Below are positions 1-64,000 of a stretch of 64,000 nucleotides of DNA, one piece after another (position 1 is the stretch's first letter; the number at the start of each line of letters is the position of its first letter). This DNA comes from Psychroserpens sp. SPM9 (GTDB lineage Bacteria; Bacteroidota; Bacteroidia; Flavobacteriales; Flavobacteriaceae): the NCBI RefSeq assembly GCF_025153525.1, contig NZ_JANZNR010000008.1, positions 62,001 through 126,000 of the forward strand. Reading direction: 5' to 3'. The notes under the pieces were generated by a model. That model ran no database searches. It was given only the letters and a program-made list of their open reading frames with translations, and had not been told where the DNA came from. The translations under genes were made by a program, and so were the position numbers.

Positions 1-1945
1 AGATTATGATGCCGATCATATCAAATCCATTGGCGTCTTAAAATCAACCGATTTTGGAGAAACGTATCAATCTACCGGACTTTCTTTTAGCCTAGCCGAC
101 AGAGAATCGACTTCTAACCTTATAGTAATAAATGACAATACGGTCATTGTAGGTACCAATCAATATATTAAAAGAACGACCGATGGTGGCGCTACTTGGA
201 CCAATGTATTCACACATAACTATCCCGATGCTCAAATTGGAAAGTTTCATAAACAAGGATCAAATATCATGTGTGCCGATAGTTGGGGAGGATTGTTTTT
301 TTCTTCTGATAATGGTGTTACTTGGTCTACGGTCAAATCTGAAGGAAACGCTTACGAAAGACATTCAGTTACTGCAGATGCGGCTACAGGTATATTTTAT
401 GTTCAGGCAAAATCGGGACAAGTATCAACGTATAATCCAGGTGCTATCACACCAACATTGACTACTTTAGGGAGTCCAACCACCAACTATAATCCTCAAG
501 GAGCATATAATATGGCTTTAGTGGTTAAAGACGGTTTAATAATTAGTGGAGGAGTTGATGCTATTAATTCTGAAGATAACGGATCCATTTGGTATACGAC
601 CTTAAACAATGCCTGGGAAGATAATAGCTCGGAAGGATCTTATGGTCATGCAGATATTCACGAAATGGGGTATCTGGATTCTGGATATTCGTTCTGGGCA
701 GTAAATGATGGTGGATTAATTTATTTTGATTATCCTACAAGATCAGAGGAAAAACCAGCGGTCGATTATATTTCAGATGGCGTATTAATCACACAACTGT
801 ATTCGGTAGCCATTTCTCCACAAAGTGAAGATCATAAAATCATGGGAAATCAGGATAATGACGGCTATAGTTTAGAGATGAAAGATGGATCTTTAAAATG
901 GGTGGCTGCCTTAGCTGGAGATGGCACATGTACAGCAATAGATTACAATAATCCTAATATAAGATATTTAGGTTCACAAAATGGCGGATTAATAAGAACA
1001 GATAGTGGTTTTGCTAATAATTATGATGGCGATGCTTATCCAGAGACATCAACTTTTGGAGCGCCTTTTGTTTGGACTTTAAAAATGAATTCTACTGTTT
1101 CGACAACGTTATATGGTGGTTTCGGTGACGTTTATAAAACAACAAATAAAGGTGATGATTGGACCAACTTAAACTCAGGAGCTGGTCAAATAGAATATAT
1201 CGAGACCTTTGGCAATAACGTATTCGTAATAGGTGCTAATGGTGGTAGGAAATCATTAAATGACGGTGGCGCATGGTCAAATTTAGTAGAACCTGAAGCA
1301 TTAGCGAGAATGAATTCAATATCGTTTGATCAAAACAACACAAATATTGTCTATGCAACTGTTAGAGGTTATATTGATGGTTCAAAAGTATTTAAATCAA
1401 CTGATGGCGGAACAACTTGGTCAAATATTTCAGCAGGATTGCCAAATATTCTGGCAAAACAGGTGGTTTTAAAACAAAATCAAGGTCAGGAAATTTTATT
1501 TTTAGGGACAGAATTAGGTGTATACTATAAAACGACTGGCAGTAATTGGCAACCATTAGGGCAAGGCTTACCTAACGTAATTATCAATGATATAGAAATA
1601 AATTATACGGTTGAAAAGTTAGTGGTTGCTACCTATGGTCGTGGGCTATGGGAAATTAGTATTGACAATAATACTCTTGGTGTCAATGAAGAAACTATTT
1701 CTAATGATTTGGCGCCATTAATTTATCCTAACCCTGTTTTAGATGGCTCTTTAAATATAAAATTAAAAAGCGATAGTGATGACTTTAACTACATCATGTA
1801 TAATGTCATTGGAGGTATTGTTAAAAAAGGGACTCTAAATGCTGGCGTCAATACCATTGATGTGAAAAATGTTTCAGCAGGAATTTATGTGATTCGCATG
1901 AATAGCGGAAATTATATCGCTTCACAAAAAATAGTAATTAAATAA
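1..1945 (+). CDS. T9SS-secreted BNR/sortilin-type beta-propeller protein, 5'-truncated
   Basis: The reading frame is open from base 2, so the start lies to the left of the window and only the C-terminal part (about 647 residues) is seen. It contains several BNR/VPS10-like propeller motifs of the form S/T-x-D-G-G-x-T-W (for example TTDGGATW, SSDNGVTW, KSTDGGTTW). The last 85 residues form a type A T9SS sorting domain (YPNPVLDG near its start, ending in SQKIVIK). This predicts export by the type IX system and attachment to, or release from, the cell surface. The family is often found in gliding, adhesive or glycan-degrading bacteria; no catalytic motif is visible here. A strong hairpin terminator follows the stop codon. 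Confidence 0.85.
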   Translation, partial: DYDADHIKSIGVLKSTDFGETYQSTGLSFSLADRESTSNLIVINDNTVIVGTNQYIKRTTDGGATWTNVFTHNYPDAQIGKFHKQGSNIMCADSWGGLFFSSDNGVTWSTVKSEGNAYERHSVTADAATGIFYVQAKSGQVSTYNPGAITPTLTTLGSPTTNYNPQGAYNMALVVKDGLIISGGVDAINSEDNGSIWYTTLNNAWEDNSSEGSYGHADIHEMGYLDSGYSFWAVNDGGLIYFDYPTRSEEKPAVDYISDGVLITQLYSVAISPQSEDHKIMGNQDNDGYSLEMKDGSLKWVAALAGDGTCTAIDYNNPNIRYLGSQNGGLIRTDSGFANNYDGDAYPETSTFGAPFVWTLKMNSTVSTTLYGGFGDVYKTTNKGDDWTNLNSGAGQIEYIETFGNNVFVIGANGGRKSLNDGGAWSNLVEPEALARMNSISFDQNNTNIVYATVRGYIDGSKVFKSTDGGTTWSNISAGLPNILAKQVVLKQNQGQEILFLGTELGVYYKTTGSNWQPLGQGLPNVIINDIEINYTVEKLVVATYGRGLWEISIDNNTLGVNEETISNDLAPLIYPNPVLDGSLNIKLKSDSDDFNYIMYNVIGGIVKKGTLNAGVNTIDVKNVSAGIYVIRMNSGNYIASQKIVIK

Positions 1946-1978
1946 AAGTGTAATAACTTTCTTGTCACATTAAAATGT

Positions 1979-2012
1979 AAAAGCCTAGATTGTATTTTCT
2001 AGGCTTTTTTTA
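1979..2012. terminator. Bidirectional intrinsic terminator between BNR protein and oxyR
   Basis: Stem AAAAGCCTAGA (1979-1989) pairs with TCTAGGCTTTT (1998-2008), followed by a T-run on the + strand. The right edge touches the oxyR stop codon, so it can serve both convergent genes. Confidence 0.75.
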
Positions 2013-2948
2013 TTTGGCTAACGGACTAATAATCTCCACATTTTGAAAAGCAATGGCGCCTCTAATAATACCAGAAATCACATTGTGTAAAGCATCAATA
2101 ATTTGCATCTTCAATTCGTTTTTATGATAAATAATACTCACCTCTCGTGCAGGTGAAGGCTCGTTGAAATGATGGAGTTTATTTGACATTTTTTCATTCA
2201 AATCTAAGGTGTTAAGGTAGGGTAGAAGCGTCATGCCTAAACCTTCATTAGATAATTTTATCAAGGTTTCGATACTGCCACTTTCCAGTTGGAATTGATC
2301 ATCTTGATGCGTTTTAAAAGCTTTACACAGATTAATAACACCATCTCTAAAACAATGACCATCTTCTAATAGCAACATGTCTTCAATGTCTAAATCGGAG
2401 ACATCAATTTTTTTCTTGTGTTTTAAGCGATGGTCGTCTGGTATATACCCAACAAAAGGCTCATAGTATAACACACGTTCTTTAATATGGTCGTGTTCTA
2501 ATGGCGTTGCAGCTATGGCAGCATCCAGATGGCCGTCTTGAATACGCGTAATGATTTCTTCAGTAGTTAACTCTTCAATTTTTAGCTTGACTTTTGGGTA
2601 CTTTTTGATAAAACTTTTGAGAAACATTGGGAGTAATGTAGGCATGATCGTTGGGATAATACCAATTCTAAATTCACCGCCAATAAATCCTTTTTGTTGA
2701 TCTACAATATCTTGAATTCTATCCGATTCGTCTACGATGTTTTTTGCCTGCTGAACAATTTTACGACCAACATCGGTCAATTCTATAGGTTTTTTGCTTC
2801 GGTCAAAAATCTGAATATCGAGTTCGTCCTCTAATTTTTGTATTTGTGTACTGAGTGTTGGTTGGGTCACAAAGCATTTTTCGGCAGCTTTAGTGAAATT
2901 TTTATGTTCGGCGATTGCTAATACGTAATGCAATTGAGTAATGGTCAT
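2010..2948 (-). CDS. oxyR: Hydrogen-peroxide-sensing LysR-type regulator OxyR
   Basis: A 312-residue LysR-type regulator: N-terminal winged helix-turn-helix (about residues 1-60, including KAAEKCFVTQPTLSTQIQKLE) and a LysR substrate-binding-type domain (about 90-300). The redox switch is clearly visible: GHC at 199 and a second Cys at 208 with eight residues between, which is the same spacing and numbering as the disulfide-forming pair of E. coli OxyR. In the family, peroxide oxidises this pair and the regulator then activates defence genes. It is divergent from dps across a 100-bp gap, which is a classical OxyR target, so I infer direct control of dps and probably autoregulation. Confidence 0.93.
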   Translation of the reverse strand: MTITQLHYVLAIAEHKNFTKAAEKCFVTQPTLSTQIQKLEDELDIQIFDRSKKPIELTDVGRKIVQQAKNIVDESDRIQDIVDQQKGFIGGEFRIGIIPTIMPTLLPMFLKSFIKKYPKVKLKIEELTTEEIITRIQDGHLDAAIAATPLEHDHIKERVLYYEPFVGYIPDDHRLKHKKKIDVSDLDIEDMLLLEDGHCFRDGVINLCKAFKTHQDDQFQLESGSIETLIKLSNEGLGMTLLPYLNTLDLNEKMSNKLHHFNEPSPAREVSIIYHKNELKMQIIDALHNVISGIIRGAIAFQNVEIISPLAK

Positions 2949-3020
2949 AACTATTAATTTAAGCTATAAAGATATTAAAACTATTCATAAAAACTATACT
3001 TAAATGGGTTATATCTAAGG

Positions 3021-3028
3021 TAAATTTG
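3021..3028 (+). promoter_or_regulatory. -7 box of dps promoter
   Basis: TAAATTTG matches the Bacteroidetes -7 consensus TAnnTTTG, 20 bp before the dps start. No clear -33 TTG is seen, which fits a promoter that needs an activator such as OxyR. Confidence 0.6.
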
Positions 3029-3048
3029 TATAAACAAAAATAAACATT

Positions 3049-3528
3049 ATGAGCATTAATAGTATAGGTTTAGAGACTAAAAAGACCAAAGTAATCGCAG
3101 ATGAGTTGAACACACTCTTAGCTAATTTTCAAATTTATTACCAGAATTTAAGAGGAATTCACTGGAATATTAAAGGAAAGCGTTTTTTTGAATTGCATCC
3201 TAAATTTGAAGAATTATACACAGACGCTAATCTTAAAGTCGATGAAATTGCCGAGCGTATTTTAACCTTAGGCCAAACACCTTTACATACCTTTGAAGAT
3301 TATACAAAAGCAGCCAAAGTACCTGTTGGGAAAAATATTTCGGAGGATGAAAAAGCAGTACAGCTTATCGTTGATTCTTTATCAGAATTATTAAAAATTG
3401 AACGGGCTATCCTTGATGTTTCAGATGATGCCAATGATGAAGGTACGAACTCAATGATGAGTGATTTTATTACCGAGCAAGAGAAAACAGTTTGGATGAT
3501 GAAAGCTTGGTTAGGTGAAATCATTTAG
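3049..3528 (+). CDS. dps: Dps family ferritin-like DNA-protection protein
   Basis: 159 residues, the usual Dps size. The ferroxidase-site region is recognisable: NLRGIHWNIKG (His near residue 38) followed by a helix with Asp and Glu (KVDEIAERI, near residues 64-72), the inter-subunit ligands of Dps dodecamers. Dps proteins oxidise Fe(II) with hydrogen peroxide, store the iron and so suppress Fenton damage; many also coat DNA. Divergent from oxyR, it probably forms a peroxide-induced pair. It is single-gene transcribed, ended by a strong hairpin. Confidence 0.95.
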   Translation: MSINSIGLETKKTKVIADELNTLLANFQIYYQNLRGIHWNIKGKRFFELHPKFEELYTDANLKVDEIAERILTLGQTPLHTFEDYTKAAKVPVGKNISEDEKAVQLIVDSLSELLKIERAILDVSDDANDEGTNSMMSDFITEQEKTVWMMKAWLGEII

Positions 3529-3545
3529 TTTTTTGATTATAATCA

Positions 3546-3582
3546 AAGAACCCTTTAGTATATAAAATACCCAAGGGTTCTT
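3546..3582. terminator. Terminator hairpin between dps and the Kazal-repeat lipoprotein
   Basis: Perfect 10-bp stem AAGAACCCTT (3546-3555) / AAGGGTTCTT (3573-3582) between two convergent genes. It likely serves both; U-runs are short on each side. Confidence 0.7.
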
Positions 3583-3610
3583 CTTGTTTAATTAATTCAA
3601 CTAAAAAATT

Positions 3611-5080
3611 TTAATCGCAACTCAGCGCAATATTCGATGATGGATTTTCTGAGCTAATAACCAATAAGCTATTAATTAAATTACAATCTACAAAAGACCA
3701 CTCATCTATAAGGTTGCCGTTAACGTCATTAATAACTACAATTGGATATCCTTCATTACCCATTGTAACATGCCAAGTTCCGTTGGATGAAAGACCTTCT
3801 CCAGTAATCGTAACCTCTCCGTTAGAAGAAAAGTTGTAATAGAACGTGTCATCTACAGACCAAGGGCATTCTAAAAGAATAGGTAAAATACTATTAGGTG
3901 TGCAATCAGGGTTAGTGTTTTCACAATCTACAAAATCAGCTTCAGTATAGCCCTCACATTCTGCTTCACAAGCATTTAAAAAAGTAATGATTTCTGTATT
4001 ACCATTTGGCGATTCAACTTCAACACAAACGGGATTAACTTCATCTGAGCAATCACAGTTAGTATTGTTTTCACAATCTACAAAATCAGCTTCAGTATAG
4101 CCTTCACATTCTGCTTCACAAGCGTTTAAAAAAGTAATGATTTCTGTATTACCGTTTGGCGATTCAACTTCAACACAAACGGGGTTGACATCTGCAGGAC
4201 AAGGGCAACCATTTTCGTTAGAGCAAGTCTCTAAGAGCTCAATAAAACCTTCTTCATGTCCTATAGTTAATAAAGTGCCATCACTCAATGTAACATCAAA
4301 TGAATAGACAAAATCAAAGTAATACGAATTATAAAGCGCCGTGTCTAACTCTTGTTGCGAATTTACTTCAATAGTATCACCATTATCGGTAATAATACTA
4401 AGCGGGAAGTTAAATTCAAAACAATCATTTCCACCTGGATAATTATAATCGTTTTCACAATCTTCAGCAAAATTGTTAGGTGTAAACCCATCACATGCAG
4501 CATAACATGCATTTGGGTAAGAGACTAAAAAGATGTCTCCATTTGGTGCTTCTACTTCTACACATACGGGATTGTAGTCTTCAAAGCATTCGCAAGGTTC
4601 AGCGGTTTCAAAATCACAACTTTCTAATAAATCGATAAACGCATCTTCGTTACTAATGGTTTCAACAACTATAGCACCAGAATCGGCATCATAAGTTTCT
4701 ACATCAAACGGAAATGCGATTCCGTTAACATATAAGTCATCATTAGAATTAATCATAACTTCAATAAGATCATCAAGACCATTTACAGTAACTGTTGTTC
4801 CGTTGTTATAAGATAGATTTAACGGATATACAAAATCAAAACAGAAATCAAACACAATGTTACCTGTCGGATTTTCATCAGGAATCACATTGCCTTCGCT
4901 GTTAAACTGTAATCGTAATTGAGATAATGAGGTTGTAATCGACGTACTTTCATCAATATTTTGCTCTTGAACTACAGGTTCATCATTTGTACATGATGAA
5001 AAAAGTAAAGCAATCATACCAAAACTTAAAAGCACTAATTTAAAATTCTTTTTCATAGCAATTTTTTTTAGATGTTTCAT
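3611..5080 (-). CDS. Kazal-repeat lipoprotein (Cys-rich modular surface protein)
   Basis: 489 residues. A lipoprotein signal peptide ends at the lipobox LFSSC (Cys30); an internal Met at residue 9 (start 5056) would also give a normal signal peptide. The body is modular: a beta-type module (about 75-155), Kazal-like module 1 (163-208), a second copy of the beta-type module (220-286), Kazal-like modules 2 (292-336) and 3 (342-386), and a C-terminal module (about 395-489). Each Kazal-like unit shows C-x-C-x(5)-NPVC, then a PNG turn, NAC, x3, C and a last Cys, which resembles Kazal protease-inhibitor domains. Modules 2 and 3 are almost identical and come from a 150-bp tandem duplication. It is divergent from an ECF sigma/FecR/TonB receptor operon, so it may be part of that surface system. 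Protease inhibition is a possibility, not shown. Confidence 0.75.
   Translation of the reverse strand: MKHLKKIAMKKNFKLVLLSFGMIALLFSSCTNDEPVVQEQNIDESTSITTSLSQLRLQFNSEGNVIPDENPTGNIVFDFCFDFVYPLNLSYNNGTTVTVNGLDDLIEVMINSNDDLYVNGIAFPFDVETYDADSGAIVVETISNEDAFIDLLESCDFETAEPCECFEDYNPVCVEVEAPNGDIFLVSYPNACYAACDGFTPNNFAEDCENDYNYPGGNDCFEFNFPLSIITDNGDTIEVNSQQELDTALYNSYYFDFVYSFDVTLSDGTLLTIGHEEGFIELLETCSNENGCPCPADVNPVCVEVESPNGNTEIITFLNACEAECEGYTEADFVDCENNTNCDCSDEVNPVCVEVESPNGNTEIITFLNACEAECEGYTEADFVDCENTNPDCTPNSILPILLECPWSVDDTFYYNFSSNGEVTITGEGLSSNGTWHVTMGNEGYPIVVINDVNGNLIDEWSFVDCNLINSLLVISSENPSSNIALSCD
3917..4185 (-). repeat. 150-bp-period tandem duplication inside the lipoprotein gene
   Basis: The segments near 3917-4035 and 4067-4185 are near-identical with an offset of exactly 150 bp (50 codons); the few differences are mostly silent transitions. 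The duplication copies one whole Kazal-like module, and its high identity suggests a recent event or ongoing gene conversion. Confidence 0.85.
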
Positions 5081-5151
5081 TTTTGTGTTAATTATTAGTA
5101 AGACAACACATAGAAAAAATGCCCTACTTTTTTCTCTAATTTTTTTTTATT

Positions 5152-5159
5152 TAGTTTTG
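5152..5159 (+). promoter_or_regulatory. Candidate -7 box of the ECF sigma operon
   Basis: TAGTTTTG fits TAnnTTTG and lies 24 bp before the sigma-factor start. Confidence 0.4.
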
Positions 5160-5183
5160 ACATGTTCACTTTTATATTAAAAA

Positions 5184-5696
5184 ATGCCTAAAAGCCATCA
5201 TCCTATATGTCAGTCTGAAACTTTTGAAAAGATATATCAAATGTATGCTAAAGACTTAAGGCGATTTTTATTTTACAAAACGCAAGATATTGATAAAGCT
5301 GAAGATCTTTTGCAAGATACCTTTATAAAATTGTGGGACAATTGCGAAAAAGTAGACTTTGAAAAAGTGAAGAGTTATCTTTATTCCGTAGCATCAAATA
5401 CATTTTTAAATGTCGTTAAGCACGAAAAAGTTATACAAAAACATCAGGCTAAAGGCGCAATACATAGCACGAACGAATCTCCTGAATTTATCATGTTAGA
5501 AAAAGAATTTATGGAAAAACTCGAACGTACCATAAATACGCTTCCCGAAAAACAAAAAGAAGTGTTTTTGCTTAACAGAATTGAAAAAAAGAAATATAAA
5601 GAGATTGCTTCTCAATTAAATATTTCAGTAAAAGCTGTAGAAAAAAGAATGCATTTGGCGCTTTTGGTTATTCGGGAGCAGATAGGAAATATTTAA
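5184..5696 (+). CDS. ECF RNA polymerase sigma factor (FecI-like)
   Basis: 170 residues with the two usual ECF regions: sigma-2 (about 17-85, including AEDLLQDTFIKLWDN) and sigma-4 (about 110-165, with LPEKQKEVFLLNRIEKKKYKEIA and a helix-turn-helix). Such factors direct RNA polymerase to a small set of envelope genes. The next gene is a FecR-type anti-sigma factor (58-bp gap) and then a TonB receptor, so this is a cell-surface signalling cassette of the FecIRA kind. It probably activates its own operon and maybe the divergent Kazal lipoprotein. The inducing ligand is unknown. Confidence 0.92.
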   Translation: MPKSHHPICQSETFEKIYQMYAKDLRRFLFYKTQDIDKAEDLLQDTFIKLWDNCEKVDFEKVKSYLYSVASNTFLNVVKHEKVIQKHQAKGAIHSTNESPEFIMLEKEFMEKLERTINTLPEKQKEVFLLNRIEKKKYKEIASQLNISVKAVEKRMHLALLVIREQIGNI

Positions 5697-5754
5697 AACA
5701 TAAACATTGAGGTAGGGTTTTTTTGAACCCAATTGTCTTAATACTAGGAAACTT

Positions 5755-6681
5755 ATGAATTCAGAACAATTACATAACGATAAAGAGGCTTTTCTGGCGC
5801 AATGGTTAGCTGGAGAACGCTCTGATGCCGAACTAAAAGTACAGGTGTCTGAAGCAGATTTTAATGCGTATTTAAAATTGCGAAAAGGTATTGAAATCCA
5901 TGAGGCTTTAGAAACTTCTATACAACCGTCGTTTGATAAAATTCAAGAAAAAATAAAAAATAAAAAGCCAAAGGTTCGTAAGTTACATACCAATCCGTGG
6001 CTCATAGGTGTTGCTGCTTCTATTGTGCTGTTTTTAGGATTGTTTTCCATTTTTGATGAGGCTGTGATTCATACGGAAACACAATATGGTGAACAAAAAA
6101 CAATTGCCCTTTTAGACGGTTCTGAAGTCATATTAAACTCCAAATCTACCTTAAGCTATAATGAAAAAGACTGGGAAACAAACCGAACTTTATCACTAGA
6201 AGGGGAAGCTTATTTTAAAGTTAAAAAAGGAAGTACGTTTACCGTCAAAACTCCCAATGGTAACGTAGAAGTACTTGGGACTCAGTTTAATGTTAATAGT
6301 ACAAACGATTTATTTGAAGTCATCTGTTTTGAGGGTCGTGTGCAAGTGCAATCACATCAAGAAAATTTTGTCCTCTTACCTAAAAACTCATTAAGACGAA
6401 TCAATGGGCATACCATAGAAAAATGGGAAACCTTAACGTCTAACCCAACATGGATTCATGGCGAAAGCTCATTTAAAAGTGTGCCTTTGCGCTATGTTAT
6501 TTCGGCTTTAGAATCGCAATATCATATAACAATTCATGCTGAGGCCGTTGATACTACACAAATTTATACCGGCAGTTTTACACATAATGATTTAAATACA
6601 GCACTAAAAACAGTATTTAAATCTTTGCAAATACGATATACTGAAAAAGAAAAAGAAAACATCTATTTGAGCACAAAGTGA
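5755..6681 (+). CDS. FecR family anti-sigma factor
   Basis: 308 residues: a cytoplasmic N-terminal part (1-80), one membrane segment (about 82-99), a periplasmic FecR domain (about 108-205, with the typical LDGSEVILNSKSTLSY and LEGEAYFKV motifs), and a C-terminal DUF4974-like domain (about 235-305) that in this family contacts the N-terminal domain of the receptor. It should hold the upstream sigma factor inactive until the receptor binds its ligand. Its stop codon overlaps the start of the receptor gene by 4 bases (GTGA), showing translational coupling. Confidence 0.93.
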   Translation: MNSEQLHNDKEAFLAQWLAGERSDAELKVQVSEADFNAYLKLRKGIEIHEALETSIQPSFDKIQEKIKNKKPKVRKLHTNPWLIGVAASIVLFLGLFSIFDEAVIHTETQYGEQKTIALLDGSEVILNSKSTLSYNEKDWETNRTLSLEGEAYFKVKKGSTFTVKTPNGNVEVLGTQFNVNSTNDLFEVICFEGRVQVQSHQENFVLLPKNSLRRINGHTIEKWETLTSNPTWIHGESSFKSVPLRYVISALESQYHITIHAEAVDTTQIYTGSFTHNDLNTALKTVFKSLQIRYTEKEKENIYLSTK

Positions 6682-8978
6682 AGAAATTGATTATCTACAT
6701 TGTAATGATGCTGCCGTTTTTAGCCTTTTCGCAAGAAGAGGCTAAATTTTACATAAGTTTCAATGGCGAATCATTAGAAAATGCTTTCTTAGTTATTGAA
6801 GATGTTTACAATGTGAGATTTTCATATAAAGATGAGCTTATTACCTACAAAACTGTCCGTTTAAATAAAGAAGAACGTACTTTAAATGAATTGCTTACAG
6901 CTCTTGAAATTCAAACAAATCTCAGTTTTGAAATTGTTGCAAGTCGCTACATTATTGTCAATGATTTTGAATCTGAAATTCCGCTGCAAGAACTCGATAA
7001 AATTATACTTAATACCTATCTCACTAATGGGATTTCAAAACGGAAAGATGGGGCTTACCGTATAAATCCTATTGGTCTCGGTATATTGCCAGGCCTTACC
7101 GAACCTGATGTTTTAGAAAGTGTTCAATTATTACCTGGCGTCGTTAGTCCCAACGAAACCGCTTCAGGTTATCTTGTTAGAGGCGGAAAAATGGATCAAA
7201 ACAGAATCATTTGGGATGGTATTAATATGTATCATAAAGGCCATCTTTTTGGGATGATTTCTCCGTTTAACCCAAACGTGACTAAAACGGTTGATTTTAT
7301 TAATAAAGGAACACATCCAAGATATGGCGAACGGGCGTCTAGCGTTATTAACATGTCTACAGGCACTAATATTGAAAATCAGTTTAAAGCGCAATTAGGC
7401 GTAAATGGGATATATGGTGATGCCGTGATTGAAGCACCAATTATTAAAGATAAATTAGGAATTCAGGCGTCTGTTAGATCCAGTTACACACAACTCTATC
7501 AGTCTTATACATTTAACCAGTTGGCCGATAAAGTTTTTGAAAGCACAAAAATTCAGCGAGGCGATAATCCCAATAATGACTTCAGTTTTTTAGATTATAC
7601 CCTCAAACTGAATTTTAAATTGAATCCCAATAATAGTATGTTCGCTAGTGTTATTAATATTGATAATACACTGGATTATACGCTTGAGGATACCGAAAGT
7701 AATGACACCTTTAATGACCGCTTGTCGATTAAGAATTCTGGCTATGGTTTAGGGTGGAATACAACATGGAATTCAAATTTAAGTCAGCGGACTTCGGCTT
7801 ATTTTTCAGAATATAAACTGAATTATAATTTCATTACTTCGGAAGATGGGAGCCAGACATCAGATTTTGAAAAGCGCAATGTGATTTTTGATTCTGGTAT
7901 TTCAACAGAATTTGAGCAGTATATCAACGAGCATCATTCGGCATTACTTGGTTATCAATACAGTTTGAAAGATGTTGGCTATGCTTTTTTGAACACAAAT
8001 GACTTGGAGTTTATTTTAGACGAAGCTAAAACGGTTGTGCAAACCCATAGTGTTTTTGGAAATTATGAATATAAAAACCCAAACTTATTTGATGTGTCTC
8101 TGGGCGGAAGGTTTACTTATTTTAGAGAATTAGAGGCTTGGCGTTTTGAACCGAGAATACGCTTGTTTAAACCACTCTTTAAGCATGTTAAACTTCAGAT
8201 TTCGGGAGAAATAAAGCATCAGATTATTAGTGAAATAGACGAAACTATTATCAGTGATTTAGCACTAGAAAACAGATTATGGCGCTTAGCAAACGGAAAC
8301 GAATTTCCAATTATAAACAGCAAGCAAATTTCTGCAGGTTTTATTTATACTAATAAGGGATGGACCATTGATATCGATAATTATTACAAACATCTCGATG
8401 GTATTACGGCCTTATCTCTTGGGTTTTTGAACCCGGAAGACAGTCGGTTTAATCTTGGAGAACAACGTACTTATGGGATTGATCTTTTTGTAAGAAAACG
8501 TTTTAAAGGTTTTAATTCCTGGCTCAGTTATTCGTTTAATTCTTCTGAAAGCAAATACGACAATTTAAATGATGAGACTTTTTTTGTGTCTAGATCTAAT
8601 GTTAGACATGCTTTTACCACAGCATTGAGTTATAAAATTTCAGAATTTCAAGTGGCTTTAGGATGGCGTTGGCAGACAGGAAAACCTTACACAAAATCGA
8701 CTAATGGAGAAGATGGGTTAGAGTTTAATGATGGTATTAATACACAGCGACTTCCTGAATACCATCGCTTAGATTTTTCGTCAACATATGCCTTTAAATT
8801 TTCAAAGGACAGTAAGCTTAGGGCAAAAATTGGCTTGTCAATACGCAATGTCTACCGTACAACGAATCTTATTAGTCGGGAATATCGAGGTAATAATGAT
8901 TTTAATAGTGAGATTGAAGTTTTAGATCGGTTTTCGATTGGATTTACACCCAATTTCATGTGCCGTTTATTTTGGTAA
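6678..8978 (+). CDS. TonB-dependent outer-membrane receptor with STN signalling domain
   Basis: 766 residues, starting with GTG inside the fecR stop. Order: signal peptide (1-18), STN (secretin/TonB short N-terminal) domain (about 22-96), TonB plug (about 115-240, with SGYLVRGGKMDQNRIIWDG), then a beta-barrel to the C-terminus. The STN domain is the part that talks to FecR, so this is both transporter and ligand sensor. Unusually for Bacteroidetes FecR-linked receptors, I see no carboxypeptidase-regulatory-like domain between STN and plug, and no SusD partner follows. The substrate is unknown; it need not be iron. A terminator follows at once, so the operon is three genes. Confidence 0.92.
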   Translation: MKKLIIYIVMMLPFLAFSQEEAKFYISFNGESLENAFLVIEDVYNVRFSYKDELITYKTVRLNKEERTLNELLTALEIQTNLSFEIVASRYIIVNDFESEIPLQELDKIILNTYLTNGISKRKDGAYRINPIGLGILPGLTEPDVLESVQLLPGVVSPNETASGYLVRGGKMDQNRIIWDGINMYHKGHLFGMISPFNPNVTKTVDFINKGTHPRYGERASSVINMSTGTNIENQFKAQLGVNGIYGDAVIEAPIIKDKLGIQASVRSSYTQLYQSYTFNQLADKVFESTKIQRGDNPNNDFSFLDYTLKLNFKLNPNNSMFASVINIDNTLDYTLEDTESNDTFNDRLSIKNSGYGLGWNTTWNSNLSQRTSAYFSEYKLNYNFITSEDGSQTSDFEKRNVIFDSGISTEFEQYINEHHSALLGYQYSLKDVGYAFLNTNDLEFILDEAKTVVQTHSVFGNYEYKNPNLFDVSLGGRFTYFRELEAWRFEPRIRLFKPLFKHVKLQISGEIKHQIISEIDETIISDLALENRLWRLANGNEFPIINSKQISAGFIYTNKGWTIDIDNYYKHLDGITALSLGFLNPEDSRFNLGEQRTYGIDLFVRKRFKGFNSWLSYSFNSSESKYDNLNDETFFVSRSNVRHAFTTALSYKISEFQVALGWRWQTGKPYTKSTNGEDGLEFNDGINTQRLPEYHRLDFSSTYAFKFSKDSKLRAKIGLSIRNVYRTTNLISREYRGNNDFNSEIEVLDRFSIGFTPNFMCRLFW

Positions 8979-8987
8979 TTCAAATGC

Positions 8988-9019
8988 AAAAAGAGCCTTA
9001 AGGTTAAGACTCTTTTTTT
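8988..9019. terminator. Terminator after the sigma/FecR/receptor operon
   Basis: AAAAAGAGCCTTAA pairs (one G-T/mismatch position) with TTAAGACTCTTTTTTT; a run of seven T follows on the + strand. The A-run on the left also makes it usable from the - strand. Confidence 0.75.
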
Positions 9020-9057
9020 GATAAACAAGGTTGGTTATTTGATTGATGATTTTGGGT

Positions 9058-9486
9058 TTAAAATCTTATTGATAGCGCGATGTCTTTGTCTACTTTAAAT
9101 TTTGCATCATCGTAGTTTGGCGGTCCAAAACTTCTAGTGTTGTTTGAAGTACCATAAGATTCTTTTGGCATACCACTTTCTTCAAAATCCATTTTGTTGT
9201 TTTCGTTTGCATCGTGTAATACCATTACAGCATACTCGCCAGCTGTTACATCTTCAAAGGTAATTACAGCTTTTCCGTCTTTAATTTTTGATTCTGCATT
9301 TTTGACGCCAGGACCTTTCATGAAGGTGTCTTTGGTGTGTAAAGCGACTAATAATTTTCCGTCATCATTTTTAGCATTTTCAATGGTTATAGTTACGGTT
9401 TGTCCTTTTGTGTCTTGCGAAAAGCCTAATGCAGTTACTAATGTCAATACGATTGTTAAGAGTAAAGTGTGAGTTTTAGTTGTCAT
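9058..9486 (-). CDS. DUF2141 family exported protein
   Basis: 142 residues with a clear signal peptide (1-23, cleavage after LGFSQ). The rest matches the DUF2141 pattern: a beta-rich domain with GKLLVALHTKDTFMKG, an AVITFEDVTAGEYAVMVLHDANENNKMD block and an MPKESYGTSNN block. The conserved HDxNxNxKMD loop looks like a metal-binding turn but no function is established. It is a single gene, 122 bp before the start side of the DUF58 operon end. Function unknown; a periplasmic or surface beta-sandwich is likely. Confidence 0.88.
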   Translation of the reverse strand: MTTKTHTLLLTIVLTLVTALGFSQDTKGQTVTITIENAKNDDGKLLVALHTKDTFMKGPGVKNAESKIKDGKAVITFEDVTAGEYAVMVLHDANENNKMDFEESGMPKESYGTSNNTRSFGPPNYDDAKFKVDKDIALSIRF

Positions 9487-9608
9487 AATATGTGGTTTTA
9501 ATGGTTTGTTTGTTATTGATGATTCAAATATCTAACGAAACCAGCATTTTACATAAAGAGAATAACCGAACTGTATATTTTTAAGACTGAACTGTAGAAT
9601 AGTGGTGT

Positions 9609-10940
9609 TTATAACAAACCTCTTGCCTTAATTTCCAGATATTTATTAATAGTATCGATCGTTAAATCGTGAGGCGAAGTTAAAATTGACTGGATGCCAT
9701 ATTTCTGAAGTTCATTCACAATCAGTCGTTTTTCAAAAGCAAATTTTTCAGCGATGACTTTATCATAAGCTTGCTGAACAGTTTCTGCTTTTTCAGTAAT
9801 TAGGGTATTGAGTTCAGTGTTTTTAAAGAAAATCACAACTAATAAATGACTTTTTGCAATCCCTTTAAGATAGGGTAGTTGTCTGTGTAAACTATCTAGG
9901 GTTTCAAAGTTGGTGTACAACAACATGAGGCTACGTTGCGTGATGTTTCGTTTGGTATCGGCATAAAGTCGGCCATAATCACTTTCAAAAAAATCGGTAT
10001 TTACATTGTATAAAGTTTCTAAAATGAGATTCATTTGAGAGGTACGACGCTCTGCTACTACAATATTTTCGACTTTTTTAGAAAAGGCTAAAATTCCAGC
10101 CTTATCTTGTTTTTTTAAAGCAACATTTGAAATCACCAAAGCCGCATTTATGGCATAATCTAACAAGGTCAAGCCATCAAAAGGCATTTTCATCACACGA
10201 CCTTTATCAATGATAGAGTAGACAGGCTGGGATTTTTCATCCTGAAACTGATTCACCATTAACTGATTGCGTTTTGCTGTAGCTTTCCAGTTGATGGTAC
10301 GCAAATCATCGCCTAAAACATAGTCTTTAATTTGCTCAAACTCCATAGTATGGCCAATCTTTCTTATTTTTTTTATGCCGTATTGGTGCAAATTATTACT
10401 GATGGCAATCAAGTCATATTTACGTAATTGCATAAAACTCGGATAGGTTGGAACCATCGCATTGTCATCATATGAAAAGCGACGCGCTATGAGTCCGAAA
10501 ACCGATGTGACATAAATATTTAACTTTCCGAAGTGATATTCGCCGCGATCTACAGGACGAAGTTTGTATTCAATTTGTGAAGAACTTGAAGCCTCTAATT
10601 GGCGTTCAATACTAAAATCACGAACCTGAAACTGTTCAGGAATTTCGTCAATAATCTTGATATTTACATTAAAGGTATAGTAATTATCAATGACTAAGTT
10701 TACCGGATTTTGATCACCATTCGAAAACTTTTCGGGTAGCACACGCGATCCAATAACACCATTTTTAGCAGCAAATAAAAGAATGGTATCTAAAATGGTA
10801 AGCGTAGCCAATAACAACAATAGCAATTTAACAACCGCAAAACCTCTTGGGAAAATAAAGCTTAAAACAAACAATATCATAATACCAATGCAGGCATAGA
10901 AAAATCTGTTTTGTAAATAAAAAGGTTTGATACGTTTCAC
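9609..10940 (-). CDS. DUF58 domain membrane protein (MoxR-associated, degenerate MIDAS)
   Basis: 443 residues: two membrane helices (about 13-30 and 35-56), a beta-domain, and the DUF58 core. The core motif GDDLRTINWKATAKRN (210-225) is well conserved. DUF58 usually resembles a von Willebrand A domain with DxSxS metal-site residues; here the equivalent position reads DKGRVM (245-250), so the serines of the metal site are missing. Last gene of a six-gene operon, 45 bp after the MoxR ATPase. DUF58 proteins are the usual partners of MoxR chaperone ATPases. Role inferred: envelope-protein maturation or stress tolerance. Confidence 0.88.
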   Translation of the reverse strand: MKRIKPFYLQNRFFYACIGIMILFVLSFIFPRGFAVVKLLLLLLATLTILDTILLFAAKNGVIGSRVLPEKFSNGDQNPVNLVIDNYYTFNVNIKIIDEIPEQFQVRDFSIERQLEASSSSQIEYKLRPVDRGEYHFGKLNIYVTSVFGLIARRFSYDDNAMVPTYPSFMQLRKYDLIAISNNLHQYGIKKIRKIGHTMEFEQIKDYVLGDDLRTINWKATAKRNQLMVNQFQDEKSQPVYSIIDKGRVMKMPFDGLTLLDYAINAALVISNVALKKQDKAGILAFSKKVENIVVAERRTSQMNLILETLYNVNTDFFESDYGRLYADTKRNITQRSLMLLYTNFETLDSLHRQLPYLKGIAKSHLLVVIFFKNTELNTLITEKAETVQQAYDKVIAEKFAFEKRLIVNELQKYGIQSILTSPHDLTIDTINKYLEIKARGLL

Positions 10941-10985
10941 GGGTTTGTTATAAGTTGTTTTTAGAATCTGGTATTGTTTCTATAG

Positions 10986-12074
10986 TTACCTCGGAATTTC
11001 AACGGTTTCAATAATTTGTTTGATGATTTGTTTGGTTGTGACACCTTCCATTTCACGTTCAGGAGTTACAATAACACGATGCTGTAATACAGGTATAGCC
11101 GCACGTTTGATGTCTTCAGGTGTTACAAAATCGCGACCACTCATGGCAGCAAAAGCTTTACTCGCTTTTAAAATAGCAATTGAAGCTCTTGGAGAAGCAC
11201 CTAAATATAAAAACGGATTATTACGTGTGTTCACAATCATATCAGCAATATATTTGATAAGGTGTGATTCAATAATCACTTGTTCTACCAAGCCTTGAAA
11301 TTTATTAATTTGAGCTTTGCTTAAATGTGCTTTAATTTGATCGGTTTTAAGCGCACCTTGTAAATGTTGTTCGCGGTTTAAGATTTCGACTTCTTCTTCC
11401 ACATTGGGGTAATCAATGTCTATTTTAAATAAGAAACGGTCTAACTGAGCTTCAGGTAAACGGTATGTTCCTTCTTGTTCTACCGGGTTTTGTGTGGCGA
11501 GAACAATAAATGGCAAGTCCATTTTAAACTTATTTCCATCAATGGTAATTTGACGCTCTTCCATCACTTCAAATAAAGCCGCTTGTGTTTTTGCTGGCGC
11601 TCTATTAATTTCATCAATGAGAATCATATTTGAAAATATCGGACCTTCTTTAAATTCGAATTCCGAATTTTTCATATTAAAAACCGAAGTTCCCAAAATA
11701 TCACTAGGCATCAAATCTGGAGTAAACTGAATTCTACTAAATCCGATATCTAAAGATTTTGCCAGTAATTTTGCCGAAATGGTTTTTGCCACACCAGGAA
11801 CACCTTCAATCAGTGAATGTCCATTAGCAAGAATGGAGGCAATGAGCATGTCTATCATTCCTTTTTGACCAACGATAACTTTGCTGATTTCGTTTTTAAT
11901 AAGCCCAATACCTTCCTGAAGTTCGCTTAAATCGATACGATTTTTAAAGCTGAGATCACTTTCGGTAGTGGTTAAATCTTCCGAAGTTGAAGGTGTTTCA
12001 CCCAATAACGATTCGTCAAATTGTTCGCTTTTTGGTGTTAAGTCTTCTTGGTTGTTGTCGTCTAAATGTTCCAT
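10986..12074 (-). CDS. MoxR family AAA+ ATPase
   Basis: 362 residues. Walker A GVPGVAKT (91-98), Walker B ILIDEINRAP (151-160) and the sensor region LATQNPVEQEGTYRLPEAQLDRF are all present; a C-terminal lid domain follows. A charged, disordered N-terminal tail (about 45 residues) precedes the AAA core. MoxR ATPases act as chaperones with VWA-type partners. It starts only 3 bp after the DUF4350 stop and is followed by DUF58, so all should be made together. What it remodels in this organism is not visible; the membrane neighbours suggest an inner-membrane target. Confidence 0.94.
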   Translation of the reverse strand: MEHLDDNNQEDLTPKSEQFDESLLGETPSTSEDLTTTESDLSFKNRIDLSELQEGIGLIKNEISKVIVGQKGMIDMLIASILANGHSLIEGVPGVAKTISAKLLAKSLDIGFSRIQFTPDLMPSDILGTSVFNMKNSEFEFKEGPIFSNMILIDEINRAPAKTQAALFEVMEERQITIDGNKFKMDLPFIVLATQNPVEQEGTYRLPEAQLDRFLFKIDIDYPNVEEEVEILNREQHLQGALKTDQIKAHLSKAQINKFQGLVEQVIIESHLIKYIADMIVNTRNNPFLYLGASPRASIAILKASKAFAAMSGRDFVTPEDIKRAAIPVLQHRVIVTPEREMEGVTTKQIIKQIIETVEIPR

Positions 12075-12077
12075 AAT

Positions 12078-13274
12078 TTATGTGGTGTAAAAATCTTCTA
12101 TAGCCTTGTTTAATTGTAATAAATTAGATTCGTTACAATTGGTTTTTGCTTTTAAATATACAATCTGATTAATTAATTTTTTGATATCACTTTCGTCTTT
12201 TCCTGATTTTTGAGCCAGGTTTTTAATAAACTTATCATCCAAAAGTTGGGTGTCTAAATAATAGACGCGACGAATATACTCTAAGAAATAAGTGATTTTC
12301 TTTTCTATTAAATTGTCGTGGTCTTTGGTTTCATAATACAAATTACCAATGGTTTTGGTAAAATCGACCGTTGTGTTTTTAAGCGGCTCTTTAACGTTAA
12401 CAATACGTTGTCTGCGTTTGGCATTAAAAATCATAAAAAGGACTGTCGTAATGAGAGCTAGATACCAGGCCCAACGTAGTGCTGGCTGACTTAAAATAAA
12501 TCGTAAAGGGGAGTTGCCCAGCTCTTTTCCAACTTTATTTCTGGAATCAAAATAAATAGTATCGTCACTTAAATATGACATCACTGCCGAAGCATACTTT
12601 TGGTTGTCTTTTTTAAGCAAATGGTAATTGGTAAACGCTGCTGGTTGTAAATGAATATAAAAATTACCGTCTCCCCATGAGGTTTCAATAAAATTAGCAT
12701 AGGTAGATTCACCAAACTTTTGATGTCCTAAAACTGCGGTATAAAGCGTGTCTATTCTTGAAAAATAAATATTGCTTAATCCTTTGTCTATAGTGATAGA
12801 ATCTGTTGCAAATGTTGGATTCGTTAAGGTTAATTCTCCTTTTCCTTGAAATGAATAATCGTTTCTGGTGTTAAACCCAAGTGAGTCTTTTAATTTGTCA
12901 GGGAAGTTATTACTCGAGATAAAAATGTCGTTACCAAAGGAAGCAAAATCTAAAAGCTCTTGTGCTGAGGTATTGTCTAAATCTTGATAATCGTCGATAA
13001 CCATATAAGTTCCTGAAGTGAGATAAGTACTGTCTTCCCAGCTGTAATAATCATCAAAATACTCATAGGGAGTAACATTAATGTTGTGTATTTTGCTTTC
13101 AGGAAATAAGGTTTCTAATTCTTCATAAAAGATAAATGTTCCGTACGGAATTTTATGCGTTTCATTGTAAGTACGTTGCCAGTTTACAGGTTGAGGTGTC
13201 GAAAACTCAATGGCGATAATTCCTATAAATAGCAATGCTAATATTCCGATGTATATTTTTAGGGTTCTACTCAT
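12078..13274 (-). CDS. DUF4350 domain membrane protein
   Basis: 398 residues: N-terminal membrane helix (about 6-24), an extracytoplasmic domain (about 30-265) typical of DUF4350 (GTFIFYEELETLFPES and the DIFISSNNFPD strand, a glutamine-amidotransferase-like fold without obvious catalytic triad), a second membrane helix (about 268-285) and a cytoplasmic tail (about 290-398) rich in charged helices. It overlaps the upstream gene by 4 bp. DUF4350 is a regular member of MoxR/DUF58/DUF4129 operons. Molecular role unknown; it may sense or bind an envelope ligand and signal to the MoxR complex. Confidence 0.85.
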   Translation of the reverse strand: MSRTLKIYIGILALLFIGIIAIEFSTPQPVNWQRTYNETHKIPYGTFIFYEELETLFPESKIHNINVTPYEYFDDYYSWEDSTYLTSGTYMVIDDYQDLDNTSAQELLDFASFGNDIFISSNNFPDKLKDSLGFNTRNDYSFQGKGELTLTNPTFATDSITIDKGLSNIYFSRIDTLYTAVLGHQKFGESTYANFIETSWGDGNFYIHLQPAAFTNYHLLKKDNQKYASAVMSYLSDDTIYFDSRNKVGKELGNSPLRFILSQPALRWAWYLALITTVLFMIFNAKRRQRIVNVKEPLKNTTVDFTKTIGNLYYETKDHDNLIEKKITYFLEYIRRVYYLDTQLLDDKFIKNLAQKSGKDESDIKKLINQIVYLKAKTNCNESNLLQLNKAIEDFYTT

Positions 13275-14035
13275 TTCTTAATGCTGTTTAAAAATTGAGT
13301 AAATGCTTGCTTGCCCTTGTTAAATTGAAGGCTGTCAATATCAAACTCACCATACCAGATGTAATTATAAAGGTATGAAGTGTATGAAAATTCTTCTTTG
13401 GTGGCTTGACTTTCAATTTCCAGATAGTAATCACTATTGGTTTTCTCGACGTCGTAATCAATTATTTCGGCTTCGGAAAGCGTTTTAAGTAACCACAAAT
13501 AATAATATCTAATGGCTAATCGGTAATTGTTTTCGGCTTCTGCCTGACTAATGAGCGATTTAAAATCGGTTTCATAGATGTTATTTTCAATATCGGTTAC
13601 CGGAATAATGTTCTTGTCAGAGGATTTTCCAAAGACCCAGTTGCCTTCTTTATTGATAATGGCTTTAACGATAAAAAAGACGACCAATAAGAAAATGACA
13701 ACGTAAAATATTTTTAAAGCAATGTCTGTAAAATTTGAAGCTTGAGCATCCGAATTAAAATCAAATAGGTTTTTAAAGAAATCGGATAACCACTGCTTAA
13801 ATCTAGACCACCATCCCGAATTTTCTACAGTCCGTTCATAAATGAATTCATCGTCATTATACTTGTCTTTAAGGTTATCGTATTCACGTTTATCAATAGG
13901 TTCGGTATCATAATAAACCGAGTCTTGTTCGATTTCGGTTTGAAAGGTTTCGTCAACAGCAGCATGCGAGTTGAGTACAATTCCGAAGAGAAAAAGGGTG
14001 ATATGTACAAAAAGGAATCTATTCACCAGAACCAA
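13271..14035 (-). CDS. DUF4129 domain membrane protein
   Basis: 254 residues: a signal/anchor helix (6-26), an acidic periplasmic stretch, a membrane helix (about 107-128), and a C-terminal cytoplasmic helical domain (about 150-254) with the AIRYYYLWLLKTLSEAEII and IWYGEF patterns typical of DUF4129. DUF4129 often sits C-terminal to transglutaminase domains in other bacteria; here it stands alone. The start overlaps the previous gene's end by 17 bp and its stop overlaps the next start by 4 bp, so translation is strongly coupled. Confidence 0.82.
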   Translation of the reverse strand: MVLVNRFLFVHITLFLFGIVLNSHAAVDETFQTEIEQDSVYYDTEPIDKREYDNLKDKYNDDEFIYERTVENSGWWSRFKQWLSDFFKNLFDFNSDAQASNFTDIALKIFYVVIFLLVVFFIVKAIINKEGNWVFGKSSDKNIIPVTDIENNIYETDFKSLISQAEAENNYRLAIRYYYLWLLKTLSEAEIIDYDVEKTNSDYYLEIESQATKEEFSYTSYLYNYIWYGEFDIDSLQFNKGKQAFTQFLNSIKK

Positions 14036-14960
14036 TTAAATCAATATCACTTTTAGTGTTTATATTTTCATGTTCTTCTTTAAGACTATAAAAAACAATG
14101 CCTTGATTGAGTTGTACAATCACATTTAAAATACTGCTTATTAAAAAGGTTAGAAGAAAAATGGCCAGCATCAAAATGGTAACACTTCTACCGATAGCAT
14201 TTGGATCGGGATTTACACCAGGCTGCATATCTGTAAAAAGGTTCACCATTCCGAAGATATACGGAATCAGAGATACGACCTGCTGTGTGATATAACTCAT
14301 TAAGTAGAACAAACCAACACAGCCAATAGCAGCCCAGAATTTTGAACTCATCAATTTCCATGAATAACCAAAACTGTCCCAGATGCCTTTTTTATTATGG
14401 AGATATTCCATTAGCGCACCTTGATACAGTAAACTTACAGCACCAATAACCAAGGGAAGGAGTAAAATTCCAATAATAGTTATGGTTAAGATAAATGCGG
14501 TAATACCAGCAATTATACCAACAACTAATCCGATAAGAATACCACAAATTAAATACACTAAAATTTTGCCTATACTCGCTTTATAAACTTTAATAATATC
14601 TGTTGCATTAAAATTTTTACCATCGCGATCTGCATATAATTTTAAATAGATCGGGATAAAGGCGTAGGCTATTACAGCAGCGATAAGGGCAACGATAACA
14701 AAAATAAAAATCAACAGAATAAAGAGTCCGGCATTCTCATTCATATACTTATCGACGACACTCGGACTGTCATAAATAAGGCTATTGAAAATCACATCGG
14801 TATAGAATTTACTAAAGAAATATCCCATAACCATAAGGATTAATAGGAAGATTCCGTTGATGATAAAAAAGTGCTTGAATAAGTGCTTGCCGTTGTGTTT
14901 TAAAAAAGCAAACGTATCCTGAAAGTACTCACCGAAGCCTCTGGATTTATATAACTGCAT
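14019..14960 (-). CDS. Multi-pass membrane protein of the MoxR/SpoIIM operon
   Basis: 313 residues with about six hydrophobic segments (near 33-53, 73-107, 130-155, 158-185, 209-240, 262-290). I do not recognise a named catalytic family; it resembles the DUF4013/glycerophosphodiesterase-membrane-domain type of helical bundle with a conserved amphipathic start (SRGFGEYFQDTFAFLKHNGK). It overlaps SpoIIM by 14 bp and DUF4129 by 17 bp. The C-terminal tail is hydrophilic. Its strict position between SpoIIM and DUF4129 suggests it is a membrane subunit of the same complex. Confidence 0.7.
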   Translation of the reverse strand: MQLYKSRGFGEYFQDTFAFLKHNGKHLFKHFFIINGIFLLILMVMGYFFSKFYTDVIFNSLIYDSPSVVDKYMNENAGLFILLIFIFVIVALIAAVIAYAFIPIYLKLYADRDGKNFNATDIIKVYKASIGKILVYLICGILIGLVVGIIAGITAFILTITIIGILLLPLVIGAVSLLYQGALMEYLHNKKGIWDSFGYSWKLMSSKFWAAIGCVGLFYLMSYITQQVVSLIPYIFGMVNLFTDMQPGVNPDPNAIGRSVTILMLAIFLLTFLISSILNVIVQLNQGIVFYSLKEEHENINTKSDIDLIGSGE

Positions 14961-15924
14961 GTAGGTTTTTTATTTTTCTGTTCAGTACAAAAGGATAAAT
15001 TAAATAGTAATAGGATATGATACTGAGTGTGGTTAATATAATGCCAACAGATAACCAATTAGGCATGGTGTTAGAATATCGTGTGACGTAGCCTTCTAAA
15101 AATCCTGCTGCGATGGTAAATGGGAAGGTACTAATCAAAATTTTGACTCCATTTTTAACGCCCATTTTAAAAGAACGCATTCTGGAGTAGGTTTTAGGAA
15201 ATAAAATACTGGCGCCTAAAATAAGCCCTGCAGCACCTTCAATAACAATAGCAAATATTTCCATAGAACCGTGAATCCAAATACCTCTAACGCTTTCCCA
15301 AAGCACACCTTCTTTATAGAAAAAATACTGAAATGCACCTACCATAATTCCGTTATGTAACATATAATAGGCAGTTCCTAAACCACCAAACACGCCATAA
15401 ATAAAGGAGCAAATACCAACATATAGATTGTTGAGTGTGATGCCTATAAAACTTCCCCAATTACTTCCGCTTTTGTAAACAGCTACCGGATCACCAGCTT
15501 CAATATTTTCTAAGCTCATATTGACATAGTGATCTCCCAAAATCAATCGTACAAACGAATCATCATAAGCGGCCGATAAGGCGCCAATAGCCATAAAACC
15601 TACAAATATGATAAAAGCGTAAAGCACATAACGCCTGTATTCATAGACGATTAGCGGTACTTCAGTTTTCCAGAAATACACAAAACGATTCGTATCTTCA
15701 CGTTTAGTTTTATAAATTTTTTGAAAAGCTTTGGCTGCTAAGTTGTTTAAATAAAGAATTGTTTTACTTTTGGGATAGTAAGTTTGTGCATAAGATAGAT
15801 CATTTACTAACTGAATATAAAGTGATGCTAATTCATCAGGATTTTTTAAGGTTTTTCCAAAAATGGCCTTTTCAAAACTAAGCCACTTTTCTTTATTTTG
15901 TTTAATAAATGCCACTTCTCTCAT
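14947..15924 (-). CDS. SpoIIM/DUF95 family membrane protein
   Basis: 325 residues. An N-terminal cytoplasmic helical part (1-100) is followed by at least five membrane segments with the DUF95 pattern, including the short conserved stretch NNLYVGICSFIYGVFGGLGT and ESVRGIWIHGSMEIFAIVIEGAAG. In spore formers SpoIIM helps build the peptidoglycan hydrolase complex DMP during engulfment; non-sporulating Bacteroidetes carry this relative beside MoxR operons, so the name does not imply sporulation. First gene of the operon and divergent from the RDD protein with only 23 bp between starts, which requires overlapping promoters. Confidence 0.88.
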   Translation of the reverse strand: MREVAFIKQNKEKWLSFEKAIFGKTLKNPDELASLYIQLVNDLSYAQTYYPKSKTILYLNNLAAKAFQKIYKTKREDTNRFVYFWKTEVPLIVYEYRRYVLYAFIIFVGFMAIGALSAAYDDSFVRLILGDHYVNMSLENIEAGDPVAVYKSGSNWGSFIGITLNNLYVGICSFIYGVFGGLGTAYYMLHNGIMVGAFQYFFYKEGVLWESVRGIWIHGSMEIFAIVIEGAAGLILGASILFPKTYSRMRSFKMGVKNGVKILISTFPFTIAAGFLEGYVTRYSNTMPNWLSVGIILTTLSIISYYYLIYPFVLNRKIKNLHAVI

Positions 15925-15947
15925 AAGCTTTCAAATTAAAGCAATTA

Positions 15948-16706
15948 ATGGTAGAGTTACAAATAAATACGACACAAAACGTTAATATAAATTTCATCGC
16001 TGCGAGTGTTGGTGAACGCATATTAGCTTACATTATCGATTTGGTAATTAAAATTGCTTACATCGTTGTTGTCTATCAAATTACCTTTAATTTATTTGCT
16101 ATTGATCGTATGATTGAAGATATGGATCAATGGTCGCAAATAGCCATTGTGGTCTCCTTTTATTTACCGGTTGTGTTTTATTCCTTAATTTTTGAAACCT
16201 TTTTAGATGGCCAAACAATTGGGAAGCGAATTATGAAAATTAAAGTCGTTAAAATTGATGGTTATCAAGCGGCTTTGGCCGATTATCTCGTGCGTTGGTT
16301 TTTTAGGATTGTCGATTTAAATATGATGTCTGGTGTTGTGGCTTTAATCGCTATTGTTACCAGTAAAAAGAGTCAGCGTTTGGGAGATATGACTGCGGGA
16401 ACTTCGGTAATTACACTTAAAAATAACGTTAATATCAATCATACGATTTTAGAAGAATTGGATGATAGTTATAAGCCAACCTATCCTAACGTGATTAAGC
16501 TGTCTGACAATGATGCGCGTATCATTAAAGAAACTTATGTGAGAGCTAAGGCTTCAAAAGATTACGAAACGCTTGTGAAACTGCGTAAAAAGGTAGTAGA
16601 AGTCGTTGAGATAAAAGATTATAATGGATCTGATATTCAGTTTATTGACACCATTTTAAAAGATTACAACTATTATACAGGCGCTAGTGTTGGTAAGCTG
16701 TTTTAA
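15948..16706 (+). CDS. RDD family membrane protein
   Basis: 252 residues. The N-terminal two thirds (about 15-150) form an RDD domain: the conserved Arg in ERILAYIIDLVIK, three membrane helices, and the GQTIGKRIMKIKVV motif. A hydrophilic C-terminal domain (about 165-252) follows, ending ASVGKLF. RDD proteins are small multi-pass proteins, some of which act as sodium/proton antiporters. It is divergent from the SpoIIM-MoxR-DUF58 operon and is part of the same conserved neighbourhood in Flavobacteriia. Confidence 0.88.
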   Translation: MVELQINTTQNVNINFIAASVGERILAYIIDLVIKIAYIVVVYQITFNLFAIDRMIEDMDQWSQIAIVVSFYLPVVFYSLIFETFLDGQTIGKRIMKIKVVKIDGYQAALADYLVRWFFRIVDLNMMSGVVALIAIVTSKKSQRLGDMTAGTSVITLKNNVNINHTILEELDDSYKPTYPNVIKLSDNDARIIKETYVRAKASKDYETLVKLRKKVVEVVEIKDYNGSDIQFIDTILKDYNYYTGASVGKLF

Positions 16707-16794
16707 ACTTTTTTTAGTTTAAAAATTCTGTGAATGTGTTGTTTATACTAACACTATTTTTTACCATTCTTAGTGAAATATCAAATTAGCAAGC

Positions 16795-16802
16795 TACCTT
16801 TG
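16795..16802 (+). promoter_or_regulatory. -7 box of the TRIC-channel gene
   Basis: TACCTTTG fits TAnnTTTG, 20 bp before the start codon. Confidence 0.6.
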
Positions 16803-16822
16803 CACCACCTATAAAACAACTT

Positions 16823-17443
16823 ATGTTTTTTCAAGTTATCGATATTTTAGGAACCATTGCTTTTGCCATTTCAGGAGTTTTGGTAGCACTCAATAAGCGA
16901 ATGGATCCTTTTGGTGTGCTTATTATTGCATTTGTTACCGCTGTTGGAGGTGGTACCTTACGAGATGTGATGATTGGTATACATCCTGTGTCGTGGATGA
17001 CCAACATGACTTATGTCTATGTTATCATTGCTTCAGCTGTTTTTGCTGTTTTACTTCGGAAAAAAATAAACTACTTAAGAACCTCGCTTTTTTTATTTGA
17101 TACCATCGGTATAGGATTATACACTGTCGTTGGCATCGAAAAAGGCATAGTTGCCGGTTTGCATCCTATCATTTGCATCGCACTCGGAACGATGACAGCT
17201 TGTTTTGGAGGTGTTTTAAGAGATATCTTATGTAATGAGATTCCGGTAATTTTCAGAAAAGAAATTTATGCCACGGCTTGTATTTTAGGCGGACTCACAT
17301 ATTTCCTGCTACGTGAATTTATGGACGACACTAATTTTATCTTTATAATTGCAGGTGTCATTGTGATTTCGGTACGATTAATCGCTGTTAAATTTAAAAT
17401 TAGCTTACCAAGTTTATATACTAAAGAAGAGGGCGATAATTAA
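16823..17443 (+). CDS. TRIC-type cation channel family protein (UPF0126)
   Basis: 206 residues and about seven membrane helices arranged as two repeats. Each repeat contains the family's glycine motif followed by LRD: GGGTLRDV (near residue 47) and FGGVLRDI (near residue 133). Prokaryotic TRIC homologues are trimeric potassium-permeable channels in the inner membrane; the physiological role in bacteria is not settled. The gene stands alone with its own promoter. Its stop codon shares the palindrome TTAA with the convergent downstream gene. Confidence 0.9.
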   Translation: MFFQVIDILGTIAFAISGVLVALNKRMDPFGVLIIAFVTAVGGGTLRDVMIGIHPVSWMTNMTYVYVIIASAVFAVLLRKKINYLRTSLFLFDTIGIGLYTVVGIEKGIVAGLHPIICIALGTMTACFGGVLRDILCNEIPVIFRKEIYATACILGGLTYFLLREFMDDTNFIFIIAGVIVISVRLIAVKFKISLPSLYTKEEGDN

Positions 17444-17793
17444 ACAGCTTGACCGAAAGTGAGTAAATTAGAATCGGGATCTAATACAGAAAATTCTAAT
17501 TGTCCCCAAGGTTGTTGTTTTAGAGAACCATTTGGATGAATGGCGATATGTTTAGCTATAAGCGTTTGATAAAAAGTTTCAATATCATCTAATCTGATGT
17601 AGACTTGCCCATAATTTTCTAACGGATTGAGTGTCTTGAATTCAAAAAAATGAAGCTCGATAGCATCCATTTTAAGCATCAGGTAACCTTCATAATCGAC
17701 ATCACCTAAGGTTTTAAAACCTAAACTTTTATAGAAAGCTTTGGTAGCAGATTTTTGACGCATCGGAAGTTTAGGATGAATATGAGTAAGCAT
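17440..17793 (-). CDS. VOC (glyoxalase/bleomycin-resistance) superfamily protein
   Basis: About 117 residues when started at 17793, where the family's N-terminus begins (MLTHIHPKLPMRQK). An in-frame start at 17832 would add 13 residues that do not look like the family and that overlap an inverted repeat, so I prefer the shorter form. The two beta-alpha-beta-beta-beta units of the VOC fold are visible (KAFYKSLGF ... LMLKMDAIELHFFEF; IETFYQTLIAK ... FSVLDPDSNLLTFGQ), including the late Glu/Asp region near the metal site. The substrate is unknown; members include lyases, dioxygenases and drug-binding proteins. The stop codon overlaps that of the TRIC gene. Confidence 0.8.
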   Translation of the reverse strand: MLTHIHPKLPMRQKSATKAFYKSLGFKTLGDVDYEGYLMLKMDAIELHFFEFKTLNPLENYGQVYIRLDDIETFYQTLIAKHIAIHPNGSLKQQPWGQLEFSVLDPDSNLLTFGQAV

Positions 17794-17820
17794 GAGTCTT
17801 TTGATATTAAGGTTTATGGT

Positions 17821-17851
17821 CCCATCAGCCAAATTACAACAGACTGATGGG
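17821..17851. repeat. Inverted repeat between the VOC and M3 peptidase genes
   Basis: CCCATCAG (17821-17828) pairs with CTGATGGG (17844-17851). No T-run follows on the - strand, so a terminator role is uncertain. Confidence 0.4.
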
Positions 17852-17875
17852 AAGTGACTATTTTTTTATTCAGTA

Positions 17876-20029
17876 TTATTCTGAAGGTATCGGAAATCCT
17901 CGATCTCGCATTAAAGCTTCAATTTTAGCATCACGACCTCTAAACAAGCGATAGGCTTCAGCAGGATCCATAGAATTTCTAGGCGCGAATAAATACTTCA
18001 CTAATTTTTCAGAAATCCCTTTATCGTAAAAACCGCCTGGCGCTTCTTTAAACGCTTCAGATGCATCACTTGTTAAGACATCAGCCCACATATAACCATA
18101 ATACGCTGTTGCATAACCTTCACCTGAAAATACATGTCCAAAATGCGGTGTTCTATGACGCATAGGTAATTCTTCAGGCATGTTTAATTCGGCCAAAGTC
18201 TCACGCTCAAATTGGTCGATGTCGATAGCTGTAGGGTCGGCTAAATGTAATTTCATATCAATTAAAGCCGAAGCCAGATATTCGGTAGTTGCAAAGCCTT
18301 GATTAAAGGTCGATGCTTTTTTAATTTTCTCAACTAATGAAGCAGGAATAGGTTCTCCTGTTTTGTGATGTACTAAAAACTGATTAATCACTTCATCGGT
18401 AGATAACCAGCGTTCTAATAATTGCGATTGGAATTCGGTATAATCTCTTACACCACCATTTAAGGTTGGATATTTAACATTGCTTGAAAAGAAATGTAGA
18501 GCGTGACCAAATTCGTGAAAGAAAGTTTCGGCATCATCCCAAGATACTAAAACAGCTTCACCTGGAGCAGGTTTTACAAAATTAGAATTGTTAGACGCCA
18601 GCACATTAGTTTCGCCTTGAAAAGAGGTATAACTTCTGTAAGTGGTTGCCCATGCTCCCGAACGTTTTCCTTGACGTGCAAAGGGATCAAGATACCATAA
18701 GCCGATGTGCTTTCCAGTAGTTTTATCGCTTACTTCCCAAACCTTCACATCCTCATGAAATACCGGAACTTTACCGTCTTCAACAGGTGTGAATTTATAA
18801 TTAAATAAACGTCCGGCCGTGTAAAAAAGGGCTTCTGTTAATTTATCCAACTGAAGGTATTGCTTTACTTCGTCACTATCTAAATCGTATTTTTTCTGTC
18901 TCACTTTCTCAGCATAAAAGCGGTAATCCCAAGGTTCAATCTTTAGTTGATCGCCATTGGCATCTGCAACCGCTTGCATATCGGCAACTTCTTCTTCAAC
19001 CCGAGCAATAGCTGCAGGCCAAACCGCTTCCATTAAAGCCATAGCATTTTCGGGCGTTTTTGCCATACGATCTTGTAAACGCCATTCGGCATAATTATCA
19101 TAACCCATTAAGGAAACGCGTTCTTTTCTGAGTTTTAAAATTTCTGCAATGATTTGGTTGTTATCGTATTCGTCACCATTATCACCACGAGAATAGTAGT
19201 TGGACCAGACAATTTTTCTCAAGTCACGTTCTGTAGAATAGGTTAAAAAAGGATCCATTGACGACCGTGTATTGGTAATGGCATATTTACCTTCTTCACC
19301 TTTATCTGCGGCGATTTTTGCAGCCGAATTAATAAACGATTCAGATAAACCACCCAGTTGATTTTTATTGAGGTAGGTGACATAGTTTTCTTCGTCATGA
19401 AGTACATTGTTAGAAAATTTGGTATACAACGACGACAATTCTTTATTGATTTCGGCATAGCGCTTTTTCTTTTCGGCATCGAGATTCGCACCATTCATTT
19501 CAAATTGCTTGTAAACGAGGTCTACAACACGTTGTTGATCTTCAGCTAGAGGTGCTTTTTTAGACGCTTCATAAACCGCTTTGATACGTTTAAATAAAGC
19601 CTCGTTTTGAGATATTTTTGAACGGTAATCAGACAGTTTTGGTGCTAATTCGGTTTGAATGTCTCGAAATTCAGGAGATGATTTGTTACTACTAAAAATT
19701 CCGTAGTAAGTGAAGACATCATTGAGTTTATCTCCAGAAGCTTCCAGAGCTACAATTGTATTTTCAAATGTTGGAGCTTCATTAGTATTGGCAATCGCAT
19801 CTATTTCTTTTAAACTGAGTTCCATTCCAGTTTCCATAGCCTCCTTAATAGCGTTTACATTCATTTGATCAAATGCAGGTACACCTTGATAAGGACCTGT
19901 CCATTCTTGTAAAAGCACATTGTCATAGTTGTTTGTCGCCATTTTTTCTTCAGAATTTTTATCGTCTTTGCAACCTGCAAACAGAATAATGCTAAACAGA
20001 AGTACAGCATTTAGGGATTTAGAAATCAT
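17876..20029 (-). CDS. dcp: M3 family peptidyl-dipeptidase (Dcp-like) lipoprotein
   Basis: 717 residues, the usual size for Dcp/oligopeptidase A. A lipoprotein signal peptide ends at LFAGC (Cys20), so the enzyme is anchored in an envelope membrane rather than cytoplasmic. The thermolysin-like zinc site HEFGH is at 505-509 with the downstream Glu in the next helix; the M3 substrate-binding block GHVFSGEGYATAYYGYMWADVL is near 645-666. M3 enzymes remove dipeptides or cut short oligopeptides, so it likely processes peptides entering the periplasm. It is transcribed alone; the gene downstream is convergent in function but not obviously linked. Confidence 0.93.
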   Translation of the reverse strand: MISKSLNAVLLFSIILFAGCKDDKNSEEKMATNNYDNVLLQEWTGPYQGVPAFDQMNVNAIKEAMETGMELSLKEIDAIANTNEAPTFENTIVALEASGDKLNDVFTYYGIFSSNKSSPEFRDIQTELAPKLSDYRSKISQNEALFKRIKAVYEASKKAPLAEDQQRVVDLVYKQFEMNGANLDAEKKKRYAEINKELSSLYTKFSNNVLHDEENYVTYLNKNQLGGLSESFINSAAKIAADKGEEGKYAITNTRSSMDPFLTYSTERDLRKIVWSNYYSRGDNGDEYDNNQIIAEILKLRKERVSLMGYDNYAEWRLQDRMAKTPENAMALMEAVWPAAIARVEEEVADMQAVADANGDQLKIEPWDYRFYAEKVRQKKYDLDSDEVKQYLQLDKLTEALFYTAGRLFNYKFTPVEDGKVPVFHEDVKVWEVSDKTTGKHIGLWYLDPFARQGKRSGAWATTYRSYTSFQGETNVLASNNSNFVKPAPGEAVLVSWDDAETFFHEFGHALHFFSSNVKYPTLNGGVRDYTEFQSQLLERWLSTDEVINQFLVHHKTGEPIPASLVEKIKKASTFNQGFATTEYLASALIDMKLHLADPTAIDIDQFERETLAELNMPEELPMRHRTPHFGHVFSGEGYATAYYGYMWADVLTSDASEAFKEAPGGFYDKGISEKLVKYLFAPRNSMDPAEAYRLFRGRDAKIEALMRDRGFPIPSE

Positions 20030-20145
20030 TAGTTTATTGGTATTGGTTTGACGTGATTAAGGTACTTAAATTTAAAGATACTTGCTGTTGCAGTTGTGTT
20101 AAATATTACCTTTTTAAATCTTTGAGTTGGATATAGAAATCAAGA

Positions 20146-20853
20146 CTATTCTAAAATCTCTACCTTACGAATGTACACATTATCGTGCGGCCAGTCGCCA
20201 TCATCGGTTTCTACCTTTGCAATTTTATCGGCGACCTCTAATCCGCTAATCACTTTTCCGAAGATGGTATAGTCACCATCCAATTGATATACATCTCTTA
20301 GTGTTATAAAAAATTCATAGGGCGAGGCCAGTTTATAGGGGTTTTCTATATCGCTACTCGGCATAGAAATTACACCTCTGTCATGACGAAAACCGCGTTT
20401 GGTATCGGTTGGTAGTAAGTATTTACCAATATAACGGCGCTTTTTCATAACGTCTCGATCATCGGTACTACCACCTTGAATAATGTAATTGTCAATCACA
20501 CGATAAAACTGTGTGTTGTCAAAATAGCCTTTCTTAATAAGGTAAATAAAGTTGGCGCGATGAAATTTTGTTTCATTGAATAATAAAATATCAATATTAC
20601 CAAAGTCGGTAACGATACGGACTTTATTTTCTTTATGCTCTTTTTCATAATGCAAAAAGAATTCCATAGCATTGTCTTTGGTCAATAGGAATGGTTCTTC
20701 TTTGGCTTCGGAAGCCGTATCGGTATTTGCTTTAAAAGTCTCTGTTTTGAGTTGTGTAGAATCTATGGTTGCGGTAGGTGTTTTTTTCTTAGAATGTTTA
20801 TCTTCACAGTTGAAAATCAGTGTGCAAAAAACTACAAGTAAAAATAAGCGCAT
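20146..20853 (-). CDS. Cyclophilin-type peptidyl-prolyl isomerase lipoprotein
   Basis: 235 residues. Lipobox FNC at Cys16, then a disordered linker (about 20-75), then a cyclophilin domain (about 78-233) with NFIYLIKKGYFDNTQFYRVI, a QGG and FGKVISGLEVADKI. The domain is divergent: the usual RTxxPHLDGKHVVFG stretch is reduced. It should help fold proteins in the envelope. A -7 box (TATTTTTG, 20876-20883 on the - strand) lies 23 bp upstream of the start codon. Confidence 0.88.
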   Translation of the reverse strand: MRLFLLVVFCTLIFNCEDKHSKKKTPTATIDSTQLKTETFKANTDTASEAKEEPFLLTKDNAMEFFLHYEKEHKENKVRIVTDFGNIDILLFNETKFHRANFIYLIKKGYFDNTQFYRVIDNYIIQGGSTDDRDVMKKRRYIGKYLLPTDTKRGFRHDRGVISMPSSDIENPYKLASPYEFFITLRDVYQLDGDYTIFGKVISGLEVADKIAKVETDDGDWPHDNVYIRKVEILE

Positions 20854-20875
20854 AAACGATTTTGTTGATATATTT

Positions 20876-20883
20876 CAAAAATA
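20876..20883 (-). promoter_or_regulatory. -7 box of the cyclophilin gene
   Basis: TATTTTTG on the - strand (CAAAAATA as written) fits TAnnTTTG. Confidence 0.5.
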
Positions 20884-20938
20884 TAAAAAGTTGATTAGAT
20901 TGACTAATCAGCTATCTATGTTGAATTATTATAAAGTT

Positions 20939-21778
20939 CTAGTTTAGAACTACATTCTTGTATTGTATTGTGCCATCTTTCAGAATGACTTTGAGTATAT
21001 AATATCCTCTTGGTAAGTCATTTACATCCAGTAAATGTTTAGAAACATTAAGTTTTTTAGCATTGAGTTTTTTATTTCCATAGATATTGTATAACTCTAT
21101 GGAAGAGATTTTGGTGTTTTCGATTGAAACATGCAGTTTCTCTTTTGCAGGATTTGGTATTAAAATTATATCTTTCAATATAGTTTCATAGCTATTTGTA
21201 GCGTCGGCATACCTTTCACTTGCAGGAGGATCACACCCTTCTATATATGCTCTAAAAGTCGATCCAGCTTTAGCATGAAAATTTGGCGATAATTTCACAA
21301 ATTTTACTGAGTCATATTCGGCATTTGCACCATTCTCTATTTTATTAGTTGCAATTATAGTATTACTCGATTCTTGAATATCATTTTCACCTGTATCCAC
21401 TGTTTGGGTTATAACTAAATCTGCAGGACATGTTGGACAATCTTCAAATTGTAAATTTTTTACTGCGGTTCCTAAGCATTCAAAAACTTCAGAAGTACAT
21501 ACATCTGCTACAACTACATAATCAGAAGTAATCGTGAAAATATTAATACCATCAGAAAAAGGAGTGCCTGGTAATGAAATATAAATAAAAAATGCAGTAG
21601 AGCAACCCGTTGGAATAGTAAAGCTATATTCATTGCAATTACCCGTTGGAGTAATTGAGTTAATTATATTATCAGCTAATTGTTGGTGAGTAAAATTACA
21701 CGGGTTTGCTTGAGCAAAGGTATTACTATTAATAAACAATAGTATTGGAAAAACTACTTTATATATTAAATGATTCAT
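20939..21778 (-). CDS. T9SS-secreted protein with 3-coathanger-stack-like region
   Basis: 279 residues: signal peptide (1-22), a Cys-containing N-terminal domain (about 25-110), a region resembling the 3-coathanger stack repeats common in Bacteroidetes (about 115-180; KLSPNFHAKAGSTFRAYI), and a type A sorting domain (about 205-279; IPNPAKEKLHVSIEN to the C-terminus). It should be secreted by the T9SS. No enzyme motif is visible. Only 4 bp separate it from the upstream gene, so both are one operon. An adhesin or surface-structure role is the best guess. Confidence 0.75.
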   Translation of the reverse strand: MNHLIYKVVFPILLFINSNTFAQANPCNFTHQQLADNIINSITPTGNCNEYSFTIPTGCSTAFFIYISLPGTPFSDGINIFTITSDYVVVADVCTSEVFECLGTAVKNLQFEDCPTCPADLVITQTVDTGENDIQESSNTIIATNKIENGANAEYDSVKFVKLSPNFHAKAGSTFRAYIEGCDPPASERYADATNSYETILKDIILIPNPAKEKLHVSIENTKISSIELYNIYGNKKLNAKKLNVSKHLLDVNDLPRGYYILKVILKDGTIQYKNVVLN

Positions 21779-21782
21779 ATCA

Positions 21783-22559
21783 CTATTGTCTTTTAATTAG
21801 CTGAGCCTCTAGGGCTTTAATACGTTTCTCTTGTTCAATAGTGTACAATGTCAATTCTTCAATTTTTTGTAATAATAGTGTCGTCATTTCTTTAAGTTGC
21901 ATACCTTCTTTTTTAATTTCGGATGCACTAGGTATTTCGGGTAGATGATAATACTCTTTAATGAAAGCTTCAACTTCCTCAAGAGTAGGCATTTTATAAT
22001 CTTCTTTTAATAAAGAAAAGCCGTTATAGTATTTTTGGAACACGTAATCTGGTGCTACATTTTGAATAACTTCAACTTCCTGACATAGAATTTTTCCTCT
22101 TACAGACAATTTTTCAGTTGGATTTATAGTTCCTATACCAATGTTACCAGTTTCTCCGTCAATAGACATTCTTGTAATTCCGGTATTAACGCCACCAATT
22201 CTAAAATTCATTTGACTTTTATGATTAATAGAGTTGAATGTGTCTTTGGTTACAACTTCAATACGACTAGCTTGATAATAAAAATGCGGAGTAGTACCAT
22301 CAAAACCTGAAAAAATTATAGATCCTAAAATTCTATTTTTTCCTATAGCTAATTCACTTCCCATGAAGCCATCAGATGACTTGAAATTAATTACTGGATG
22401 TGCATTACCGTTGACATTATTTCCATGATGAGAAAAAATAGTCATTCCTGGGTATGGAACGTTTTGATTTTCAATTACAATATTATCATCGATAGTTTGT
22501 TGTCCAATTGATATTTGATGAGTAATTAAAATAGTCGTTAATAAAATTAATTTTTTCAT
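21783..22559 (-). CDS. Exported tail-fibre/endosialidase-chaperone-like protein
   Basis: 258 residues: signal peptide (1-19), a beta-rich middle part, the typical hinge GNIGIGTINPTEKLSVRGKI (near 145-165), and a C-terminal domain with LEEVEAFIKEYYHLPEIPSA followed by a coiled coil (about 210-256). This architecture is widespread in Flavobacteriia and resembles phage tail-fibre ends that carry an intramolecular chaperone, but there are no phage genes nearby. It shares an operon with a T9SS protein. No T9SS sorting domain is seen, so its export route past the inner membrane is unclear. Confidence 0.72.
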   Translation of the reverse strand: MKKLILLTTILITHQISIGQQTIDDNIVIENQNVPYPGMTIFSHHGNNVNGNAHPVINFKSSDGFMGSELAIGKNRILGSIIFSGFDGTTPHFYYQASRIEVVTKDTFNSINHKSQMNFRIGGVNTGITRMSIDGETGNIGIGTINPTEKLSVRGKILCQEVEVIQNVAPDYVFQKYYNGFSLLKEDYKMPTLEEVEAFIKEYYHLPEIPSASEIKKEGMQLKEMTTLLLQKIEELTLYTIEQEKRIKALEAQLIKRQ

Positions 22560-22658
22560 AATAAATAAGTTTAATGATTAAGTTAGTAAGCTACAAAACT
22601 TAATAACGAATAGGTGTTAAATTTTAATCAATAAGTTGTTGTTGTTTAGGGTTTTAAT

Positions 22659-22673
22659 TACGGTTTTTCCGTA
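22659..22673. promoter_or_regulatory. Palindrome TACGG-N5-CCGTA, candidate operator
   Basis: Perfect 5-bp arms around five T in the 180-bp divergent gap, about 100 bp upstream of the tail-fibre-like gene and 67 bp upstream of the Nudix gene. It stands out as GC-containing in an AT-rich gap. It may bind a regulator of the secreted-protein operon. Confidence 0.35.
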
Positions 22674-22739
22674 GTTTTTATGTCTGATGCGTGTTTGAAG
22701 TGTGAGTTTTGTTTTGCTTAAAATGTCTATCTTAGCTAA

Positions 22740-23378
22740 ATGAATTTTAATGAATTTATAAACCAACTTCAAGAGGTCAAAAATCTAAATCTTCCAGGAG
22801 AGCAATCGCAATTTAAAATGTCGCCGCCTTTCCGTGAGAAGCTTCAAGAGGCTAACAAAGAAAAAATGAAAAACGCCAAAAAAGCTGGTGTTATGGCTTT
22901 GTTTTATCCGAAACAGAATGAAACGTATTTAATTCTTATCCTCAGAAAAACCTATAAAGGCGTACATTCGGCTCAAGTAGGCTTTCCTGGTGGCCGATTT
23001 GAAAACGATGATCCTAACTTAGAATATACAGCATTAAGAGAGACTTTTGAAGAAGTTGGTGTTGCTGTAGATACAGTGGAGGTAATGAAACCTCTAACGC
23101 CATTGTATATTCCGCCAAGTAACTTTACGGTAGCGCCTTTTCTGGGAATAACTCAGCAAACGCCTGCATTTGTAAAACAAGATGAAGAGGTCGAAGATTT
23201 GATAGAAGTAAAACTTAGCGATTTACTTGACGATGCTAATATAACCGATGTAGGTGTGATGACCTCTTATGAAGTTGAACTCGAAGTTCCTGCGATATTA
23301 CTTAACGGACATGTAGTTTGGGGCGCAACAGCGATGATGCTTAGCGAATTAAAAGACTTGTTAAAAATGGTGATGTAA
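22740..23378 (+). CDS. Nudix hydrolase, CoA pyrophosphatase type
   Basis: 212 residues. Nudix box at 84-108 (GGRFENDD ... ALRETFEEVGV). The preceding block HSAQVGFPGGRFE and the LTPLYIPPSNFTVAPFLG block are signatures of the NudL/CoA pyrophosphatase subgroup, which splits coenzyme A into 3',5'-ADP and phosphopantetheine. Cytoplasmic. It is followed after 47 bp by the acyltransferase gene, which has its own -7 box. Confidence 0.88.
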   Translation: MNFNEFINQLQEVKNLNLPGEQSQFKMSPPFREKLQEANKEKMKNAKKAGVMALFYPKQNETYLILILRKTYKGVHSAQVGFPGGRFENDDPNLEYTALRETFEEVGVAVDTVEVMKPLTPLYIPPSNFTVAPFLGITQQTPAFVKQDEEVEDLIEVKLSDLLDDANITDVGVMTSYEVELEVPAILLNGHVVWGATAMMLSELKDLLKMVM

Positions 23379-23392
23379 GCAGCAGTTTTTTG

Positions 23393-23400
23393 TAAGTTTG
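23393..23400 (+). promoter_or_regulatory. -7 box of the acyltransferase gene
   Basis: TAAGTTTG fits TAnnTTTG, 25 bp before the start codon. Confidence 0.5.
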
Positions 23401-23425
23401 TCTTTCCGCTAATAACTAACACTGC

Positions 23426-24223
23426 ATGGGATTATTTAAAAGAAACCCTTTTGGGCACATACTTTTTGTAAAAAAATGGCTAATAAGAATCCTTGGTCTC
23501 CTAACACACCGAAGATTTAGAGGCTTTAACGAATTACAGATTGAAGGGTCTGATATCATAAAAAACCTTCCAGATACTAATGTTCTTTTTATATCAAATC
23601 ATCAAACATATTTTGCTGATGTGATAGCCATGTTTCACGTGTTTAATGCCAGTTTAAGTGGCCGATTAGATAATATAAAAAATGTGGGCTACCTTTGGAA
23701 TCCTAAGCTCAATATGTACTACGTTGCTGCTAAGGAAACGATGAAATCGGGTTTGATTCCGAAGATTTTTGCCTACACAGGTTCTATAAGTATCGAACGT
23801 ACGTGGAGAGCAGAAGGTAAGGATGTAAATCGTCAGGTGAAAATGAGTGATATTACCAGTATCAAAAAAGCACTAGATGATGGTTGGGTAGTTACATTTC
23901 CGCAAGGAACCACAACACCTTTTAAGCCTATTCGGAAAGGAACAGCTCATATTATTAAACAGTACAAACCCGTTGTTGTACCTATAGTTATTGACGGCTT
24001 TAGACGCTCATTTGATAAAAAAGGTTTACGTGTTAAAAAGAAAAATGTCTATCAGACTTTTGAAGTAAAGGAACCATTGCAAATCGATTATGAGAATGAA
24101 TCAATTGCTGAGATTGTTGAAAAAATAGAATATGCTATTGAGCAACATCCTTCGTTTTTAAAGGTCATTCCGCAAGAAGTACTTGAAGAACAAGAGCGTC
24201 TTAATAAACTCAGAGATTGGTAA
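23426..24223 (+). CDS. PlsC-family 1-acyl-glycerol-3-phosphate acyltransferase (atypical motifs)
   Basis: 265 residues. The acyltransferase fold is recognisable: motif I is NHQTYFAD (about residues 58-65), and motif III region is FPQGTTTPFKPIRKGTAHI. Two positions differ from the textbook family: His and Asp of motif I are separated by five residues instead of four, and EGTRS is replaced by QGTTT. The likely role is acylation of lysophosphatidate or an ornithine/glycine-lipid precursor at the inner membrane. With these changes a different acyl acceptor is possible. Convergent with the next gene. Confidence 0.82.
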   Translation: MGLFKRNPFGHILFVKKWLIRILGLLTHRRFRGFNELQIEGSDIIKNLPDTNVLFISNHQTYFADVIAMFHVFNASLSGRLDNIKNVGYLWNPKLNMYYVAAKETMKSGLIPKIFAYTGSISIERTWRAEGKDVNRQVKMSDITSIKKALDDGWVVTFPQGTTTPFKPIRKGTAHIIKQYKPVVVPIVIDGFRRSFDKKGLRVKKKNVYQTFEVKEPLQIDYENESIAEIVEKIEYAIEQHPSFLKVIPQEVLEEQERLNKLRDW

Positions 24224-24237
24224 TTTGTTCTAAGAAT

Positions 24238-24876
24238 CTATACTTCTAATTTTTTAAGTTCCTTGTAATTTTTATTGAGTCGTCGCAGTAAAATACCGTA
24301 AATAATGCGATAGAATAGCCAAAATATAAGTAAAAATCCAAGTGTAAATAAAATCATAAGCGTTGTTGCTATAAACATTTGCTTATCTGAAAACTCAGCA
24401 AATTGTTGCGATACTTCAGGGTTCACATACACCATATAATAAAGACCAAAAGCCATGGATAAAAAAGCGACTACCAGATTATAAATCACGTAGTACTTGA
24501 TTATTTTTCTGGTATTTAAAATGTTTTTAAGTAGACGTTTGGCATTGTCGGTGACAGAAATTGATTTATAAGATTTATATAGCAGGTATACAAATGCTAG
24601 TATTACAGCATAGCCAAAAAGTGTAATCGCCAGTAAAATAGTACTGTTACCATACATAGCTGCCAAGTCTGCACGATATTCTTCCGAAGAAAAATAAGGA
24701 ATACTATTAATAATCACCCAAAAAATAAGTTCGGCAATACTTATGTAAAACAAGGTTTTAACAATCGATGACGATTTTTTGTGCATCATCGGATAAATTT
24801 CCTCACTAGATAGTGCGGGTTCGTTTTTTGAACGATCAGATTGCCAGTCTTTTTTTAATAATTCTAATTCATCCAT
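24238..24876 (-). CDS. Membrane protein paired with a sigma factor (putative anti-sigma)
   Basis: 212 residues: a cytoplasmic N-terminal segment (1-36, starting MDELELLKKDWQ) and four membrane helices (about 38-60, 75-100, 130-152, 164-195), then a basic tail. It begins 4 bp after the sigma factor's stop. The start motif (ELLKKDWQ) and position are typical of flavobacterial proteins encoded after ECF sigma genes; an anti-sigma role is inferred only from this context, since there is no zinc anti-sigma (HxxxCxxC) motif. Confidence 0.65.
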   Translation of the reverse strand: MDELELLKKDWQSDRSKNEPALSSEEIYPMMHKKSSSIVKTLFYISIAELIFWVIINSIPYFSSEEYRADLAAMYGNSTILLAITLFGYAVILAFVYLLYKSYKSISVTDNAKRLLKNILNTRKIIKYYVIYNLVVAFLSMAFGLYYMVYVNPEVSQQFAEFSDKQMFIATTLMILFTLGFLLIFWLFYRIIYGILLRRLNKNYKELKKLEV

Positions 24877-24880
24877 AGTG

Positions 24881-25375
24881 TTACGGATTTAATATTGTTT
24901 TTAATTTTTTCTTTACCCTATTCATTTTGACGCGAGCATTAACTTCACTTATACCTAGGGTTTCACTTATTTCGTTATAATTCTTGTCTTCTAAATATAA
25001 AAACACCAAGGCTTTTTCAATATCATTTAACTGGTGTACAGCCTTGTATAATAATTTGAGCTGTTGTTCTTCTGTGTCATCATATGCTTCAGCCTTAATC
25101 TTAAAAGAAACACTTTCAAATTCTTGTGTTTTAATGCTTCGTTTTGACTTTCGATACAGGGTAATCGCTGTATTTAAGCCCACACGATACATCCAGGTAC
25201 TAAACTTAGCATCGCCTCTAAACTTAGGATATGCCTTCCATAACTGTATTGTAATCTCTTGAAACAAGTCATTGTGCGCATCTTGATTATTGGTATATAA
25301 TCGGCAAACTTTATGCACAATGTTTTGATGCTTCTCAAGCAATTCTACAAAACTATGTTCGAGTTCTTTGTTCAA
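24881..25375 (-). CDS. ECF-type RNA polymerase sigma factor
   Basis: 164 residues with sigma-2 (about 12-80; NNQDAHNDLFQEITIQLWKAYPKFRGDAKFSTWMYRVGLN is recognisable) and sigma-4 (about 105-160; IEKALVFLYLEDKNYNEISETLGISEVNARVKMNRVKKKL). It is distinct from the FecI-like factor at 5.2 kb. It forms a two-gene operon with a four-helix membrane protein. Target genes are not visible here. Confidence 0.92.
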   Translation of the reverse strand: MNKELEHSFVELLEKHQNIVHKVCRLYTNNQDAHNDLFQEITIQLWKAYPKFRGDAKFSTWMYRVGLNTAITLYRKSKRSIKTQEFESVSFKIKAEAYDDTEEQQLKLLYKAVHQLNDIEKALVFLYLEDKNYNEISETLGISEVNARVKMNRVKKKLKTILNP

Positions 25376-25473
25376 ATTTGATTAGTTAGTTATCTATATG
25401 TAGCATTAAAATTTAAAATGTTACACTGGATGAAACATTAATTCAAAAATAAGGATTTACCAGCCGTAAATCG

Positions 25474-25481
25474 TATCTTTG
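25474..25481 (+). promoter_or_regulatory. -7 box of the NDH-2 gene
   Basis: TATCTTTG fits TAnnTTTG, 28 bp before the start codon. Confidence 0.6.
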
Positions 25482-25508
25482 TAAAAGACATTTTAAGAGT
25501 GTTTTTTT

Positions 25509-26780
25509 ATGAATATTCCTGAATCAAAGTTCCCCAGAATCGTTATCATAGGAGGCGGTTTTGCAGGTGTTAATCTAGCAAAATCACTAGCCAACAAAGA
25601 CGTACAAGTCGTATTACTAGACAAGCACAATTACCATACATTTCAACCTTTATTATATCAAGTTTCAAGTTCTGGATTAGAACCCGATTCGATTGCTTAC
25701 CCGCTTCGGAAAATTATAAAAAAGCACAAAAACTCTTACTTTAGACTTGCTGAGGTTCAACAAATCAAATCCGAAGAAAAAGAAATCATAACCTCCATAG
25801 GAACACTCGCCTTTGATTATCTGATCATCGCTACCGGAACTCAAACAAATTATTTTGGTAATACGGCTATTGAAGCTCATAGTATGCCGATGAAAACGGT
25901 ACCACAAGCTCTCAATATTAGAAGTCTGATTCTTCAAAATTTTGAAAAAGCAACAATTACGCATTCAGATGAAGCACGACATGCCTACTTGAATTTTGTG
26001 ATTGTTGGTGGCGGACCAACAGGAGTGGAGTTGGCAGGTGCTTTTGCCGAACTCAAAAACCACATTCTCCCAAGAGATTATCACGATTTAAATAGCAGTG
26101 ATATGCAAATTCACTTATTAGAAGGTGCAGATAGAGTATTGCCTCCAATGAGTGCACATGCCTCTAAAAAAGCAGAGACTTTTCTTAAAAGTCTCGGTGT
26201 TCAGGTCCATACCAATACATTTGTAAAAGATTACGATGGTAAGCGCGTGACTACCAACTCTGATCTCGAATTGCAAACCGAAACACTTATTTGGGCAGCA
26301 GGAGTCACGGGTGCGCCTGTTAACGGACTTAAAGCCGAAGCTCTTCTCGAAAATGCAAATCGCTATAAGGTGAATCGCTTTAATCAAATTGAAGGTTATG
26401 ACAGCATTTTTGCTGTTGGAGATATTGCTTTAATGCCTACCGAAAATTATCCTAAAGGACATCCGCAGGTTGCTCAGCCAGCAATTCAGCAAGGGCAACT
26501 ATTGGGAAAAAATCTTATGAGAATTATCAATAATCAAGCTCCAAAACCATTTACTTACAACGATAAAGGGTCTATGGCAACCATTGGTCGTAATAAAGCG
26601 GTAGTCGATTTAAAACATTTCAAGTTTGGCGGATTTTTTGCTTGGTTTATCTGGATGTTCATCCACCTAATGTCCCTTGTTGGTTTTAGAAATAGAGTCA
26701 TCGTATTCTTTAACTGGACCTATAATTATATTAATTTTGATAAGGCTGCCCGACTCATTATCAGGCCTTTTAAAAAGTAG
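25509..26780 (+). CDS. ndh: Type II NADH:quinone oxidoreductase (NDH-2)
   Basis: 423 residues. Two dinucleotide-binding motifs: IIGGGFAGVNLA (FAD, residues 11-22) and VIVGGGPTGVELAGAFAEL (NADH, about 160-178). The quinone-site stretch AQPAIQQGQLLGKNL and the conserved TIGRNKAVVDL are present, and the C-terminus (about 375-423) has the amphipathic/hydrophobic helices that hold NDH-2 on the inner face of the cytoplasmic membrane. It oxidises NADH and reduces the quinone pool without pumping protons. Own promoter, single gene. Confidence 0.93.
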   Translation: MNIPESKFPRIVIIGGGFAGVNLAKSLANKDVQVVLLDKHNYHTFQPLLYQVSSSGLEPDSIAYPLRKIIKKHKNSYFRLAEVQQIKSEEKEIITSIGTLAFDYLIIATGTQTNYFGNTAIEAHSMPMKTVPQALNIRSLILQNFEKATITHSDEARHAYLNFVIVGGGPTGVELAGAFAELKNHILPRDYHDLNSSDMQIHLLEGADRVLPPMSAHASKKAETFLKSLGVQVHTNTFVKDYDGKRVTTNSDLELQTETLIWAAGVTGAPVNGLKAEALLENANRYKVNRFNQIEGYDSIFAVGDIALMPTENYPKGHPQVAQPAIQQGQLLGKNLMRIINNQAPKPFTYNDKGSMATIGRNKAVVDLKHFKFGGFFAWFIWMFIHLMSLVGFRNRVIVFFNWTYNYINFDKAARLIIRPFKK

Positions 26781-26796
26781 ATTTTGGCGTTTCCAT

Positions 26797-26820
26797 CCTT
26801 GTCTGCTGACAGGCAGGCTT
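26797..26820. repeat. Short imperfect palindrome, possible dispersed intergenic repeat
   Basis: The GC-rich stretch around TGTCTGCTGACAGGCAG lies between the ends of two convergent genes and can fold into a hairpin (CTGC/GCAG core). It may act as a terminator or be one copy of a genome-wide repeat; only one copy is in this window. Confidence 0.35.
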
Positions 26821-27499
26821 AACGCTGCTTTTTAGTGAGCTTTAAAATTCCGATAACAATTAAAAATTGAGCTAAAGCATAAGTGGTCATAATACTAATA
26901 TTAGAATAGACTAATGGTTCATAAAACTTGTTCAGAGCTAATATACTATCAGATATCATAAACAATATAGCTCCTGCAAAAACTAATAAAAAGCTTTGTT
27001 TAGGAACACTACCTTGTCGCAAAAAAGCAGTTGTAGACATTCCCAAAATCACTAACATATAAACAATAACAGGAATAAGCATATCGTTTAAGCCATCCTT
27101 CAAAATATAGAATAAACAACCTGCATAAATAAGAAGTAACCCTATAAAAACTAGTGGGTTTTTATGACGATTTCTATGCTTTAAAAAAAGGAGTATATAA
27201 AACATATGAGCTATTAAAAACGCAATTAAGCCAAACATAAAAAGCTCTGGATGCCATGTTTCAAATATGAGTAGTATATCTCCAATCCATGACGCAATTA
27301 ATGCAACCAAAGTTAAATGCCTTACGCCTTTGTCTAAATGCGCACTTTGTTTCCAGAAAAAAACCAGTAACATACCAACAATGGCTGGTTTGGTGATATA
27401 ATGGTAGACCATTAATGAATCATAGCTAGTACATATTAATTCTGCAATGACAATAAGACTAAATGCTAGGCTGAATTTTTTTTCCATAGGATTAAGCAT
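26819..27499 (-). CDS. Lysoplasmalogenase family membrane protein (YhhN/TMEM86-like)
   Basis: 226 residues, with about seven to eight membrane helices. The family's features are visible: GMLLVFFWK near residue 40, SWIGDILLIFE near 70-80, and FMISDSILALNKF (about 180-193), whose conserved Asp residues are proposed catalytic ligands. The family cleaves the vinyl-ether bond of lysoplasmalogens or has related lipid roles. A second in-frame Met (residue 5, at 27487) is an alternative start. A -7 box (27516-27523, - strand) lies just upstream. Confidence 0.85.
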   Translation of the reverse strand: MLNPMEKKFSLAFSLIVIAELICTSYDSLMVYHYITKPAIVGMLLVFFWKQSAHLDKGVRHLTLVALIASWIGDILLIFETWHPELFMFGLIAFLIAHMFYILLFLKHRNRHKNPLVFIGLLLIYAGCLFYILKDGLNDMLIPVIVYMLVILGMSTTAFLRQGSVPKQSFLLVFAGAILFMISDSILALNKFYEPLVYSNISIMTTYALAQFLIVIGILKLTKKQR

Positions 27500-27515
27500 A
27501 CGTATTGGGTTTTTT

Positions 27516-27523
27516 CAAAAATA
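27516..27523 (-). promoter_or_regulatory. -7 box of the lysoplasmalogenase gene
   Basis: TATTTTTG on the - strand fits TAnnTTTG; the start codon is only 17 bp away, implying a very short leader. Confidence 0.5.
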
Positions 27524-27630
27524 TACATTTCAGTATTGATTTTTGACAATTCGGTCGTATAGAATTTTTACCGAAACACTTTTGTAACATCTTTGACCCA
27601 TCAAAAAACGAATAGTTAAAATCATCAACC

Positions 27631-29781
27631 ATGCAATCAATCATTAAATTATTAATTCTTTTAATCAGTTCTGTAGTTTTTTCGCAAACAACCATTAGCG
27701 GGAAAGTTACCGATTCCAAAAACCAACCCATCCTAGGTGCTAATGTATATCTCGACGGCACTTACGATGGAGACACTACTAACGATCTAGGTGAATTCAG
27801 TTTTTCAACCGAAACTACTGGTGCACAACGTTTAATTATTTCCTATTTATCTTATGAAACCAAAACCATAGCTGGTGAGGTTTCGACATTAAACAACCTA
27901 AATATCATACTCAAAGAAGATATGGAAACCTTAGATGCTGTGGTGATATCTGCAGGAACTTTTGAAGCCAATGATAATAGTAAAGTGTCAGTGCTTAAAC
28001 CATTAGATGTTGTAACAACGGCTAGTGCTTTAGGTGATTTTGTGGGCGCATTACAAACGCTTCCAGGTACTTCAACGGTGGCAGAAGATGGTCGTTTATT
28101 TGTTAGAGGAGGCGATGCCAATGAAACCCAAATTTTTATTGACGGGATTCGTGTATTTACACCATTCTCCCCAACAGCGAATAACATTCCCACCCGAGGG
28201 CGTTATTCACCATTTTTATTTGACGGCATCACATTTTCTACTGGAGGTTACTCTGCCGAATATGGTAATGCCTTATCTAGTGTACTCTTGTTAAACACCA
28301 TAGACGAACCAGATCAAGAAAAAACAGATATCGGAATAATGACTGTTGGTGCCAGTTTAGGGCGCACCGAAAAATGGGATAAAAGTTCTTTAAGTGTGAA
28401 TGCTTCTTATATCAATTTGGCACCTTATTTAGCTGTTTTTTCTGATAGAAACGACTGGGAAAAACCTTATGAAGGTGCTCAAGGTGAAGCTGTTTTTCGG
28501 CAGAAACTCAATAGCGGAATGCTAAAATTTTATGCTGCTTTTGATGTGTCAGATTTTGATTTAACCCAAGATGATATCAATATCACTGAAGGCGTTCGCT
28601 ACAAATTAAATAATAAAAACTTTTATGCTAATACCTCGTATCATGGTGTTCTAGGCAGTGGTTGGTCCATGCAAACAGGTTTGAGTTATACCATAGGAAG
28701 AACCGATGTGAATGTGGTGGGTAGTGATATTGCTAGTGATGAAAATTCGGCACATATGAAACTGAAACTTAAAAAGCGTTTTAACAGCCGATTCAAATTG
28801 AACTTTGGAGTTGAGCACTTGACAACCCAATTCGATGAAAGGTTTTCTGATGATAGTTTTAATGCGGCTTACGGATTTAATAACAACAATACCGGACTCT
28901 TTTTAGAATCGGATATTGTATTCAGCAAAAACCTTGCTTTAAAAGTAGGTATGAGAGGTGATAATTACGCTTTATCTGATGCTTTCAAAGTAGCGCCAAG
29001 AGCTTCTATTGCTTATAAGACTTCAGAAAATAGCCAGCTGTCTTTGGCATATGGTGATTTTTATCAAAATGCCAATTCTTCAGTTTTGAAGTTTGATTCC
29101 GATATAGAAACTCAGCATACCAAACACTATATTATGAACTATCAGTTTGTTAATGACGGACGCATATTTAGGGCTGAGGTGTATAGAAAAGACTATGATA
29201 ATCTGGTGAAATTTGATACCGAATTTGAAAGCTTTGATAGTAATTATGACAATTCAGGGTCTGGTTTTGCGCAAGGCTTGGATCTTTTCTGGAGAGATAA
29301 TAGTAGCATTAAAAATTTAGATTACTGGTTGAGTTATTCGTTTTTAGATACCGAACGTGATTATCGTAATTACCCAACAAAAGCACAACCCAGTTTTGCG
29401 AATACACATAATTTTTCTGCAGTGGCTAAATACTGGATTGAAGATTGGAAAAGTCAGGTAGGTTTTAGTTATACCTTTGCGTCTGGTCGTCCTTATAATA
29501 ATCCAAATACAACCGATTTTCTTGGTGAAATGACTAAGAGTTATAATAGTATTAGCTTGAACTGGGCCTATTTGTTGAGTCCGCAAAAAATACTTTACCT
29601 CTCAGTTAATAATGTACTTGGCTTTAAAAATATCAATGGGTATCAATATGCTAATACGCCCGATATGAATGGTAATTTTAACAGACGCACCATTCGACCA
29701 GCAGCCGATCAGTTTTTCTTTATTGGCTTCTTCTGGACAATTAGTGAAGATGGAACCGATAATCAGTTGGATAATCTATAA
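27631..29781 (+). CDS. TonB-dependent receptor with carboxypeptidase-like N-terminal domain
   Basis: 716 residues: signal peptide (1-18), CarboxypepD_reg-like domain (about 22-98; TISGKVTDSKNQPILGANVYLDG), plug domain (about 115-225, with GRLFVRGGDANETQIFIDG) and a beta-barrel ending in an aromatic residue-containing strand. No STN domain, SusD partner or sigma factor is near, so it is a stand-alone transporter. No Fur-like operator of the type found at 50-63 kb is seen upstream, so I would not call it an iron receptor. Substrate unknown. Confidence 0.9.
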   Translation: MQSIIKLLILLISSVVFSQTTISGKVTDSKNQPILGANVYLDGTYDGDTTNDLGEFSFSTETTGAQRLIISYLSYETKTIAGEVSTLNNLNIILKEDMETLDAVVISAGTFEANDNSKVSVLKPLDVVTTASALGDFVGALQTLPGTSTVAEDGRLFVRGGDANETQIFIDGIRVFTPFSPTANNIPTRGRYSPFLFDGITFSTGGYSAEYGNALSSVLLLNTIDEPDQEKTDIGIMTVGASLGRTEKWDKSSLSVNASYINLAPYLAVFSDRNDWEKPYEGAQGEAVFRQKLNSGMLKFYAAFDVSDFDLTQDDINITEGVRYKLNNKNFYANTSYHGVLGSGWSMQTGLSYTIGRTDVNVVGSDIASDENSAHMKLKLKKRFNSRFKLNFGVEHLTTQFDERFSDDSFNAAYGFNNNNTGLFLESDIVFSKNLALKVGMRGDNYALSDAFKVAPRASIAYKTSENSQLSLAYGDFYQNANSSVLKFDSDIETQHTKHYIMNYQFVNDGRIFRAEVYRKDYDNLVKFDTEFESFDSNYDNSGSGFAQGLDLFWRDNSSIKNLDYWLSYSFLDTERDYRNYPTKAQPSFANTHNFSAVAKYWIEDWKSQVGFSYTFASGRPYNNPNTTDFLGEMTKSYNSISLNWAYLLSPQKILYLSVNNVLGFKNINGYQYANTPDMNGNFNRRTIRPAADQFFFIGFFWTISEDGTDNQLDNL

Positions 29782-29782
29782 G

Positions 29783-29819
29783 AACTAGTGGCGCTCGTTT
29801 AGTACGAGCGCCACTAGTT
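29783..29819 (+). terminator. Very strong hairpin after the TonB receptor gene
   Basis: A perfect 15-bp stem, AACTAGTGGCGCTCG (29783-29797) against its reverse complement (29805-29819), with a 7-base loop. The T-run after it is short (four T including the stem end), so it may also stabilise mRNA 3' ends for both convergent genes. Confidence 0.7.
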
Positions 29820-29857
29820 TAAGGTTTAAGTATAAACATTCCGAAGCCTACAGTAAT

Positions 29858-30820
29858 TCACAAACCGCCATTATAATTACTCAATTCTAAAAGCCTTTCA
29901 CTATTAGTGCTGTCTAGCATAAATTTGATGGCTTTCACTTTGTCTTCAGCATCATTATAATACTTTTCACAAATTTTAAAACCCATAAAATAGCCTAAAT
30001 CTGGCGGGATATCTGTTCGGTCATAATTATAAAACCAATCGGTTTTGATGTAATGATACCTAATATCTAAATCGGTTTGAAATTTTGCCCATAATTGACT
30101 TTCATTCATTTCACCATAGGCATAAGTTTCTTGCAACGAGGACGGTAACTTTCCCGTTTGTAAATACATTAAAAAGTCGGCAGATCCTTCGCAAATCGAT
30201 TTTGATAATAGGTTTCGTGTATTGATGTTTTTCTGGTTGACGTGTACTTGCTCATGTACAACAAGCGGAATCAATGAGTTATGGTCGTTAATATTGTGTA
30301 ATTGATCGTCACTAAATAAAAAAGCCGATTCGGTTTGGTCGCTTTTCGCATTTTTTTCCAGCTGAATAATCATGGTGCTGTCAATAACTGTTCCGGCACG
30401 TTTAAACTGTCCAATAACAAAATAAATATCGGTAAATGTAGCATCAGGATAGAGTGTTTTAAATGCGTTAAGATGCTCTCTGATTTTTGTTGTATCATTT
30501 TTAGAATTGAGTGTCACCGATTTAATCGAATTAAAAAAGACCGTGTCTTTTAAATAGGTTGCATAATTAGCCGCAGTGAGCTTGTCTTTTTCAATCAATA
30601 ACTTTAGGCCTTTACTACTTTTATCGATGTAATACTCTTGAATAATTTTGGTGCGTTCTTCGTAATCTCTAACATTTTTTACTTTGTCATATGCATTCCA
30701 GAAATTATCAATATCAGAAAAATTCATCGTGATGGAATCACAATCTTTTGAAGTGTCACTACAATTAAAAATTAATAAAACAGAAAGAAAAAAGATAAGT
30801 AGATGACAAGGTAATCTCAT
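29858..30820 (-). CDS. Putative HExxH metallopeptidase lipoprotein
   Basis: 320 residues. Lipobox FNC at Cys20. The mature part is mostly alpha-helical. A zinc-type motif HEQVH is at 189-193 and a possible third ligand, Glu211 (ICEGSADFL), follows 18-22 residues later as in gluzincins; this resembles DUF2268-type predicted zinc proteases. It is probably anchored in the envelope facing the periplasm or the outside. No neighbour suggests a substrate. The function is predicted from the motif only. Confidence 0.7.
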   Translation of the reverse strand: MRLPCHLLIFFLSVLLIFNCSDTSKDCDSITMNFSDIDNFWNAYDKVKNVRDYEERTKIIQEYYIDKSSKGLKLLIEKDKLTAANYATYLKDTVFFNSIKSVTLNSKNDTTKIREHLNAFKTLYPDATFTDIYFVIGQFKRAGTVIDSTMIIQLEKNAKSDQTESAFLFSDDQLHNINDHNSLIPLVVHEQVHVNQKNINTRNLLSKSICEGSADFLMYLQTGKLPSSLQETYAYGEMNESQLWAKFQTDLDIRYHYIKTDWFYNYDRTDIPPDLGYFMGFKICEKYYNDAEDKVKAIKFMLDSTNSERLLELSNYNGGL

Positions 30821-30879
30821 GAGGCTAGTTTTATTGACAACGAGAATTTTCAGGAATTATTTTGAAAAGCTAAGACTGT

Positions 30880-31434
30880 TTATTTCCATTTAATATTACA
30901 ACCAATACTAGGTTTTTGAACTTCGGAAACAGGTTGGTTCTCTAAGATGTTATCTAAAGCATTTTTAAGATCTTTACCGCTTACAGGAATTCCGTTTCCA
31001 GGTCTTGAATCATCTAACTGACCTCGATAGACTAAGGTTAAATTTTTATCGAATACATAAAAATCTGGCGTACAAGCCGCATCATAAGCTTTAGCAACCG
31101 CTTGTGTTTCATCGTATAAATAAGGGAATATAAAATCGTTGTCTATAGCATTTTGCTTCATGTTTTCTGGACTGTCAGATGGATATTTGTCGGCATCATT
31201 ACTGGAGATAGCAATGCAATTGATTCCTTTAGAAATGTATTGTTTTGCTAATTCAGATAGCGTTTCGTTAACATGCTTTACAAACGGACAATGGTTACAG
31301 ATGAACATGATAACGGTTCCGTTTAAACCTTTAGCATTTTCTAAGTTAATTAGCGTATCGTCAACAGTATTTAATAGATTGAAATCTGGAGCTTTGGTGC
31401 CCAAAGCTAACATATTTGAAGGCGTCATTGCCAT
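30880..31434 (-). CDS. Thioredoxin-fold redoxin family protein
   Basis: 184 residues without a signal peptide. Thioredoxin fold with APDFNLLN near residue 15 and a CNHC active site (Cys46, Cys49) followed by PFVKHVNETL; later the cis-Pro region AACTPDFYVFD. This subgroup (AhpC/TSA-like with CNHCP) is common in Bacteroidetes and probably a cytoplasmic thiol reductase or peroxidase. A C-terminal extra Cys (SIGCNIKWK) is present. It is divergent from csaA with 39 bp between starts. Confidence 0.85.
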   Translation of the reverse strand: MAMTPSNMLALGTKAPDFNLLNTVDDTLINLENAKGLNGTVIMFICNHCPFVKHVNETLSELAKQYISKGINCIAISSNDADKYPSDSPENMKQNAIDNDFIFPYLYDETQAVAKAYDAACTPDFYVFDKNLTLVYRGQLDDSRPGNGIPVSGKDLKNALDNILENQPVSEVQKPSIGCNIKWK

Positions 31435-31473
31435 AGTTGTAAAAGGTTTTAAATTAATTTGTAAGTTTACTGA

Positions 31474-31809
31474 ATGGATAAGATAATAACTTTCGAAGAC
31501 TTTACAAAAGTAGATTTACGTATAGGAACCATCATTGAAGTTAATGATTTTCCTGAAGCCAGAAATCCAGCTTATCTGCTTGTTATAGATTTTGGGGATT
31601 TAGGACTTAAAAAATCGTCAGCACAAATAACAAAACGCTATCAAAAAGACGAACTTCTTCAACGGCAAATCGTGGCTGTTGTTAATTTTCCGAAAAAACA
31701 AATCGCTACATTTATGAGTGAATGTCTGGTGGTTGGCGCTGTTGATGGCAAGGACGTAATTTTACTTCATCCAGAGAATAAAGTCAAAAATGGTAGTACT
31801 GTTTCTTAA
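31474..31809 (+). CDS. csaA: CsaA-like tRNA-binding protein
   Basis: 111 residues, the usual CsaA length, with an EMAP/Trbp111 OB-fold: FTKVDLRIGTIIEV, then the KKSSAQITKRY stretch and the ending VVNFPKKQIATFMSECLVVGA. Family members are dimers that bind tRNA and in some bacteria act as secretion-related chaperones. It is a short gene with no obvious operon partner; it ends 3 bp from the convergent M14 gene. Confidence 0.92.
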   Translation: MDKIITFEDFTKVDLRIGTIIEVNDFPEARNPAYLLVIDFGDLGLKKSSAQITKRYQKDELLQRQIVAVVNFPKKQIATFMSECLVVGAVDGKDVILLHPENKVKNGSTVS

Positions 31810-31811
31810 TA

Positions 31812-34316
31812 TTATAATTCATTCCTAAAGAAAATAGCATTCATTAATAGTTTATTAGTGCCATACCAGAAAGCTCTAAAGTTGGTGTTATCAGTAAACA
31901 CAACGACGTTACCTCGACCTAAACCTTTAGCTTTAAAAGGGACTGATAAGCTTAAGCTGTCTAAATTGGGTTTAGAAATATAACCACTTAATAAAGGGTT
32001 CTTAGTATACCGAATCGGGTTATTATAACTCTGTTTGTCAGCTTTCATAAACATGGTATTATTTCTAAATAAGGCAATTTTATCCGATTTATACCCAAAG
32101 TTTATAGGATGAGACCGATCTATATCGGCTTCAAAAATAGCACCACCAATCACCTGAGCACCTCTAAAATCACCACGCTGCTCAAATGTAACGTCTTTGG
32201 CATCATGTGTCATTTTTTTGAAATCTAATTTGATAAACTCATTAGCTTTTAGCCAGTTTAATGCACTTCGGTAACCAATTAATGTACCACCATTTTGAAC
32301 CCATTCTTTTAGTTTTTTTGCAACATTCGAGCCTGCAGAACCGCTTGGTAAGATGATCGTATTATAGCGGTCTAAATCCACCCGGTTTAAAGATCTGGTG
32401 TCTAGTTTGGTTAATTGCATGGCATAACGCTGGTCAAATAAATGCCAGATTTCGCCGGCATCACTACTTCGAATACCGTCACCTACAATTAATGCCACTT
32501 TTGGTTGTTGTAAGGCTCTAAATTGATTACTTCCCAAATCAATACCTTCTGTGAGTCCCGTATCTACAGCTGATATTTCTAAATGATTGTCTTTTGCCAC
32601 TTGTGTTAAAAAAGAATAAAGTGCATCGGCCGATTTATTCTGATTTTGAACAGGAATCAATATGGTTCCGTAGTCATAAGCCTTTCCATTCATGCTAAAA
32701 CGCTTCATCCCAACTTTGGCTCTTAACCCGCTTCCTAAGATAGTGTTTAGGGCTTTTGGCGCATAGTATTCATGCCATTCCATCAGATAGGCGTAATTGC
32801 TTTTTGCTGAAACGGTTCCTGTTTTAAATTCTAGATGATCCACTTTGGCACCTGCGTTTGACATTGAAACGCCTTCAGCATAATCGACACCAAATGCTAA
32901 AGGGAAGGTCCAGGCAGACACATCATAAAACAAACTGTCCTGAAATGTGGTTCGTTTTTCAAACATGGCATTGATTAAGCGTGTGTTTTTTTGATGCTTC
33001 GGAATGATATAAGCATGGGCTTTCTTGAATTGTTTTCCCTGATTGGTAAAATCAGATTTTAATTCGTGAAATTCAATATGATGACGCTTTAAAATTTCGG
33101 CCAAATGATAGGTTTTTGCGGCATCTTTTTCATCGCCAAAAACGATCGCTTTGCCATGTTCTTTAGAAGCTTCTGCTCGTGCATTTTTATAAAAATCGTG
33201 CTGGTATTGTAAGATGTCTTCACGCATGCCTTTTGCAGCATCTAAAGTAGATAAGGCCGCAGTAAACTGATTTCGAATGGTAAACGGAAAGGTGAGAATT
33301 CCATTGGCACTTTCCTGAATGTGTCCGCGAGAACTGGCTTGTTCAAATAAAATACCAATCCCTCCATTAATATCAGGAAAAGTAGAGCCCTTTCCGTAGT
33401 AAAAGTCATCAAAACTTTCTTCGGTATAATATAAGGAGCCAATTTTATCTAAGGCTTTTGCATGATAGTTTCCTATGTTTTTGGTCAGTTCTTGATTGAG
33501 TTTTGGCGTTAATGGATGTGTTCGTGACGGGATTCCGGGTTGAAAAAAGAAACTTGCATTAGTACCCATTTCATGATGGTCTGTTAATATATTAGGGAGC
33601 CATTGATGAAAACTCGCGATACGAACACGAGATTCTGGTAGCTGAACTGGTAACCAGTCCCGATTCATATCAAACCAGTAATGATTGGTTCTGCCGCCAG
33701 GCCATACTTCGTTATATTCTCTATCGTTTGGATCTGGATTTAAATGCTCACTTCGGTTGGTGTTTGCCCAATAAGCAAAACGTTGTAAGCCATCCGGATT
33801 AAGTGAAGGATCAAATAAAATAACCGTTTGGTCGAGGAGTTCTTTGAGATCATTACTTTGGGCAGCAGCAAGATAATAAGCAACTAATAATGCTGCATTA
33901 GAGCCGCTGGGTTCATTGCCATGAATAGAAAACCCTTGATATACAACTATGGGTCTGTTACTTGTGTTTACTGAATTGCTTTCGGTTTGCGCAATATGTG
34001 TTTGCCTTATACTTTCAAGATTGGTATGATTTTCGGGACTTGTTATGGTGAGTAGGAGCAGTGGTCTGCCTTCAAAAGTTGTCCCTCTATTTTCAATACT
34101 AATTCTATCTGAAGCTGCAGCCAAGACTTGCATGTATTGAACTAACTTATCATGAGTAATATGCCATTCACCTACTTGATGTCCAATGACTGATTCTGGT
34201 GTTGGAATGTTTGTGTTGTAGCTTGTATTCTGCGGAAGGTAATACGATAAATCAGGTGTAGATTGTGCATTCATTTGAAAACAGATGAATGCCAATAATA
34301 GGAATGTAAGTCTCAT
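31812..34316 (-). CDS. M14 family zinc carboxypeptidase, exported
   Basis: 834 residues: signal peptide (1-17), M14 peptidase domain (about 45-370) with the zinc motif HGNEPSG (His132 and Glu135) and a later FEQASSRGHIQ region, then a large C-terminal half (about 400-834) that includes a glutamine-amidotransferase-like flavodoxin fold (NTIILPSGSAGSNVAKKLKEWVQNGG). This long two-part layout is common in Bacteroidetes. It probably trims peptides outside the inner membrane. No T9SS sorting domain is visible. It is preceded by a strong terminator, so it has its own promoter. Confidence 0.9.
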   Translation of the reverse strand: MRLTFLLLAFICFQMNAQSTPDLSYYLPQNTSYNTNIPTPESVIGHQVGEWHITHDKLVQYMQVLAAASDRISIENRGTTFEGRPLLLLTITSPENHTNLESIRQTHIAQTESNSVNTSNRPIVVYQGFSIHGNEPSGSNAALLVAYYLAAAQSNDLKELLDQTVILFDPSLNPDGLQRFAYWANTNRSEHLNPDPNDREYNEVWPGGRTNHYWFDMNRDWLPVQLPESRVRIASFHQWLPNILTDHHEMGTNASFFFQPGIPSRTHPLTPKLNQELTKNIGNYHAKALDKIGSLYYTEESFDDFYYGKGSTFPDINGGIGILFEQASSRGHIQESANGILTFPFTIRNQFTAALSTLDAAKGMREDILQYQHDFYKNARAEASKEHGKAIVFGDEKDAAKTYHLAEILKRHHIEFHELKSDFTNQGKQFKKAHAYIIPKHQKNTRLINAMFEKRTTFQDSLFYDVSAWTFPLAFGVDYAEGVSMSNAGAKVDHLEFKTGTVSAKSNYAYLMEWHEYYAPKALNTILGSGLRAKVGMKRFSMNGKAYDYGTILIPVQNQNKSADALYSFLTQVAKDNHLEISAVDTGLTEGIDLGSNQFRALQQPKVALIVGDGIRSSDAGEIWHLFDQRYAMQLTKLDTRSLNRVDLDRYNTIILPSGSAGSNVAKKLKEWVQNGGTLIGYRSALNWLKANEFIKLDFKKMTHDAKDVTFEQRGDFRGAQVIGGAIFEADIDRSHPINFGYKSDKIALFRNNTMFMKADKQSYNNPIRYTKNPLLSGYISKPNLDSLSLSVPFKAKGLGRGNVVVFTDNTNFRAFWYGTNKLLMNAIFFRNEL

Positions 34317-34348
34317 ATCTGAAAGTTAGTTAGATTATAAAAATAAAA

Positions 34349-34375
34349 AAACCGCTATTCATAGAATAGCGGTTT
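34349..34375 (-). terminator. Intrinsic terminator of the DUF3276 gene
   Basis: Perfect 12-bp stem (AAACCGCTATTC / GAATAGCGGTTT) with a 3-base loop, followed on the - strand by a T-rich run. Confidence 0.85.
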
Positions 34376-34398
34376 GGTATAATTTAACACTTAGTTGT

Positions 34399-34794
34399 TT
34401 AGATATCTTCAAAGTTGATGTCTGTAAACTTATCTGCCGAATCATCAATAGATTCACCGCCTTCGGCTAAATCATCATTAGATGCGTAGTCTTCTTTTTT
34501 AAAGTCTTTTTGATGACGTTCACTAATAACTTCGTCTCCCTTTTCAGAAATTATATAGTCTGTCATTTCTCGTAAAATCTCATTAAATTCAGAGAAATCC
34601 TCTTTGTATAAATAGATTTTGTGTTTTTTGTAATGGAAAGAGCCATCATCGTTAGTGAACTTTTTACTTTCTGTGATTGTAAGATAGTAATCTCCAGCTT
34701 TGGTCGCTCTTACATCAAAAAAATAGGTTCTCCTACCTGCTCGTAATACTTTCGAGTAAATTTCCTCTTTTTCCATCATTCCGTGATCACTCAT
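34399..34794 (-). CDS. DUF3276 / PUR-alpha-like nucleic-acid-binding protein
   Basis: 131 residues. Residues about 8-95 match the DUF3276 PUR domain (YSKVLRAGRRTYFFDVRATKAGDYYLTITESKKF ... HKIYLYKEDFSEFNEIL), which is nearly universal in Bacteroidetes. PUR domains form a whirly-like fold that binds single-stranded DNA or RNA. The last 35 residues are acidic and disordered. It lies between the M14 peptidase and an ABC exporter and has its own terminator. Confidence 0.9.
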   Translation of the reverse strand: MSDHGMMEKEEIYSKVLRAGRRTYFFDVRATKAGDYYLTITESKKFTNDDGSFHYKKHKIYLYKEDFSEFNEILREMTDYIISEKGDEVISERHQKDFKKEDYASNDDLAEGGESIDDSADKFTDINFEDI

Positions 34795-34865
34795 AGCTAA
34801 TTTGTAGTTTTTTTGTTTGATTGTGCATCAAAAATCTAAAAAAAAAGATTAGTAACCAACAAAAA

Positions 34866-36620
34866 TTATAATTCTTTTGTGCTAAGTTGCTTTAGGTAGA
34901 GTTCTTTGTAGTAACCATCTGAGTTAACGAGAGATTCATGTGTGCCATTTTGAATGATTTTACCATTTTCGAGCACAATAATTTTATCAGCATCTTTAGC
35001 AGAAGACACACGGTGACTCACAATGATGGTTGTTTTACCTACTGTGATTTTCCGAAGACTTTTCAGTATTTTCTCTTCGGTTTCGGTATCAACAGCCGAT
35101 AAGCAATCGTCAAACAACATAATTTCAGGTGTTTTAATAATAGCTCTCGCGATAGAAATACGTTGTTTTTGTCCGCCCGAAAGCGTGATGCCTCGTTCTC
35201 CTAATTTGGTTTGATAGCCATTTTTAAACCCTTTAATGTTTTTATGAACATCACTTAATTTAGCAGCATTAATCACCTCTTCTTCAGACGCATCACCTTT
35301 ACCAAATTTGATATTGTTTTCTATGGTGTCCGAAAATAAGAACGCATCTTGAGGAACGTAACCAATATGCTCTCTTAAACTTTGCAGGTTAATTTGATCT
35401 ACGGGAACACCATCAATTTTAATTGTACCTTCTTGTACGTCATACAACCGACCAATAAGATCTAGAATGGTAGATTTTCCAGATCCTGTTTTTCCCAAAA
35501 TAGCCAAGGTTTCTCCTTTTTGAATTTCAAAACTCACACCATCAAGGGCTGTAATATTTGTATCAGGATAGGTATAAGTGACCTTGTCAAATACAATATT
35601 TCCGTTGATATGAGAAGGTGTAGGGTTGTTGTTTTTAATTTCGGGCTCTTCCTTTAAAAACTCATTAATACGCTTTTGTGAAGCTTCCGCTTGTTGTACC
35701 AGATTGGTAACCCAGCCTACCGTAGCAACAGGCCAAGTTAACATATTGACATAGATTAAAAATTCAGCAATGGTGCCTATTTCTTTAATTTCACCATTTA
35801 TATATTGCATCCCACCAATGTAAGCAACCAATATATTACTGATTCCAATAAGTAAAATCATCGATGGAAAAAATAAGGCTTGAACTTTAGTAAGGTCAAT
35901 TTGCTTTTGTTTGCTGGTTTCAGAAAGCGCATTAAACTCATCATAGTTTTCGCGTTCTATTCCGTAGGATTTAATGACCGATATACCACTAAACGATTCT
36001 TGAGTATAGGTTGATAAATGCGATAAATATTCTTGTACAATTCTACTGCGTTTGTTAATGATGCTACTCAGTTTGTAAATAATAAAAGAGAGTACAGGTA
36101 AAGGAAGTACAGTGTATAATGTGAGTTTTGGCGCGACACTTAGCATGTAAATCAAGGCGACAATAAATAATGTAACGGTATTAATGGTGTACATAATAGC
36201 TGGACCTGCATACATTCTAACTTTACCAACATCTTCGCTAATTCGGTTCATTAAATCACCTGTTCTGTTAGACTTGTAAAAGTTTAGAGATAGGTTTTGA
36301 TATTGTTGATAGACTTCGTTCTTCAGGTCGTATTCTATATAGCGCGAAACATTAATAATGGTTTGACGCATTAAAAACGTAAAAATACCAGTAATCACAG
36401 CAGCGCCAATGAGGTAGAGAATATTCATAGCGAGTTCCTGTTTAAACACCTCATTAGTGATATCGCCTTTAATGGCGTCAGAAATGGTTGTAATCGCTTT
36501 TCCAATAAATCTCGGTGTGAATAAGGCAAATATTTTGGCGCCAATGGTAATTAATACACCAAATAAGAGTCTTTTACGATACTTATAAAAATATTTGTTA
36601 ATATGTTTAAGCTCTTTCAT
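34866..36620 (-). CDS. ABC-type exporter, fused permease and ATPase (MsbA/MdlB-like)
   Basis: 584 residues: six membrane helices in a type I exporter domain (about 18-310) and an ATPase domain (about 340-580) with Walker A GKTGSGKST (376-384), signature LSGGQKQRISIARA and Walker B IMLFDDCLSAVD; the Walker B catalytic Glu position carries Asp (DDCLSAVD), so one of the two half-sites may be weak for hydrolysis unless it works as a heterodimer. Substrates of this group are lipids or hydrophobic compounds. Single gene, divergent from the amino-acid dehydrogenase. Confidence 0.92.
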   Translation of the reverse strand: MKELKHINKYFYKYRKRLLFGVLITIGAKIFALFTPRFIGKAITTISDAIKGDITNEVFKQELAMNILYLIGAAVITGIFTFLMRQTIINVSRYIEYDLKNEVYQQYQNLSLNFYKSNRTGDLMNRISEDVGKVRMYAGPAIMYTINTVTLFIVALIYMLSVAPKLTLYTVLPLPVLSFIIYKLSSIINKRSRIVQEYLSHLSTYTQESFSGISVIKSYGIERENYDEFNALSETSKQKQIDLTKVQALFFPSMILLIGISNILVAYIGGMQYINGEIKEIGTIAEFLIYVNMLTWPVATVGWVTNLVQQAEASQKRINEFLKEEPEIKNNNPTPSHINGNIVFDKVTYTYPDTNITALDGVSFEIQKGETLAILGKTGSGKSTILDLIGRLYDVQEGTIKIDGVPVDQINLQSLREHIGYVPQDAFLFSDTIENNIKFGKGDASEEEVINAAKLSDVHKNIKGFKNGYQTKLGERGITLSGGQKQRISIARAIIKTPEIMLFDDCLSAVDTETEEKILKSLRKITVGKTTIIVSHRVSSAKDADKIIVLENGKIIQNGTHESLVNSDGYYKELYLKQLSTKEL

Positions 36621-36671
36621 CTATAAGTTGAGGGCTGATTTTTAGCAATTTGACATTTTAGCACACTAAAT

Positions 36672-36703
36672 GTTGCTAATACTCTAATATTAAATTATTT
36701 TTG
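36672..36703 (+). promoter_or_regulatory. Promoter of the amino-acid dehydrogenase gene
   Basis: TTG (36672-36674), 21 bp spacer, then TATTTTTG (36696-36703): a full match to the Bacteroidetes -33/-7 pattern. Confidence 0.65.
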
Positions 36704-36729
36704 CTCGCTATTTTGAACATAATTAAAAA

Positions 36730-36743
36730 TAGATTTTAATCTA
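36730..36743. promoter_or_regulatory. Palindrome TAGATT-TT-AATCTA upstream of the dehydrogenase
   Basis: Perfect 6-bp arms just after the predicted transcription start and before the ATG at 36751; a plausible operator. Confidence 0.4.
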
Positions 36744-36750
36744 AATTCAT

Positions 36751-37854
36751 ATGACATCAGATGTTATAAGTTCTAAAGAACTTTCAAAAGCCAATCCAGT
36801 ATTCGGACAATTATCTTTTGATAATCACGAGCAAATCGTTTTTTGCAACGACAAAGATACTGGTTTAAAAGCAATAATTGGTATTCATAATACAGTTTTA
36901 GGACCTGCACTTGGAGGAACTAGAATGTGGAACTATAGTAACGAGTGGGAAGCCTTAAATGACGTATTAAGGTTATCACGAGGAATGACATTTAAATCGG
37001 CCATCACCGGACTCAATCTTGGTGGTGGGAAAGCGGTAATTATAGGTGATGCAAAAACGCAAAAGACACCAGAATTAATGCGAAAATTTGGTGAATTTGT
37101 TCACTCTTTAAGCGGAAAATATATCACTGCTGAAGATGTAGGAATGGCAACCGAAGATATGGATACGGTTAGAGAGGTTACGCCTTATGTTACAGGTATT
37201 TCTGAAAGTAAAGGAGGAGCAGGGAATCCGTCACCAATTACAGCCTATGGCGTATTTATGGGGATGAAGGCAGCGGCCAAATTTAAATACGGAAGCGATA
37301 TTCTTGAGGATAAATCTGTTTTTGTTCAAGGGATTGGTCATGTTGGTGAATCTCTTGTTGAACACTTAACTAATGAAGGAGCAAAAGTTACAATCGCCGA
37401 TATTAATCAGGAACGTTTAGAAGAAGTACGTTCTAAATACGATGTAACCATTTACGGAGGAAATGACATCTATAGTGAACCTATGGATATTTACGCACCT
37501 TGTGCTTTGGGCGCAACAATTAATGATGATACCATTCATAAATTGAGAGCTAGTATTATTGCTGGTGCTGCTAACAACCAACTAGCTGATGAGTCTAAAC
37601 ACGGTAAATTATTACAAGATAAAGGTATTTTGTATGCGCCTGATTTTTTAATTAATGCTGGAGGAATTATCAATGTTTACGCAGAATTAGAGAACTATGA
37701 TAAACAAGAAATCATGCGTAAAACTGAGAATATTTACAATACTACTTTAGAAATATTTGATCGTGCCAAAGCTACAAATATCACAACCAACGATGCGGCA
37801 TTAAGTATTGCTAAGGAGCGAATTGAAACACGAAAAAGAGAGCAAGGAAAATAA
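36751..37854 (+). CDS. Leu/Phe/Val (Glu-type) dehydrogenase
   Basis: 367 residues, the usual length for leucine-type dehydrogenases rather than the longer glutamate enzymes. Catalytic lysines are in TFKSAITGL (Lys82) and GGGKAVI (Lys94); the GPALGGTRMW block and the NAD-binding motif GIGHVG follow. It oxidatively deaminates branched-chain or aromatic amino acids to 2-oxoacids with NAD+, feeding catabolism or branched-chain fatty-acid synthesis. The HMG-CoA lyase at 46 kb could act later in leucine breakdown. Own promoter and a downstream hairpin, so it is single-gene. Confidence 0.9.
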   Translation: MTSDVISSKELSKANPVFGQLSFDNHEQIVFCNDKDTGLKAIIGIHNTVLGPALGGTRMWNYSNEWEALNDVLRLSRGMTFKSAITGLNLGGGKAVIIGDAKTQKTPELMRKFGEFVHSLSGKYITAEDVGMATEDMDTVREVTPYVTGISESKGGAGNPSPITAYGVFMGMKAAAKFKYGSDILEDKSVFVQGIGHVGESLVEHLTNEGAKVTIADINQERLEEVRSKYDVTIYGGNDIYSEPMDIYAPCALGATINDDTIHKLRASIIAGAANNQLADESKHGKLLQDKGILYAPDFLINAGGIINVYAELENYDKQEIMRKTENIYNTTLEIFDRAKATNITTNDAALSIAKERIETRKREQGK

Positions 37855-37897
37855 TTTAAAACCTGCTTTAAATATTTCTTTAAATTTAAAATAATAG

Positions 37898-37905
37898 TAT
37901 TTTTG
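37898..37905 (+). promoter_or_regulatory. -7 box of nusB
   Basis: TATTTTTG fits TAnnTTTG; the predicted start of transcription falls in the left arm of the hairpin at 37906-37935. Confidence 0.6.
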
Positions 37906-37935
37906 CAAAGCGAAAGTAAATCATCTTTCGCTTTG
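37906..37935. promoter_or_regulatory. Hairpin in the nusB leader
   Basis: Perfect 11-bp stem CAAAGCGAAAG / CTTTCGCTTTG with an 8-base loop, ending 23 bp before the nusB start. It may be the terminator of the preceding gene or an RNA element in the nusB leader. Confidence 0.6.
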
Positions 37936-37958
37936 TTAATTTATAGTTCTTTGTAAGT

Positions 37959-38903
37959 ATGTTAAATAGACGACACATTCGTATTAAAGTTATGCAAACA
38001 CTTTACGCTTCTAAAGGAAGTGAAGGTGATGATCTCAAAACTAATGAGAAATTTTTACTTCAAAGTTTAGATAGCCTATACGATCTTTTTTTGACCCAAT
38101 TGACACTTATCGTTGAAGTTCATACGAAGTCTAAAGACCGATTACAAAAAACACAGAAAAAACTACTAGCTACCAAAGACGAGATAAATCCTAATGCCAA
38201 GTTTATAAATAACGAAGTTTTAGAACGTCTTAGTTCCAATGTCGTTTTGAAAGAACGCATTGAAGACCAAAAATTAAATCCGTGGTATCTCGACTTTGAA
38301 TATGTGGATGTGATTCTAAAAACCATCCTCGAAAGTGATATATACAAGTCGTATATGACCACTAAAACTTCGACGTTTAAGGAGGATAAAAATTTTGTCA
38401 TTGATTTATTTACTGAAATCATAGCGCCTAATGATAAGCTTTATGATTACTTTGAAGATCGACGAATTACTTGGTTAGATGACCTTCCTGTAGTCAATAC
38501 GACAATTTTGAAGTTATTTAAGAAAGTTAAAGCCACTTCGGAGCCTGGTTTGTTTACGCCAAGTTTATTTAAAGATTTGGAAGACAGAGATTTTGGGGTT
38601 GAATTATTAAAAAAAACGATATTAAATCAAGCGTCATTTAGTAAAGAAATCTCAGCAAAAACTAAAAATTGGGATGCCGAGCGTATCACACAAATCGATA
38701 CTGTTTTAATGCAAATGGCTATTTGCGAATTTCAGAAATTCCCGTCAATCCCAGTGAAAGTAACGATTAACGAGTATCTGGAAATTGCTAAAGAGTACTC
38801 TACACCAAAGAGTAGCAACTTTATAAATGGTATTCTCGACAAGATTATTAAAGAATATACTGCTGAAGGACAACTGAACAAAATTGGTCGTGGTTTGATG
38901 TAA
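37959..38903 (+). CDS. nusB: Transcription antitermination factor NusB (long Bacteroidetes form)
   Basis: 314 residues, about twice E. coli NusB. The first ten residues (NRRHIRIKVMQTLYA) match NusB's N-terminal start, then a long helical insertion (about 30-180) follows, and the rest of the NusB domain is C-terminal (about 185-300: FSKEISAKTKNWDAERITQIDTVLMQMAICEF, then VTINEYLEIAKEYSTPKSSNFINGILDKI). NusB with NusE binds boxA RNA and prevents early termination of rRNA operons. It heads the cluster nusB-DUF1573-yajC. Confidence 0.93.
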   Translation: MLNRRHIRIKVMQTLYASKGSEGDDLKTNEKFLLQSLDSLYDLFLTQLTLIVEVHTKSKDRLQKTQKKLLATKDEINPNAKFINNEVLERLSSNVVLKERIEDQKLNPWYLDFEYVDVILKTILESDIYKSYMTTKTSTFKEDKNFVIDLFTEIIAPNDKLYDYFEDRRITWLDDLPVVNTTILKLFKKVKATSEPGLFTPSLFKDLEDRDFGVELLKKTILNQASFSKEISAKTKNWDAERITQIDTVLMQMAICEFQKFPSIPVKVTINEYLEIAKEYSTPKSSNFINGILDKIIKEYTAEGQLNKIGRGLM

Positions 38904-38984
38904 ACCTTTAGGTTTTATAGGGAATAGACTGTTAATGTTTTGTTTGAAAATGCACTAAAAATTTTAATTAGATGAAATAATTAG

Positions 38985-38992
38985 TACATTTG
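38985..38992 (+). promoter_or_regulatory. -7 box of the DUF1573 gene
   Basis: TACATTTG fits TAnnTTTG, 36 bp before the chosen start at 39029; this supports a promoter inside the nusB-yajC cluster. Confidence 0.55.
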
Positions 38993-39028
38993 ACTTCTCG
39001 AATCAAAAATTATATAAATATTATACCA

Positions 39029-39526
39029 ATGAAAAAAACAATTTTAGCGCTTAGCGCATTATGTTTAGTAGCGTTCACTTCTTGTAAAGAAGATGCAACA
39101 GCTAAAATTAATTCTGATAACGTTGCAGCAGCTGCTGAAAGAGATGCTAACGCAGCCGATTATCCAGTAATTTCTTTTGATGAAACTGAACACGATTTTG
39201 GAACTATCGTAAACGGTACTCCAGTAGAAACAAAATTTAAATATACTAACACAGGTAAAGCTCCTTTAGTCGTTAGTAATATTAAAAGTACTTGTGGATG
39301 TACTGTACCTTCAGATTGGAACAGAGATCCTTTAGCTCCAGGTGAATCGGCAGAATTTACTGTGAAATTCAACGGAAAAGGAACAAATCAAGTACAAAAA
39401 TCAATCACTTTAACAACAAATACTGAAAAAGGTTCAGAGATTGTTAAAATCAAGGCTTTTGTGCAACCAGATCCTAACGCCAAGAATGCGAAAGCTGGAT
39501 CTGCAGCTATCAAACCTGTAAAGTAA
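39029..39526 (+). CDS. DUF1573 lipoprotein
   Basis: 165 residues when started at 39029, where a clean lipoprotein signal begins (MKKTILALSALCLVAFTSC, Cys19). An upstream in-frame Met (38990) would add 13 residues and lies on the -7 box, so it is unlikely. The DUF1573 immunoglobulin-like domain follows (about 45-140: FDETEHDFGTIVNGTPVETKFKYTN, then STCGCTVPSDW). The CGC motif is a family mark. Role unknown; it is an envelope beta-sandwich protein that is very often next to yajC in Bacteroidetes. Confidence 0.88.
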   Translation: MKKTILALSALCLVAFTSCKEDATAKINSDNVAAAAERDANAADYPVISFDETEHDFGTIVNGTPVETKFKYTNTGKAPLVVSNIKSTCGCTVPSDWNRDPLAPGESAEFTVKFNGKGTNQVQKSITLTTNTEKGSEIVKIKAFVQPDPNAKNAKAGSAAIKPVK

Positions 39527-39530
39527 ATTT

Positions 39531-39821
39531 ATGGGAGAACTAGGAAATTTTTTACCTTTTATAGCAATGTTTGCTGTGGTGTATTTTTTTATGATTGCAC
39601 CGCAAATGAAAAGAGCAAAACAAGAAAAAGCTTTTGCCGCAGGATTGAAAAGAGGTGATAAAGTTGTAACTAAAAGCGGTATGCATGGCAAAATAGTTGA
39701 CCTTAATGATAAGGATAACAGCTGTGTAATCGAAACACTTGCCGGAAAGATTAAATTTGAACGTTCTGCAATTTCTATGGAAATTAGTAAGAAGTTAAAT
39801 GCACCTGCAACTGTAAAATAG
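39531..39821 (+). CDS. yajC: Sec translocase accessory subunit YajC
   Basis: 96 residues: one N-terminal membrane helix (about 5-22, FLPFIAMFAVVYFFMIAPQ) and the cytoplasmic YajC domain with RGDKVVTKSGMHGKIVDLND. It belongs to the SecDF-YajC complex that helps proton-driven export through SecYEG. It starts 4 bp after the DUF1573 stop and is ended by a strong terminator. Confidence 0.94.
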   Translation: MGELGNFLPFIAMFAVVYFFMIAPQMKRAKQEKAFAAGLKRGDKVVTKSGMHGKIVDLNDKDNSCVIETLAGKIKFERSAISMEISKKLNAPATVK

Positions 39822-39843
39822 AATTTAAATATTCTTCAATATA

Positions 39844-39879
39844 AAAAAACTCCGAAGGTTGTTACTTTCGGAGTTTTTT
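39844..39879 (+). terminator. Terminator of the nusB-DUF1573-yajC cluster
   Basis: 13-bp stem AAAAAACTCCGAA / TTCGGAGTTTTTT with a T-run; symmetric A-run makes it bidirectional. Confidence 0.85.
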
Positions 39880-39911
39880 ATTTTATATACCTTTAGTAAA
39901 CCTTCAAAGGT

Positions 39912-40511
39912 CTAACAATTTTTATACTTGTCGTTTAAGCCCACACCTTGAATTATCATCGGTGTAATTTTTTCTAGACGTGATAGTTTGGTCGCTTCTC
40001 GTTTGGCTTCATTAATATAGGTACAATACTCACGTTGCTTACCAGGTGTTAGTGCTTTAAAACACGAATGAAGTTCGGCATCAGACTTAAAAGCAGCTTT
40101 TAATTCCTCAGGAATAATAACAGTTGCCGTTTTTCGAGTGGGTTTAATCTCGCGTCCTAAACGCTGGTTTTCAATAGCTTCTTTTACATAGTCCAGAACA
40201 GCTGCCTCATTGATATCGGCTTTGGTATCAAAACGCATTTGGCGTAAGGCTTTGGTCTTGTTCTCTTGCGCATTTATTAATAAGTTGTGCTTGTCTTTTA
40301 AAAAGACACCTTGATGAAACCATAAGCAAAAATGGCTTTTAAAGGCTCCAATTCCCAGTACATTTTTACCGTTTAAACAATAAGTTGGCATGCTCCATTT
40401 AAGGGTTTCTTCGAGTTCTGTGGTTGTAATAATGTTTCGGAGTAAGGTTAATTCTTCAGCAAAATGCGGATGAATTTCTATATACTCTTCTACGGAATTT
40501 ACTTTTTTCAT
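39912..40511 (-). CDS. YdeI/OmpD-associated family protein (DUF1801 plus YdeI-type tail)
   Basis: 199 residues. N-terminal DUF1801-like domain (about 10-110; [36 protein letters not shown]) and a C-terminal YdeI-type helical region (about 130-190; [51 protein letters not shown]). The family is widespread but the function is unknown. Its start overlaps the pepT stop by 4 bp, so the two are cotranscribed. Confidence 0.85.
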
Positions 40512-41761
40512 TGTACAGAATTTAATGCTTTTTCAGCTGTAAGTTCAGCAATCTTACAAATTACTTCAGTTGCTTTGATCATGCTTTCTACAGGCACATA
40601 TTCATAGCGTCCATGAAAATTATGTCCGCCAGCAAATATATTCGGACATGGTAAACCCATATAACTAAGTTGTGAGCCGTCAGTACCGCCTCGTATAGGT
40701 TTAATTAAAGGTTCGATATCCAGTTGTTTCATCGCTTCTTCAGCAATATCAACAATATGCATCACAGGAACAACCTTTTCTTTCATATTAAAGTATTGAT
40801 CCTTAATGTCGATAGATATGACTTCTCGTTCGTATTGGGTATTAATTTCATCTGTGAGTTTTTGCATCACTTCTTTTCGTGCCTCAAAATGGTCCATATC
40901 ATGATCTCTGATGATGTATTGTAATACAGTTTCTTCAACTTTACCTTCAACGCTATACAAATGGAAAAATCCTTGATAACCTTCGGTGTGTTCGGGAGTT
41001 TCTAAACGTGGTAATGAGTTGATAAATTCAGTAGCAATATACATCGAGTTAACCATTTTTCCTTTGGCATAACCAGGATGTACAATTTTACCTTTTACAG
41101 TTACTTTGGCTCCTGCAGCATTAAAATTTTCGTATTCCAATTCACCAATCTGGCTTCCATCCATCGTATAGGCCCAATCGGCTCCAAATTTTTCGACATC
41201 AAACTTATGAGCGCCTCGCCCAATTTCTTCATCAGGTGTAAAACCTACTCTAATATCTCCGTGTTTGATTTCGGGATGCTTAATCAGGTATTCCATCGCA
41301 GACACAATTTCTGTAATGCCAGCTTTATCATCGGCTCCAAGTAAGGTGGTTCCGTCGGTAACAATGAGTGTCTGACCTTTATATTGTAATAAATCTTCAA
41401 AGTAATCGGGAGATAAAATGATATTGTGTTCTGCATTAAGCGCAATATCTTTACCATCGTAATTTTCAACAACACGTGGTTTTACATTTGCTCCGGTAAA
41501 ATCTGGAGAAGTGTCAAAATGGGAAATAAAACCAATGGTTGGCACCTTATGGTCAACATTGCTTGGTAAGGTAGCCATGATGTATGCATTGGGATCTATA
41601 GTCACATCTTTCATACCAATAGCTATTAATTCTTTGGCAAGTGCATGCGCTAAATCCCATTGTTTTGCTGTGCTTGGTGTGGTGTCACTTTCGGGATCAG
41701 ATTCGGTATCTACAGTAACATAACTTATAAAACGTTTAATAATATCTTGTTTACTAATCAT
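40508..41761 (-). CDS. pepT: Peptidase T (tripeptide aminopeptidase)
   Basis: 417 residues, the usual length. M20-family zinc residues are visible: [11 protein letters not shown] (first ligand), [12 protein letters not shown] (bridging Asp), TPDEEIGRG (catalytic Glu with ligand Glu), and a late [16 protein letters not shown] (last His). Cytoplasmic release of N-terminal residues from tripeptides in peptide catabolism. First gene of a two-gene operon. Confidence 0.94.
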
Positions 41762-41850
41762 AAAGTGTACTTCTTTTATGAGTTTAAAATGGTTAAAAAT
41801 TAGTTGTTAATTATTAAAGCTAAAGTTAGCGATTATATTCAAATGTATAT

Positions 41851-41858
41851 TATTTTTG
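41851..41858 (+). promoter_or_regulatory. -7 box of pyrD
   Basis: TATTTTTG fits TAnnTTTG, 18 bp before the start codon. Confidence 0.6.
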
Positions 41859-41876
41859 CACTAGAAAAGATTTCTG

Positions 41877-42914
41877 ATGTATAAGCGTTTACTGAGACCC
41901 GTATTATTTTCTTTTGATCCTGAAAAAGTTCATTATTTCACCTTTTCTTTAATTCGGAATGTTTCTAAAATCCCTGGAATGAAAGCCTTATTCCGAAGCT
42001 ATTACTGTGTGAATGACACATCTTTAGAACGCCAATTATTCGGACTCACGTTTAAAAACCCTGTTGGATTAGCTGCCGGATTTGATAAAAATGCGGTGTT
42101 GTATAACGAACTGGCAAATTTTGGCTTTGGTTTTATTGAAATTGGAACAGTAACGCCCAAAGGTCAGGCAGGAAATCCTAAAAAACGCTTATTCCGGTTA
42201 AAAGATGATAAAGGGATTATCAATAGAATGGGTTTTAACAATGAGGGTTTAGAGGCTGCAATTAAGCAGTTAAAAAAGAATAAAGGTCAGCTCATTATTG
42301 GTGGAAATATAGGAAAGAATACCAGCACATCCCCTGAAGATTATACTAAAGATTATCTGGAATGTTTTAATGGTTTGCATCCTTATGTTGATTATTTTGT
42401 ACTTAATGTAAGTTGTCCAAATGTTGGAAGTCATGCAAAATTGAATGACAAAGATTATCTATTGGAATTGATTTCCGAAGTACAAAAAGCCAACCGTCAA
42501 TTTGAAAATCAAAAGCCTATTTTGTTAAAAATAGCTCCAGATTTAAACACAAATCAGCTTGATGAAATTATAGAGTTGATTTCCGAAACCCACTTGGATG
42601 GTGTTATCGCCAGTAATACTTCTGTGGATCGAACAGGTTTGCTAGCTTCAGAAGCACGCCTTGCTGAAATTGGTAACGGAGGTTTAAGCGGGCAACCTAT
42701 TAAAAATAAGTCTACTCAGGTTATTAAATATCTGGCCGAAAATCGCTCAAAGCCTTTTCCTATTATTGGTGTAGGGGGCATTCATTCTGCTGAAGATGCT
42801 TTAGAGAAAATTGAAGCTGGTGCAGACCTAGTTCAAATCTATACAGGCTTTATTTATGAAGGTCCGCGATTGATTAAAAACATCAACAAAACGCTCATAA
42901 AAAAAGCGAATTAA
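41877..42914 (+). CDS. pyrD: Dihydroorotate dehydrogenase, class 2 architecture with a catalytic-site Cys
   Basis: 345 residues. The N-terminal helical extension ([19 protein letters not shown]) that anchors class 2 (quinone-dependent) enzymes and the class 2 blocks [12 protein letters not shown] and GNIGKN are present. Yet the active-site base region reads LNVSCPNVG with Cys180, where class 2 enzymes normally have Ser and class 1 enzymes have Cys. The FMN-binding and C-terminal TIM-barrel parts ([27 protein letters not shown]) are normal. It makes orotate in UMP synthesis and passes electrons to quinone. Confidence 0.93.
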
Positions 42915-42933
42915 TGTTTCCATCAATTCGCTT
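42904..42933. terminator. Hairpin overlapping the pyrD stop codon
   Basis: AAGCGAATT (42904-42912) pairs with AATTCGCTT (42925-42933); the pyrD stop TAA lies in the loop side. No long T-run, so termination strength is uncertain. Confidence 0.5.
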
Positions 42934-42955
42934 CTAATTGGTCTGTTTTTTCAGA

Positions 42956-44698
42956 TTAGTTTTTTATAAATGGAATCGTATTTGAGACGGTTCCTTTTTC
43001 TAATTTGATATAGTAAACACCTTCACTAAAGTTTTTAGTTTCAATACTTAAATCGGATTCATTAATGATGGTTTTAGACATTATATGTTGTCCTAAAACA
43101 TTATAAATGGTGTAGCTATCTGGTAAATCGTTTGAATTTGAAACCTGAATATTAAGCGTATTTTTTGTCGGATTAGGATATACCGAAATATTAGTGTCGG
43201 TAAAATAATCTTCAACGCTCAATACGGCATTCGACATATAAGTGACTTCTCCAAAGCTATAATCTCCACCGCTAGCAATTGGGTTGCCTTCTAGAGTTGT
43301 CAAAGTATATGATCCTGTTCCAGAAAAACAACAAATTCCGTCGCCATAGCTATCAGCAATTTCAAAAGTATAGCATTCGTTTGTCGACACAGTAAAATTG
43401 TAAGTAAACGTTTGGAAATCGTCATCGCTGGTGTATGTCGGACTCGCATATAAAACACTATCGTTACTATCTTTTAATTCCCATGAGGTTTCGTTAGCCC
43501 AATCATCTGTGGTTAAGGTTAACACAATTTCATTGGTTGAAATAGCTTCACTTCCAACTTCTATATAGTTTTCAAAAACCTTAGTGATGGTGTTAGATCC
43601 ATTAGAAGCTGTTAAAGCTACATCATATTGTCCTGACGTTGTATAGGTATGAGAAACGTTTTGAGTGGTATAATCGATAATATCATCACCATCAACATCC
43701 CATTGCCATGAGGTAGCACCAAAACTAATATCGGAAAATTCGACATCTAAAGTCGGATCACAATCTCTATCAAAGTTTGACGCAATTCTAAGATTAAAGC
43801 TTGGGCAAGCCATGTCAAATCTCGATGCTTGATAGACGCCATAAATTCGGGCATATTGTTGTTCAGAAAACTCTGTACGACATGATTTGCGTGAATACGA
43901 CATAATATTAAGTTCATTAGGCGCAAAGAAATCACCATTAGCATCCGTTGCACTTCCAACATAAGTACAAGCTGTAGATACGTTATTAAATCCTAATTGC
44001 GGATCTGCAGGTGTATCGCAAATAAAATCACCATCGGTATCACAGTTAGACCCATCAACCAATTCAGTCGTTAATGCTCCATTTGTGTTTCCGTGTGTAT
44101 GTGATAAGGCAAAGAAATGGCCCATTTCGTGAGATAAAGTACTGCCATTGGTCGCACAAGAATTAGCCATTAAGATTACTTCTGGTCCACCAGGAAAATA
44201 AGCATAACCGCATAATCCGCCACCTTCAGTTGTACTAACTGTATTTGCAAAATAGATATTGATGACATTATCAACGTTATTAGGGTTGGTAAGTGCATCT
44301 TGTTCATCTGTAGTAAAGTCGAAAAATTCGCTACTGTTTATATAATTAATGCCATCACATAAAAAGAATTCTATGTAAGCATTGGCATAATACGTATTCA
44401 TGACTGAAATAGCATCATTTAACTGAGTTTCTGTTAATCCGCCAGATCCTGAATCATCTCTAAGAATATGTGCTTTAATAGGGACAGAACTCAAAGCTGA
44501 AGAGGAACGAAAATTTGCTCTTTGGTAAAACTCCTGCTCAAATTGTTGAATTTGTGGTAAGAGATTTTTAAAGTATTTTTCAGATTCTGGTGTAGCAACA
44601 GTTCCGCATTGTGGTTCAATTTGTGCTGATACAAACAGCATAGAACCCCATATAAATAAAAGGGAAAGGTATCGTTTTCTCAGGGCTGAAGACTTCAT
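42956..44698 (-). CDS. T9SS-secreted pappalysin-like (M43) metalloprotease with PKD domain
   Basis: About 580 residues when started at 44698, where a signal peptide begins (MKSSALRKRYLSLLFIWGSM); a start 26 codons earlier would add a non-signal segment, so I reject it. The zinc site is HEMGHFFALSH, with the metzincin Gly replaced by Ala; a Met-turn-like NIMSYS follows, as in M43. Then a PKD-like domain (SYTTSGQYDVALTASNGS), a further beta-domain, and a type A T9SS sorting domain at the C-terminus (VYPNPTKNTLNIQVSNS). It is a secreted protease likely acting on proteins outside the cell. 8 bp separates it from the spondin gene, but with the shorter start the gap is larger. Confidence 0.88.
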   Translation of the reverse strand: MKSSALRKRYLSLLFIWGSMLFVSAQIEPQCGTVATPESEKYFKNLLPQIQQFEQEFYQRANFRSSSALSSVPIKAHILRDDSGSGGLTETQLNDAISVMNTYYANAYIEFFLCDGINYINSSEFFDFTTDEQDALTNPNNVDNVINIYFANTVSTTEGGGLCGYAYFPGGPEVILMANSCATNGSTLSHEMGHFFALSHTHGNTNGALTTELVDGSNCDTDGDFICDTPADPQLGFNNVSTACTYVGSATDANGDFFAPNELNIMSYSRKSCRTEFSEQQYARIYGVYQASRFDMACPSFNLRIASNFDRDCDPTLDVEFSDISFGATSWQWDVDGDDIIDYTTQNVSHTYTTSGQYDVALTASNGSNTITKVFENYIEVGSEAISTNEIVLTLTTDDWANETSWELKDSNDSVLYASPTYTSDDDFQTFTYNFTVSTNECYTFEIADSYGDGICCFSGTGSYTLTTLEGNPIASGGDYSFGEVTYMSNAVLSVEDYFTDTNISVYPNPTKNTLNIQVSNSNDLPDSYTIYNVLGQHIMSKTIINESDLSIETKNFSEGVYYIKLEKGTVSNTIPFIKN

Positions 44699-44784
44699 AA
44701 GTATAATTAGGTTAAAATTCGGACGTAAACATATTAAAAAATCGACAAAATACCTAAATGTATCGATGAATTGCAATTTGTAAG

Positions 44785-45735
44785 TTAATTTATCAAGACT
44801 TTTTTGGTCGATTGCGAACCATCTTTAAGTACTAATCGAACCAAGTATACACCTTTGTTTAACTGAGTAAAATCGACTTGTGTTTGATAGTTTGCATCTT
44901 TATATTCAACTTTTGATACTTGTTTTCCAAGCACATCATAAACCAAAATAGATTTCAACGTATTGGCTTCAGAAGTCAGCACCTTAAATTTACCATGTGA
45001 TGGGTTAGGGTATAAGCCTACACTATTTATGTTTTGAGTATCAACACTAAGTGTTTCATTAAGTGTTATTGTAAGTGTACCAATAGGTTTGCTATTAAAA
45101 GGTCCTTGATTGATTAGAACATCAATAGGCACAAATGGCATGGTCACTTGATTAGCTGCTTCATAGGTAGCGCCACTATCTGTTCCTGCATCATAAGGAA
45201 ATAGATCTATTATTATTTCATTTTTCCAGGTGTTACCATCTCTTAAATTTACACCATTAACGGCGATCATCCAATCCGGACTTGGAGCAATCATAGATAC
45301 CAAACTTAATAACGGATAATCTGAACTCACTACCACATTACTCAAAGTAGCTGAGCTAATGGCTGCAAAAGGAGAAAAGGGTTCTTGTAACCATTGATTT
45401 GCATTGGATGTATTATTAATTTCATTCATAACTTCTGCCATTAACGCATCGTTATGTCCTAATTCGGCAACATTTTTTACGCCTGTAGAGGCTAAAGTAC
45501 CCATTTCAACAAGTGTGTAATTACTATTATGCGTGGCGCCAACAAGATTTGACCAATGGGCATTTCCTGGGATTGCTGCAGTACTATTACCATTTACAGG
45601 ATCAACGGTTTCATTTTCCCAAGTACTGGAAAATGTGATATCGTAACTCGCAGTGCTTTGCGCAAAAGAAATTGCGGAAAGAAGCATTATTAAGCACGAT
45701 ACCATGTGTTTTAAAGCTAAAGTAATTTTTTTCAT
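44785..45735 (-). CDS. T9SS-secreted spondin-domain protein
   Basis: 316 residues: signal peptide (1-25), a Spondin_N-type domain (about 28-225; YDITFSSTWENETV, HWSNLVGATHNSNYTL, then SPDWMIAVNGVNL and IDLFPYDAGTDSG, which carry the family's divalent-metal residues), and a type A sorting domain (about 240-316). Spondin_N domains in animals are lipid/glycan-binding; bacterial versions are T9SS cargo of unknown function. It sits upstream of the M43 protease, same strand, and may share its transcript. Confidence 0.87.
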   Translation of the reverse strand: MKKITLALKHMVSCLIMLLSAISFAQSTASYDITFSSTWENETVDPVNGNSTAAIPGNAHWSNLVGATHNSNYTLVEMGTLASTGVKNVAELGHNDALMAEVMNEINNTSNANQWLQEPFSPFAAISSATLSNVVVSSDYPLLSLVSMIAPSPDWMIAVNGVNLRDGNTWKNEIIIDLFPYDAGTDSGATYEAANQVTMPFVPIDVLINQGPFNSKPIGTLTITLNETLSVDTQNINSVGLYPNPSHGKFKVLTSEANTLKSILVYDVLGKQVSKVEYKDANYQTQVDFTQLNKGVYLVRLVLKDGSQSTKKVLIN

Positions 45736-45817
45736 AATGCTATGATTAGTTTTAAGTTTATTATGTCGAAAAAAGAATTCAATTCTTACATTAATTTTTA
45801 ATTATTTTTATCAAAAA

Positions 45818-46453
45818 ATAAAGACACTGAATTACGATCTTCTCATATCATTTGTTTTTGCCACTTCGGCATTAGCAATATCTCCTGGGCCAGACAATAT
45901 CTATGTACTTATGCAAAGTATTGTTAATGGAAAAAAATTTGGTTTAGCCACTGTTGCAGGACTCATTTCAGGGTGTTTGGTTCATACGACATTAGTCGCT
46001 TTTGGTGTTTCAGCAATTATTAAAGAAAATGATACGCTATTCTTTGTAATCAAACTATTGGGTGCCTTATACCTATTGTATTTAGCCTTTAAAGTATATC
46101 GGTCTAATTCTGAATTAAGTCTGGAATCGGGGCAAATTCCGAAGAAAAGCACCACACAGTTATTCAAACAAGGTTTTATTATGAATGTTTTAAATCCTAA
46201 AGTGTCTATCTTCTTTTTAGCTTTTTTTCCCGGATTTCTATTTAGTGATTCGATGAGTACTGTGCTTCAGTTTTATGTTTTAGGCTTGTTGTTTATGTTG
46301 GTTTCAGCAATTATATTTTCGACCATTGCAGTGTTAGCAGGTTCTATTTCAGACTATATAAAAACGCATAAACGTGTAGGTTTATATCTAAAATGGTTAC
46401 AAATTATTGTGTTTGTGGGCATTGCTATTATCATTTTTACTTCGGAAAAATAA
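45818..46453 (+). CDS. LysE family amino-acid exporter with a probable non-ATG start
   Basis: About 211 residues if begun at the ATA at 45818; the first ATG (45911) would remove the strongly conserved LysE N-terminus. The frame upstream of that ATG encodes the family pattern ISFVFATSALAISPGPDN, the hallmark of the first helix. No ATG, GTG or TTG in frame lies near the expected position; ATA (45818, followed by Lys-Thr-Leu-Asn-Tyr) is the best-placed codon, and CTG (45827) is second. Six membrane helices are predicted. LysE proteins export amino acids or homoserine lactones. The start is the uncertain part; the gene itself is clear. Confidence 0.8.
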   Translation: MKTLNYDLLISFVFATSALAISPGPDNIYVLMQSIVNGKKFGLATVAGLISGCLVHTTLVAFGVSAIIKENDTLFFVIKLLGALYLLYLAFKVYRSNSELSLESGQIPKKSTTQLFKQGFIMNVLNPKVSIFFLAFFPGFLFSDSMSTVLQFYVLGLLFMLVSAIIFSTIAVLAGSISDYIKTHKRVGLYLKWLQIIVFVGIAIIIFTSEK

Positions 46454-46477
46454 GCGGTAAAGAATCATCTTAATTAC

Positions 46478-46485
46478 TATCTTTG
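46478..46485 (+). promoter_or_regulatory. -7 box of the HMG-CoA lyase gene
   Basis: TATCTTTG fits TAnnTTTG and ends only 6 bp before the ATG at 46492, implying leaderless or near-leaderless mRNA. Confidence 0.6.
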
Positions 46486-46491
46486 AAGACG

Positions 46492-47355
46492 ATGAAGAAA
46501 GCTCTTAAAATCATAGAATGTCCAAGAGATGCGATGCAAGGCATCAAGGATTTTATTCCTACCGAAACCAAGATTCAGTACATTCAGTCTTTGTTGCGTG
46601 TCGGTTTTGATACTATTGATTTCGGAAGTTTTGTATCACCAAAGGCCATTCCGCAACTGGTGGATACAGCCGAAGTATTATCACAACTCGATTTGAGTAG
46701 CACCACGAGTAAATTGTTAGCGATTATAGCCAATACACGAGGCGCAAATGATGCATGTCAACATCCGGAAATAGATTATTTAGGCTACCCATTTTCAATT
46801 TCTGAAAACTTTCAAATGCGAAATACACATAAAACCATCGCACAATCGGTTGTAACGCTTTCTGAAATTTTAGAATTAGCTAATAAGCACGATAAAGAAG
46901 TGGTGGTTTATATTTCGATGGGTTTTGGAAATCCGTATGGCGATCCCTGGAATGTTGATATTGTAGGGGAGTGGACCGAACGCTTAAGCAAGATGGGTGT
47001 TAAGATTTTATCCTTGAGCGATACGATTGGCAGTTCAAATCCTGAGAGTATAGATTATTTGTTTTCTAATTTGATTCCGAGTTATCCAGACATTGAATTT
47101 GGTGCACATTTACATACAACGCCGAGTACTTGGTTTGAAAAAATTGATGCCGCTTACAAAGCGGGATGTATGCGATATGATGGAGCCATACAAGGTTTTG
47201 GTGGTTGCCCGATGGCCAAAGATGAACTGACTGGAAACATGCCAACAGAGAAAGTCTTATCCTATTTTACGTCTCATAAGCATAATAATCTCAATGCGAT
47301 GAGTTTTGAAAGTGCCTATAACGAGGCTTCAAAAATTTTCAATAGATATCATTAA
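46492..47355 (+). CDS. mvaB: Hydroxymethylglutaryl-CoA lyase
   Basis: 287 residues from ATG 46492 (MKKALKIIECPRDAMQGIK); an upstream in-frame TTG at 46483 lies in the -7 box and is unlikely. TIM-barrel of the HMGL family: ECPRDAMQG metal-site start, DTIGSSNP, the metal HxH in GAHLHTTPS, and the catalytic-Cys signature GGCPMAKDELTGNMPTE. It splits HMG-CoA into acetyl-CoA and acetoacetate in leucine degradation. The amino-acid dehydrogenase at 36.7 kb could start that route. Confidence 0.92.
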   Translation: MKKALKIIECPRDAMQGIKDFIPTETKIQYIQSLLRVGFDTIDFGSFVSPKAIPQLVDTAEVLSQLDLSSTTSKLLAIIANTRGANDACQHPEIDYLGYPFSISENFQMRNTHKTIAQSVVTLSEILELANKHDKEVVVYISMGFGNPYGDPWNVDIVGEWTERLSKMGVKILSLSDTIGSSNPESIDYLFSNLIPSYPDIEFGAHLHTTPSTWFEKIDAAYKAGCMRYDGAIQGFGGCPMAKDELTGNMPTEKVLSYFTSHKHNNLNAMSFESAYNEASKIFNRYH

Positions 47356-47381
47356 AAAAGCCCTTACTTAAAAAAGTAAGG
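47355..47381 (-). terminator. Terminator of the HmuY-receptor operon
   Basis: CCTTACTT-AAAA-AAGTAAGG stem (47362-47381); read on the - strand it is followed by a run of six T. Confidence 0.75.
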
Positions 47382-47411
47382 ACCTTCACTTAAAATAATC
47401 AACAATAAAAG

Positions 47412-48500
47412 TTATTCTTGTAATAAGCTGTACACAAATTCTGGGTAGCCACGCTCACCAGCTTCATTAGTTAAGGCTAAAAATTTAAGCTTATATAGGT
47501 TGCCGTCTGTATCATTGACGATATAAAACACATTGTCTTTTAAAGACGGTAGTGTTCCTGGACCACCACCATTTCGCCAAGAACTACCAATTCCGCGTTG
47601 GTCATTCTCAAATTTTGTTGGGTCTACATCAGCTAGTGTAAACTCCTCATAGGTTAGTAGATCTTCTTCAGAATCTAACATATAAACCAAGGCATTAGAT
47701 TTAGAATTATTGACTACAAAATCTGAATAACCATAAGAGCCATACCCTTGAATTTCATTTGTAAACACAGTGAAGTTTAAATCCCACTGTGTGGCTTGCG
47801 GTTCCACATTTACAATTGATTGCGTATTAAAACTGAAAAATGTAAAATGATACGCACTGTTTTTAGAGATGGTCATTTCTTCGTGCGTTGTATCGTCTAA
47901 GTCGGCATATTGTAAGATATAGTCTGTACCATTTTTTAGCACTCTAATTTTTTTCCAGCCACGGCTATCGTCAGATACATCGACACTTCCCGTTGAAGGT
48001 GTTTCAGTACCAACTTCAAATCCAAGATTTACTAAATACACCTTATTATTGGCATCGGTATCTGAAATTTGTGCAATAGCTGTACTTGCTATATTTCCAC
48101 TTGGTGCATCAATAAATTCCATGTTGGCTTCATCAAAAGTTCCTACTGCAACCTGAGGCTGTAAATCAATAACTTCTTGGGTTGAAGAATTTATAGCATC
48201 AATATCTGTACTAGAAAGTTCTGCTGTTGCCATATAAATAGACCCATTGATAACAACTCTAAAATCATTTCCAGAGTAAAAGCCTAAATCCCAAGAATCT
48301 CTTTGAGCGCTAGTCGTTGTGTTGGTGCTTAAATCAATATAGACTTGATTTTGTTGATTTGGTCCACCAACTTCTGGAGACACTGCTGCGCCTTCAATTA
48401 CAATTTCTATGGGTCCCTGCGGACTATCATCATCACTGCTACAGCTAGAAAAAGCAAAAAGGGATATACATAGTGCAAGTTTGAATAATTTGTTTGTCAT
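47412..48500 (-). CDS. hmuY: HmuY family heme-binding-type lipoprotein
   Basis: 362 residues. Lipobox FSSC (Cys20) followed by an acidic SSDDD stretch typical of Bacteroidetes surface lipoproteins. The HmuY fold pattern is present: QRDSWDLGFYSGNDFRVVING near residues 66-86 and the C-terminal block YKLKFLALTNEAGERGYPEF. In Porphyromonas HmuY is a surface hemophore that gives heme to its TonB receptor; the name here follows the fold, and the heme ligands cannot be assigned by eye. It is 13 bp downstream of a receptor gene in the same operon, matching the hmuYR pairing (order reversed). Confidence 0.85.
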   Translation of the reverse strand: MTNKLFKLALCISLFAFSSCSSDDDSPQGPIEIVIEGAAVSPEVGGPNQQNQVYIDLSTNTTTSAQRDSWDLGFYSGNDFRVVINGSIYMATAELSSTDIDAINSSTQEVIDLQPQVAVGTFDEANMEFIDAPSGNIASTAIAQISDTDANNKVYLVNLGFEVGTETPSTGSVDVSDDSRGWKKIRVLKNGTDYILQYADLDDTTHEEMTISKNSAYHFTFFSFNTQSIVNVEPQATQWDLNFTVFTNEIQGYGSYGYSDFVVNNSKSNALVYMLDSEEDLLTYEEFTLADVDPTKFENDQRGIGSSWRNGGGPGTLPSLKDNVFYIVNDTDGNLYKLKFLALTNEAGERGYPEFVYSLLQE

Positions 48501-48513
48501 AATAAATAGTGTT

Positions 48514-50655
48514 TTAAAAGTTTAAATTATATAATAGTTTTAAGTAATATGATCGTCCGTAGCCCAGTAAAAGAGAGCTGTTATTTGAGGCATGAGTTCC
48601 TCCAGATGTAGCATTGCTAACATTCACATTCGTCACATCTAATAGATTTCGTGCGCCAAGGGTGAGGTCTATGGTATTATCGAAAAATGATTTTTTAACC
48701 GAAGCGTCAAGCCAACTGTAGGTATCTGTTGTCGCTTTAGAGAATAATGAGTTACCATTTTCATCAGTGTCAGTGGCCACATAATTTTGCTGTTCCCCAT
48801 TATATTTAAGAAGGATGGAAAAGGACGTATTCCATTTTTTATGGAAATAGGAAGCACTGGTATTAATTTGAAAATTGTATAAATAGTCATCTTCTCCATG
48901 AACTTCATCTTCATTAATTCTTGAAATTCCTTGAAGCGTCGCGCCTAAATTGAAAGAAAATCTGTTAGTTTTTAAGCTGTTATCGAACGTGATGCCTATT
49001 AATTTAAATCGGTCAATATTGATAAATTGATATTGTAGAGGTGTCGTGTTTACAATAGCTAAATCAATTTTATCTGAAAGATTGATATAACTGAATTTTA
49101 AATTGTTTACGAGTGCTATATCATCAAACCAGCTTCTCTTTTTGAGGTTGATAAATGCTGAAAATCCATTTTCGGGATTGAGATTTTCATTACCCTGAAC
49201 ATCATGATTGGAGTCTACAAAGTAATAGTACAATTCCTCAAAATTTGGAACTCTGTAAGAGGTGCCTATATTAGCGCGAAGTTCAAAGCCATCAGCCATT
49301 AAATAGCGGGTACTCAATGATCCTAAAAGTTTAGAATCAAACTGTGAATTGTATTCATATCTAATACCTGGTCGGATAGAAAAATTGTTTGAGAGTTTTA
49401 ATTCTGAAGAACCAAATAAAGCGATATTGCTTTGTGTGTTTGTTTTATCTTCTTGAGTGACCTCACCAGAAGCTTGTGTGTCAAAACCTTCAATATATCT
49501 TGCTTCATAGCCTAATTGAAAATTGTAGAAATCACTTTTGACTAAATTTCCGATGGTCCCTTTAGAAAATAAAACTTTGCTCGATTGATAGGTGTCTTCG
49601 GTTTCGTTACTTCTTTCTTGCGATAAAATAAAGTAGTTAAATTCGTTTAAGTTGCGTTTTTGTTGCTGATAAGACAGTGCAATATTATAATTGGCACCCG
49701 AGTTTAAGTGACCATCAATATTTAAATTGTTGAGCCATCTATTGGTTCTAAAAATGCGATCTGTAGCCGATGGATTACTGGTTTGTGTTTCGGTATCAAT
49801 ATTAGCTCTAACGGCTGCATCGTAGTAATTTAAACGTTCGTTAAAGTATTCGAATTTATAAAACAGTCTGAAGTTTTTAGCTTTATAATTGATTAAAGCA
49901 TTGGTCACTATTTGATGCTTTGGTAGCCATTCATAACCTCGTAAACCATCATTTTGATAATAATCGCGACCTTGTCTGTTATCAAAAAAACCAGCAAAAT
50001 CATTTCGGTTAAAACCTATTTTTGCAAACCAATTATCAGTAATATTATGAGCGATATTTATGGATTGAATATGTCTTCCTTCATCAAACCATGCGTACTC
50101 ATCACTAACAGTTTCTTCTTGTATGTAAGTTTGGATTTTCCAATCGTCACTAGTTGATTTTTTAGTAATAATATTTATGACTCCAGAGACAGCATTCGCA
50201 CCATATTCAACACCCATGGAGCCTTCAACAATTTCGATACGTTCAACATCATCTAGATTTATTTGGGTTAAATCGATGTTATTTCCTAAGCCATTATCAC
50301 TTACTAATGGTACATTATCTATAAGAATATTAAAGTATTGTGCATCTAATCCGAAGAATGAAATGGTTGATTTTCCGGTTTGAGAATTCGGAATAATCGT
50401 AAGGTTAAGATTAAAGTTTAATAGGTCGGCTAAGTTATTTGCGGCTTGTTGATCGATTTGTTTTCGGTTAATCACAATCACATTATGAACTGATTTTTTT
50501 ATAGACTGCGGATTATATTGTCCTGTAATCACTACCTCTTCTAATTTTTCGAGTAGCACAGAATCTTTAGCTACCTCTTTGATTTCCTGAGAAAAAGAAA
50601 ATCCGATAATAAAAAGTGAAAAATAAATACTGAAATTATTTTTATTTAGACTCAT
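48514..50655 (-). CDS. hmuR: TonB-dependent heme/iron receptor paired with HmuY
   Basis: 713 residues: signal peptide (1-22), plug domain (about 40-155; SVHNVIVINRKQIDQQAANNLADLLNFN, GMGVEYG-like box in EGSMGVEYGANAVSGVINIITKK), and barrel. Near residue 480 the order YRVP, then His in SNHDVQ, then NPEN resembles the FRAP-His-NPNL signature of heme receptors. No carboxypeptidase-regulatory domain. With HmuY downstream, heme uptake is the best call, though other TonB receptors can have similar ELYY/GNENLNPE stretches. The start lies in an operator-rich region, with a -7 box at 50674-50681. Confidence 0.88.
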   Translation of the reverse strand: MSLNKNNFSIYFSLFIIGFSFSQEIKEVAKDSVLLEKLEEVVITGQYNPQSIKKSVHNVIVINRKQIDQQAANNLADLLNFNLNLTIIPNSQTGKSTISFFGLDAQYFNILIDNVPLVSDNGLGNNIDLTQINLDDVERIEIVEGSMGVEYGANAVSGVINIITKKSTSDDWKIQTYIQEETVSDEYAWFDEGRHIQSINIAHNITDNWFAKIGFNRNDFAGFFDNRQGRDYYQNDGLRGYEWLPKHQIVTNALINYKAKNFRLFYKFEYFNERLNYYDAAVRANIDTETQTSNPSATDRIFRTNRWLNNLNIDGHLNSGANYNIALSYQQQKRNLNEFNYFILSQERSNETEDTYQSSKVLFSKGTIGNLVKSDFYNFQLGYEARYIEGFDTQASGEVTQEDKTNTQSNIALFGSSELKLSNNFSIRPGIRYEYNSQFDSKLLGSLSTRYLMADGFELRANIGTSYRVPNFEELYYYFVDSNHDVQGNENLNPENGFSAFINLKKRSWFDDIALVNNLKFSYINLSDKIDLAIVNTTPLQYQFINIDRFKLIGITFDNSLKTNRFSFNLGATLQGISRINEDEVHGEDDYLYNFQINTSASYFHKKWNTSFSILLKYNGEQQNYVATDTDENGNSLFSKATTDTYSWLDASVKKSFFDNTIDLTLGARNLLDVTNVNVSNATSGGTHASNNSSLLLGYGRSYYLKLLYNLNF

Positions 50656-50665
50656 TCTTGATTAG
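50641..50665. promoter_or_regulatory. Half site of the iron-type operator at the receptor start
   Basis: TTTATTTAGAC (50641-50651) on the + strand covers codons 2-5 of the receptor; the second half of the 25-bp motif is poor here, so this is a weak candidate. Confidence 0.25.
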
Positions 50666-50673
50666 ATTTGCTG

Positions 50674-50681
50674 CAAATATA
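50674..50681 (-). promoter_or_regulatory. -7 box of the receptor-HmuY operon
   Basis: TATATTTG on the - strand fits TAnnTTTG, 18 bp from the start; the 25-bp operator begins 4 bp upstream of it. Confidence 0.6.
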
Positions 50682-50685
50682 AATA

Positions 50686-50710
50686 CTTATTTTAATTCAG
50701 TCTAAATAAG
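50686..50710. promoter_or_regulatory. Iron-type operator site 1, divergent hmuR/DUF6607 region
   Basis: 25-bp dyad CTTATTT-N11-AAATAAG centred at 50698; perfect 7-bp arms. Read on the - strand it begins CTTATTTAGA. It shares 17 fixed positions with sites at 55914, 55987 and 62967. It overlaps the space upstream of the receptor -7 box and could block both divergent promoters. Confidence 0.6.
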
Positions 50711-50759
50711 AACAAATAAATTTCAATTTTTTTTAATCACAAAAAACAAGCACTTAAAA

Positions 50760-51665
50760 ATGAAACAAATAGCAGGTTTACTCGTATTAATTTTAACAGG
50801 TTCATCACTTGGAAATGCTCAAAACAAAAAGGAATTGGATAAAGAAGCCATTAAAAATATGTGTGGTTGTTTTGAAGTGACCTTCAATTTTGCAGAAACA
50901 TTTTCTTTCAGCCAGGATTCACTTTATAAGCCTTCTAAAACTAAAGTTGACAAAGGTTTAGAGTGGGCACAATTAATAGAAGATACCGATAACAAATTAT
51001 CAATTCAGCATTTATTACAGGTTGGAAACCCTTCAAATCCTCACATCGTTAAACACTGGCGACAAGATTGGTTGTTTGAAAATACCGACTTCTACATGTT
51101 TAACGGTGATAATGCCTGGCTTTTTGAAACTAAAAAGCCTTCAGATGTAAAAGGACAATGGACTCAAAAGGTGTTTCAGGTAGATGATAGTCCGCGTTAT
51201 GAAGGTTCTGCAACTTGGGTTCATGTGGATGGAAAAAGCTACTGGGAAAATACGACACCAGCACCTTTGCCGAGGCGTGAATATACGAAGCGTAGTGATT
51301 ATAATGTAACGCTAAGAGGTAACAGACATGAAATTACAACTTATGGTTGGGTACATGATCAGGATAATGATAAAGTGATTCGTGAAGATGGAAAAGACGA
51401 TGTGATTTTAGCCAAAGAAAAAGGCTATAATACGTATGTAAAAGTTGATGACAGTAGATGTCAGGCTGCAGCAGATTGGTGGAAAGAACATCAAGATAAG
51501 TGGGGAAATGTCAGACATAAATGGGATGAGGTTTATAGCAGGAATCAGGATTTGACTTTAGCTTCTAAAGTCGACAATAAATTGTTGTTTAAGTATTTGT
51601 TTTCTGATGACATAAGTGAAGAAAAAGATATTGATAGTGTCATTGAATCCTTTGTAAAAAAATAA
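50760..51665 (+). CDS. DUF6607 family exported protein
   Basis: 301 residues: signal peptide (1-21) and a mature part with KNMCGCFEVTFNFAETF near residues 35-50, YKPSKTKVDKGLEWAQLIED, and many Trp residues (LVWQDWLFENT, WTHVDG, WWKEHQDKWG). I match this to the DUF6607 family with moderate confidence; its function is not established. First gene of an operon with the ankyrin, DUF2271 and PepSY-reductase genes (gaps 1, 10 and 11 bp). The operator at 50686 lies in its promoter region. A periplasmic accessory role in iron or heme handling is inferred from context only. Confidence 0.78.
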   Translation: MKQIAGLLVLILTGSSLGNAQNKKELDKEAIKNMCGCFEVTFNFAETFSFSQDSLYKPSKTKVDKGLEWAQLIEDTDNKLSIQHLLQVGNPSNPHIVKHWRQDWLFENTDFYMFNGDNAWLFETKKPSDVKGQWTQKVFQVDDSPRYEGSATWVHVDGKSYWENTTPAPLPRREYTKRSDYNVTLRGNRHEITTYGWVHDQDNDKVIREDGKDDVILAKEKGYNTYVKVDDSRCQAAADWWKEHQDKWGNVRHKWDEVYSRNQDLTLASKVDNKLLFKYLFSDDISEEKDIDSVIESFVKK

Positions 51666-51666
51666 G

Positions 51667-53145
51667 ATGAAGCAGTTTAAAATATATACCATCCTTATGG
51701 TACTTTTAATAAGTGCCTATGGTTTTTCTCAAGATAATATTTTTTTAAGTCGCGATTATTGGAGTACTAATCCTTCCATTGAAAGTATCGATTTAAAAAT
51801 TAAAGAAGGTCACGATATCGCTGAGGCCAATAGCAACAATTTTGATGCTGTGGTCTATGCTATCCTTCAAAATGCCCCAAATACTACCATTAAATATATT
51901 CAGTCTAAAAAAGGAAATGAGGTCAATAAGCTCACACATGATGGGAGAACTTACATCTTTTGGGCGGCTTATAAAGGAAATGTCGAGTTTATGAAATATC
52001 TGCTTAGTAAAGGCGCAAAAACAGATTTGACAGATGATAAAGGCTACACAATTTTGAATTTTGCAGCATCGTCTGGGCAACCAAACACTGAAGTCTATGA
52101 TGTATGTCTGGCCAATGGCGCTGATCTTAAAAAAGACCTGACTCCAGATGGTGCTAATGCTTTACTGTTAGCTGCTCCAAGCGATAAGAACTTTAAGCTG
52201 ATTGATTATTTTCAATCGAAAGGTTTAGAGCTTAATAGCGTAGATAATGAGGGTAATGATGCATTTAATTATGTGGCTAAGACTGGAAATATAAAGCTTA
52301 TGAATACGCTACGCGATAATGGCGTCAAAGGAAACCATCAGGCCTTTTTGTTTGCTGCCTATGGAACACGAGGAAAAACAAATGGCGTCGAAGTTTATAA
52401 GTATTTAGAAACTGTAGGTTTAGATCCAAATATATCAAATGGTGAAGGTATATCGCCATTACATATTGTTGCGTCTCGAAGTAAAGATCTCGAATTGATT
52501 AATTATTTAATAGACAGAGGTTTGGACGTAAGCACCAAAGATTTCAATGGTAATACTGCTGTTATGAACGCTGCTTCAAGAAATACTATTGATGTGGTTA
52601 AAATAATGGTTGCTAATTTAAAGCCCATTAATACGACCAATAAAAAAGGACAGTCGGCTTTATCGTTAGCCGTTCAAAACAATACGTCAGATGTTGTCGC
52701 ATTTTTGCTTGACAAGGGTTACGATACCAAGATTGTTGATGCTGAAGGCAATAATTTAGCCTACTATTTGATTCAATCCTATTCAGATAGAACGAAATCC
52801 GAATTTTCTAAAAAGCTTGAGCTATTAAAGGCCAATCATGTTGATGTATCTGCTGTTCAAAAGAGTGGAAACACCTGGTTTCATCTGGCGGTTGAAAAGC
52901 AGAGTATGGCGATTCTGAACTTAGCACTACAAATGAATCAGGATATCAATGCTAAAAACAATGAAGGGTATACAGCTCTACATTTGGCTGCGATGAAAGC
53001 AAAAGATGATACGGTTCTTAAGTTTCTTTTAGAACACGGAGCAAAGTCAACTATAGTCACAGACTTTGAAGAAACAGCTTACGATTTAGCTAAAGAAAAT
53101 GAGTTACTTCAACAGCAAAATATTTCAGTAGAATTTTTAAAATAG
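51667..53145 (+). CDS. Exported ankyrin-repeat protein
   Basis: 492 residues: signal peptide (1-22, ending YGFSQ) and about ten ankyrin repeats that fill the rest (typical cores DGRTYIFWAAYKGNVEFMKYLLSKGA, EGISPLHIVASRSKDLELINYLI, EGYTALHLAAMKAKDDTVLKFLLEHGA). Ankyrin repeats bind other proteins. It starts 1 bp after the DUF6607 stop. A periplasmic ankyrin scaffold next to a TonB-linked redox operon is unusual; I infer it holds the DUF6607/DUF2271 proteins together or docks them to the receptor. Confidence 0.93.
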   Translation: MKQFKIYTILMVLLISAYGFSQDNIFLSRDYWSTNPSIESIDLKIKEGHDIAEANSNNFDAVVYAILQNAPNTTIKYIQSKKGNEVNKLTHDGRTYIFWAAYKGNVEFMKYLLSKGAKTDLTDDKGYTILNFAASSGQPNTEVYDVCLANGADLKKDLTPDGANALLLAAPSDKNFKLIDYFQSKGLELNSVDNEGNDAFNYVAKTGNIKLMNTLRDNGVKGNHQAFLFAAYGTRGKTNGVEVYKYLETVGLDPNISNGEGISPLHIVASRSKDLELINYLIDRGLDVSTKDFNGNTAVMNAASRNTIDVVKIMVANLKPINTTNKKGQSALSLAVQNNTSDVVAFLLDKGYDTKIVDAEGNNLAYYLIQSYSDRTKSEFSKKLELLKANHVDVSAVQKSGNTWFHLAVEKQSMAILNLALQMNQDINAKNNEGYTALHLAAMKAKDDTVLKFLLEHGAKSTIVTDFEETAYDLAKENELLQQQNISVEFLK

Positions 53146-53155
53146 AAAACATCAT

Positions 53156-53641
53156 ATGAAAAATTTACGTTTAATACTGCCTTTATGTATTGTCGTTTTC
53201 GGACTCATGTCTTTTAAAACCTTAACCGAATCATCAAAGTATAAATGCATGATTCAAATGAAAAACTATTCAGGTGAAGGTGCTTATATCGTCATTTCTT
53301 TAATCAATCCTGAAGGTGAATATGAGAAAACCTTGTATGTGAAAGGTGATGATGATGAATGGTATAATACGGTAGAATCCTGGTGGGATTTCTACGGAAA
53401 AAGACGAACAGATATCGATGCGATTACTGGAGCTACAATTAGTGGTGGAGAACGCGCAGTTTCTGTGATAGAAATTGATGATGCTCAACTTGATAAAGGC
53501 TATAAACTCAGATTTGAATCGGCCGTTGAAGATCAGGAATATTATAAAAACGATGTTGAATTTGACCTAACATCTCAAAATGTAAAAAGCAAAATTGAAG
53601 GGAAAGGCTTTATTAGATACATACGAATGATGCCTCAATAA
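53156..53641 (+). CDS. DUF2271 protein with flavinylation-like motif
   Basis: 161 residues: signal peptide (about 1-23) and a DUF2271 domain (about 28-160; YKCMIQMKNYSGEGAYIVISLINP, YEKTLYVKGDDDEWYNTVESWW, VEFDLTSQNVK). Residues 88-94 read DAITGAT, the same form as the D-x-x-[ST]-G-A-T threonine site that ApbE flavinylates in NqrC, RnfG and FMN-bind proteins. If used, Thr94 would carry FMN outside the inner membrane. The next gene is a PepSY-flavodoxin-reductase, a fitting electron donor. No apbE lies in this window. Confidence 0.87.
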   Translation: MKNLRLILPLCIVVFGLMSFKTLTESSKYKCMIQMKNYSGEGAYIVISLINPEGEYEKTLYVKGDDDEWYNTVESWWDFYGKRRTDIDAITGATISGGERAVSVIEIDDAQLDKGYKLRFESAVEDQEYYKNDVEFDLTSQNVKSKIEGKGFIRYIRMMPQ

Positions 53642-53652
53642 ATCTATTGCGA

Positions 53653-55845
53653 ATGACCATGTCTATCTGGAGATTCAGTCATTTTTTACTGGCTTTAATA
53701 TCTTCTGTTTTTATTGTTTTAGCTTCGGTTACTGGTATGATTTTGGCTTTTGAGCCCATTTCAAATCAGCTGCACTCTTATGGCTTTAACGATGAGGTTA
53801 CAATCGCTACAACTATTGAAAATTTACAAGGCCGCTATGATGAAATTATTACTATCGAAACCGATGAAAATGATTTTGTCGTAGCTTCTGTAATAACCAA
53901 AGCGGGTGAAAGTGAGACCTTTTATATCAACCCTGAAACGGGAGAAAAGTTAGGTGATCTTATAGAAAAAGCACCACTATTTAGTTTTGCGACTAATTTG
54001 CATCGTTCCCTGTTTTTAAAATCAACAGGTCGTTTTATTGTTGGTTTAGTGTCCTTTTTTCTGGTACTAATGGCTATTTCTGGCATCATGCTCATCCTAA
54101 AACGACAAGGCGGAATACGTCGTTATTTTTCTAAGGTTGTCAACGAAAATTTCGAGCAATATTATCATGTTATTTTTGGGCGATGGCTTTTAATTCCTAT
54201 ACTTATTGTTGCATTGACAGGTGTGTATTTATCCTTGGAGAAATTTTCAATGCTTCCAGAAACTCATCTATCACATGAATACCCAGAGACGGAAGATGCT
54301 GAACCTGATACGATTTCCATTTCAGATTTTGAGGTTTTTAAGACCTTAAAACTTGCCGATGTAAACAGTCTGGAGTTTCCTTTTTCTGAAGCTGTTGACG
54401 ATTATTTCTTTATCAAACTGAAAGATCGGGAGTTGTTGGTCAATCAATATTCTGGTGTGATTATAAGTGAGCAAGATTATCCATTAGTCACTTTGTTGTC
54501 ACAATGGAGTTTATTGCTGCATACAGGACAAGGGACGATTTTATGGTCTGTTGTATTGTTTCTGGTTTGTGTGGCTTTACTGTTTTTTATCTATTCGGGT
54601 TTTGCAATGACATTAAGCCGTCCTAAAAAGACTAAGGTTTCAAGAAATAAGTTTACCAAAGATACTTCAGAGTATATCATTCTTGTTGGCTCAGAAACAG
54701 GAAGCACTTTTAGTTTTGCAAGCTTATTTTATGAGGCCTTGATTGCTCAAGGTAAAACGGTGTTTATGGCTTCAATGAATGCTTATGCCAGTTATAAAGA
54801 AGCCAGACATCTTTTTATTTTCACATCTACCTATGGTGAAGGTGATGCACCGTCAAATGCCAGTAAATTTGAAGATTTAGTAAAACGAACCGCTCAAAAT
54901 CATACGATAGATTACGCTGTCTTAGGTTTTGGTTCGTTACAATATTCAGATTACTGTAAATATGCTGAAGACGTCGATGCCTTATTGACATCACATAAAA
55001 ACTTTCAGAAGAAACTGGAAGTGTTTAAAATTAATAATCAGTCGTTTGATGCTTTTCAGAACTGGATACAACAATGGGAAAAAGCTTATGGTCTCACACT
55101 TCAGATTAAACCACCTAAATTGATTCCAGATTCAAAATACACGAGACAATTCAGAGTTGTTGAACGTACCGAATTAAATGAAGATGCTACTTTTATGTTG
55201 CGATTACAACCAATAAAAAAAGTTGTATTTCAGTCTGGAGATCTGTTAGCGTTTCGACCAGATGACTCTCAAGCTGAACGTCTGTATTCTATCGCTAGAA
55301 TAGGAGATGAGGTGTTGTTGAGTATCAAGAAACATGAACAAGGCTTATGTTCTTCCTATTTAAGTCAACGACATACAGGTGATGTTATTACAGCAACCGT
55401 TCAACCCAATCCTGAGTTTCATCTATCGAAATCTTCAAACACCATTTTGATTGCCAATGGCACAGGAATAGCACCATTTTTAGGGATGATTCACGACCCA
55501 AAAACTAAAAAGAACCGTCATTTGTTTTTAGGCTTAAGAACCCAACAATCCTTGCAACTCTATTCAAGATATATTGATCAGGCTTTAACAAATCATCATT
55601 TAAAAACATCTCAAGTGGCATTTTCACAAGACAATTCAGTAAAAGTTTATGTACAAGATTTGATCAAACAACACGATGAGTTTATTGCTAATCATCTTAA
55701 AAACGGCGGCATCGTTATGATATGCGGATCTATAGTTATGCAAAATCAACTATTTGAGGTTCTCGATGCTATTTTGCAAGCCAGATTAAACCTGTCCATT
55801 CAATACTTTCAATCCCGAAGTCAAATCAAAACCGATTGCTATTAA
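53653..55845 (+). CDS. PepSY membrane protein fused to flavodoxin and ferredoxin-NADP-reductase-like domains
   Basis: About 730 residues from ATG 53653 (a TTG at 53647 is less likely). Order: PepSY-type membrane domain with four helices (about 8-30, 125-148, 170-195, 285-310), flavodoxin domain (about 335-475; ILVGSETGSTFSFASLFYE and STYGEGDAPSNASKF bind FMN), and a reductase module (about 490-730; RLYSIARIGDEVLLSIKK for FAD, NGTGIAPFLGMIHD and CGSIVMQNQ for NAD(P)H). It should move electrons from cytoplasmic NAD(P)H across the inner membrane. In this operon the probable acceptor is the DUF2271 protein, and the final target iron or heme. Last gene of the DUF6607 operon. Confidence 0.9.
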   Translation: MTMSIWRFSHFLLALISSVFIVLASVTGMILAFEPISNQLHSYGFNDEVTIATTIENLQGRYDEIITIETDENDFVVASVITKAGESETFYINPETGEKLGDLIEKAPLFSFATNLHRSLFLKSTGRFIVGLVSFFLVLMAISGIMLILKRQGGIRRYFSKVVNENFEQYYHVIFGRWLLIPILIVALTGVYLSLEKFSMLPETHLSHEYPETEDAEPDTISISDFEVFKTLKLADVNSLEFPFSEAVDDYFFIKLKDRELLVNQYSGVIISEQDYPLVTLLSQWSLLLHTGQGTILWSVVLFLVCVALLFFIYSGFAMTLSRPKKTKVSRNKFTKDTSEYIILVGSETGSTFSFASLFYEALIAQGKTVFMASMNAYASYKEARHLFIFTSTYGEGDAPSNASKFEDLVKRTAQNHTIDYAVLGFGSLQYSDYCKYAEDVDALLTSHKNFQKKLEVFKINNQSFDAFQNWIQQWEKAYGLTLQIKPPKLIPDSKYTRQFRVVERTELNEDATFMLRLQPIKKVVFQSGDLLAFRPDDSQAERLYSIARIGDEVLLSIKKHEQGLCSSYLSQRHTGDVITATVQPNPEFHLSKSSNTILIANGTGIAPFLGMIHDPKTKKNRHLFLGLRTQQSLQLYSRYIDQALTNHHLKTSQVAFSQDNSVKVYVQDLIKQHDEFIANHLKNGGIVMICGSIVMQNQLFEVLDAILQARLNLSIQYFQSRSQIKTDCY

Positions 55846-55913
55846 GGGGATTTAATACCTGTCTATATTTTAAGTACACTGTCTTAATTACTGATATATA
55901 GAGCGCTAGAATT

Positions 55914-55938
55914 TTTATTTAAATTTAATCTAAATAAA
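55914..55938. promoter_or_regulatory. Iron-type operator site 2, upstream of the DUF4856 promoter
   Basis: TTTATTT-N11-AAATAAA, perfect 7-bp arms centred at 55926. It ends 2 bp before the -33 element of the DUF4856/imelysin promoter. Confidence 0.6.
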
Positions 55939-55940
55939 GT

Positions 55941-55970
55941 TTGAATATTTAATACTGTGTTTTATTTTTG
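55941..55970 (+). promoter_or_regulatory. Promoter of the DUF4856-imelysin operon
   Basis: TTG (55941-55943), 19-bp spacer, TATTTTTG (55963-55970): a full Bacteroidetes consensus promoter, lying exactly between two operator copies. Confidence 0.75.
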
Positions 55971-55986
55971 CACTCGAATTACATTA

Positions 55987-56011
55987 ATTATTTGTAACAA
56001 GTCTAAATAAA
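55987..56011. promoter_or_regulatory. Iron-type operator site 3, downstream of the DUF4856 transcription start
   Basis: TTATTT (55988-55993)-N11-AAATAA (56005-56010); same spacing as the other sites. It would sit about 10-35 bp into the transcribed leader, where a bound repressor blocks elongation. Confidence 0.55.
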
Positions 56012-56032
56012 AACAATACAACCTAAAATCAA

Positions 56033-57229
56033 ATGAAAAGATTAGCTCTAAGTTTATGTGTCATAGCAAGTATATTCACATCGTGTTCAAGTGATGACGA
56101 TAATAATACTGGTCAACAAATTGAAACACCAATCACCTACAGTTTTGAAAGAAATGGAGAATCTACAGTAAATTTTGGTGGTCAAACCACAAGAATTGCC
56201 ATGGCTGGAGAATTAGCATCTGCCTTATTAGATAACACCAATACGGAAGCTCAATTAGATGGTATGTTTGCTCATGTTGAAGGGGAAGCTGATTTTTCTG
56301 ATGCTGATTTAAACGCTTCTGATAAAAGTATCCGTTCGAAAGTTGCTGCTTCTAAAGATTTTTTCTCTGCAAATGCGACACTTTCAGCTGCAATCAAAGC
56401 TGAATTTGACACATGGATTGAAGATCAGGCGACAACGGTGTTTCCAAACTGGGATGCCACTGCTACTGCTGGTTCTGCAGGACAATTGCAACAAGCTGGA
56501 GGTGGTTCGATACGTTATATTAACGGAAAAGGTTTTGAATTAAATCAGGTAGTCGCTAAAGGATTAATTGGTGGTTTAATGACCGATCAAATATTAAATA
56601 ATTATTTAAGTCCAGCGGTGTTAGATGAAGGTTCTAACATCGAAAATAATGACAATGATATTGTTGAAGACGGTAAAACCTATACAACCATGGAACACAA
56701 ATGGGATGAAGCTTATGGGTATCTTTATGGTGCTGAAGCTGATGCGACAATGCCAACACTTGGAGCCGATAGTTTCTTGAATAATTATTTAAACCGATTA
56801 GAAAACGACGAAGATTTTGCAGGCATTGCACAAACTGTTTTTGATGCATTTAAATTAGGTCGTGCAGCAATTGTTGCCAAAGATTATGATTTAAGAGATG
56901 CACAAGCTGAAATCATTAAAGCTCAAATTTCAAAAGTTAGTGCTGTAAGAGCTGTACACTATTTACAAGCTGGAAAACAAAAACTAGCCGAAAATGATAT
57001 GGCGAGCGCTTTTCATCAGCTATCTGAAGGTTTAGGGTTTATCTATAGCCTTCAATTTACAAGAGAACCAAATTCTACCCAACCGTATTTTACGAATGCA
57101 GAAGTGACAGCATATATGAATACGCTTTCTGAAGGTAACGGATTTTGGGATGTTACTGCTGAAACTTTAGATACCATATCTCAAGAAATTGCTGATCGAT
57201 TCGATTTTACAGTCGAAGCAGCTAATTAA
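56033..57229 (+). CDS. DUF4856 lipoprotein
   Basis: 398 residues. Lipobox FTSC (Cys18) then SSDDDNN. Mature part is DUF4856: YSFERNGESTVNFGGQTTRIAMAGEL, GKGFELNQVVAKGLIGGLMTDQILNNYLSP, and EHKWDEAYGYLYGAE, all typical. DUF4856 is commonly encoded beside imelysin in Bacteroidetes and is thought to be related in role, though no function is established. The operators on both sides of its promoter tie it to the iron regulon. Confidence 0.9.
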   Translation: MKRLALSLCVIASIFTSCSSDDDNNTGQQIETPITYSFERNGESTVNFGGQTTRIAMAGELASALLDNTNTEAQLDGMFAHVEGEADFSDADLNASDKSIRSKVAASKDFFSANATLSAAIKAEFDTWIEDQATTVFPNWDATATAGSAGQLQQAGGGSIRYINGKGFELNQVVAKGLIGGLMTDQILNNYLSPAVLDEGSNIENNDNDIVEDGKTYTTMEHKWDEAYGYLYGAEADATMPTLGADSFLNNYLNRLENDEDFAGIAQTVFDAFKLGRAAIVAKDYDLRDAQAEIIKAQISKVSAVRAVHYLQAGKQKLAENDMASAFHQLSEGLGFIYSLQFTREPNSTQPYFTNAEVTAYMNTLSEGNGFWDVTAETLDTISQEIADRFDFTVEAAN

Positions 57230-57246
57230 TATAAATTATTAGAAAT

Positions 57247-57278
57247 GCCTTAGTGTTCATTAGGTTGAACTCTAAGGC
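57247..57278 (+). terminator. Hairpin between DUF4856 and imelysin genes
   Basis: GCCTTAG (57247-57253) pairs with CTAAGGC (57272-57278), and GTTCA/TGAAC extends the stem inside. A new -7 box follows at 57284-57291, so it may attenuate read-through and separate the two genes. Confidence 0.5.
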
Positions 57279-57283
57279 TTGAT

Positions 57284-57291
57284 TATCTTTG
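57284..57291 (+). promoter_or_regulatory. -7 box of the imelysin gene
   Basis: TATCTTTG fits TAnnTTTG, with TTG at 57265-57267 (16-bp spacer). Confidence 0.55.
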
Positions 57292-57312
57292 CAAACTGAA
57301 AATAAATTAAGG

Positions 57313-58428
57313 ATGTTAAAAAAAGTTGTTTTAAGCGTTTTCACAATAGCTTTGTTAGTGGCCTGCTCATCGTCTGATGATTCCAGCGGAAGCACTAACG
57401 ATAATTTCAATCGCCAGGCGATGTTAACTAATTGGGCTGATGATATTATCATTCCAGCGTTTCAAGATTTAAGTTCAGATTTAGCAAGCTTAACCTCACA
57501 AAAAGAGACGTTTATAGCAACACCTAATCAAACTAATCTCGACCTTTTGAGAGCTGCTTGGTTGGAGGCCTACAAAACTTGGCAGTATGTTGAAATGTTC
57601 AATATTGGTAAAGCGGAAGAAATTAACTACGCATTTCAAATGAATATTTATCCGACTAACGTCAACGATATTCAAAACAATATCAGTTCTGGAACTTATG
57701 ATTTAGCTAATGTTAATAATAACGATGCTGTTGGTTTTCCTGCTGTAGATTATATGTTATATGGCATCGCCGATAGTGATGTCGAGATTTTAAATGCCTA
57801 TACAGCTGCTGCAAATTTTGAAGCTAATAAAACCTATTTATCTGATTTGGTGGATCAAATGCAAGCGTTAACGACGACAGTTTTAAATGACTGGACAACG
57901 TCTTATAGAAATACCTTTGTAAATAGTACAGCAAATACAGCGACCAGTGCGACTAATAAATTGACGAATGACTTTATTTTTTATTACGAAAAAGGACTTC
58001 GTGCTAATAAGTTTGGTATTCCTGCAGGTGTGTTTTCATCAACACCTTTAAATGATAAAGTTGAAGCGTTTTACAATAAAGAGGTGTCTAAAGATTTAGC
58101 ATTAGTGGCTTTACAGGCAGTACAAGATTTTTTTAATGGTAAAGCTTATGGTAGTTCAGTGACCGACGAGAGTTTTGCGTCGTATTTAGAGTATTTAAAT
58201 ACCATTAAAGATGGTGAAGATTTGAGTACGCTAATCAACAATCAGTTGAATACTGCCAGAACCAAAATTCAAATATTAAATACTAATTTCTCGCAGCAAG
58301 TAGAAACAGATAATACTAAAATGTTAGAGGCTTATGACGAACTGCAACGTGCTGTTGTACTTTTAAAAGTTGATATGATACAAGCCATGAATATTAGTGT
58401 CGATTTTGTAGATGCAGATGGCGATTAA
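57313..58428 (+). CDS. Imelysin family lipoprotein (iron-regulated envelope protein)
   Basis: 371 residues from ATG 57313; an in-frame TTG at 57289 lies in the -7 box, so I reject it. Lipobox VAC (near Cys18), then SSSDDSSGS. The imelysin domain follows: LLRAAWLEAYKTWQYVEMFNIGKAEE, then NNDAVGFPAVDYMLYGI. The family's GxHxxE iron-site motif is altered to GFPAVD here, as in many Bacteroidetes members. Imelysins are helical-repeat, iron-induced-by-starvation envelope proteins (not active peptidases). Second gene of the DUF4856 group; a strong terminator follows. Confidence 0.92.
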   Translation: MLKKVVLSVFTIALLVACSSSDDSSGSTNDNFNRQAMLTNWADDIIIPAFQDLSSDLASLTSQKETFIATPNQTNLDLLRAAWLEAYKTWQYVEMFNIGKAEEINYAFQMNIYPTNVNDIQNNISSGTYDLANVNNNDAVGFPAVDYMLYGIADSDVEILNAYTAAANFEANKTYLSDLVDQMQALTTTVLNDWTTSYRNTFVNSTANTATSATNKLTNDFIFYYEKGLRANKFGIPAGVFSSTPLNDKVEAFYNKEVSKDLALVALQAVQDFFNGKAYGSSVTDESFASYLEYLNTIKDGEDLSTLINNQLNTARTKIQILNTNFSQQVETDNTKMLEAYDELQRAVVLLKVDMIQAMNISVDFVDADGD

Positions 58429-58452
58429 TTGCAGATAACATAATACAAACAG

Positions 58453-58490
58453 GATTCTTTAGTGGTGTGCCGCTAAAGAATCTTTTTTTA
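58453..58490 (+). terminator. Strong intrinsic terminator after imelysin
   Basis: 13-bp stem GATTCTTTAGTGG / CCGCTAAAGAATC (one G-T pair), 4-base loop, then seven T. Confidence 0.88.
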
Positions 58491-58533
58491 TACCAATATC
58501 TCAAACAGACTAAAATATACAACACATTATAAG

Positions 58534-59901
58534 ATGGTTGCAAAACTAAAATCCTATGTCAATACTACTACAAGTGCAGCACCTTTGGCTGTGTTTCGTG
58601 TGTTGTTTGGACTCATGATGTGTTTTAGCATTATCAGGTTTTGGTATCATGGCTGGATAGAAAAACTGTATATCGCACCAAATTTTCATTTTAAATATTA
58701 CGGATTTGAATGGTTGAAATCACTTGGATCTTATAACTACCTATTATTTGCAATCTGCGGAATCGCAGCAATTTTTGTAGCATTAGGTTTTAAATACAGA
58801 ATCGCCATTGTTACTTTTTTCCTCAGTTTTACTTACATAGAGCTCATTGATAAAACCACCTATTTAAATCACTACTATTTTATAAGTGTCTTGAGTTTTT
58901 TGATGATTTTCCTGCCTGCAAACGCTCAGTTTTCTTTAGATAATTTACTTCGGAAGAAAAGCTACACTCAAATTCCCAGATGGTGTATAGACAGTATTAA
59001 GTTGCTTTTAGGCATTGTCTATTTTTACGCAGGAATTGCAAAAATCAATAGTGATTGGCTGTTTAAAGCCATGCCTTTAAAAATATGGTTGCCATCAAAA
59101 TATGATATACCATTTATTGGTAATAATTTGATGCAACAAGACTGGTTTCACTATGCGATGAGCTGGTCTGGAATGCTGTATGATTTGTCGATTCCATTTT
59201 TATTACTCTTCAGAAAAACACGTACGATGGCATTTGTTTTAGTCGTGTTCTTTCATGTGTTTACGCGTATTTTATTTCCAATTGGGATGTTTCCGTATAT
59301 CATGATTGTTGCCACTTTGATTTTCTTTGATGCCAGTACGCATGAGAAAATTATTACACTTATAAAGCGATTACTAAGTCCTTTCCGAAGCCAACTAAAA
59401 ACACCTCAACCACAAGAGATCTATCCATTTACTTATCTGAAGCCCATCAAAACAATTCTCATTGTATTCTTTGTATTTCAACTCCTAATTCCGTTTCGAT
59501 ATCTTTTGTATCCAAACGAATTGTTCTGGACCGAAGAAGGCTACCGTTTTTCATGGCGCGTGATGTTGATGGAAAAAGCTGGATTAACCACATTTAAAAT
59601 CGCTAATGCTGAAACCGGACATTATTTTTATGTGGATAATACCGATTTTTTAACGCCTTTTCAGGAAAAGCAAATGAATTTTCAACCAGATTTTATTTTA
59701 GAATATGCCCATTTTTTAGGAGATCATTTTAAATCACAAGGCCATGAAAATATTCAAGTTTTTGCCGATAGTTATGTTGCGCTTAACGGAAGGTTGAGTC
59801 AGCAATACATTGACCCAACCATAGATTTGTATCAAGAAAAAGAATCATTTAAACCCAAACACTGGATTTTACCATTTAAAGATGACATTAAAGGATTTTA
59901 A
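58534..59901 (+). CDS. HTTM (vitamin-K-carboxylase-like) membrane protein
   Basis: 455 residues: HTTM domain (about 10-270) of four or more membrane helices with APLAVFRVLFGLMMCFSIIRF, LSFLMIFLPANAQFSLD and LLLGIVYFYAGIAKINSDWL, then a longer C-terminal part (about 300-455) with a WTEEGYRFSWRVMLMEKAG stretch. HTTM proteins are bacterial relatives of vitamin-K-dependent gamma-carboxylase; their activity is mostly undefined. The gene overlaps the next receptor gene by 20 bp, so the pair is strongly coupled. I infer a role in modifying or assembling that receptor or its ligand. Confidence 0.9.
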   Translation: MVAKLKSYVNTTTSAAPLAVFRVLFGLMMCFSIIRFWYHGWIEKLYIAPNFHFKYYGFEWLKSLGSYNYLLFAICGIAAIFVALGFKYRIAIVTFFLSFTYIELIDKTTYLNHYYFISVLSFLMIFLPANAQFSLDNLLRKKSYTQIPRWCIDSIKLLLGIVYFYAGIAKINSDWLFKAMPLKIWLPSKYDIPFIGNNLMQQDWFHYAMSWSGMLYDLSIPFLLLFRKTRTMAFVLVVFFHVFTRILFPIGMFPYIMIVATLIFFDASTHEKIITLIKRLLSPFRSQLKTPQPQEIYPFTYLKPIKTILIVFFVFQLLIPFRYLLYPNELFWTEEGYRFSWRVMLMEKAGLTTFKIANAETGHYFYVDNTDFLTPFQEKQMNFQPDFILEYAHFLGDHFKSQGHENIQVFADSYVALNGRLSQQYIDPTIDLYQEKESFKPKHWILPFKDDIKGF

Positions 59902-62308
59902 ATTTCACATCGTATTATTTTTATTGAGCTTACCTGTATATGCTCAGCATCAAGTTTCAGGTTATATCACTCACGGAACAACAAATGAAGCCATTAGCAA
60001 TGTTGAAGTTTACGATAAGGTTTCCGGCTTATTAGCAACATCTAACGACCAAGGCTATTATGAGTTGTCTTCAGGTAAAACGGAGCTCACCTTAGTGTTT
60101 TATAAGTCAGAATTTGAAATTCTGGAACTCAAGCAAACTCTGGATAGCAATAAGAATCTTAATGTGGTTTTATTACCCTTACAGGAAAACCTTTCAGAAA
60201 TCATAATAAAAGCTAGAAGCGCCAAAATTTTTGAGTTGAACAGGTTAAAAGATGTAGAAGAAACGGCCATCTATGCTGGTAAAAAAACAGAAGTAGTACT
60301 TGTCGATCAATCGCTTGCTAATCTGGCGACTAATAATGCCCGACAAATTTATAATCAAGTTGCAGGATTAAATATTTATCAAAATGATGATGCCGGATTA
60401 CAGCTCAATATTGGTGGTCGTGGTTTAGATCCTAATCGTACAGCAAATTTTAACACGCGACAAAACGGATATGATATTAGTGCCGATGTTTTAGGCTATC
60501 CTGAAAGTTATTACACGCCAGCTGCTGAAGGTTTAAAAGAAATCCAGGTGATTCGAGGTGCCGCTTCTTTACAATATGGTACTCAATTTGGAGGGCTCAT
60601 TAACTTTAAAACCAAAGCACCAAATCCAAATCAACCTATCGAATTAATTACTAGAAACACACTTGGGAGCTATGGTCTATATACCAATTTTACGAGTCTA
60701 AGCGGTACGAAAGGAAAATTTAGTTATTATACTTATTTCAATTATAAAACAGGTGATGGATTCAGACCTAATTCGGAGTTTGAATCTAAAAATGTATTTG
60801 CACATTTAGGCTATCAGTTTAATGAGAACACTAAGCTTTCCGCAGAATTCACGCATTTATATTACCTCGCACAGCAAGGTGGTGGTTTAACAGATGCGCA
60901 GTTTAATGAAGATGCCTTTCAAAGTAACCGAGAACGTAATTGGTTTAAGGTTAACTGGTTGTTGTATAACCTGAAATTAAGTCATAAATTTTCAGATAAA
61001 ACCAATGTGACGTTTAATGCTTTCGGACTCAATGCATCACGTGATGCGCTTGGGTTTAGAACCAATCGTGTCGATCAGGTAGATCCCAATAATGAGCGTG
61101 ATTTAATTAAAGGGGATTTCAAAAATTTTGGTGCTGAAGCACGTGTGTTAAGTCGTTATAAGTTATTCGGAAAGGATGCGACTTTTCTTATCGGGTCTAA
61201 GTTCTACAAAGCAAATAATACCGAACAGCAAGGTCCAGGATCTGATGGACGTGGTCCTGATTTTAATTTTTATAATGACGACTTTCCGAATTATCCAGCA
61301 CAGTCACAATTTGATTTCCCTAATCTGAATGTCGCCTTATTTGGTGAGCACATTTATTATGTGAATGATCAGTTTTCGATTACACCCGGATTTAGATTTG
61401 AATACATTAAAACCGAAAGTGAAGGCTTTTATAAGCGTATAAATACCGATGCAGCTGGTAATGTTATCTTCGAGGAAACCGTGACCGACAATCGTGATTT
61501 TAAGCGCGATTTTGTATTACTCGGATTGGGTTTAAGCTACAAACCCTCAACACGCTTAGAGATTTATGGAAATATTTCTCAAAATTACCGCTCGGTGACC
61601 TTTTCTGACATAAATATCAATAATCCTGCTTTTGCTGTAAATCCGGATATTACTGATGAAAAAGGATTTACTGCTGATATTGGTTTTAGAGGGAACTACA
61701 AAAACCTAGTATCGTATGATTTGGGTGTTTTTGCCTTGTTTTATAATGGAAGAATTGGATTTATTCAAAAGTCATTTGATGATGGACGCGTTATTAGTGA
61801 ACGTGGTAATGTTGGTGATGCACGAATGTTTGGGGTTGAATCTTTGGTTGACTTTAACTTGAAGAAAATTTTTAAAATGAATAATGATTTTAGTAGTAAC
61901 TACTTTATCAATGCGTCATTCATTTCTTCAGAATACACAGCGTCGCAACAAGCAGGAGTAGAAGGAAATCAGGTTGAGTTTGTACCTGATGTCAATATAA
62001 AAACAGGTGTTAAATTTGGATATAAAAACCTTCTCGCCAATGTGCAGTATTCGTATTTAAGTCGGCAATTTACAGATGCAACCAACTCTGAAGATGCTAA
62101 TTTAAGTGGTGTGATTGGTGCCATTCCTCAGTATGATATTTTAGATGTCTCATTATCGTATACCTATAAGCGTTTTAAGCTAGAAGCTGGAATCAATAAT
62201 GTCTTAGACGAAACGTATTTTACACGTAGAGCTACAGGTTATCCAGGTCCTGGAATTATACCTTCTGCTCCAAGAAACTGGTACACAACACTTCAAATTA
62301 AACTCTGA
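59882..62308 (+). CDS. FecA-like TonB-dependent receptor
   Basis: 808 residues: signal peptide (1-20), carboxypeptidase-regulatory-like domain (about 24-100), plug (about 120-245) with the FecA-type blocks NIGGRGLDPNRTANFNTRQNGYDI and EIQVIRGAASLQYGTQFGGLINFKTK, then a barrel that ends in WYTTLQIKL. This class of plug is typical of ferric citrate-type receptors. No STN domain, so it does not signal through FecR. Its neighbours (imelysin, DUF4856, HTTM, ferritin) support an iron substrate. Confidence 0.92.
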   Translation: MTLKDFKFHIVLFLLSLPVYAQHQVSGYITHGTTNEAISNVEVYDKVSGLLATSNDQGYYELSSGKTELTLVFYKSEFEILELKQTLDSNKNLNVVLLPLQENLSEIIIKARSAKIFELNRLKDVEETAIYAGKKTEVVLVDQSLANLATNNARQIYNQVAGLNIYQNDDAGLQLNIGGRGLDPNRTANFNTRQNGYDISADVLGYPESYYTPAAEGLKEIQVIRGAASLQYGTQFGGLINFKTKAPNPNQPIELITRNTLGSYGLYTNFTSLSGTKGKFSYYTYFNYKTGDGFRPNSEFESKNVFAHLGYQFNENTKLSAEFTHLYYLAQQGGGLTDAQFNEDAFQSNRERNWFKVNWLLYNLKLSHKFSDKTNVTFNAFGLNASRDALGFRTNRVDQVDPNNERDLIKGDFKNFGAEARVLSRYKLFGKDATFLIGSKFYKANNTEQQGPGSDGRGPDFNFYNDDFPNYPAQSQFDFPNLNVALFGEHIYYVNDQFSITPGFRFEYIKTESEGFYKRINTDAAGNVIFEETVTDNRDFKRDFVLLGLGLSYKPSTRLEIYGNISQNYRSVTFSDININNPAFAVNPDITDEKGFTADIGFRGNYKNLVSYDLGVFALFYNGRIGFIQKSFDDGRVISERGNVGDARMFGVESLVDFNLKKIFKMNNDFSSNYFINASFISSEYTASQQAGVEGNQVEFVPDVNIKTGVKFGYKNLLANVQYSYLSRQFTDATNSEDANLSGVIGAIPQYDILDVSLSYTYKRFKLEAGINNVLDETYFTRRATGYPGPGIIPSAPRNWYTTLQIKL

Positions 62309-62320
62309 TGGGATGTACAA

Positions 62321-62337
62321 TTTAGAGTCAGTCTTAA
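62321..62337. promoter_or_regulatory. Weak operator-like dyad upstream of ferritin
   Basis: TTTAGA-N5-TCTTAA. It has the core of the iron-type operator but not the outer AAATAA arm. Confidence 0.25.
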
Positions 62338-62373
62338 TTTTACTGTGCGTTATTTTTCCTTTTAAAAGTTCAT

Positions 62374-62381
62374 TATCTTCG
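62374..62381 (+). promoter_or_regulatory. Near-match -7 box of ferritin
   Basis: TATCTTCG differs from TAnnTTTG at one position, 17 bp before the start codon. Confidence 0.4.
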
Positions 62382-62397
62382 TAAAAAACAATGATTT

Positions 62398-62901
62398 ATG
62401 AATGCTACTATTGAAACATTATTGAATAATCAAATCAAATACGAAGCGCAAGCATCTATGCAATACCTAGCCATGGCTTCATGGGCTGATGCCACAGGGT
62501 ATAACGGTGTTGCTGATTTCTTTTATAGCCAATCAGAAGAAGAACGCGTGCACATGACCAAGTTGGTGAAATTTGTGAACGAAAGAGGCGGAAAGGTAAG
62601 TATCCCAAAATTAGAAGAACCTAAAGCGACTTACAAAGGACTTAATGAATTATTTGAAAAGTTTTTGGAAAGCGAAATGTTTGTAACAGAGCAAATTAAT
62701 CATGTGATTTATGAATGTTTACAACATAAAGATTATAATGTTCATAATTTTATGCAATGGTACGTTACCGAGCAGCTTGAAGAAGAAGCTATGGCCAGAA
62801 CTTTACTCGATAAATTAAATATAATCGGTAATGATAAATCGGGACACTACTTGTTTGATCGTGATATAATTACCATCGCAGCGGCACAAGATAACGCTTA
62901 A
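62398..62901 (+). CDS. ftnA: Ferritin (FtnA type)
   Basis: 167 residues. Ferroxidase ligands are all visible: Glu in IKYEAQASMQYL (residue 17), the EExxH pair in SEEERVHM (Glu50 region and His53), and the second-site Glu residues in the VTEQLEEEAMA helix (about 126-136). It stores iron as a ferric mineral in a 24-subunit shell. It directly follows the iron-uptake genes and precedes the small Cys protein; a strong terminator ends it. Confidence 0.95.
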   Translation: MNATIETLLNNQIKYEAQASMQYLAMASWADATGYNGVADFFYSQSEEERVHMTKLVKFVNERGGKVSIPKLEEPKATYKGLNELFEKFLESEMFVTEQINHVIYECLQHKDYNVHNFMQWYVTEQLEEEAMARTLLDKLNIIGNDKSGHYLFDRDIITIAAAQDNA

Positions 62902-62924
62902 ACTTACTGTTAATAACTAACTCG

Positions 62925-62957
62925 AAAAAGATGCTATGATTAGCATCTTTTTTTTAT
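62925..62957 (+). terminator. Ferritin terminator
   Basis: 12-bp stem AAAAAGATGCTA / TAGCATCTTTTT with a 4-base loop and a T-run. Confidence 0.85.
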
Positions 62958-62964
62958 AAATTTG
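62957..62964 (+). promoter_or_regulatory. -7 box of the small Cys-rich gene
   Basis: TAAATTTG fits TAnnTTTG; it immediately precedes the operator at 62967. Confidence 0.55.
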
Positions 62965-62966
62965 CA

Positions 62967-62991
62967 TTTATTTAGAATAAATTAAAATAAT
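62967..62991. promoter_or_regulatory. Iron-type operator site 4, overlapping the small gene's start
   Basis: TTATTTAGA (62968-62976) then AAATAA (62985-62990) at the same spacing as sites 1-3; 21-22 of 25 bases equal sites 1 and 2. It runs from just after the -7 box to the start codon, a repressing position. Confidence 0.6.
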
Positions 62992-63133
62992 GCAAGACGA
63001 ATTGACCATAGAAAATGCTCCAGTAATTATCACTTCATGTGTGTTGTATTGTGACCTCAATAAGAAATCAAAGTGCTGTAAAAAGTATAAGAAAAAAGGG
63101 AAAACCAATTGTAGACGTTGCCCAAGACTTTAG
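62990..63133 (+). CDS. Small six-cysteine basic protein, unrecognised
   Basis: 47 residues, starting ATG 62990 and ending TAG at 63131-63133. The N-terminal half is mixed (QDELTIENAPVIITSC), the C-terminal half very basic with Cys at 17, 21, 29, 30, 41 and 44 (C-x3-C-x7-CC-x10-C-x2-C). No signal peptide is seen, so it is probably cytoplasmic. The Cys pattern suggests a zinc, iron or Fe-S site. It has its own -7 box with the iron-type operator over its start, directly after ferritin. I do not recognise the family; an iron-regulated metal-binding or nucleic-acid-binding role is inferred. Confidence 0.72.
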   Translation: MQDELTIENAPVIITSCVLYCDLNKKSKCCKKYKKKGKTNCRRCPRL

Positions 63134-63211
63134 GCTATCATTTATTTTTATTCTGAACATATTTTCAATTAAGATTTAACTCAGTCTTAATGTAGTTCCT
63201 TATTTATATCG

Positions 63212-63219
63212 TATATTTG
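63212..63219 (+). promoter_or_regulatory. -7 box of guaB
   Basis: TATATTTG fits TAnnTTTG, 26 bp before the start codon. Confidence 0.6.
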
Positions 63220-63222
63220 TGC

Positions 63223-63242
63223 GCAATTATAATTGTAATTGC
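63223..63242. repeat. Inverted repeat in the guaB leader
   Basis: GCAATTA-TAATTG-TAATTGC, 7-bp perfect arms, ending 3 bp before the start codon. It can form a hairpin in the mRNA that would hide the start, or be an operator. Confidence 0.4.
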
Positions 63243-63245
63243 ATC

Positions 63246-64000
63246 ATGACAGCACACGAAAACAAAATTGTTGGAGAAGGTCTTACCTACGACGACGTTC
63301 TACTAGTTCCGGCATTTTCGGAAGTCTTACCAAGAGAAGTCAATATTCAAACCAAATTCACGCGTAACATTACTATTAATATCCCTGTGGTTTCTGCTGC
63401 TATGGATACTGTTACCGAAAGTAAAATGGCTATTGCCATGGCGCAAGAAGGTGGTATTGGAGTGCTTCATAAAAACATGACTATTGAACAGCAAGCCGAA
63501 AAGGTTCGAAAGGTTAAACGTGCCGAAAGCGGTATGATTATCGATCCAGTGACTTTGCCGTTAACTGCTAAAGTGAGTGATGCCAAACAATCTATGGCTG
63601 AACACAGTATTGGTGGTATTCCAATTGTTGATGATCAAGGGACTTTAAAAGGTATTGTTACCAATAGAGATTTACGTTTTGAACATCGTGATGATCGGCC
63701 AATTATTGAAGTCATGACAGCCGAAAACCTTGTAACAGCTGCTGTTGGGACCTCATTAAAAGATGCCGAGCAAATCCTTCAGCAGAATAAAATTGAAAAA
63801 CTACTCATCGTCGATGACCACTATAAATTGGTTGGACTCATCACCTTTAGAGATATTACAAAAGTGACCCAAAAGCCAATGGCTAACAAAGATACCTATG
63901 GAAGGTTACGTGTGGCCGCTGCAATTGGTGTTACTGGAGATGCCGTTGAACGCGCTTCAGCTTTAGTTAAAGCGGGAGTTGATGCAGTGATAATTGATAC
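63246..64000 (+). CDS. guaB: IMP dehydrogenase, 3'-truncated
   Basis: The first 251 codons are in the window and the frame is open at the right edge. N-terminal catalytic-domain start ([47 protein letters not shown]) is followed by the paired CBS domains (about 93-205; [23 protein letters not shown] and [22 protein letters not shown]), then the return of the TIM barrel ([32 protein letters not shown]). The catalytic Cys lies beyond the edge. It makes XMP from IMP, the first committed GTP step. Confidence 0.95.

Follow-up and report, generated by a model that had tools for sequence, protein, structure and literature searches.

Which regulator reads the palindromic element that recurs beside iron and heme genes in this Psychroserpens genome, and what does it do there? 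The window, that is the whole 64-kb stretch of DNA analysed, carries copies of the element next to several of the following genes. The repeat very probably represents this genome's Fur box, through which iron-loaded Fur would repress iron-uptake genes, a reading based on the sites themselves, their conservation, their promoter geometry, the content of the regulon and a link with Fur across genomes.

48514..50655, minus strand: TonB-dependent receptor 'hmuR' (putative substrate), with Pfam Plug and TonB barrel domains
50760..51665, plus strand: DUF6607 protein (PF20311, E 1.2e-100)
56033..57229, plus strand: DUF4856 protein, first of a gene run (PF16148, E 1.6e-155)
57289..58428, plus strand: imelysin-like protein (PF09375, E 2e-29)
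58534..59901, plus strand: HTTM / gamma-carboxylase-like membrane protein (PF05090, E 7e-78)
59882..62308, plus strand: TonB-dependent receptor, siderophore type (PF00593; TIGR01783 127 bits, below the cut-off of 223.5)
62990..63133, plus strand: 47-aa Cys-rich ORF

The Cys-rich ORF had no match in Pfam or NCBIfam, and the DUF4856 protein scored 35 bits against the NCBIfam model for FEA1-related lipoproteins (cut-off 250). The name hmuR was given in the initial annotation; the TonB receptor domains behind it are present, but the name is only partly borne out, as the best NCBIfam models lie far below cut-off and no receptor model reaches it.

The operator, TTATTTAGAnTnAnTCTAAATAA, reads as a 23-bp palindrome centred on base 12, in an 11-1-11 layout. 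The initial annotation had described four copies of a 25-bp element with 17 fixed positions, and all four are found at the coordinates it gave, with exactly those 17 positions common to them, three being read on the minus and one on the plus strand. The repeated element is thus real, although its natural length is 23 bp rather than 25 bp, and a fifth copy with 3 mismatches, at 50642-50664, had been overlooked. The operators and the associated -7 boxes are as follows:

50642..50664, minus strand: fifth operator, 3 mismatches of 20, over the hmuR start codon and 17 nt downstream of the start of the -7 box
50674..50681, minus strand: -7 box TATATTTG of hmuR
50687..50709, minus strand: operator of the hmuR/DUF6607 divergon, 2 mismatches of 20, beginning 28 nt ahead of the -7 box of hmuR
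55915..55937, minus strand: operator upstream of the DUF4856-imelysin-HTTM-TonB run, 1 mismatch of 20, beginning 48 nt before the -7 box
55963..55970, plus strand: -7 box TATTTTTG of the DUF4856 gene run, matched to the consensus TAnnTTTG
55988..56010, minus strand: second operator of the DUF4856 promoter, 3 mismatches of 20, beginning 25 nt after the start of the -7 box
62957..62964, plus strand: -7 box TAAATTTG of the small Cys-rich ORF
62968..62990, plus strand: operator covering the start of the small Cys-rich ORF, 2 mismatches of 20, 11 nt after the start of the -7 box

The motif as originally described, allowing up to 1 mismatch, gave 5 strand matches at 4 places in the 64-kb window and none in each of 100 dinucleotide shuffles of the window. 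Its symmetric form, TTATTTAGA-n5-TCTAAATAA, searched at no more than 2 mismatches, returned the same 4 places, again with none in 100 shuffles, and found 8 sites in the whole genome (3.81 Mb), 4 of them inside the window, against 2 for a reversed control pattern. Addition of T11 and A13, with up to 3 mismatches of 20, gave 13 genome sites versus 2 for the reversed pattern. When spacings of 0-8 between two 9-nt arms were scanned, a low-mismatch cluster appeared at spacing 5 only.

The promoters were read with the consensus TAnnTTTG, given as the -7 element of F. psychrophilum in the accessible part of PMC9723704; a sigma-70 promoter scan was set aside because the -7 and -33 elements of this group differ. 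The DUF4856 promoter had been described as flanked by one site on each side, which is borne out by the -7 box at 55963 between both operators, and the 55915..55937 operator directly precedes a -33 TTTG (55940-55943). This arrangement is kept in relatives: a site lies within 250 bp upstream of DUF4856 in 80/80 related loci and two sites in 68/80. The -7 box stands between two sites in 69/80; 60 of those 69 have an upstream site that begins 48-49 nt before it. Among the same 80 loci, a site was present within 200 bp upstream of all HmuR (9/9) and DUF6607 (10/10) homologues with resolved starts, and the operator of the small Cys-rich ORF was kept in 3/3 loci where the ORF was found; the fifth operator, at the hmuR start, is also present in the same-genus genomes G001, G002, G003, G005 and G009, among the matches listed. 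As controls from these loci, HTTM (0/77), the second TonB receptor (0/77) and ferritin (0/8) lacked upstream sites, and imelysin had one in 4/72. Chance occurrence of AT-rich palindromes could be invoked for a genome this rich in AT (35% GC in the window), the more so as matches at 3 mismatches without T11 and A13 were no more frequent than the control (21 vs 23), but the empty shuffles and the site kept in every one of the 80 loci refute it for the window sites, and its probability is negligible.

Outside the window, the genome scan placed sites at feoAB, sdhC, nqrA, actA, mrp and araC/hemA. Together with the window loci, 11 of the 13 sites fall at iron, heme, Fe-S or respiratory genes, and they concentrate at iron-uptake genes, where they overlap the promoters; the earlier proposal of an iron-type regulon therefore agrees with the genome scan. 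The other two show no evident iron link, as judged from open reading frames rather than a family scan: one falls within a glycosyltransferase-like frame (L260), the other precedes the gene at L261. Their number equals that of the reversed control (2).

In the mechanism we propose, iron-loaded Fur would bind the 23-bp box when iron is plentiful, at boxes lying over the -33/-7/start region of hmuR, the DUF4856-imelysin-HTTM-TonB run, feoAB and the small Cys ORF, with a pair of boxes, one on each side of the -7 box, at DUF4856 and hmuR. Bound Fur would exclude RNA polymerase, and iron shortage would release the promoters. Both Fur binding and the iron response in Psychroserpens are predictions from sequence. 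On the strength of their conserved operators, DUF4856, DUF6607, HTTM and the small Cys ORF, none of which has an assigned function, would join the iron regulon, and genomes of marine Flavobacteriaceae can now be scanned with a defined Fur box.

The genome encodes a candidate reader of this kind:

L039:1474-1935, minus strand: Fur protein (PF01475, 94.4 bits)

It aligns with the solved dual regulator 4raz (E 1.5e-20), with HDH, the metal-binding motif that was mapped, aligned and kept, and its gene stands in the order fur-purA, as also described for F. psychrophilum (PMC9331221). In a set of 247 genomes of the phylum, the distribution of the motif follows Fur: the 206 genomes with a strong Fur (a line at 1e-20, chosen after the data were seen) held 1158 motif versus 323 control matches, and in the 41 with weak or no Fur the motif was not above control (37 vs 52), both as raw counts that ignore kinship. 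Within genus g50, the motif was present in 12/13 strong-Fur genomes (32 matches against 1 for the control), compared with 3/26 genomes with weak or no Fur (4 vs 5; Fisher p 1.4e-6, kinship ignored). In the three g50 genomes with matches and without Fur, two of the sites opened adjoined a cold-shock gene and one bacA, and all were taken as chance, L220 being judged by its likeness to L216 and G242 being represented by one of its two matches. Two families with strong Fur, f23 (15 genomes, 69 vs 65) and f41 (7 genomes, 28 vs 38), form exceptions without motif excess, and no site was found in 6/15 strong-Fur genomes of genus g55; the box is therefore not universal in the phylum. The survey nonetheless suggests that this box extends to other classes, although not to every family, of the phylum.

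The initial annotation had left the choice between a Fur- and a DtxR-family repressor, and Fur fits better, given the Fur box match and the motif excess with strong Fur. AT-rich palindromes close to iron and manganese genes are also targets of metal repressors of the DtxR/MntR family. A reader from this family is nevertheless very unlikely. One PF01325 match is present in the genome itself (E 2.5e-10) and matches occur in 214/247 genomes of the phylum, 177 of them above cut-off, but in the 115 genomes in which Fur and DtxR were both compared (adding the other 132 brought in f23 and f41 and left the odds as they were) the motif excess went with strong Fur and not with DtxR, and DtxR was rejected. 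The motif is kept in four strong-Fur genomes of the class without DtxR (E<1e-6), with motif versus control matches of 11 and 2 in G020, 4 and 1 in G058, 3 and 0 in G247 and 5 and 1 in G255, and in 8 of the 9 strong-Fur g50 genomes without a DtxR match; conversely, five class genomes with DtxR and without strong Fur were at background (5 vs 6 control). Presence of the motif did not depend on DtxR among class genomes (54/56 with, 5/5 without; p 1.0), and the weaker link within g50 (4/4 vs 11/35, p 0.017) comes from four genomes that all have strong Fur as well. Moreover, the operator core is identical to a Fur box for which EMSA has been published. MliR, a MerR-like iron-responsive activator of Bizionia, is a highly improbable reader: its deletion in Bizionia argentinensis lowers an imelysin-like protein, TonB receptors and Fe2+ uptake genes, as well as a Rieske protein and cytochrome c, according to the accessible text of PMC9478572, but the terms 'palindrom', 'recognition sequence' and 'EMSA' are absent from the main text of that paper, and MliR would explain neither why the core is identical to the Riemerella Fur box nor the link with Fur.

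With Fur as the probable reader, the position of the box differs between two groups of promoters. Sites at uptake genes cover the promoter, whereas at actA, sdhC and nqrA the site lies mostly 64-68 bp ahead of the -7 box (30/30 actA loci at 66-67, 26/30 sdhC at 65-68, 17/30 nqrA at 64-67), which places it before the -33 element with a tightly limited spacing, as expected of an activating site in sequence terms. This two-position promoter geometry is a new element of the present analysis, and the fixed upstream position suggests that the iron-rich respiratory operons may be activated directly. Tentatively, and with somewhat less than even probability, the Flavobacteriaceae may thus use one Fur box at two positions with opposite effects, repressing uptake over the promoter and activating when centred some 66-68 bp ahead of the start, with alternative complex III, succinate dehydrogenase and Na+-NQR as targets of iron-loaded Fur. 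Attempts to delete fur in F. psychrophilum failed, for which its authors also propose an effect on purA (PMC9331221); activation of respiration by Fur would fit this failure.

It is almost an even call that the boxes at actA, sdhC and nqrA do not activate, but are remnants, serve an unrelated partner or repress weakly, and that only promoter-covering boxes matter. In the accessible part of Table 2 of PMC5609570, sdhCAB of a R. anatipestifer fur mutant still falls at low iron (-2.47 to -2.79), next to -1.01 to -1.46 in the presumed wild type, where blank cells make the columns uncertain. These values argue against activation. A site and -7 box at the fixed distance were lacking in 13/30 nqrA and 4/30 sdhC loci. 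One of these four sdhC loci has a site with 6 mismatches at 68. A scan for one exact half-site plus -7 box in 60 genomes (59 genera) gave 126 matches versus 83 for the reversed control, 41 of them at actA (all at 66-67) and 14 at nqrA (10 at 65-67); the 71 pairs elsewhere did not peak, with 9 at 65-67 where about 7 would be expected. The geometry was therefore rejected as a general feature and is confined to few operons. Activation is favoured by a 64-68 spacing that stays constant across poorly conserved spacers in sdhC and nqrA and is common to three unrelated promoters. A literature search, mostly without full texts, turned up no work describing flavobacterial Fur boxes at act, sdh or nqr.

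This kind of site is already known from a related bacterium. The Fur box of Riemerella anatipestifer, another of the Flavobacteriales, is a 19-bp palindrome, ATTTAGAATTATTCTAAAT (PMC5609570, 2017; further sources PMC10986502 and PMC11967795), identical at the fixed positions to the inner 19 bp of the Psychroserpens consensus, which is longer, at 23 bp, by the outer TT/AA; the exact 19-mer was returned by the literature search from PMC5609570 only. In that relative, Fur bound box-bearing fragments in EMSA and genes were derepressed once the Fur box or fur was removed. HmuR and a neighbour gene are among its box-bearing genes and the promoters are likewise of the -7/-33 type, but Table 5 of PMC5609570 has no sdh, nqr or complex III gene, unlike the Psychroserpens sites. 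MliR of Bizionia argentinensis, itself a marine flavobacterium, also governs iron homeostasis and has some targets in common (imelysin, TonB receptors), but is a MerR-like activator, unlike Fur, with no binding site found in the accessible text of PMC9478572. The E. coli-type box GATAATGATAATCATTATC is quoted in PMC5609570 and PMC7976709, the latter giving it for R. anatipestifer, which counts against the identification made here. It is likewise an odd-centred palindrome read by Fur, but consists of GATAAT units, where the Psychroserpens arms have TTAGA in an 11-1-11 layout. Fur acts as a direct activator elsewhere, for example in Helicobacter and Neisseria, where the box likewise lies upstream of promoters of iron-using genes; unlike that activation, the 64-68 bp geometry at the three flavobacterial respiratory operons is known from sequence. 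If these upstream boxes activate respiration, Fur would be a direct iron-sparing switch in this group, the counterpart of which in enterobacteria is the small RNA RyhB, acting there instead of transcriptional control.

All four 25-base stretches of the window that the initial annotation had grouped as one operator were found as described, and their alignment by symmetry gave the 23-bp palindrome TTATTTAGAnTnAnTCTAAATAA. Their presence is not due to chance (0/100 window shuffles with the original pattern, 0/100 with the palindrome). A fifth copy had been overlooked:

Operators in the window (mismatches on 20 scored positions of the palindrome)
Start 50642, 3 mismatches of 20, spanning the start codon of hmuR (TonB receptor); the overlooked copy
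Start 50687, 2 mismatches of 20
Start 55915, 1 mismatch of 20
Start 55988, 3 mismatches of 20
Start 62968, 2 mismatches of 20

The element is conserved in relatives. We compared 80 loci carrying DUF4856 at 59–97% identity, the best 80 of 364 in a search of one genome per GTDB species, which include Psychroserpens, Winogradskyella, Gelidibacter, Polaribacter, Aquimarina, Kordia, Maribacter and others. In 80/80 loci, one or more sites with ≤3 mismatches occurred within 250 bp upstream of DUF4856; 72/80 had a site with ≤2 mismatches, and 68/80 had two sites; this corresponds to 148 sites in 19,855 upstream positions, versus 65 in the remaining 1,627,820. Among homologues with a resolved start in this set, a site was located within 200 bp upstream of DUF6607 (10/10), HmuR (9/9) and the Cys ORF (3/3), but not of HTTM (0/77), the second TonB receptor (0/77) or ferritin (0/8), and hence the sites mark particular gene starts and not AT-rich gaps in general. 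The imelysin gene had an upstream site in 4/72 cases, all in Kordia (L090, L093, L099, L120), perhaps a sign of a separate transcription unit. The Cys ORF (47 aa, window 62990–63133) has no Pfam or NCBIfam match and was detected in 3/80 loci, with the box over its start every time. Genes for an Ankyrin-repeat protein, DUF2271 and a PepSY/flavodoxin-type reductase lie 3′ of DUF6607 (window 51667–55845), and may form one operon with it.

A genome scan, proposed as a check at the outset, extended the regulon beyond the window. In the 3.81-Mb genome, an 18-position palindrome with ≤2 mismatches gave 8 sites (4 of them in the window), whereas its reversed control gave 2; at 3 mismatches this looser pattern did no better than the control (21 versus 23). 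Additionally requiring T11 and A13 at 3 mismatches gave 13 sites versus 2; eleven were either in the window (five) or at the first six loci below:

Sites outside the window
L002, at feoA-feoB
L003, at a gene with cytochrome domains in Pfam, which we take to be actA, the cytochrome subunit of alternative complex III
L004, at sdhC (Pfam Sdh_cyt 19.7 bits, under the cut-off; adjoining frame flavoprotein-like)
L005, at nqrA
L012, at a Mrp-type Fe-S carrier gene
L014, 1501–1523 (G000:C11:880672-880694), covering the start of an AraC-type regulator gene divergent from hemA
L260 and L261, no evident iron link

Positions were related to the −7 box, which in Flavobacterium psychrophilum reads TAnnTTTG and occupies −12 to −5 relative to the start (available text of PMC9723704). 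At DUF4856, two sites (≤4 mismatches) flanked a −7 box in 69/80 loci, the upstream one beginning 48–49 nt ahead of it in 60/69 and the second 24–25 nt past it in 33/69, with paired boxes spaced 60–74 bp in 68/72 pairs. Of the hmuR sites, one precedes the −7 box by 28 nt and the other follows it by 17 nt; the site comes after the −7 box by 11 nt at the Cys ORF, 9 nt at feoA and 7 nt at mrp. At all five genes the boxes cover the promoter, and iron-loaded Fur probably represses uptake in this way. At L014 the motif start and the closest hemA −7 box are 152 nt apart, and as the box covers the regulator start, Fur may affect heme synthesis via the AraC-type regulator.

At the respiratory genes, by contrast, the box is centred at about −66 to −68 and does not reach the −33 element. 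Among the 30 best-matching loci per gene from 60 genomes, a site was present upstream at the loose threshold of ≤5 mismatches (6–8 at best in the remaining loci) for actA in 30/30, sdhC in 28/30 and nqrA in 19/30, with its start 66–67 nt (30/30), 65–68 nt (26/28) and 64–67 nt (17/19) from the downstream −7 box, respectively. The 11/30 nqrA loci lacking such a box amount to a natural experiment on what follows when Fur control is lost. Spacers at sdhC and nqrA were poorly conserved (mean information 0.6–0.7, versus 1.2–1.4 in the motif; 10, 8 and 11 sequences), which indicates that the distance itself is kept; the actA spacer was conserved as well (1.19 over 26 sequences), and there common descent could by itself account for the distance. 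A second block (about TTAAC...TAACATTTCTAAAATCGACTT) between Fur box and −7 box at actA (L181–L210) is conserved across genera, and is possibly the site of another regulator. Scanning the 60 genomes for one exact half-site plus −7 box, a pattern blind to sdhC-type sites, in which the opposite arm is conserved, gave 126 pairs, with 41 at actA (all 66–67), 14 at nqrA (10 at 65–67) and 71 elsewhere without a distance peak. The fixed upstream geometry is real for the act, sdh and nqr operons, and is not general.

This position suggests that Fur would contact polymerase from upstream, and judged from sequence we consider it possible, if not quite probable, that the box activates these iron-rich respiratory operons. 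In the available part of a study of Riemerella anatipestifer (PMC5609570), expression of sdhCAB, NADH-ubiquinone oxidoreductase chain G and a quinone-binding subunit of a cytochrome c oxidoreductase drops under iron limitation. For sdhCAB the drop is also seen in the fur mutant, with larger ratios (Table 2), which would argue against Fur being necessary there if that sdhC carries the box.

The initial annotation had proposed an iron-type regulon read by a Fur- or DtxR-family repressor; this is supported, and narrowed to Fur by identity with the R. anatipestifer Fur box and by the motif tracking strong Fur. The motif, PF01475 (Fur) and PF01325 (DtxR) were searched in the same 247 genomes of the phylum. 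With strong Fur set at E<1e-20 after the data were seen, and genome counts and Fisher p values ignoring relatedness, 206 strong-Fur genomes held 1158 motif versus 323 control hits, and the other 41 held 37 versus 52. Within the own family, order and class (61 genomes), 55/55 strong-Fur genomes had a motif hit (628 versus 143 control hits), and the six others 6 versus 6. Family f11 of the class lacked strong Fur in 6/7 sampled genomes (G025, G050, G108, G132, G143, G167), without motif excess. In genus g50, from the distant family f24, the motif occurred in 12/13 strong-Fur genomes (32 versus 1 hits) compared with 3/26 with a weak or no Fur match (4 versus 5; Fisher p 1.4e-6), and g55 has Fur in 15/15 genomes and the motif in 9/15. 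For the other 132 genomes, hits were 481 versus 179 in 123 with strong Fur and 27 versus 41 in nine without. Families f23 (15 genomes, 69 versus 65) and f41 (7 genomes, 28 versus 38) have strong Fur yet no motif excess (sum 97 versus 103, 22 genomes), and their Fur may read a different sequence. A DtxR link, compared in 115 of the 247 genomes, was absent in the class (motif in 54/56 with DtxR, 5/5 without) and weak in g50 (4/4 versus 11/35, p 0.017), where all four also have strong Fur. Fourteen f24 sites, opened in genomes with Fur, were located ahead of feoAB (2; L226, L229), adjoining feoB or between feoB and flavodoxin (3; L215, L218, L221), ahead of porin-like genes (3; L217, L224, L227, one above the Pfam cut-off) or beside neighbours of unclear assignment (6).

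Two Fur-family genes are present in the genome, and the main one (L039) matches solved Fur proteins and adjoins purA, as does fur of F. psychrophilum (available text of PMC9331221). The predicted R. anatipestifer Fur box ATTTAGAATTATTCTAAAT, reported with EMSA on four promoters in the accessible part of PMC5609570, is the inner 19 bp of the Psychroserpens palindrome. In subsequent work on R. anatipestifer, a nearly identical box is given with EMSA for rhuB (excerpts of PMC10986502), and rhuH is derepressed upon removal of Fur box or fur (PMC11967795, whose available passages do not include the box sequence). An excerpt of PMC7976709 gives an E. coli-type box for R. anatipestifer, unlike PMC5609570, and of these two only the latter (2017) version, as quoted there, fits our sites. 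The initial finding is correct, the element being a predicted Fur operator; the box was already known within the order, and the upstream box at iron-rich respiratory operons is the part worth following.
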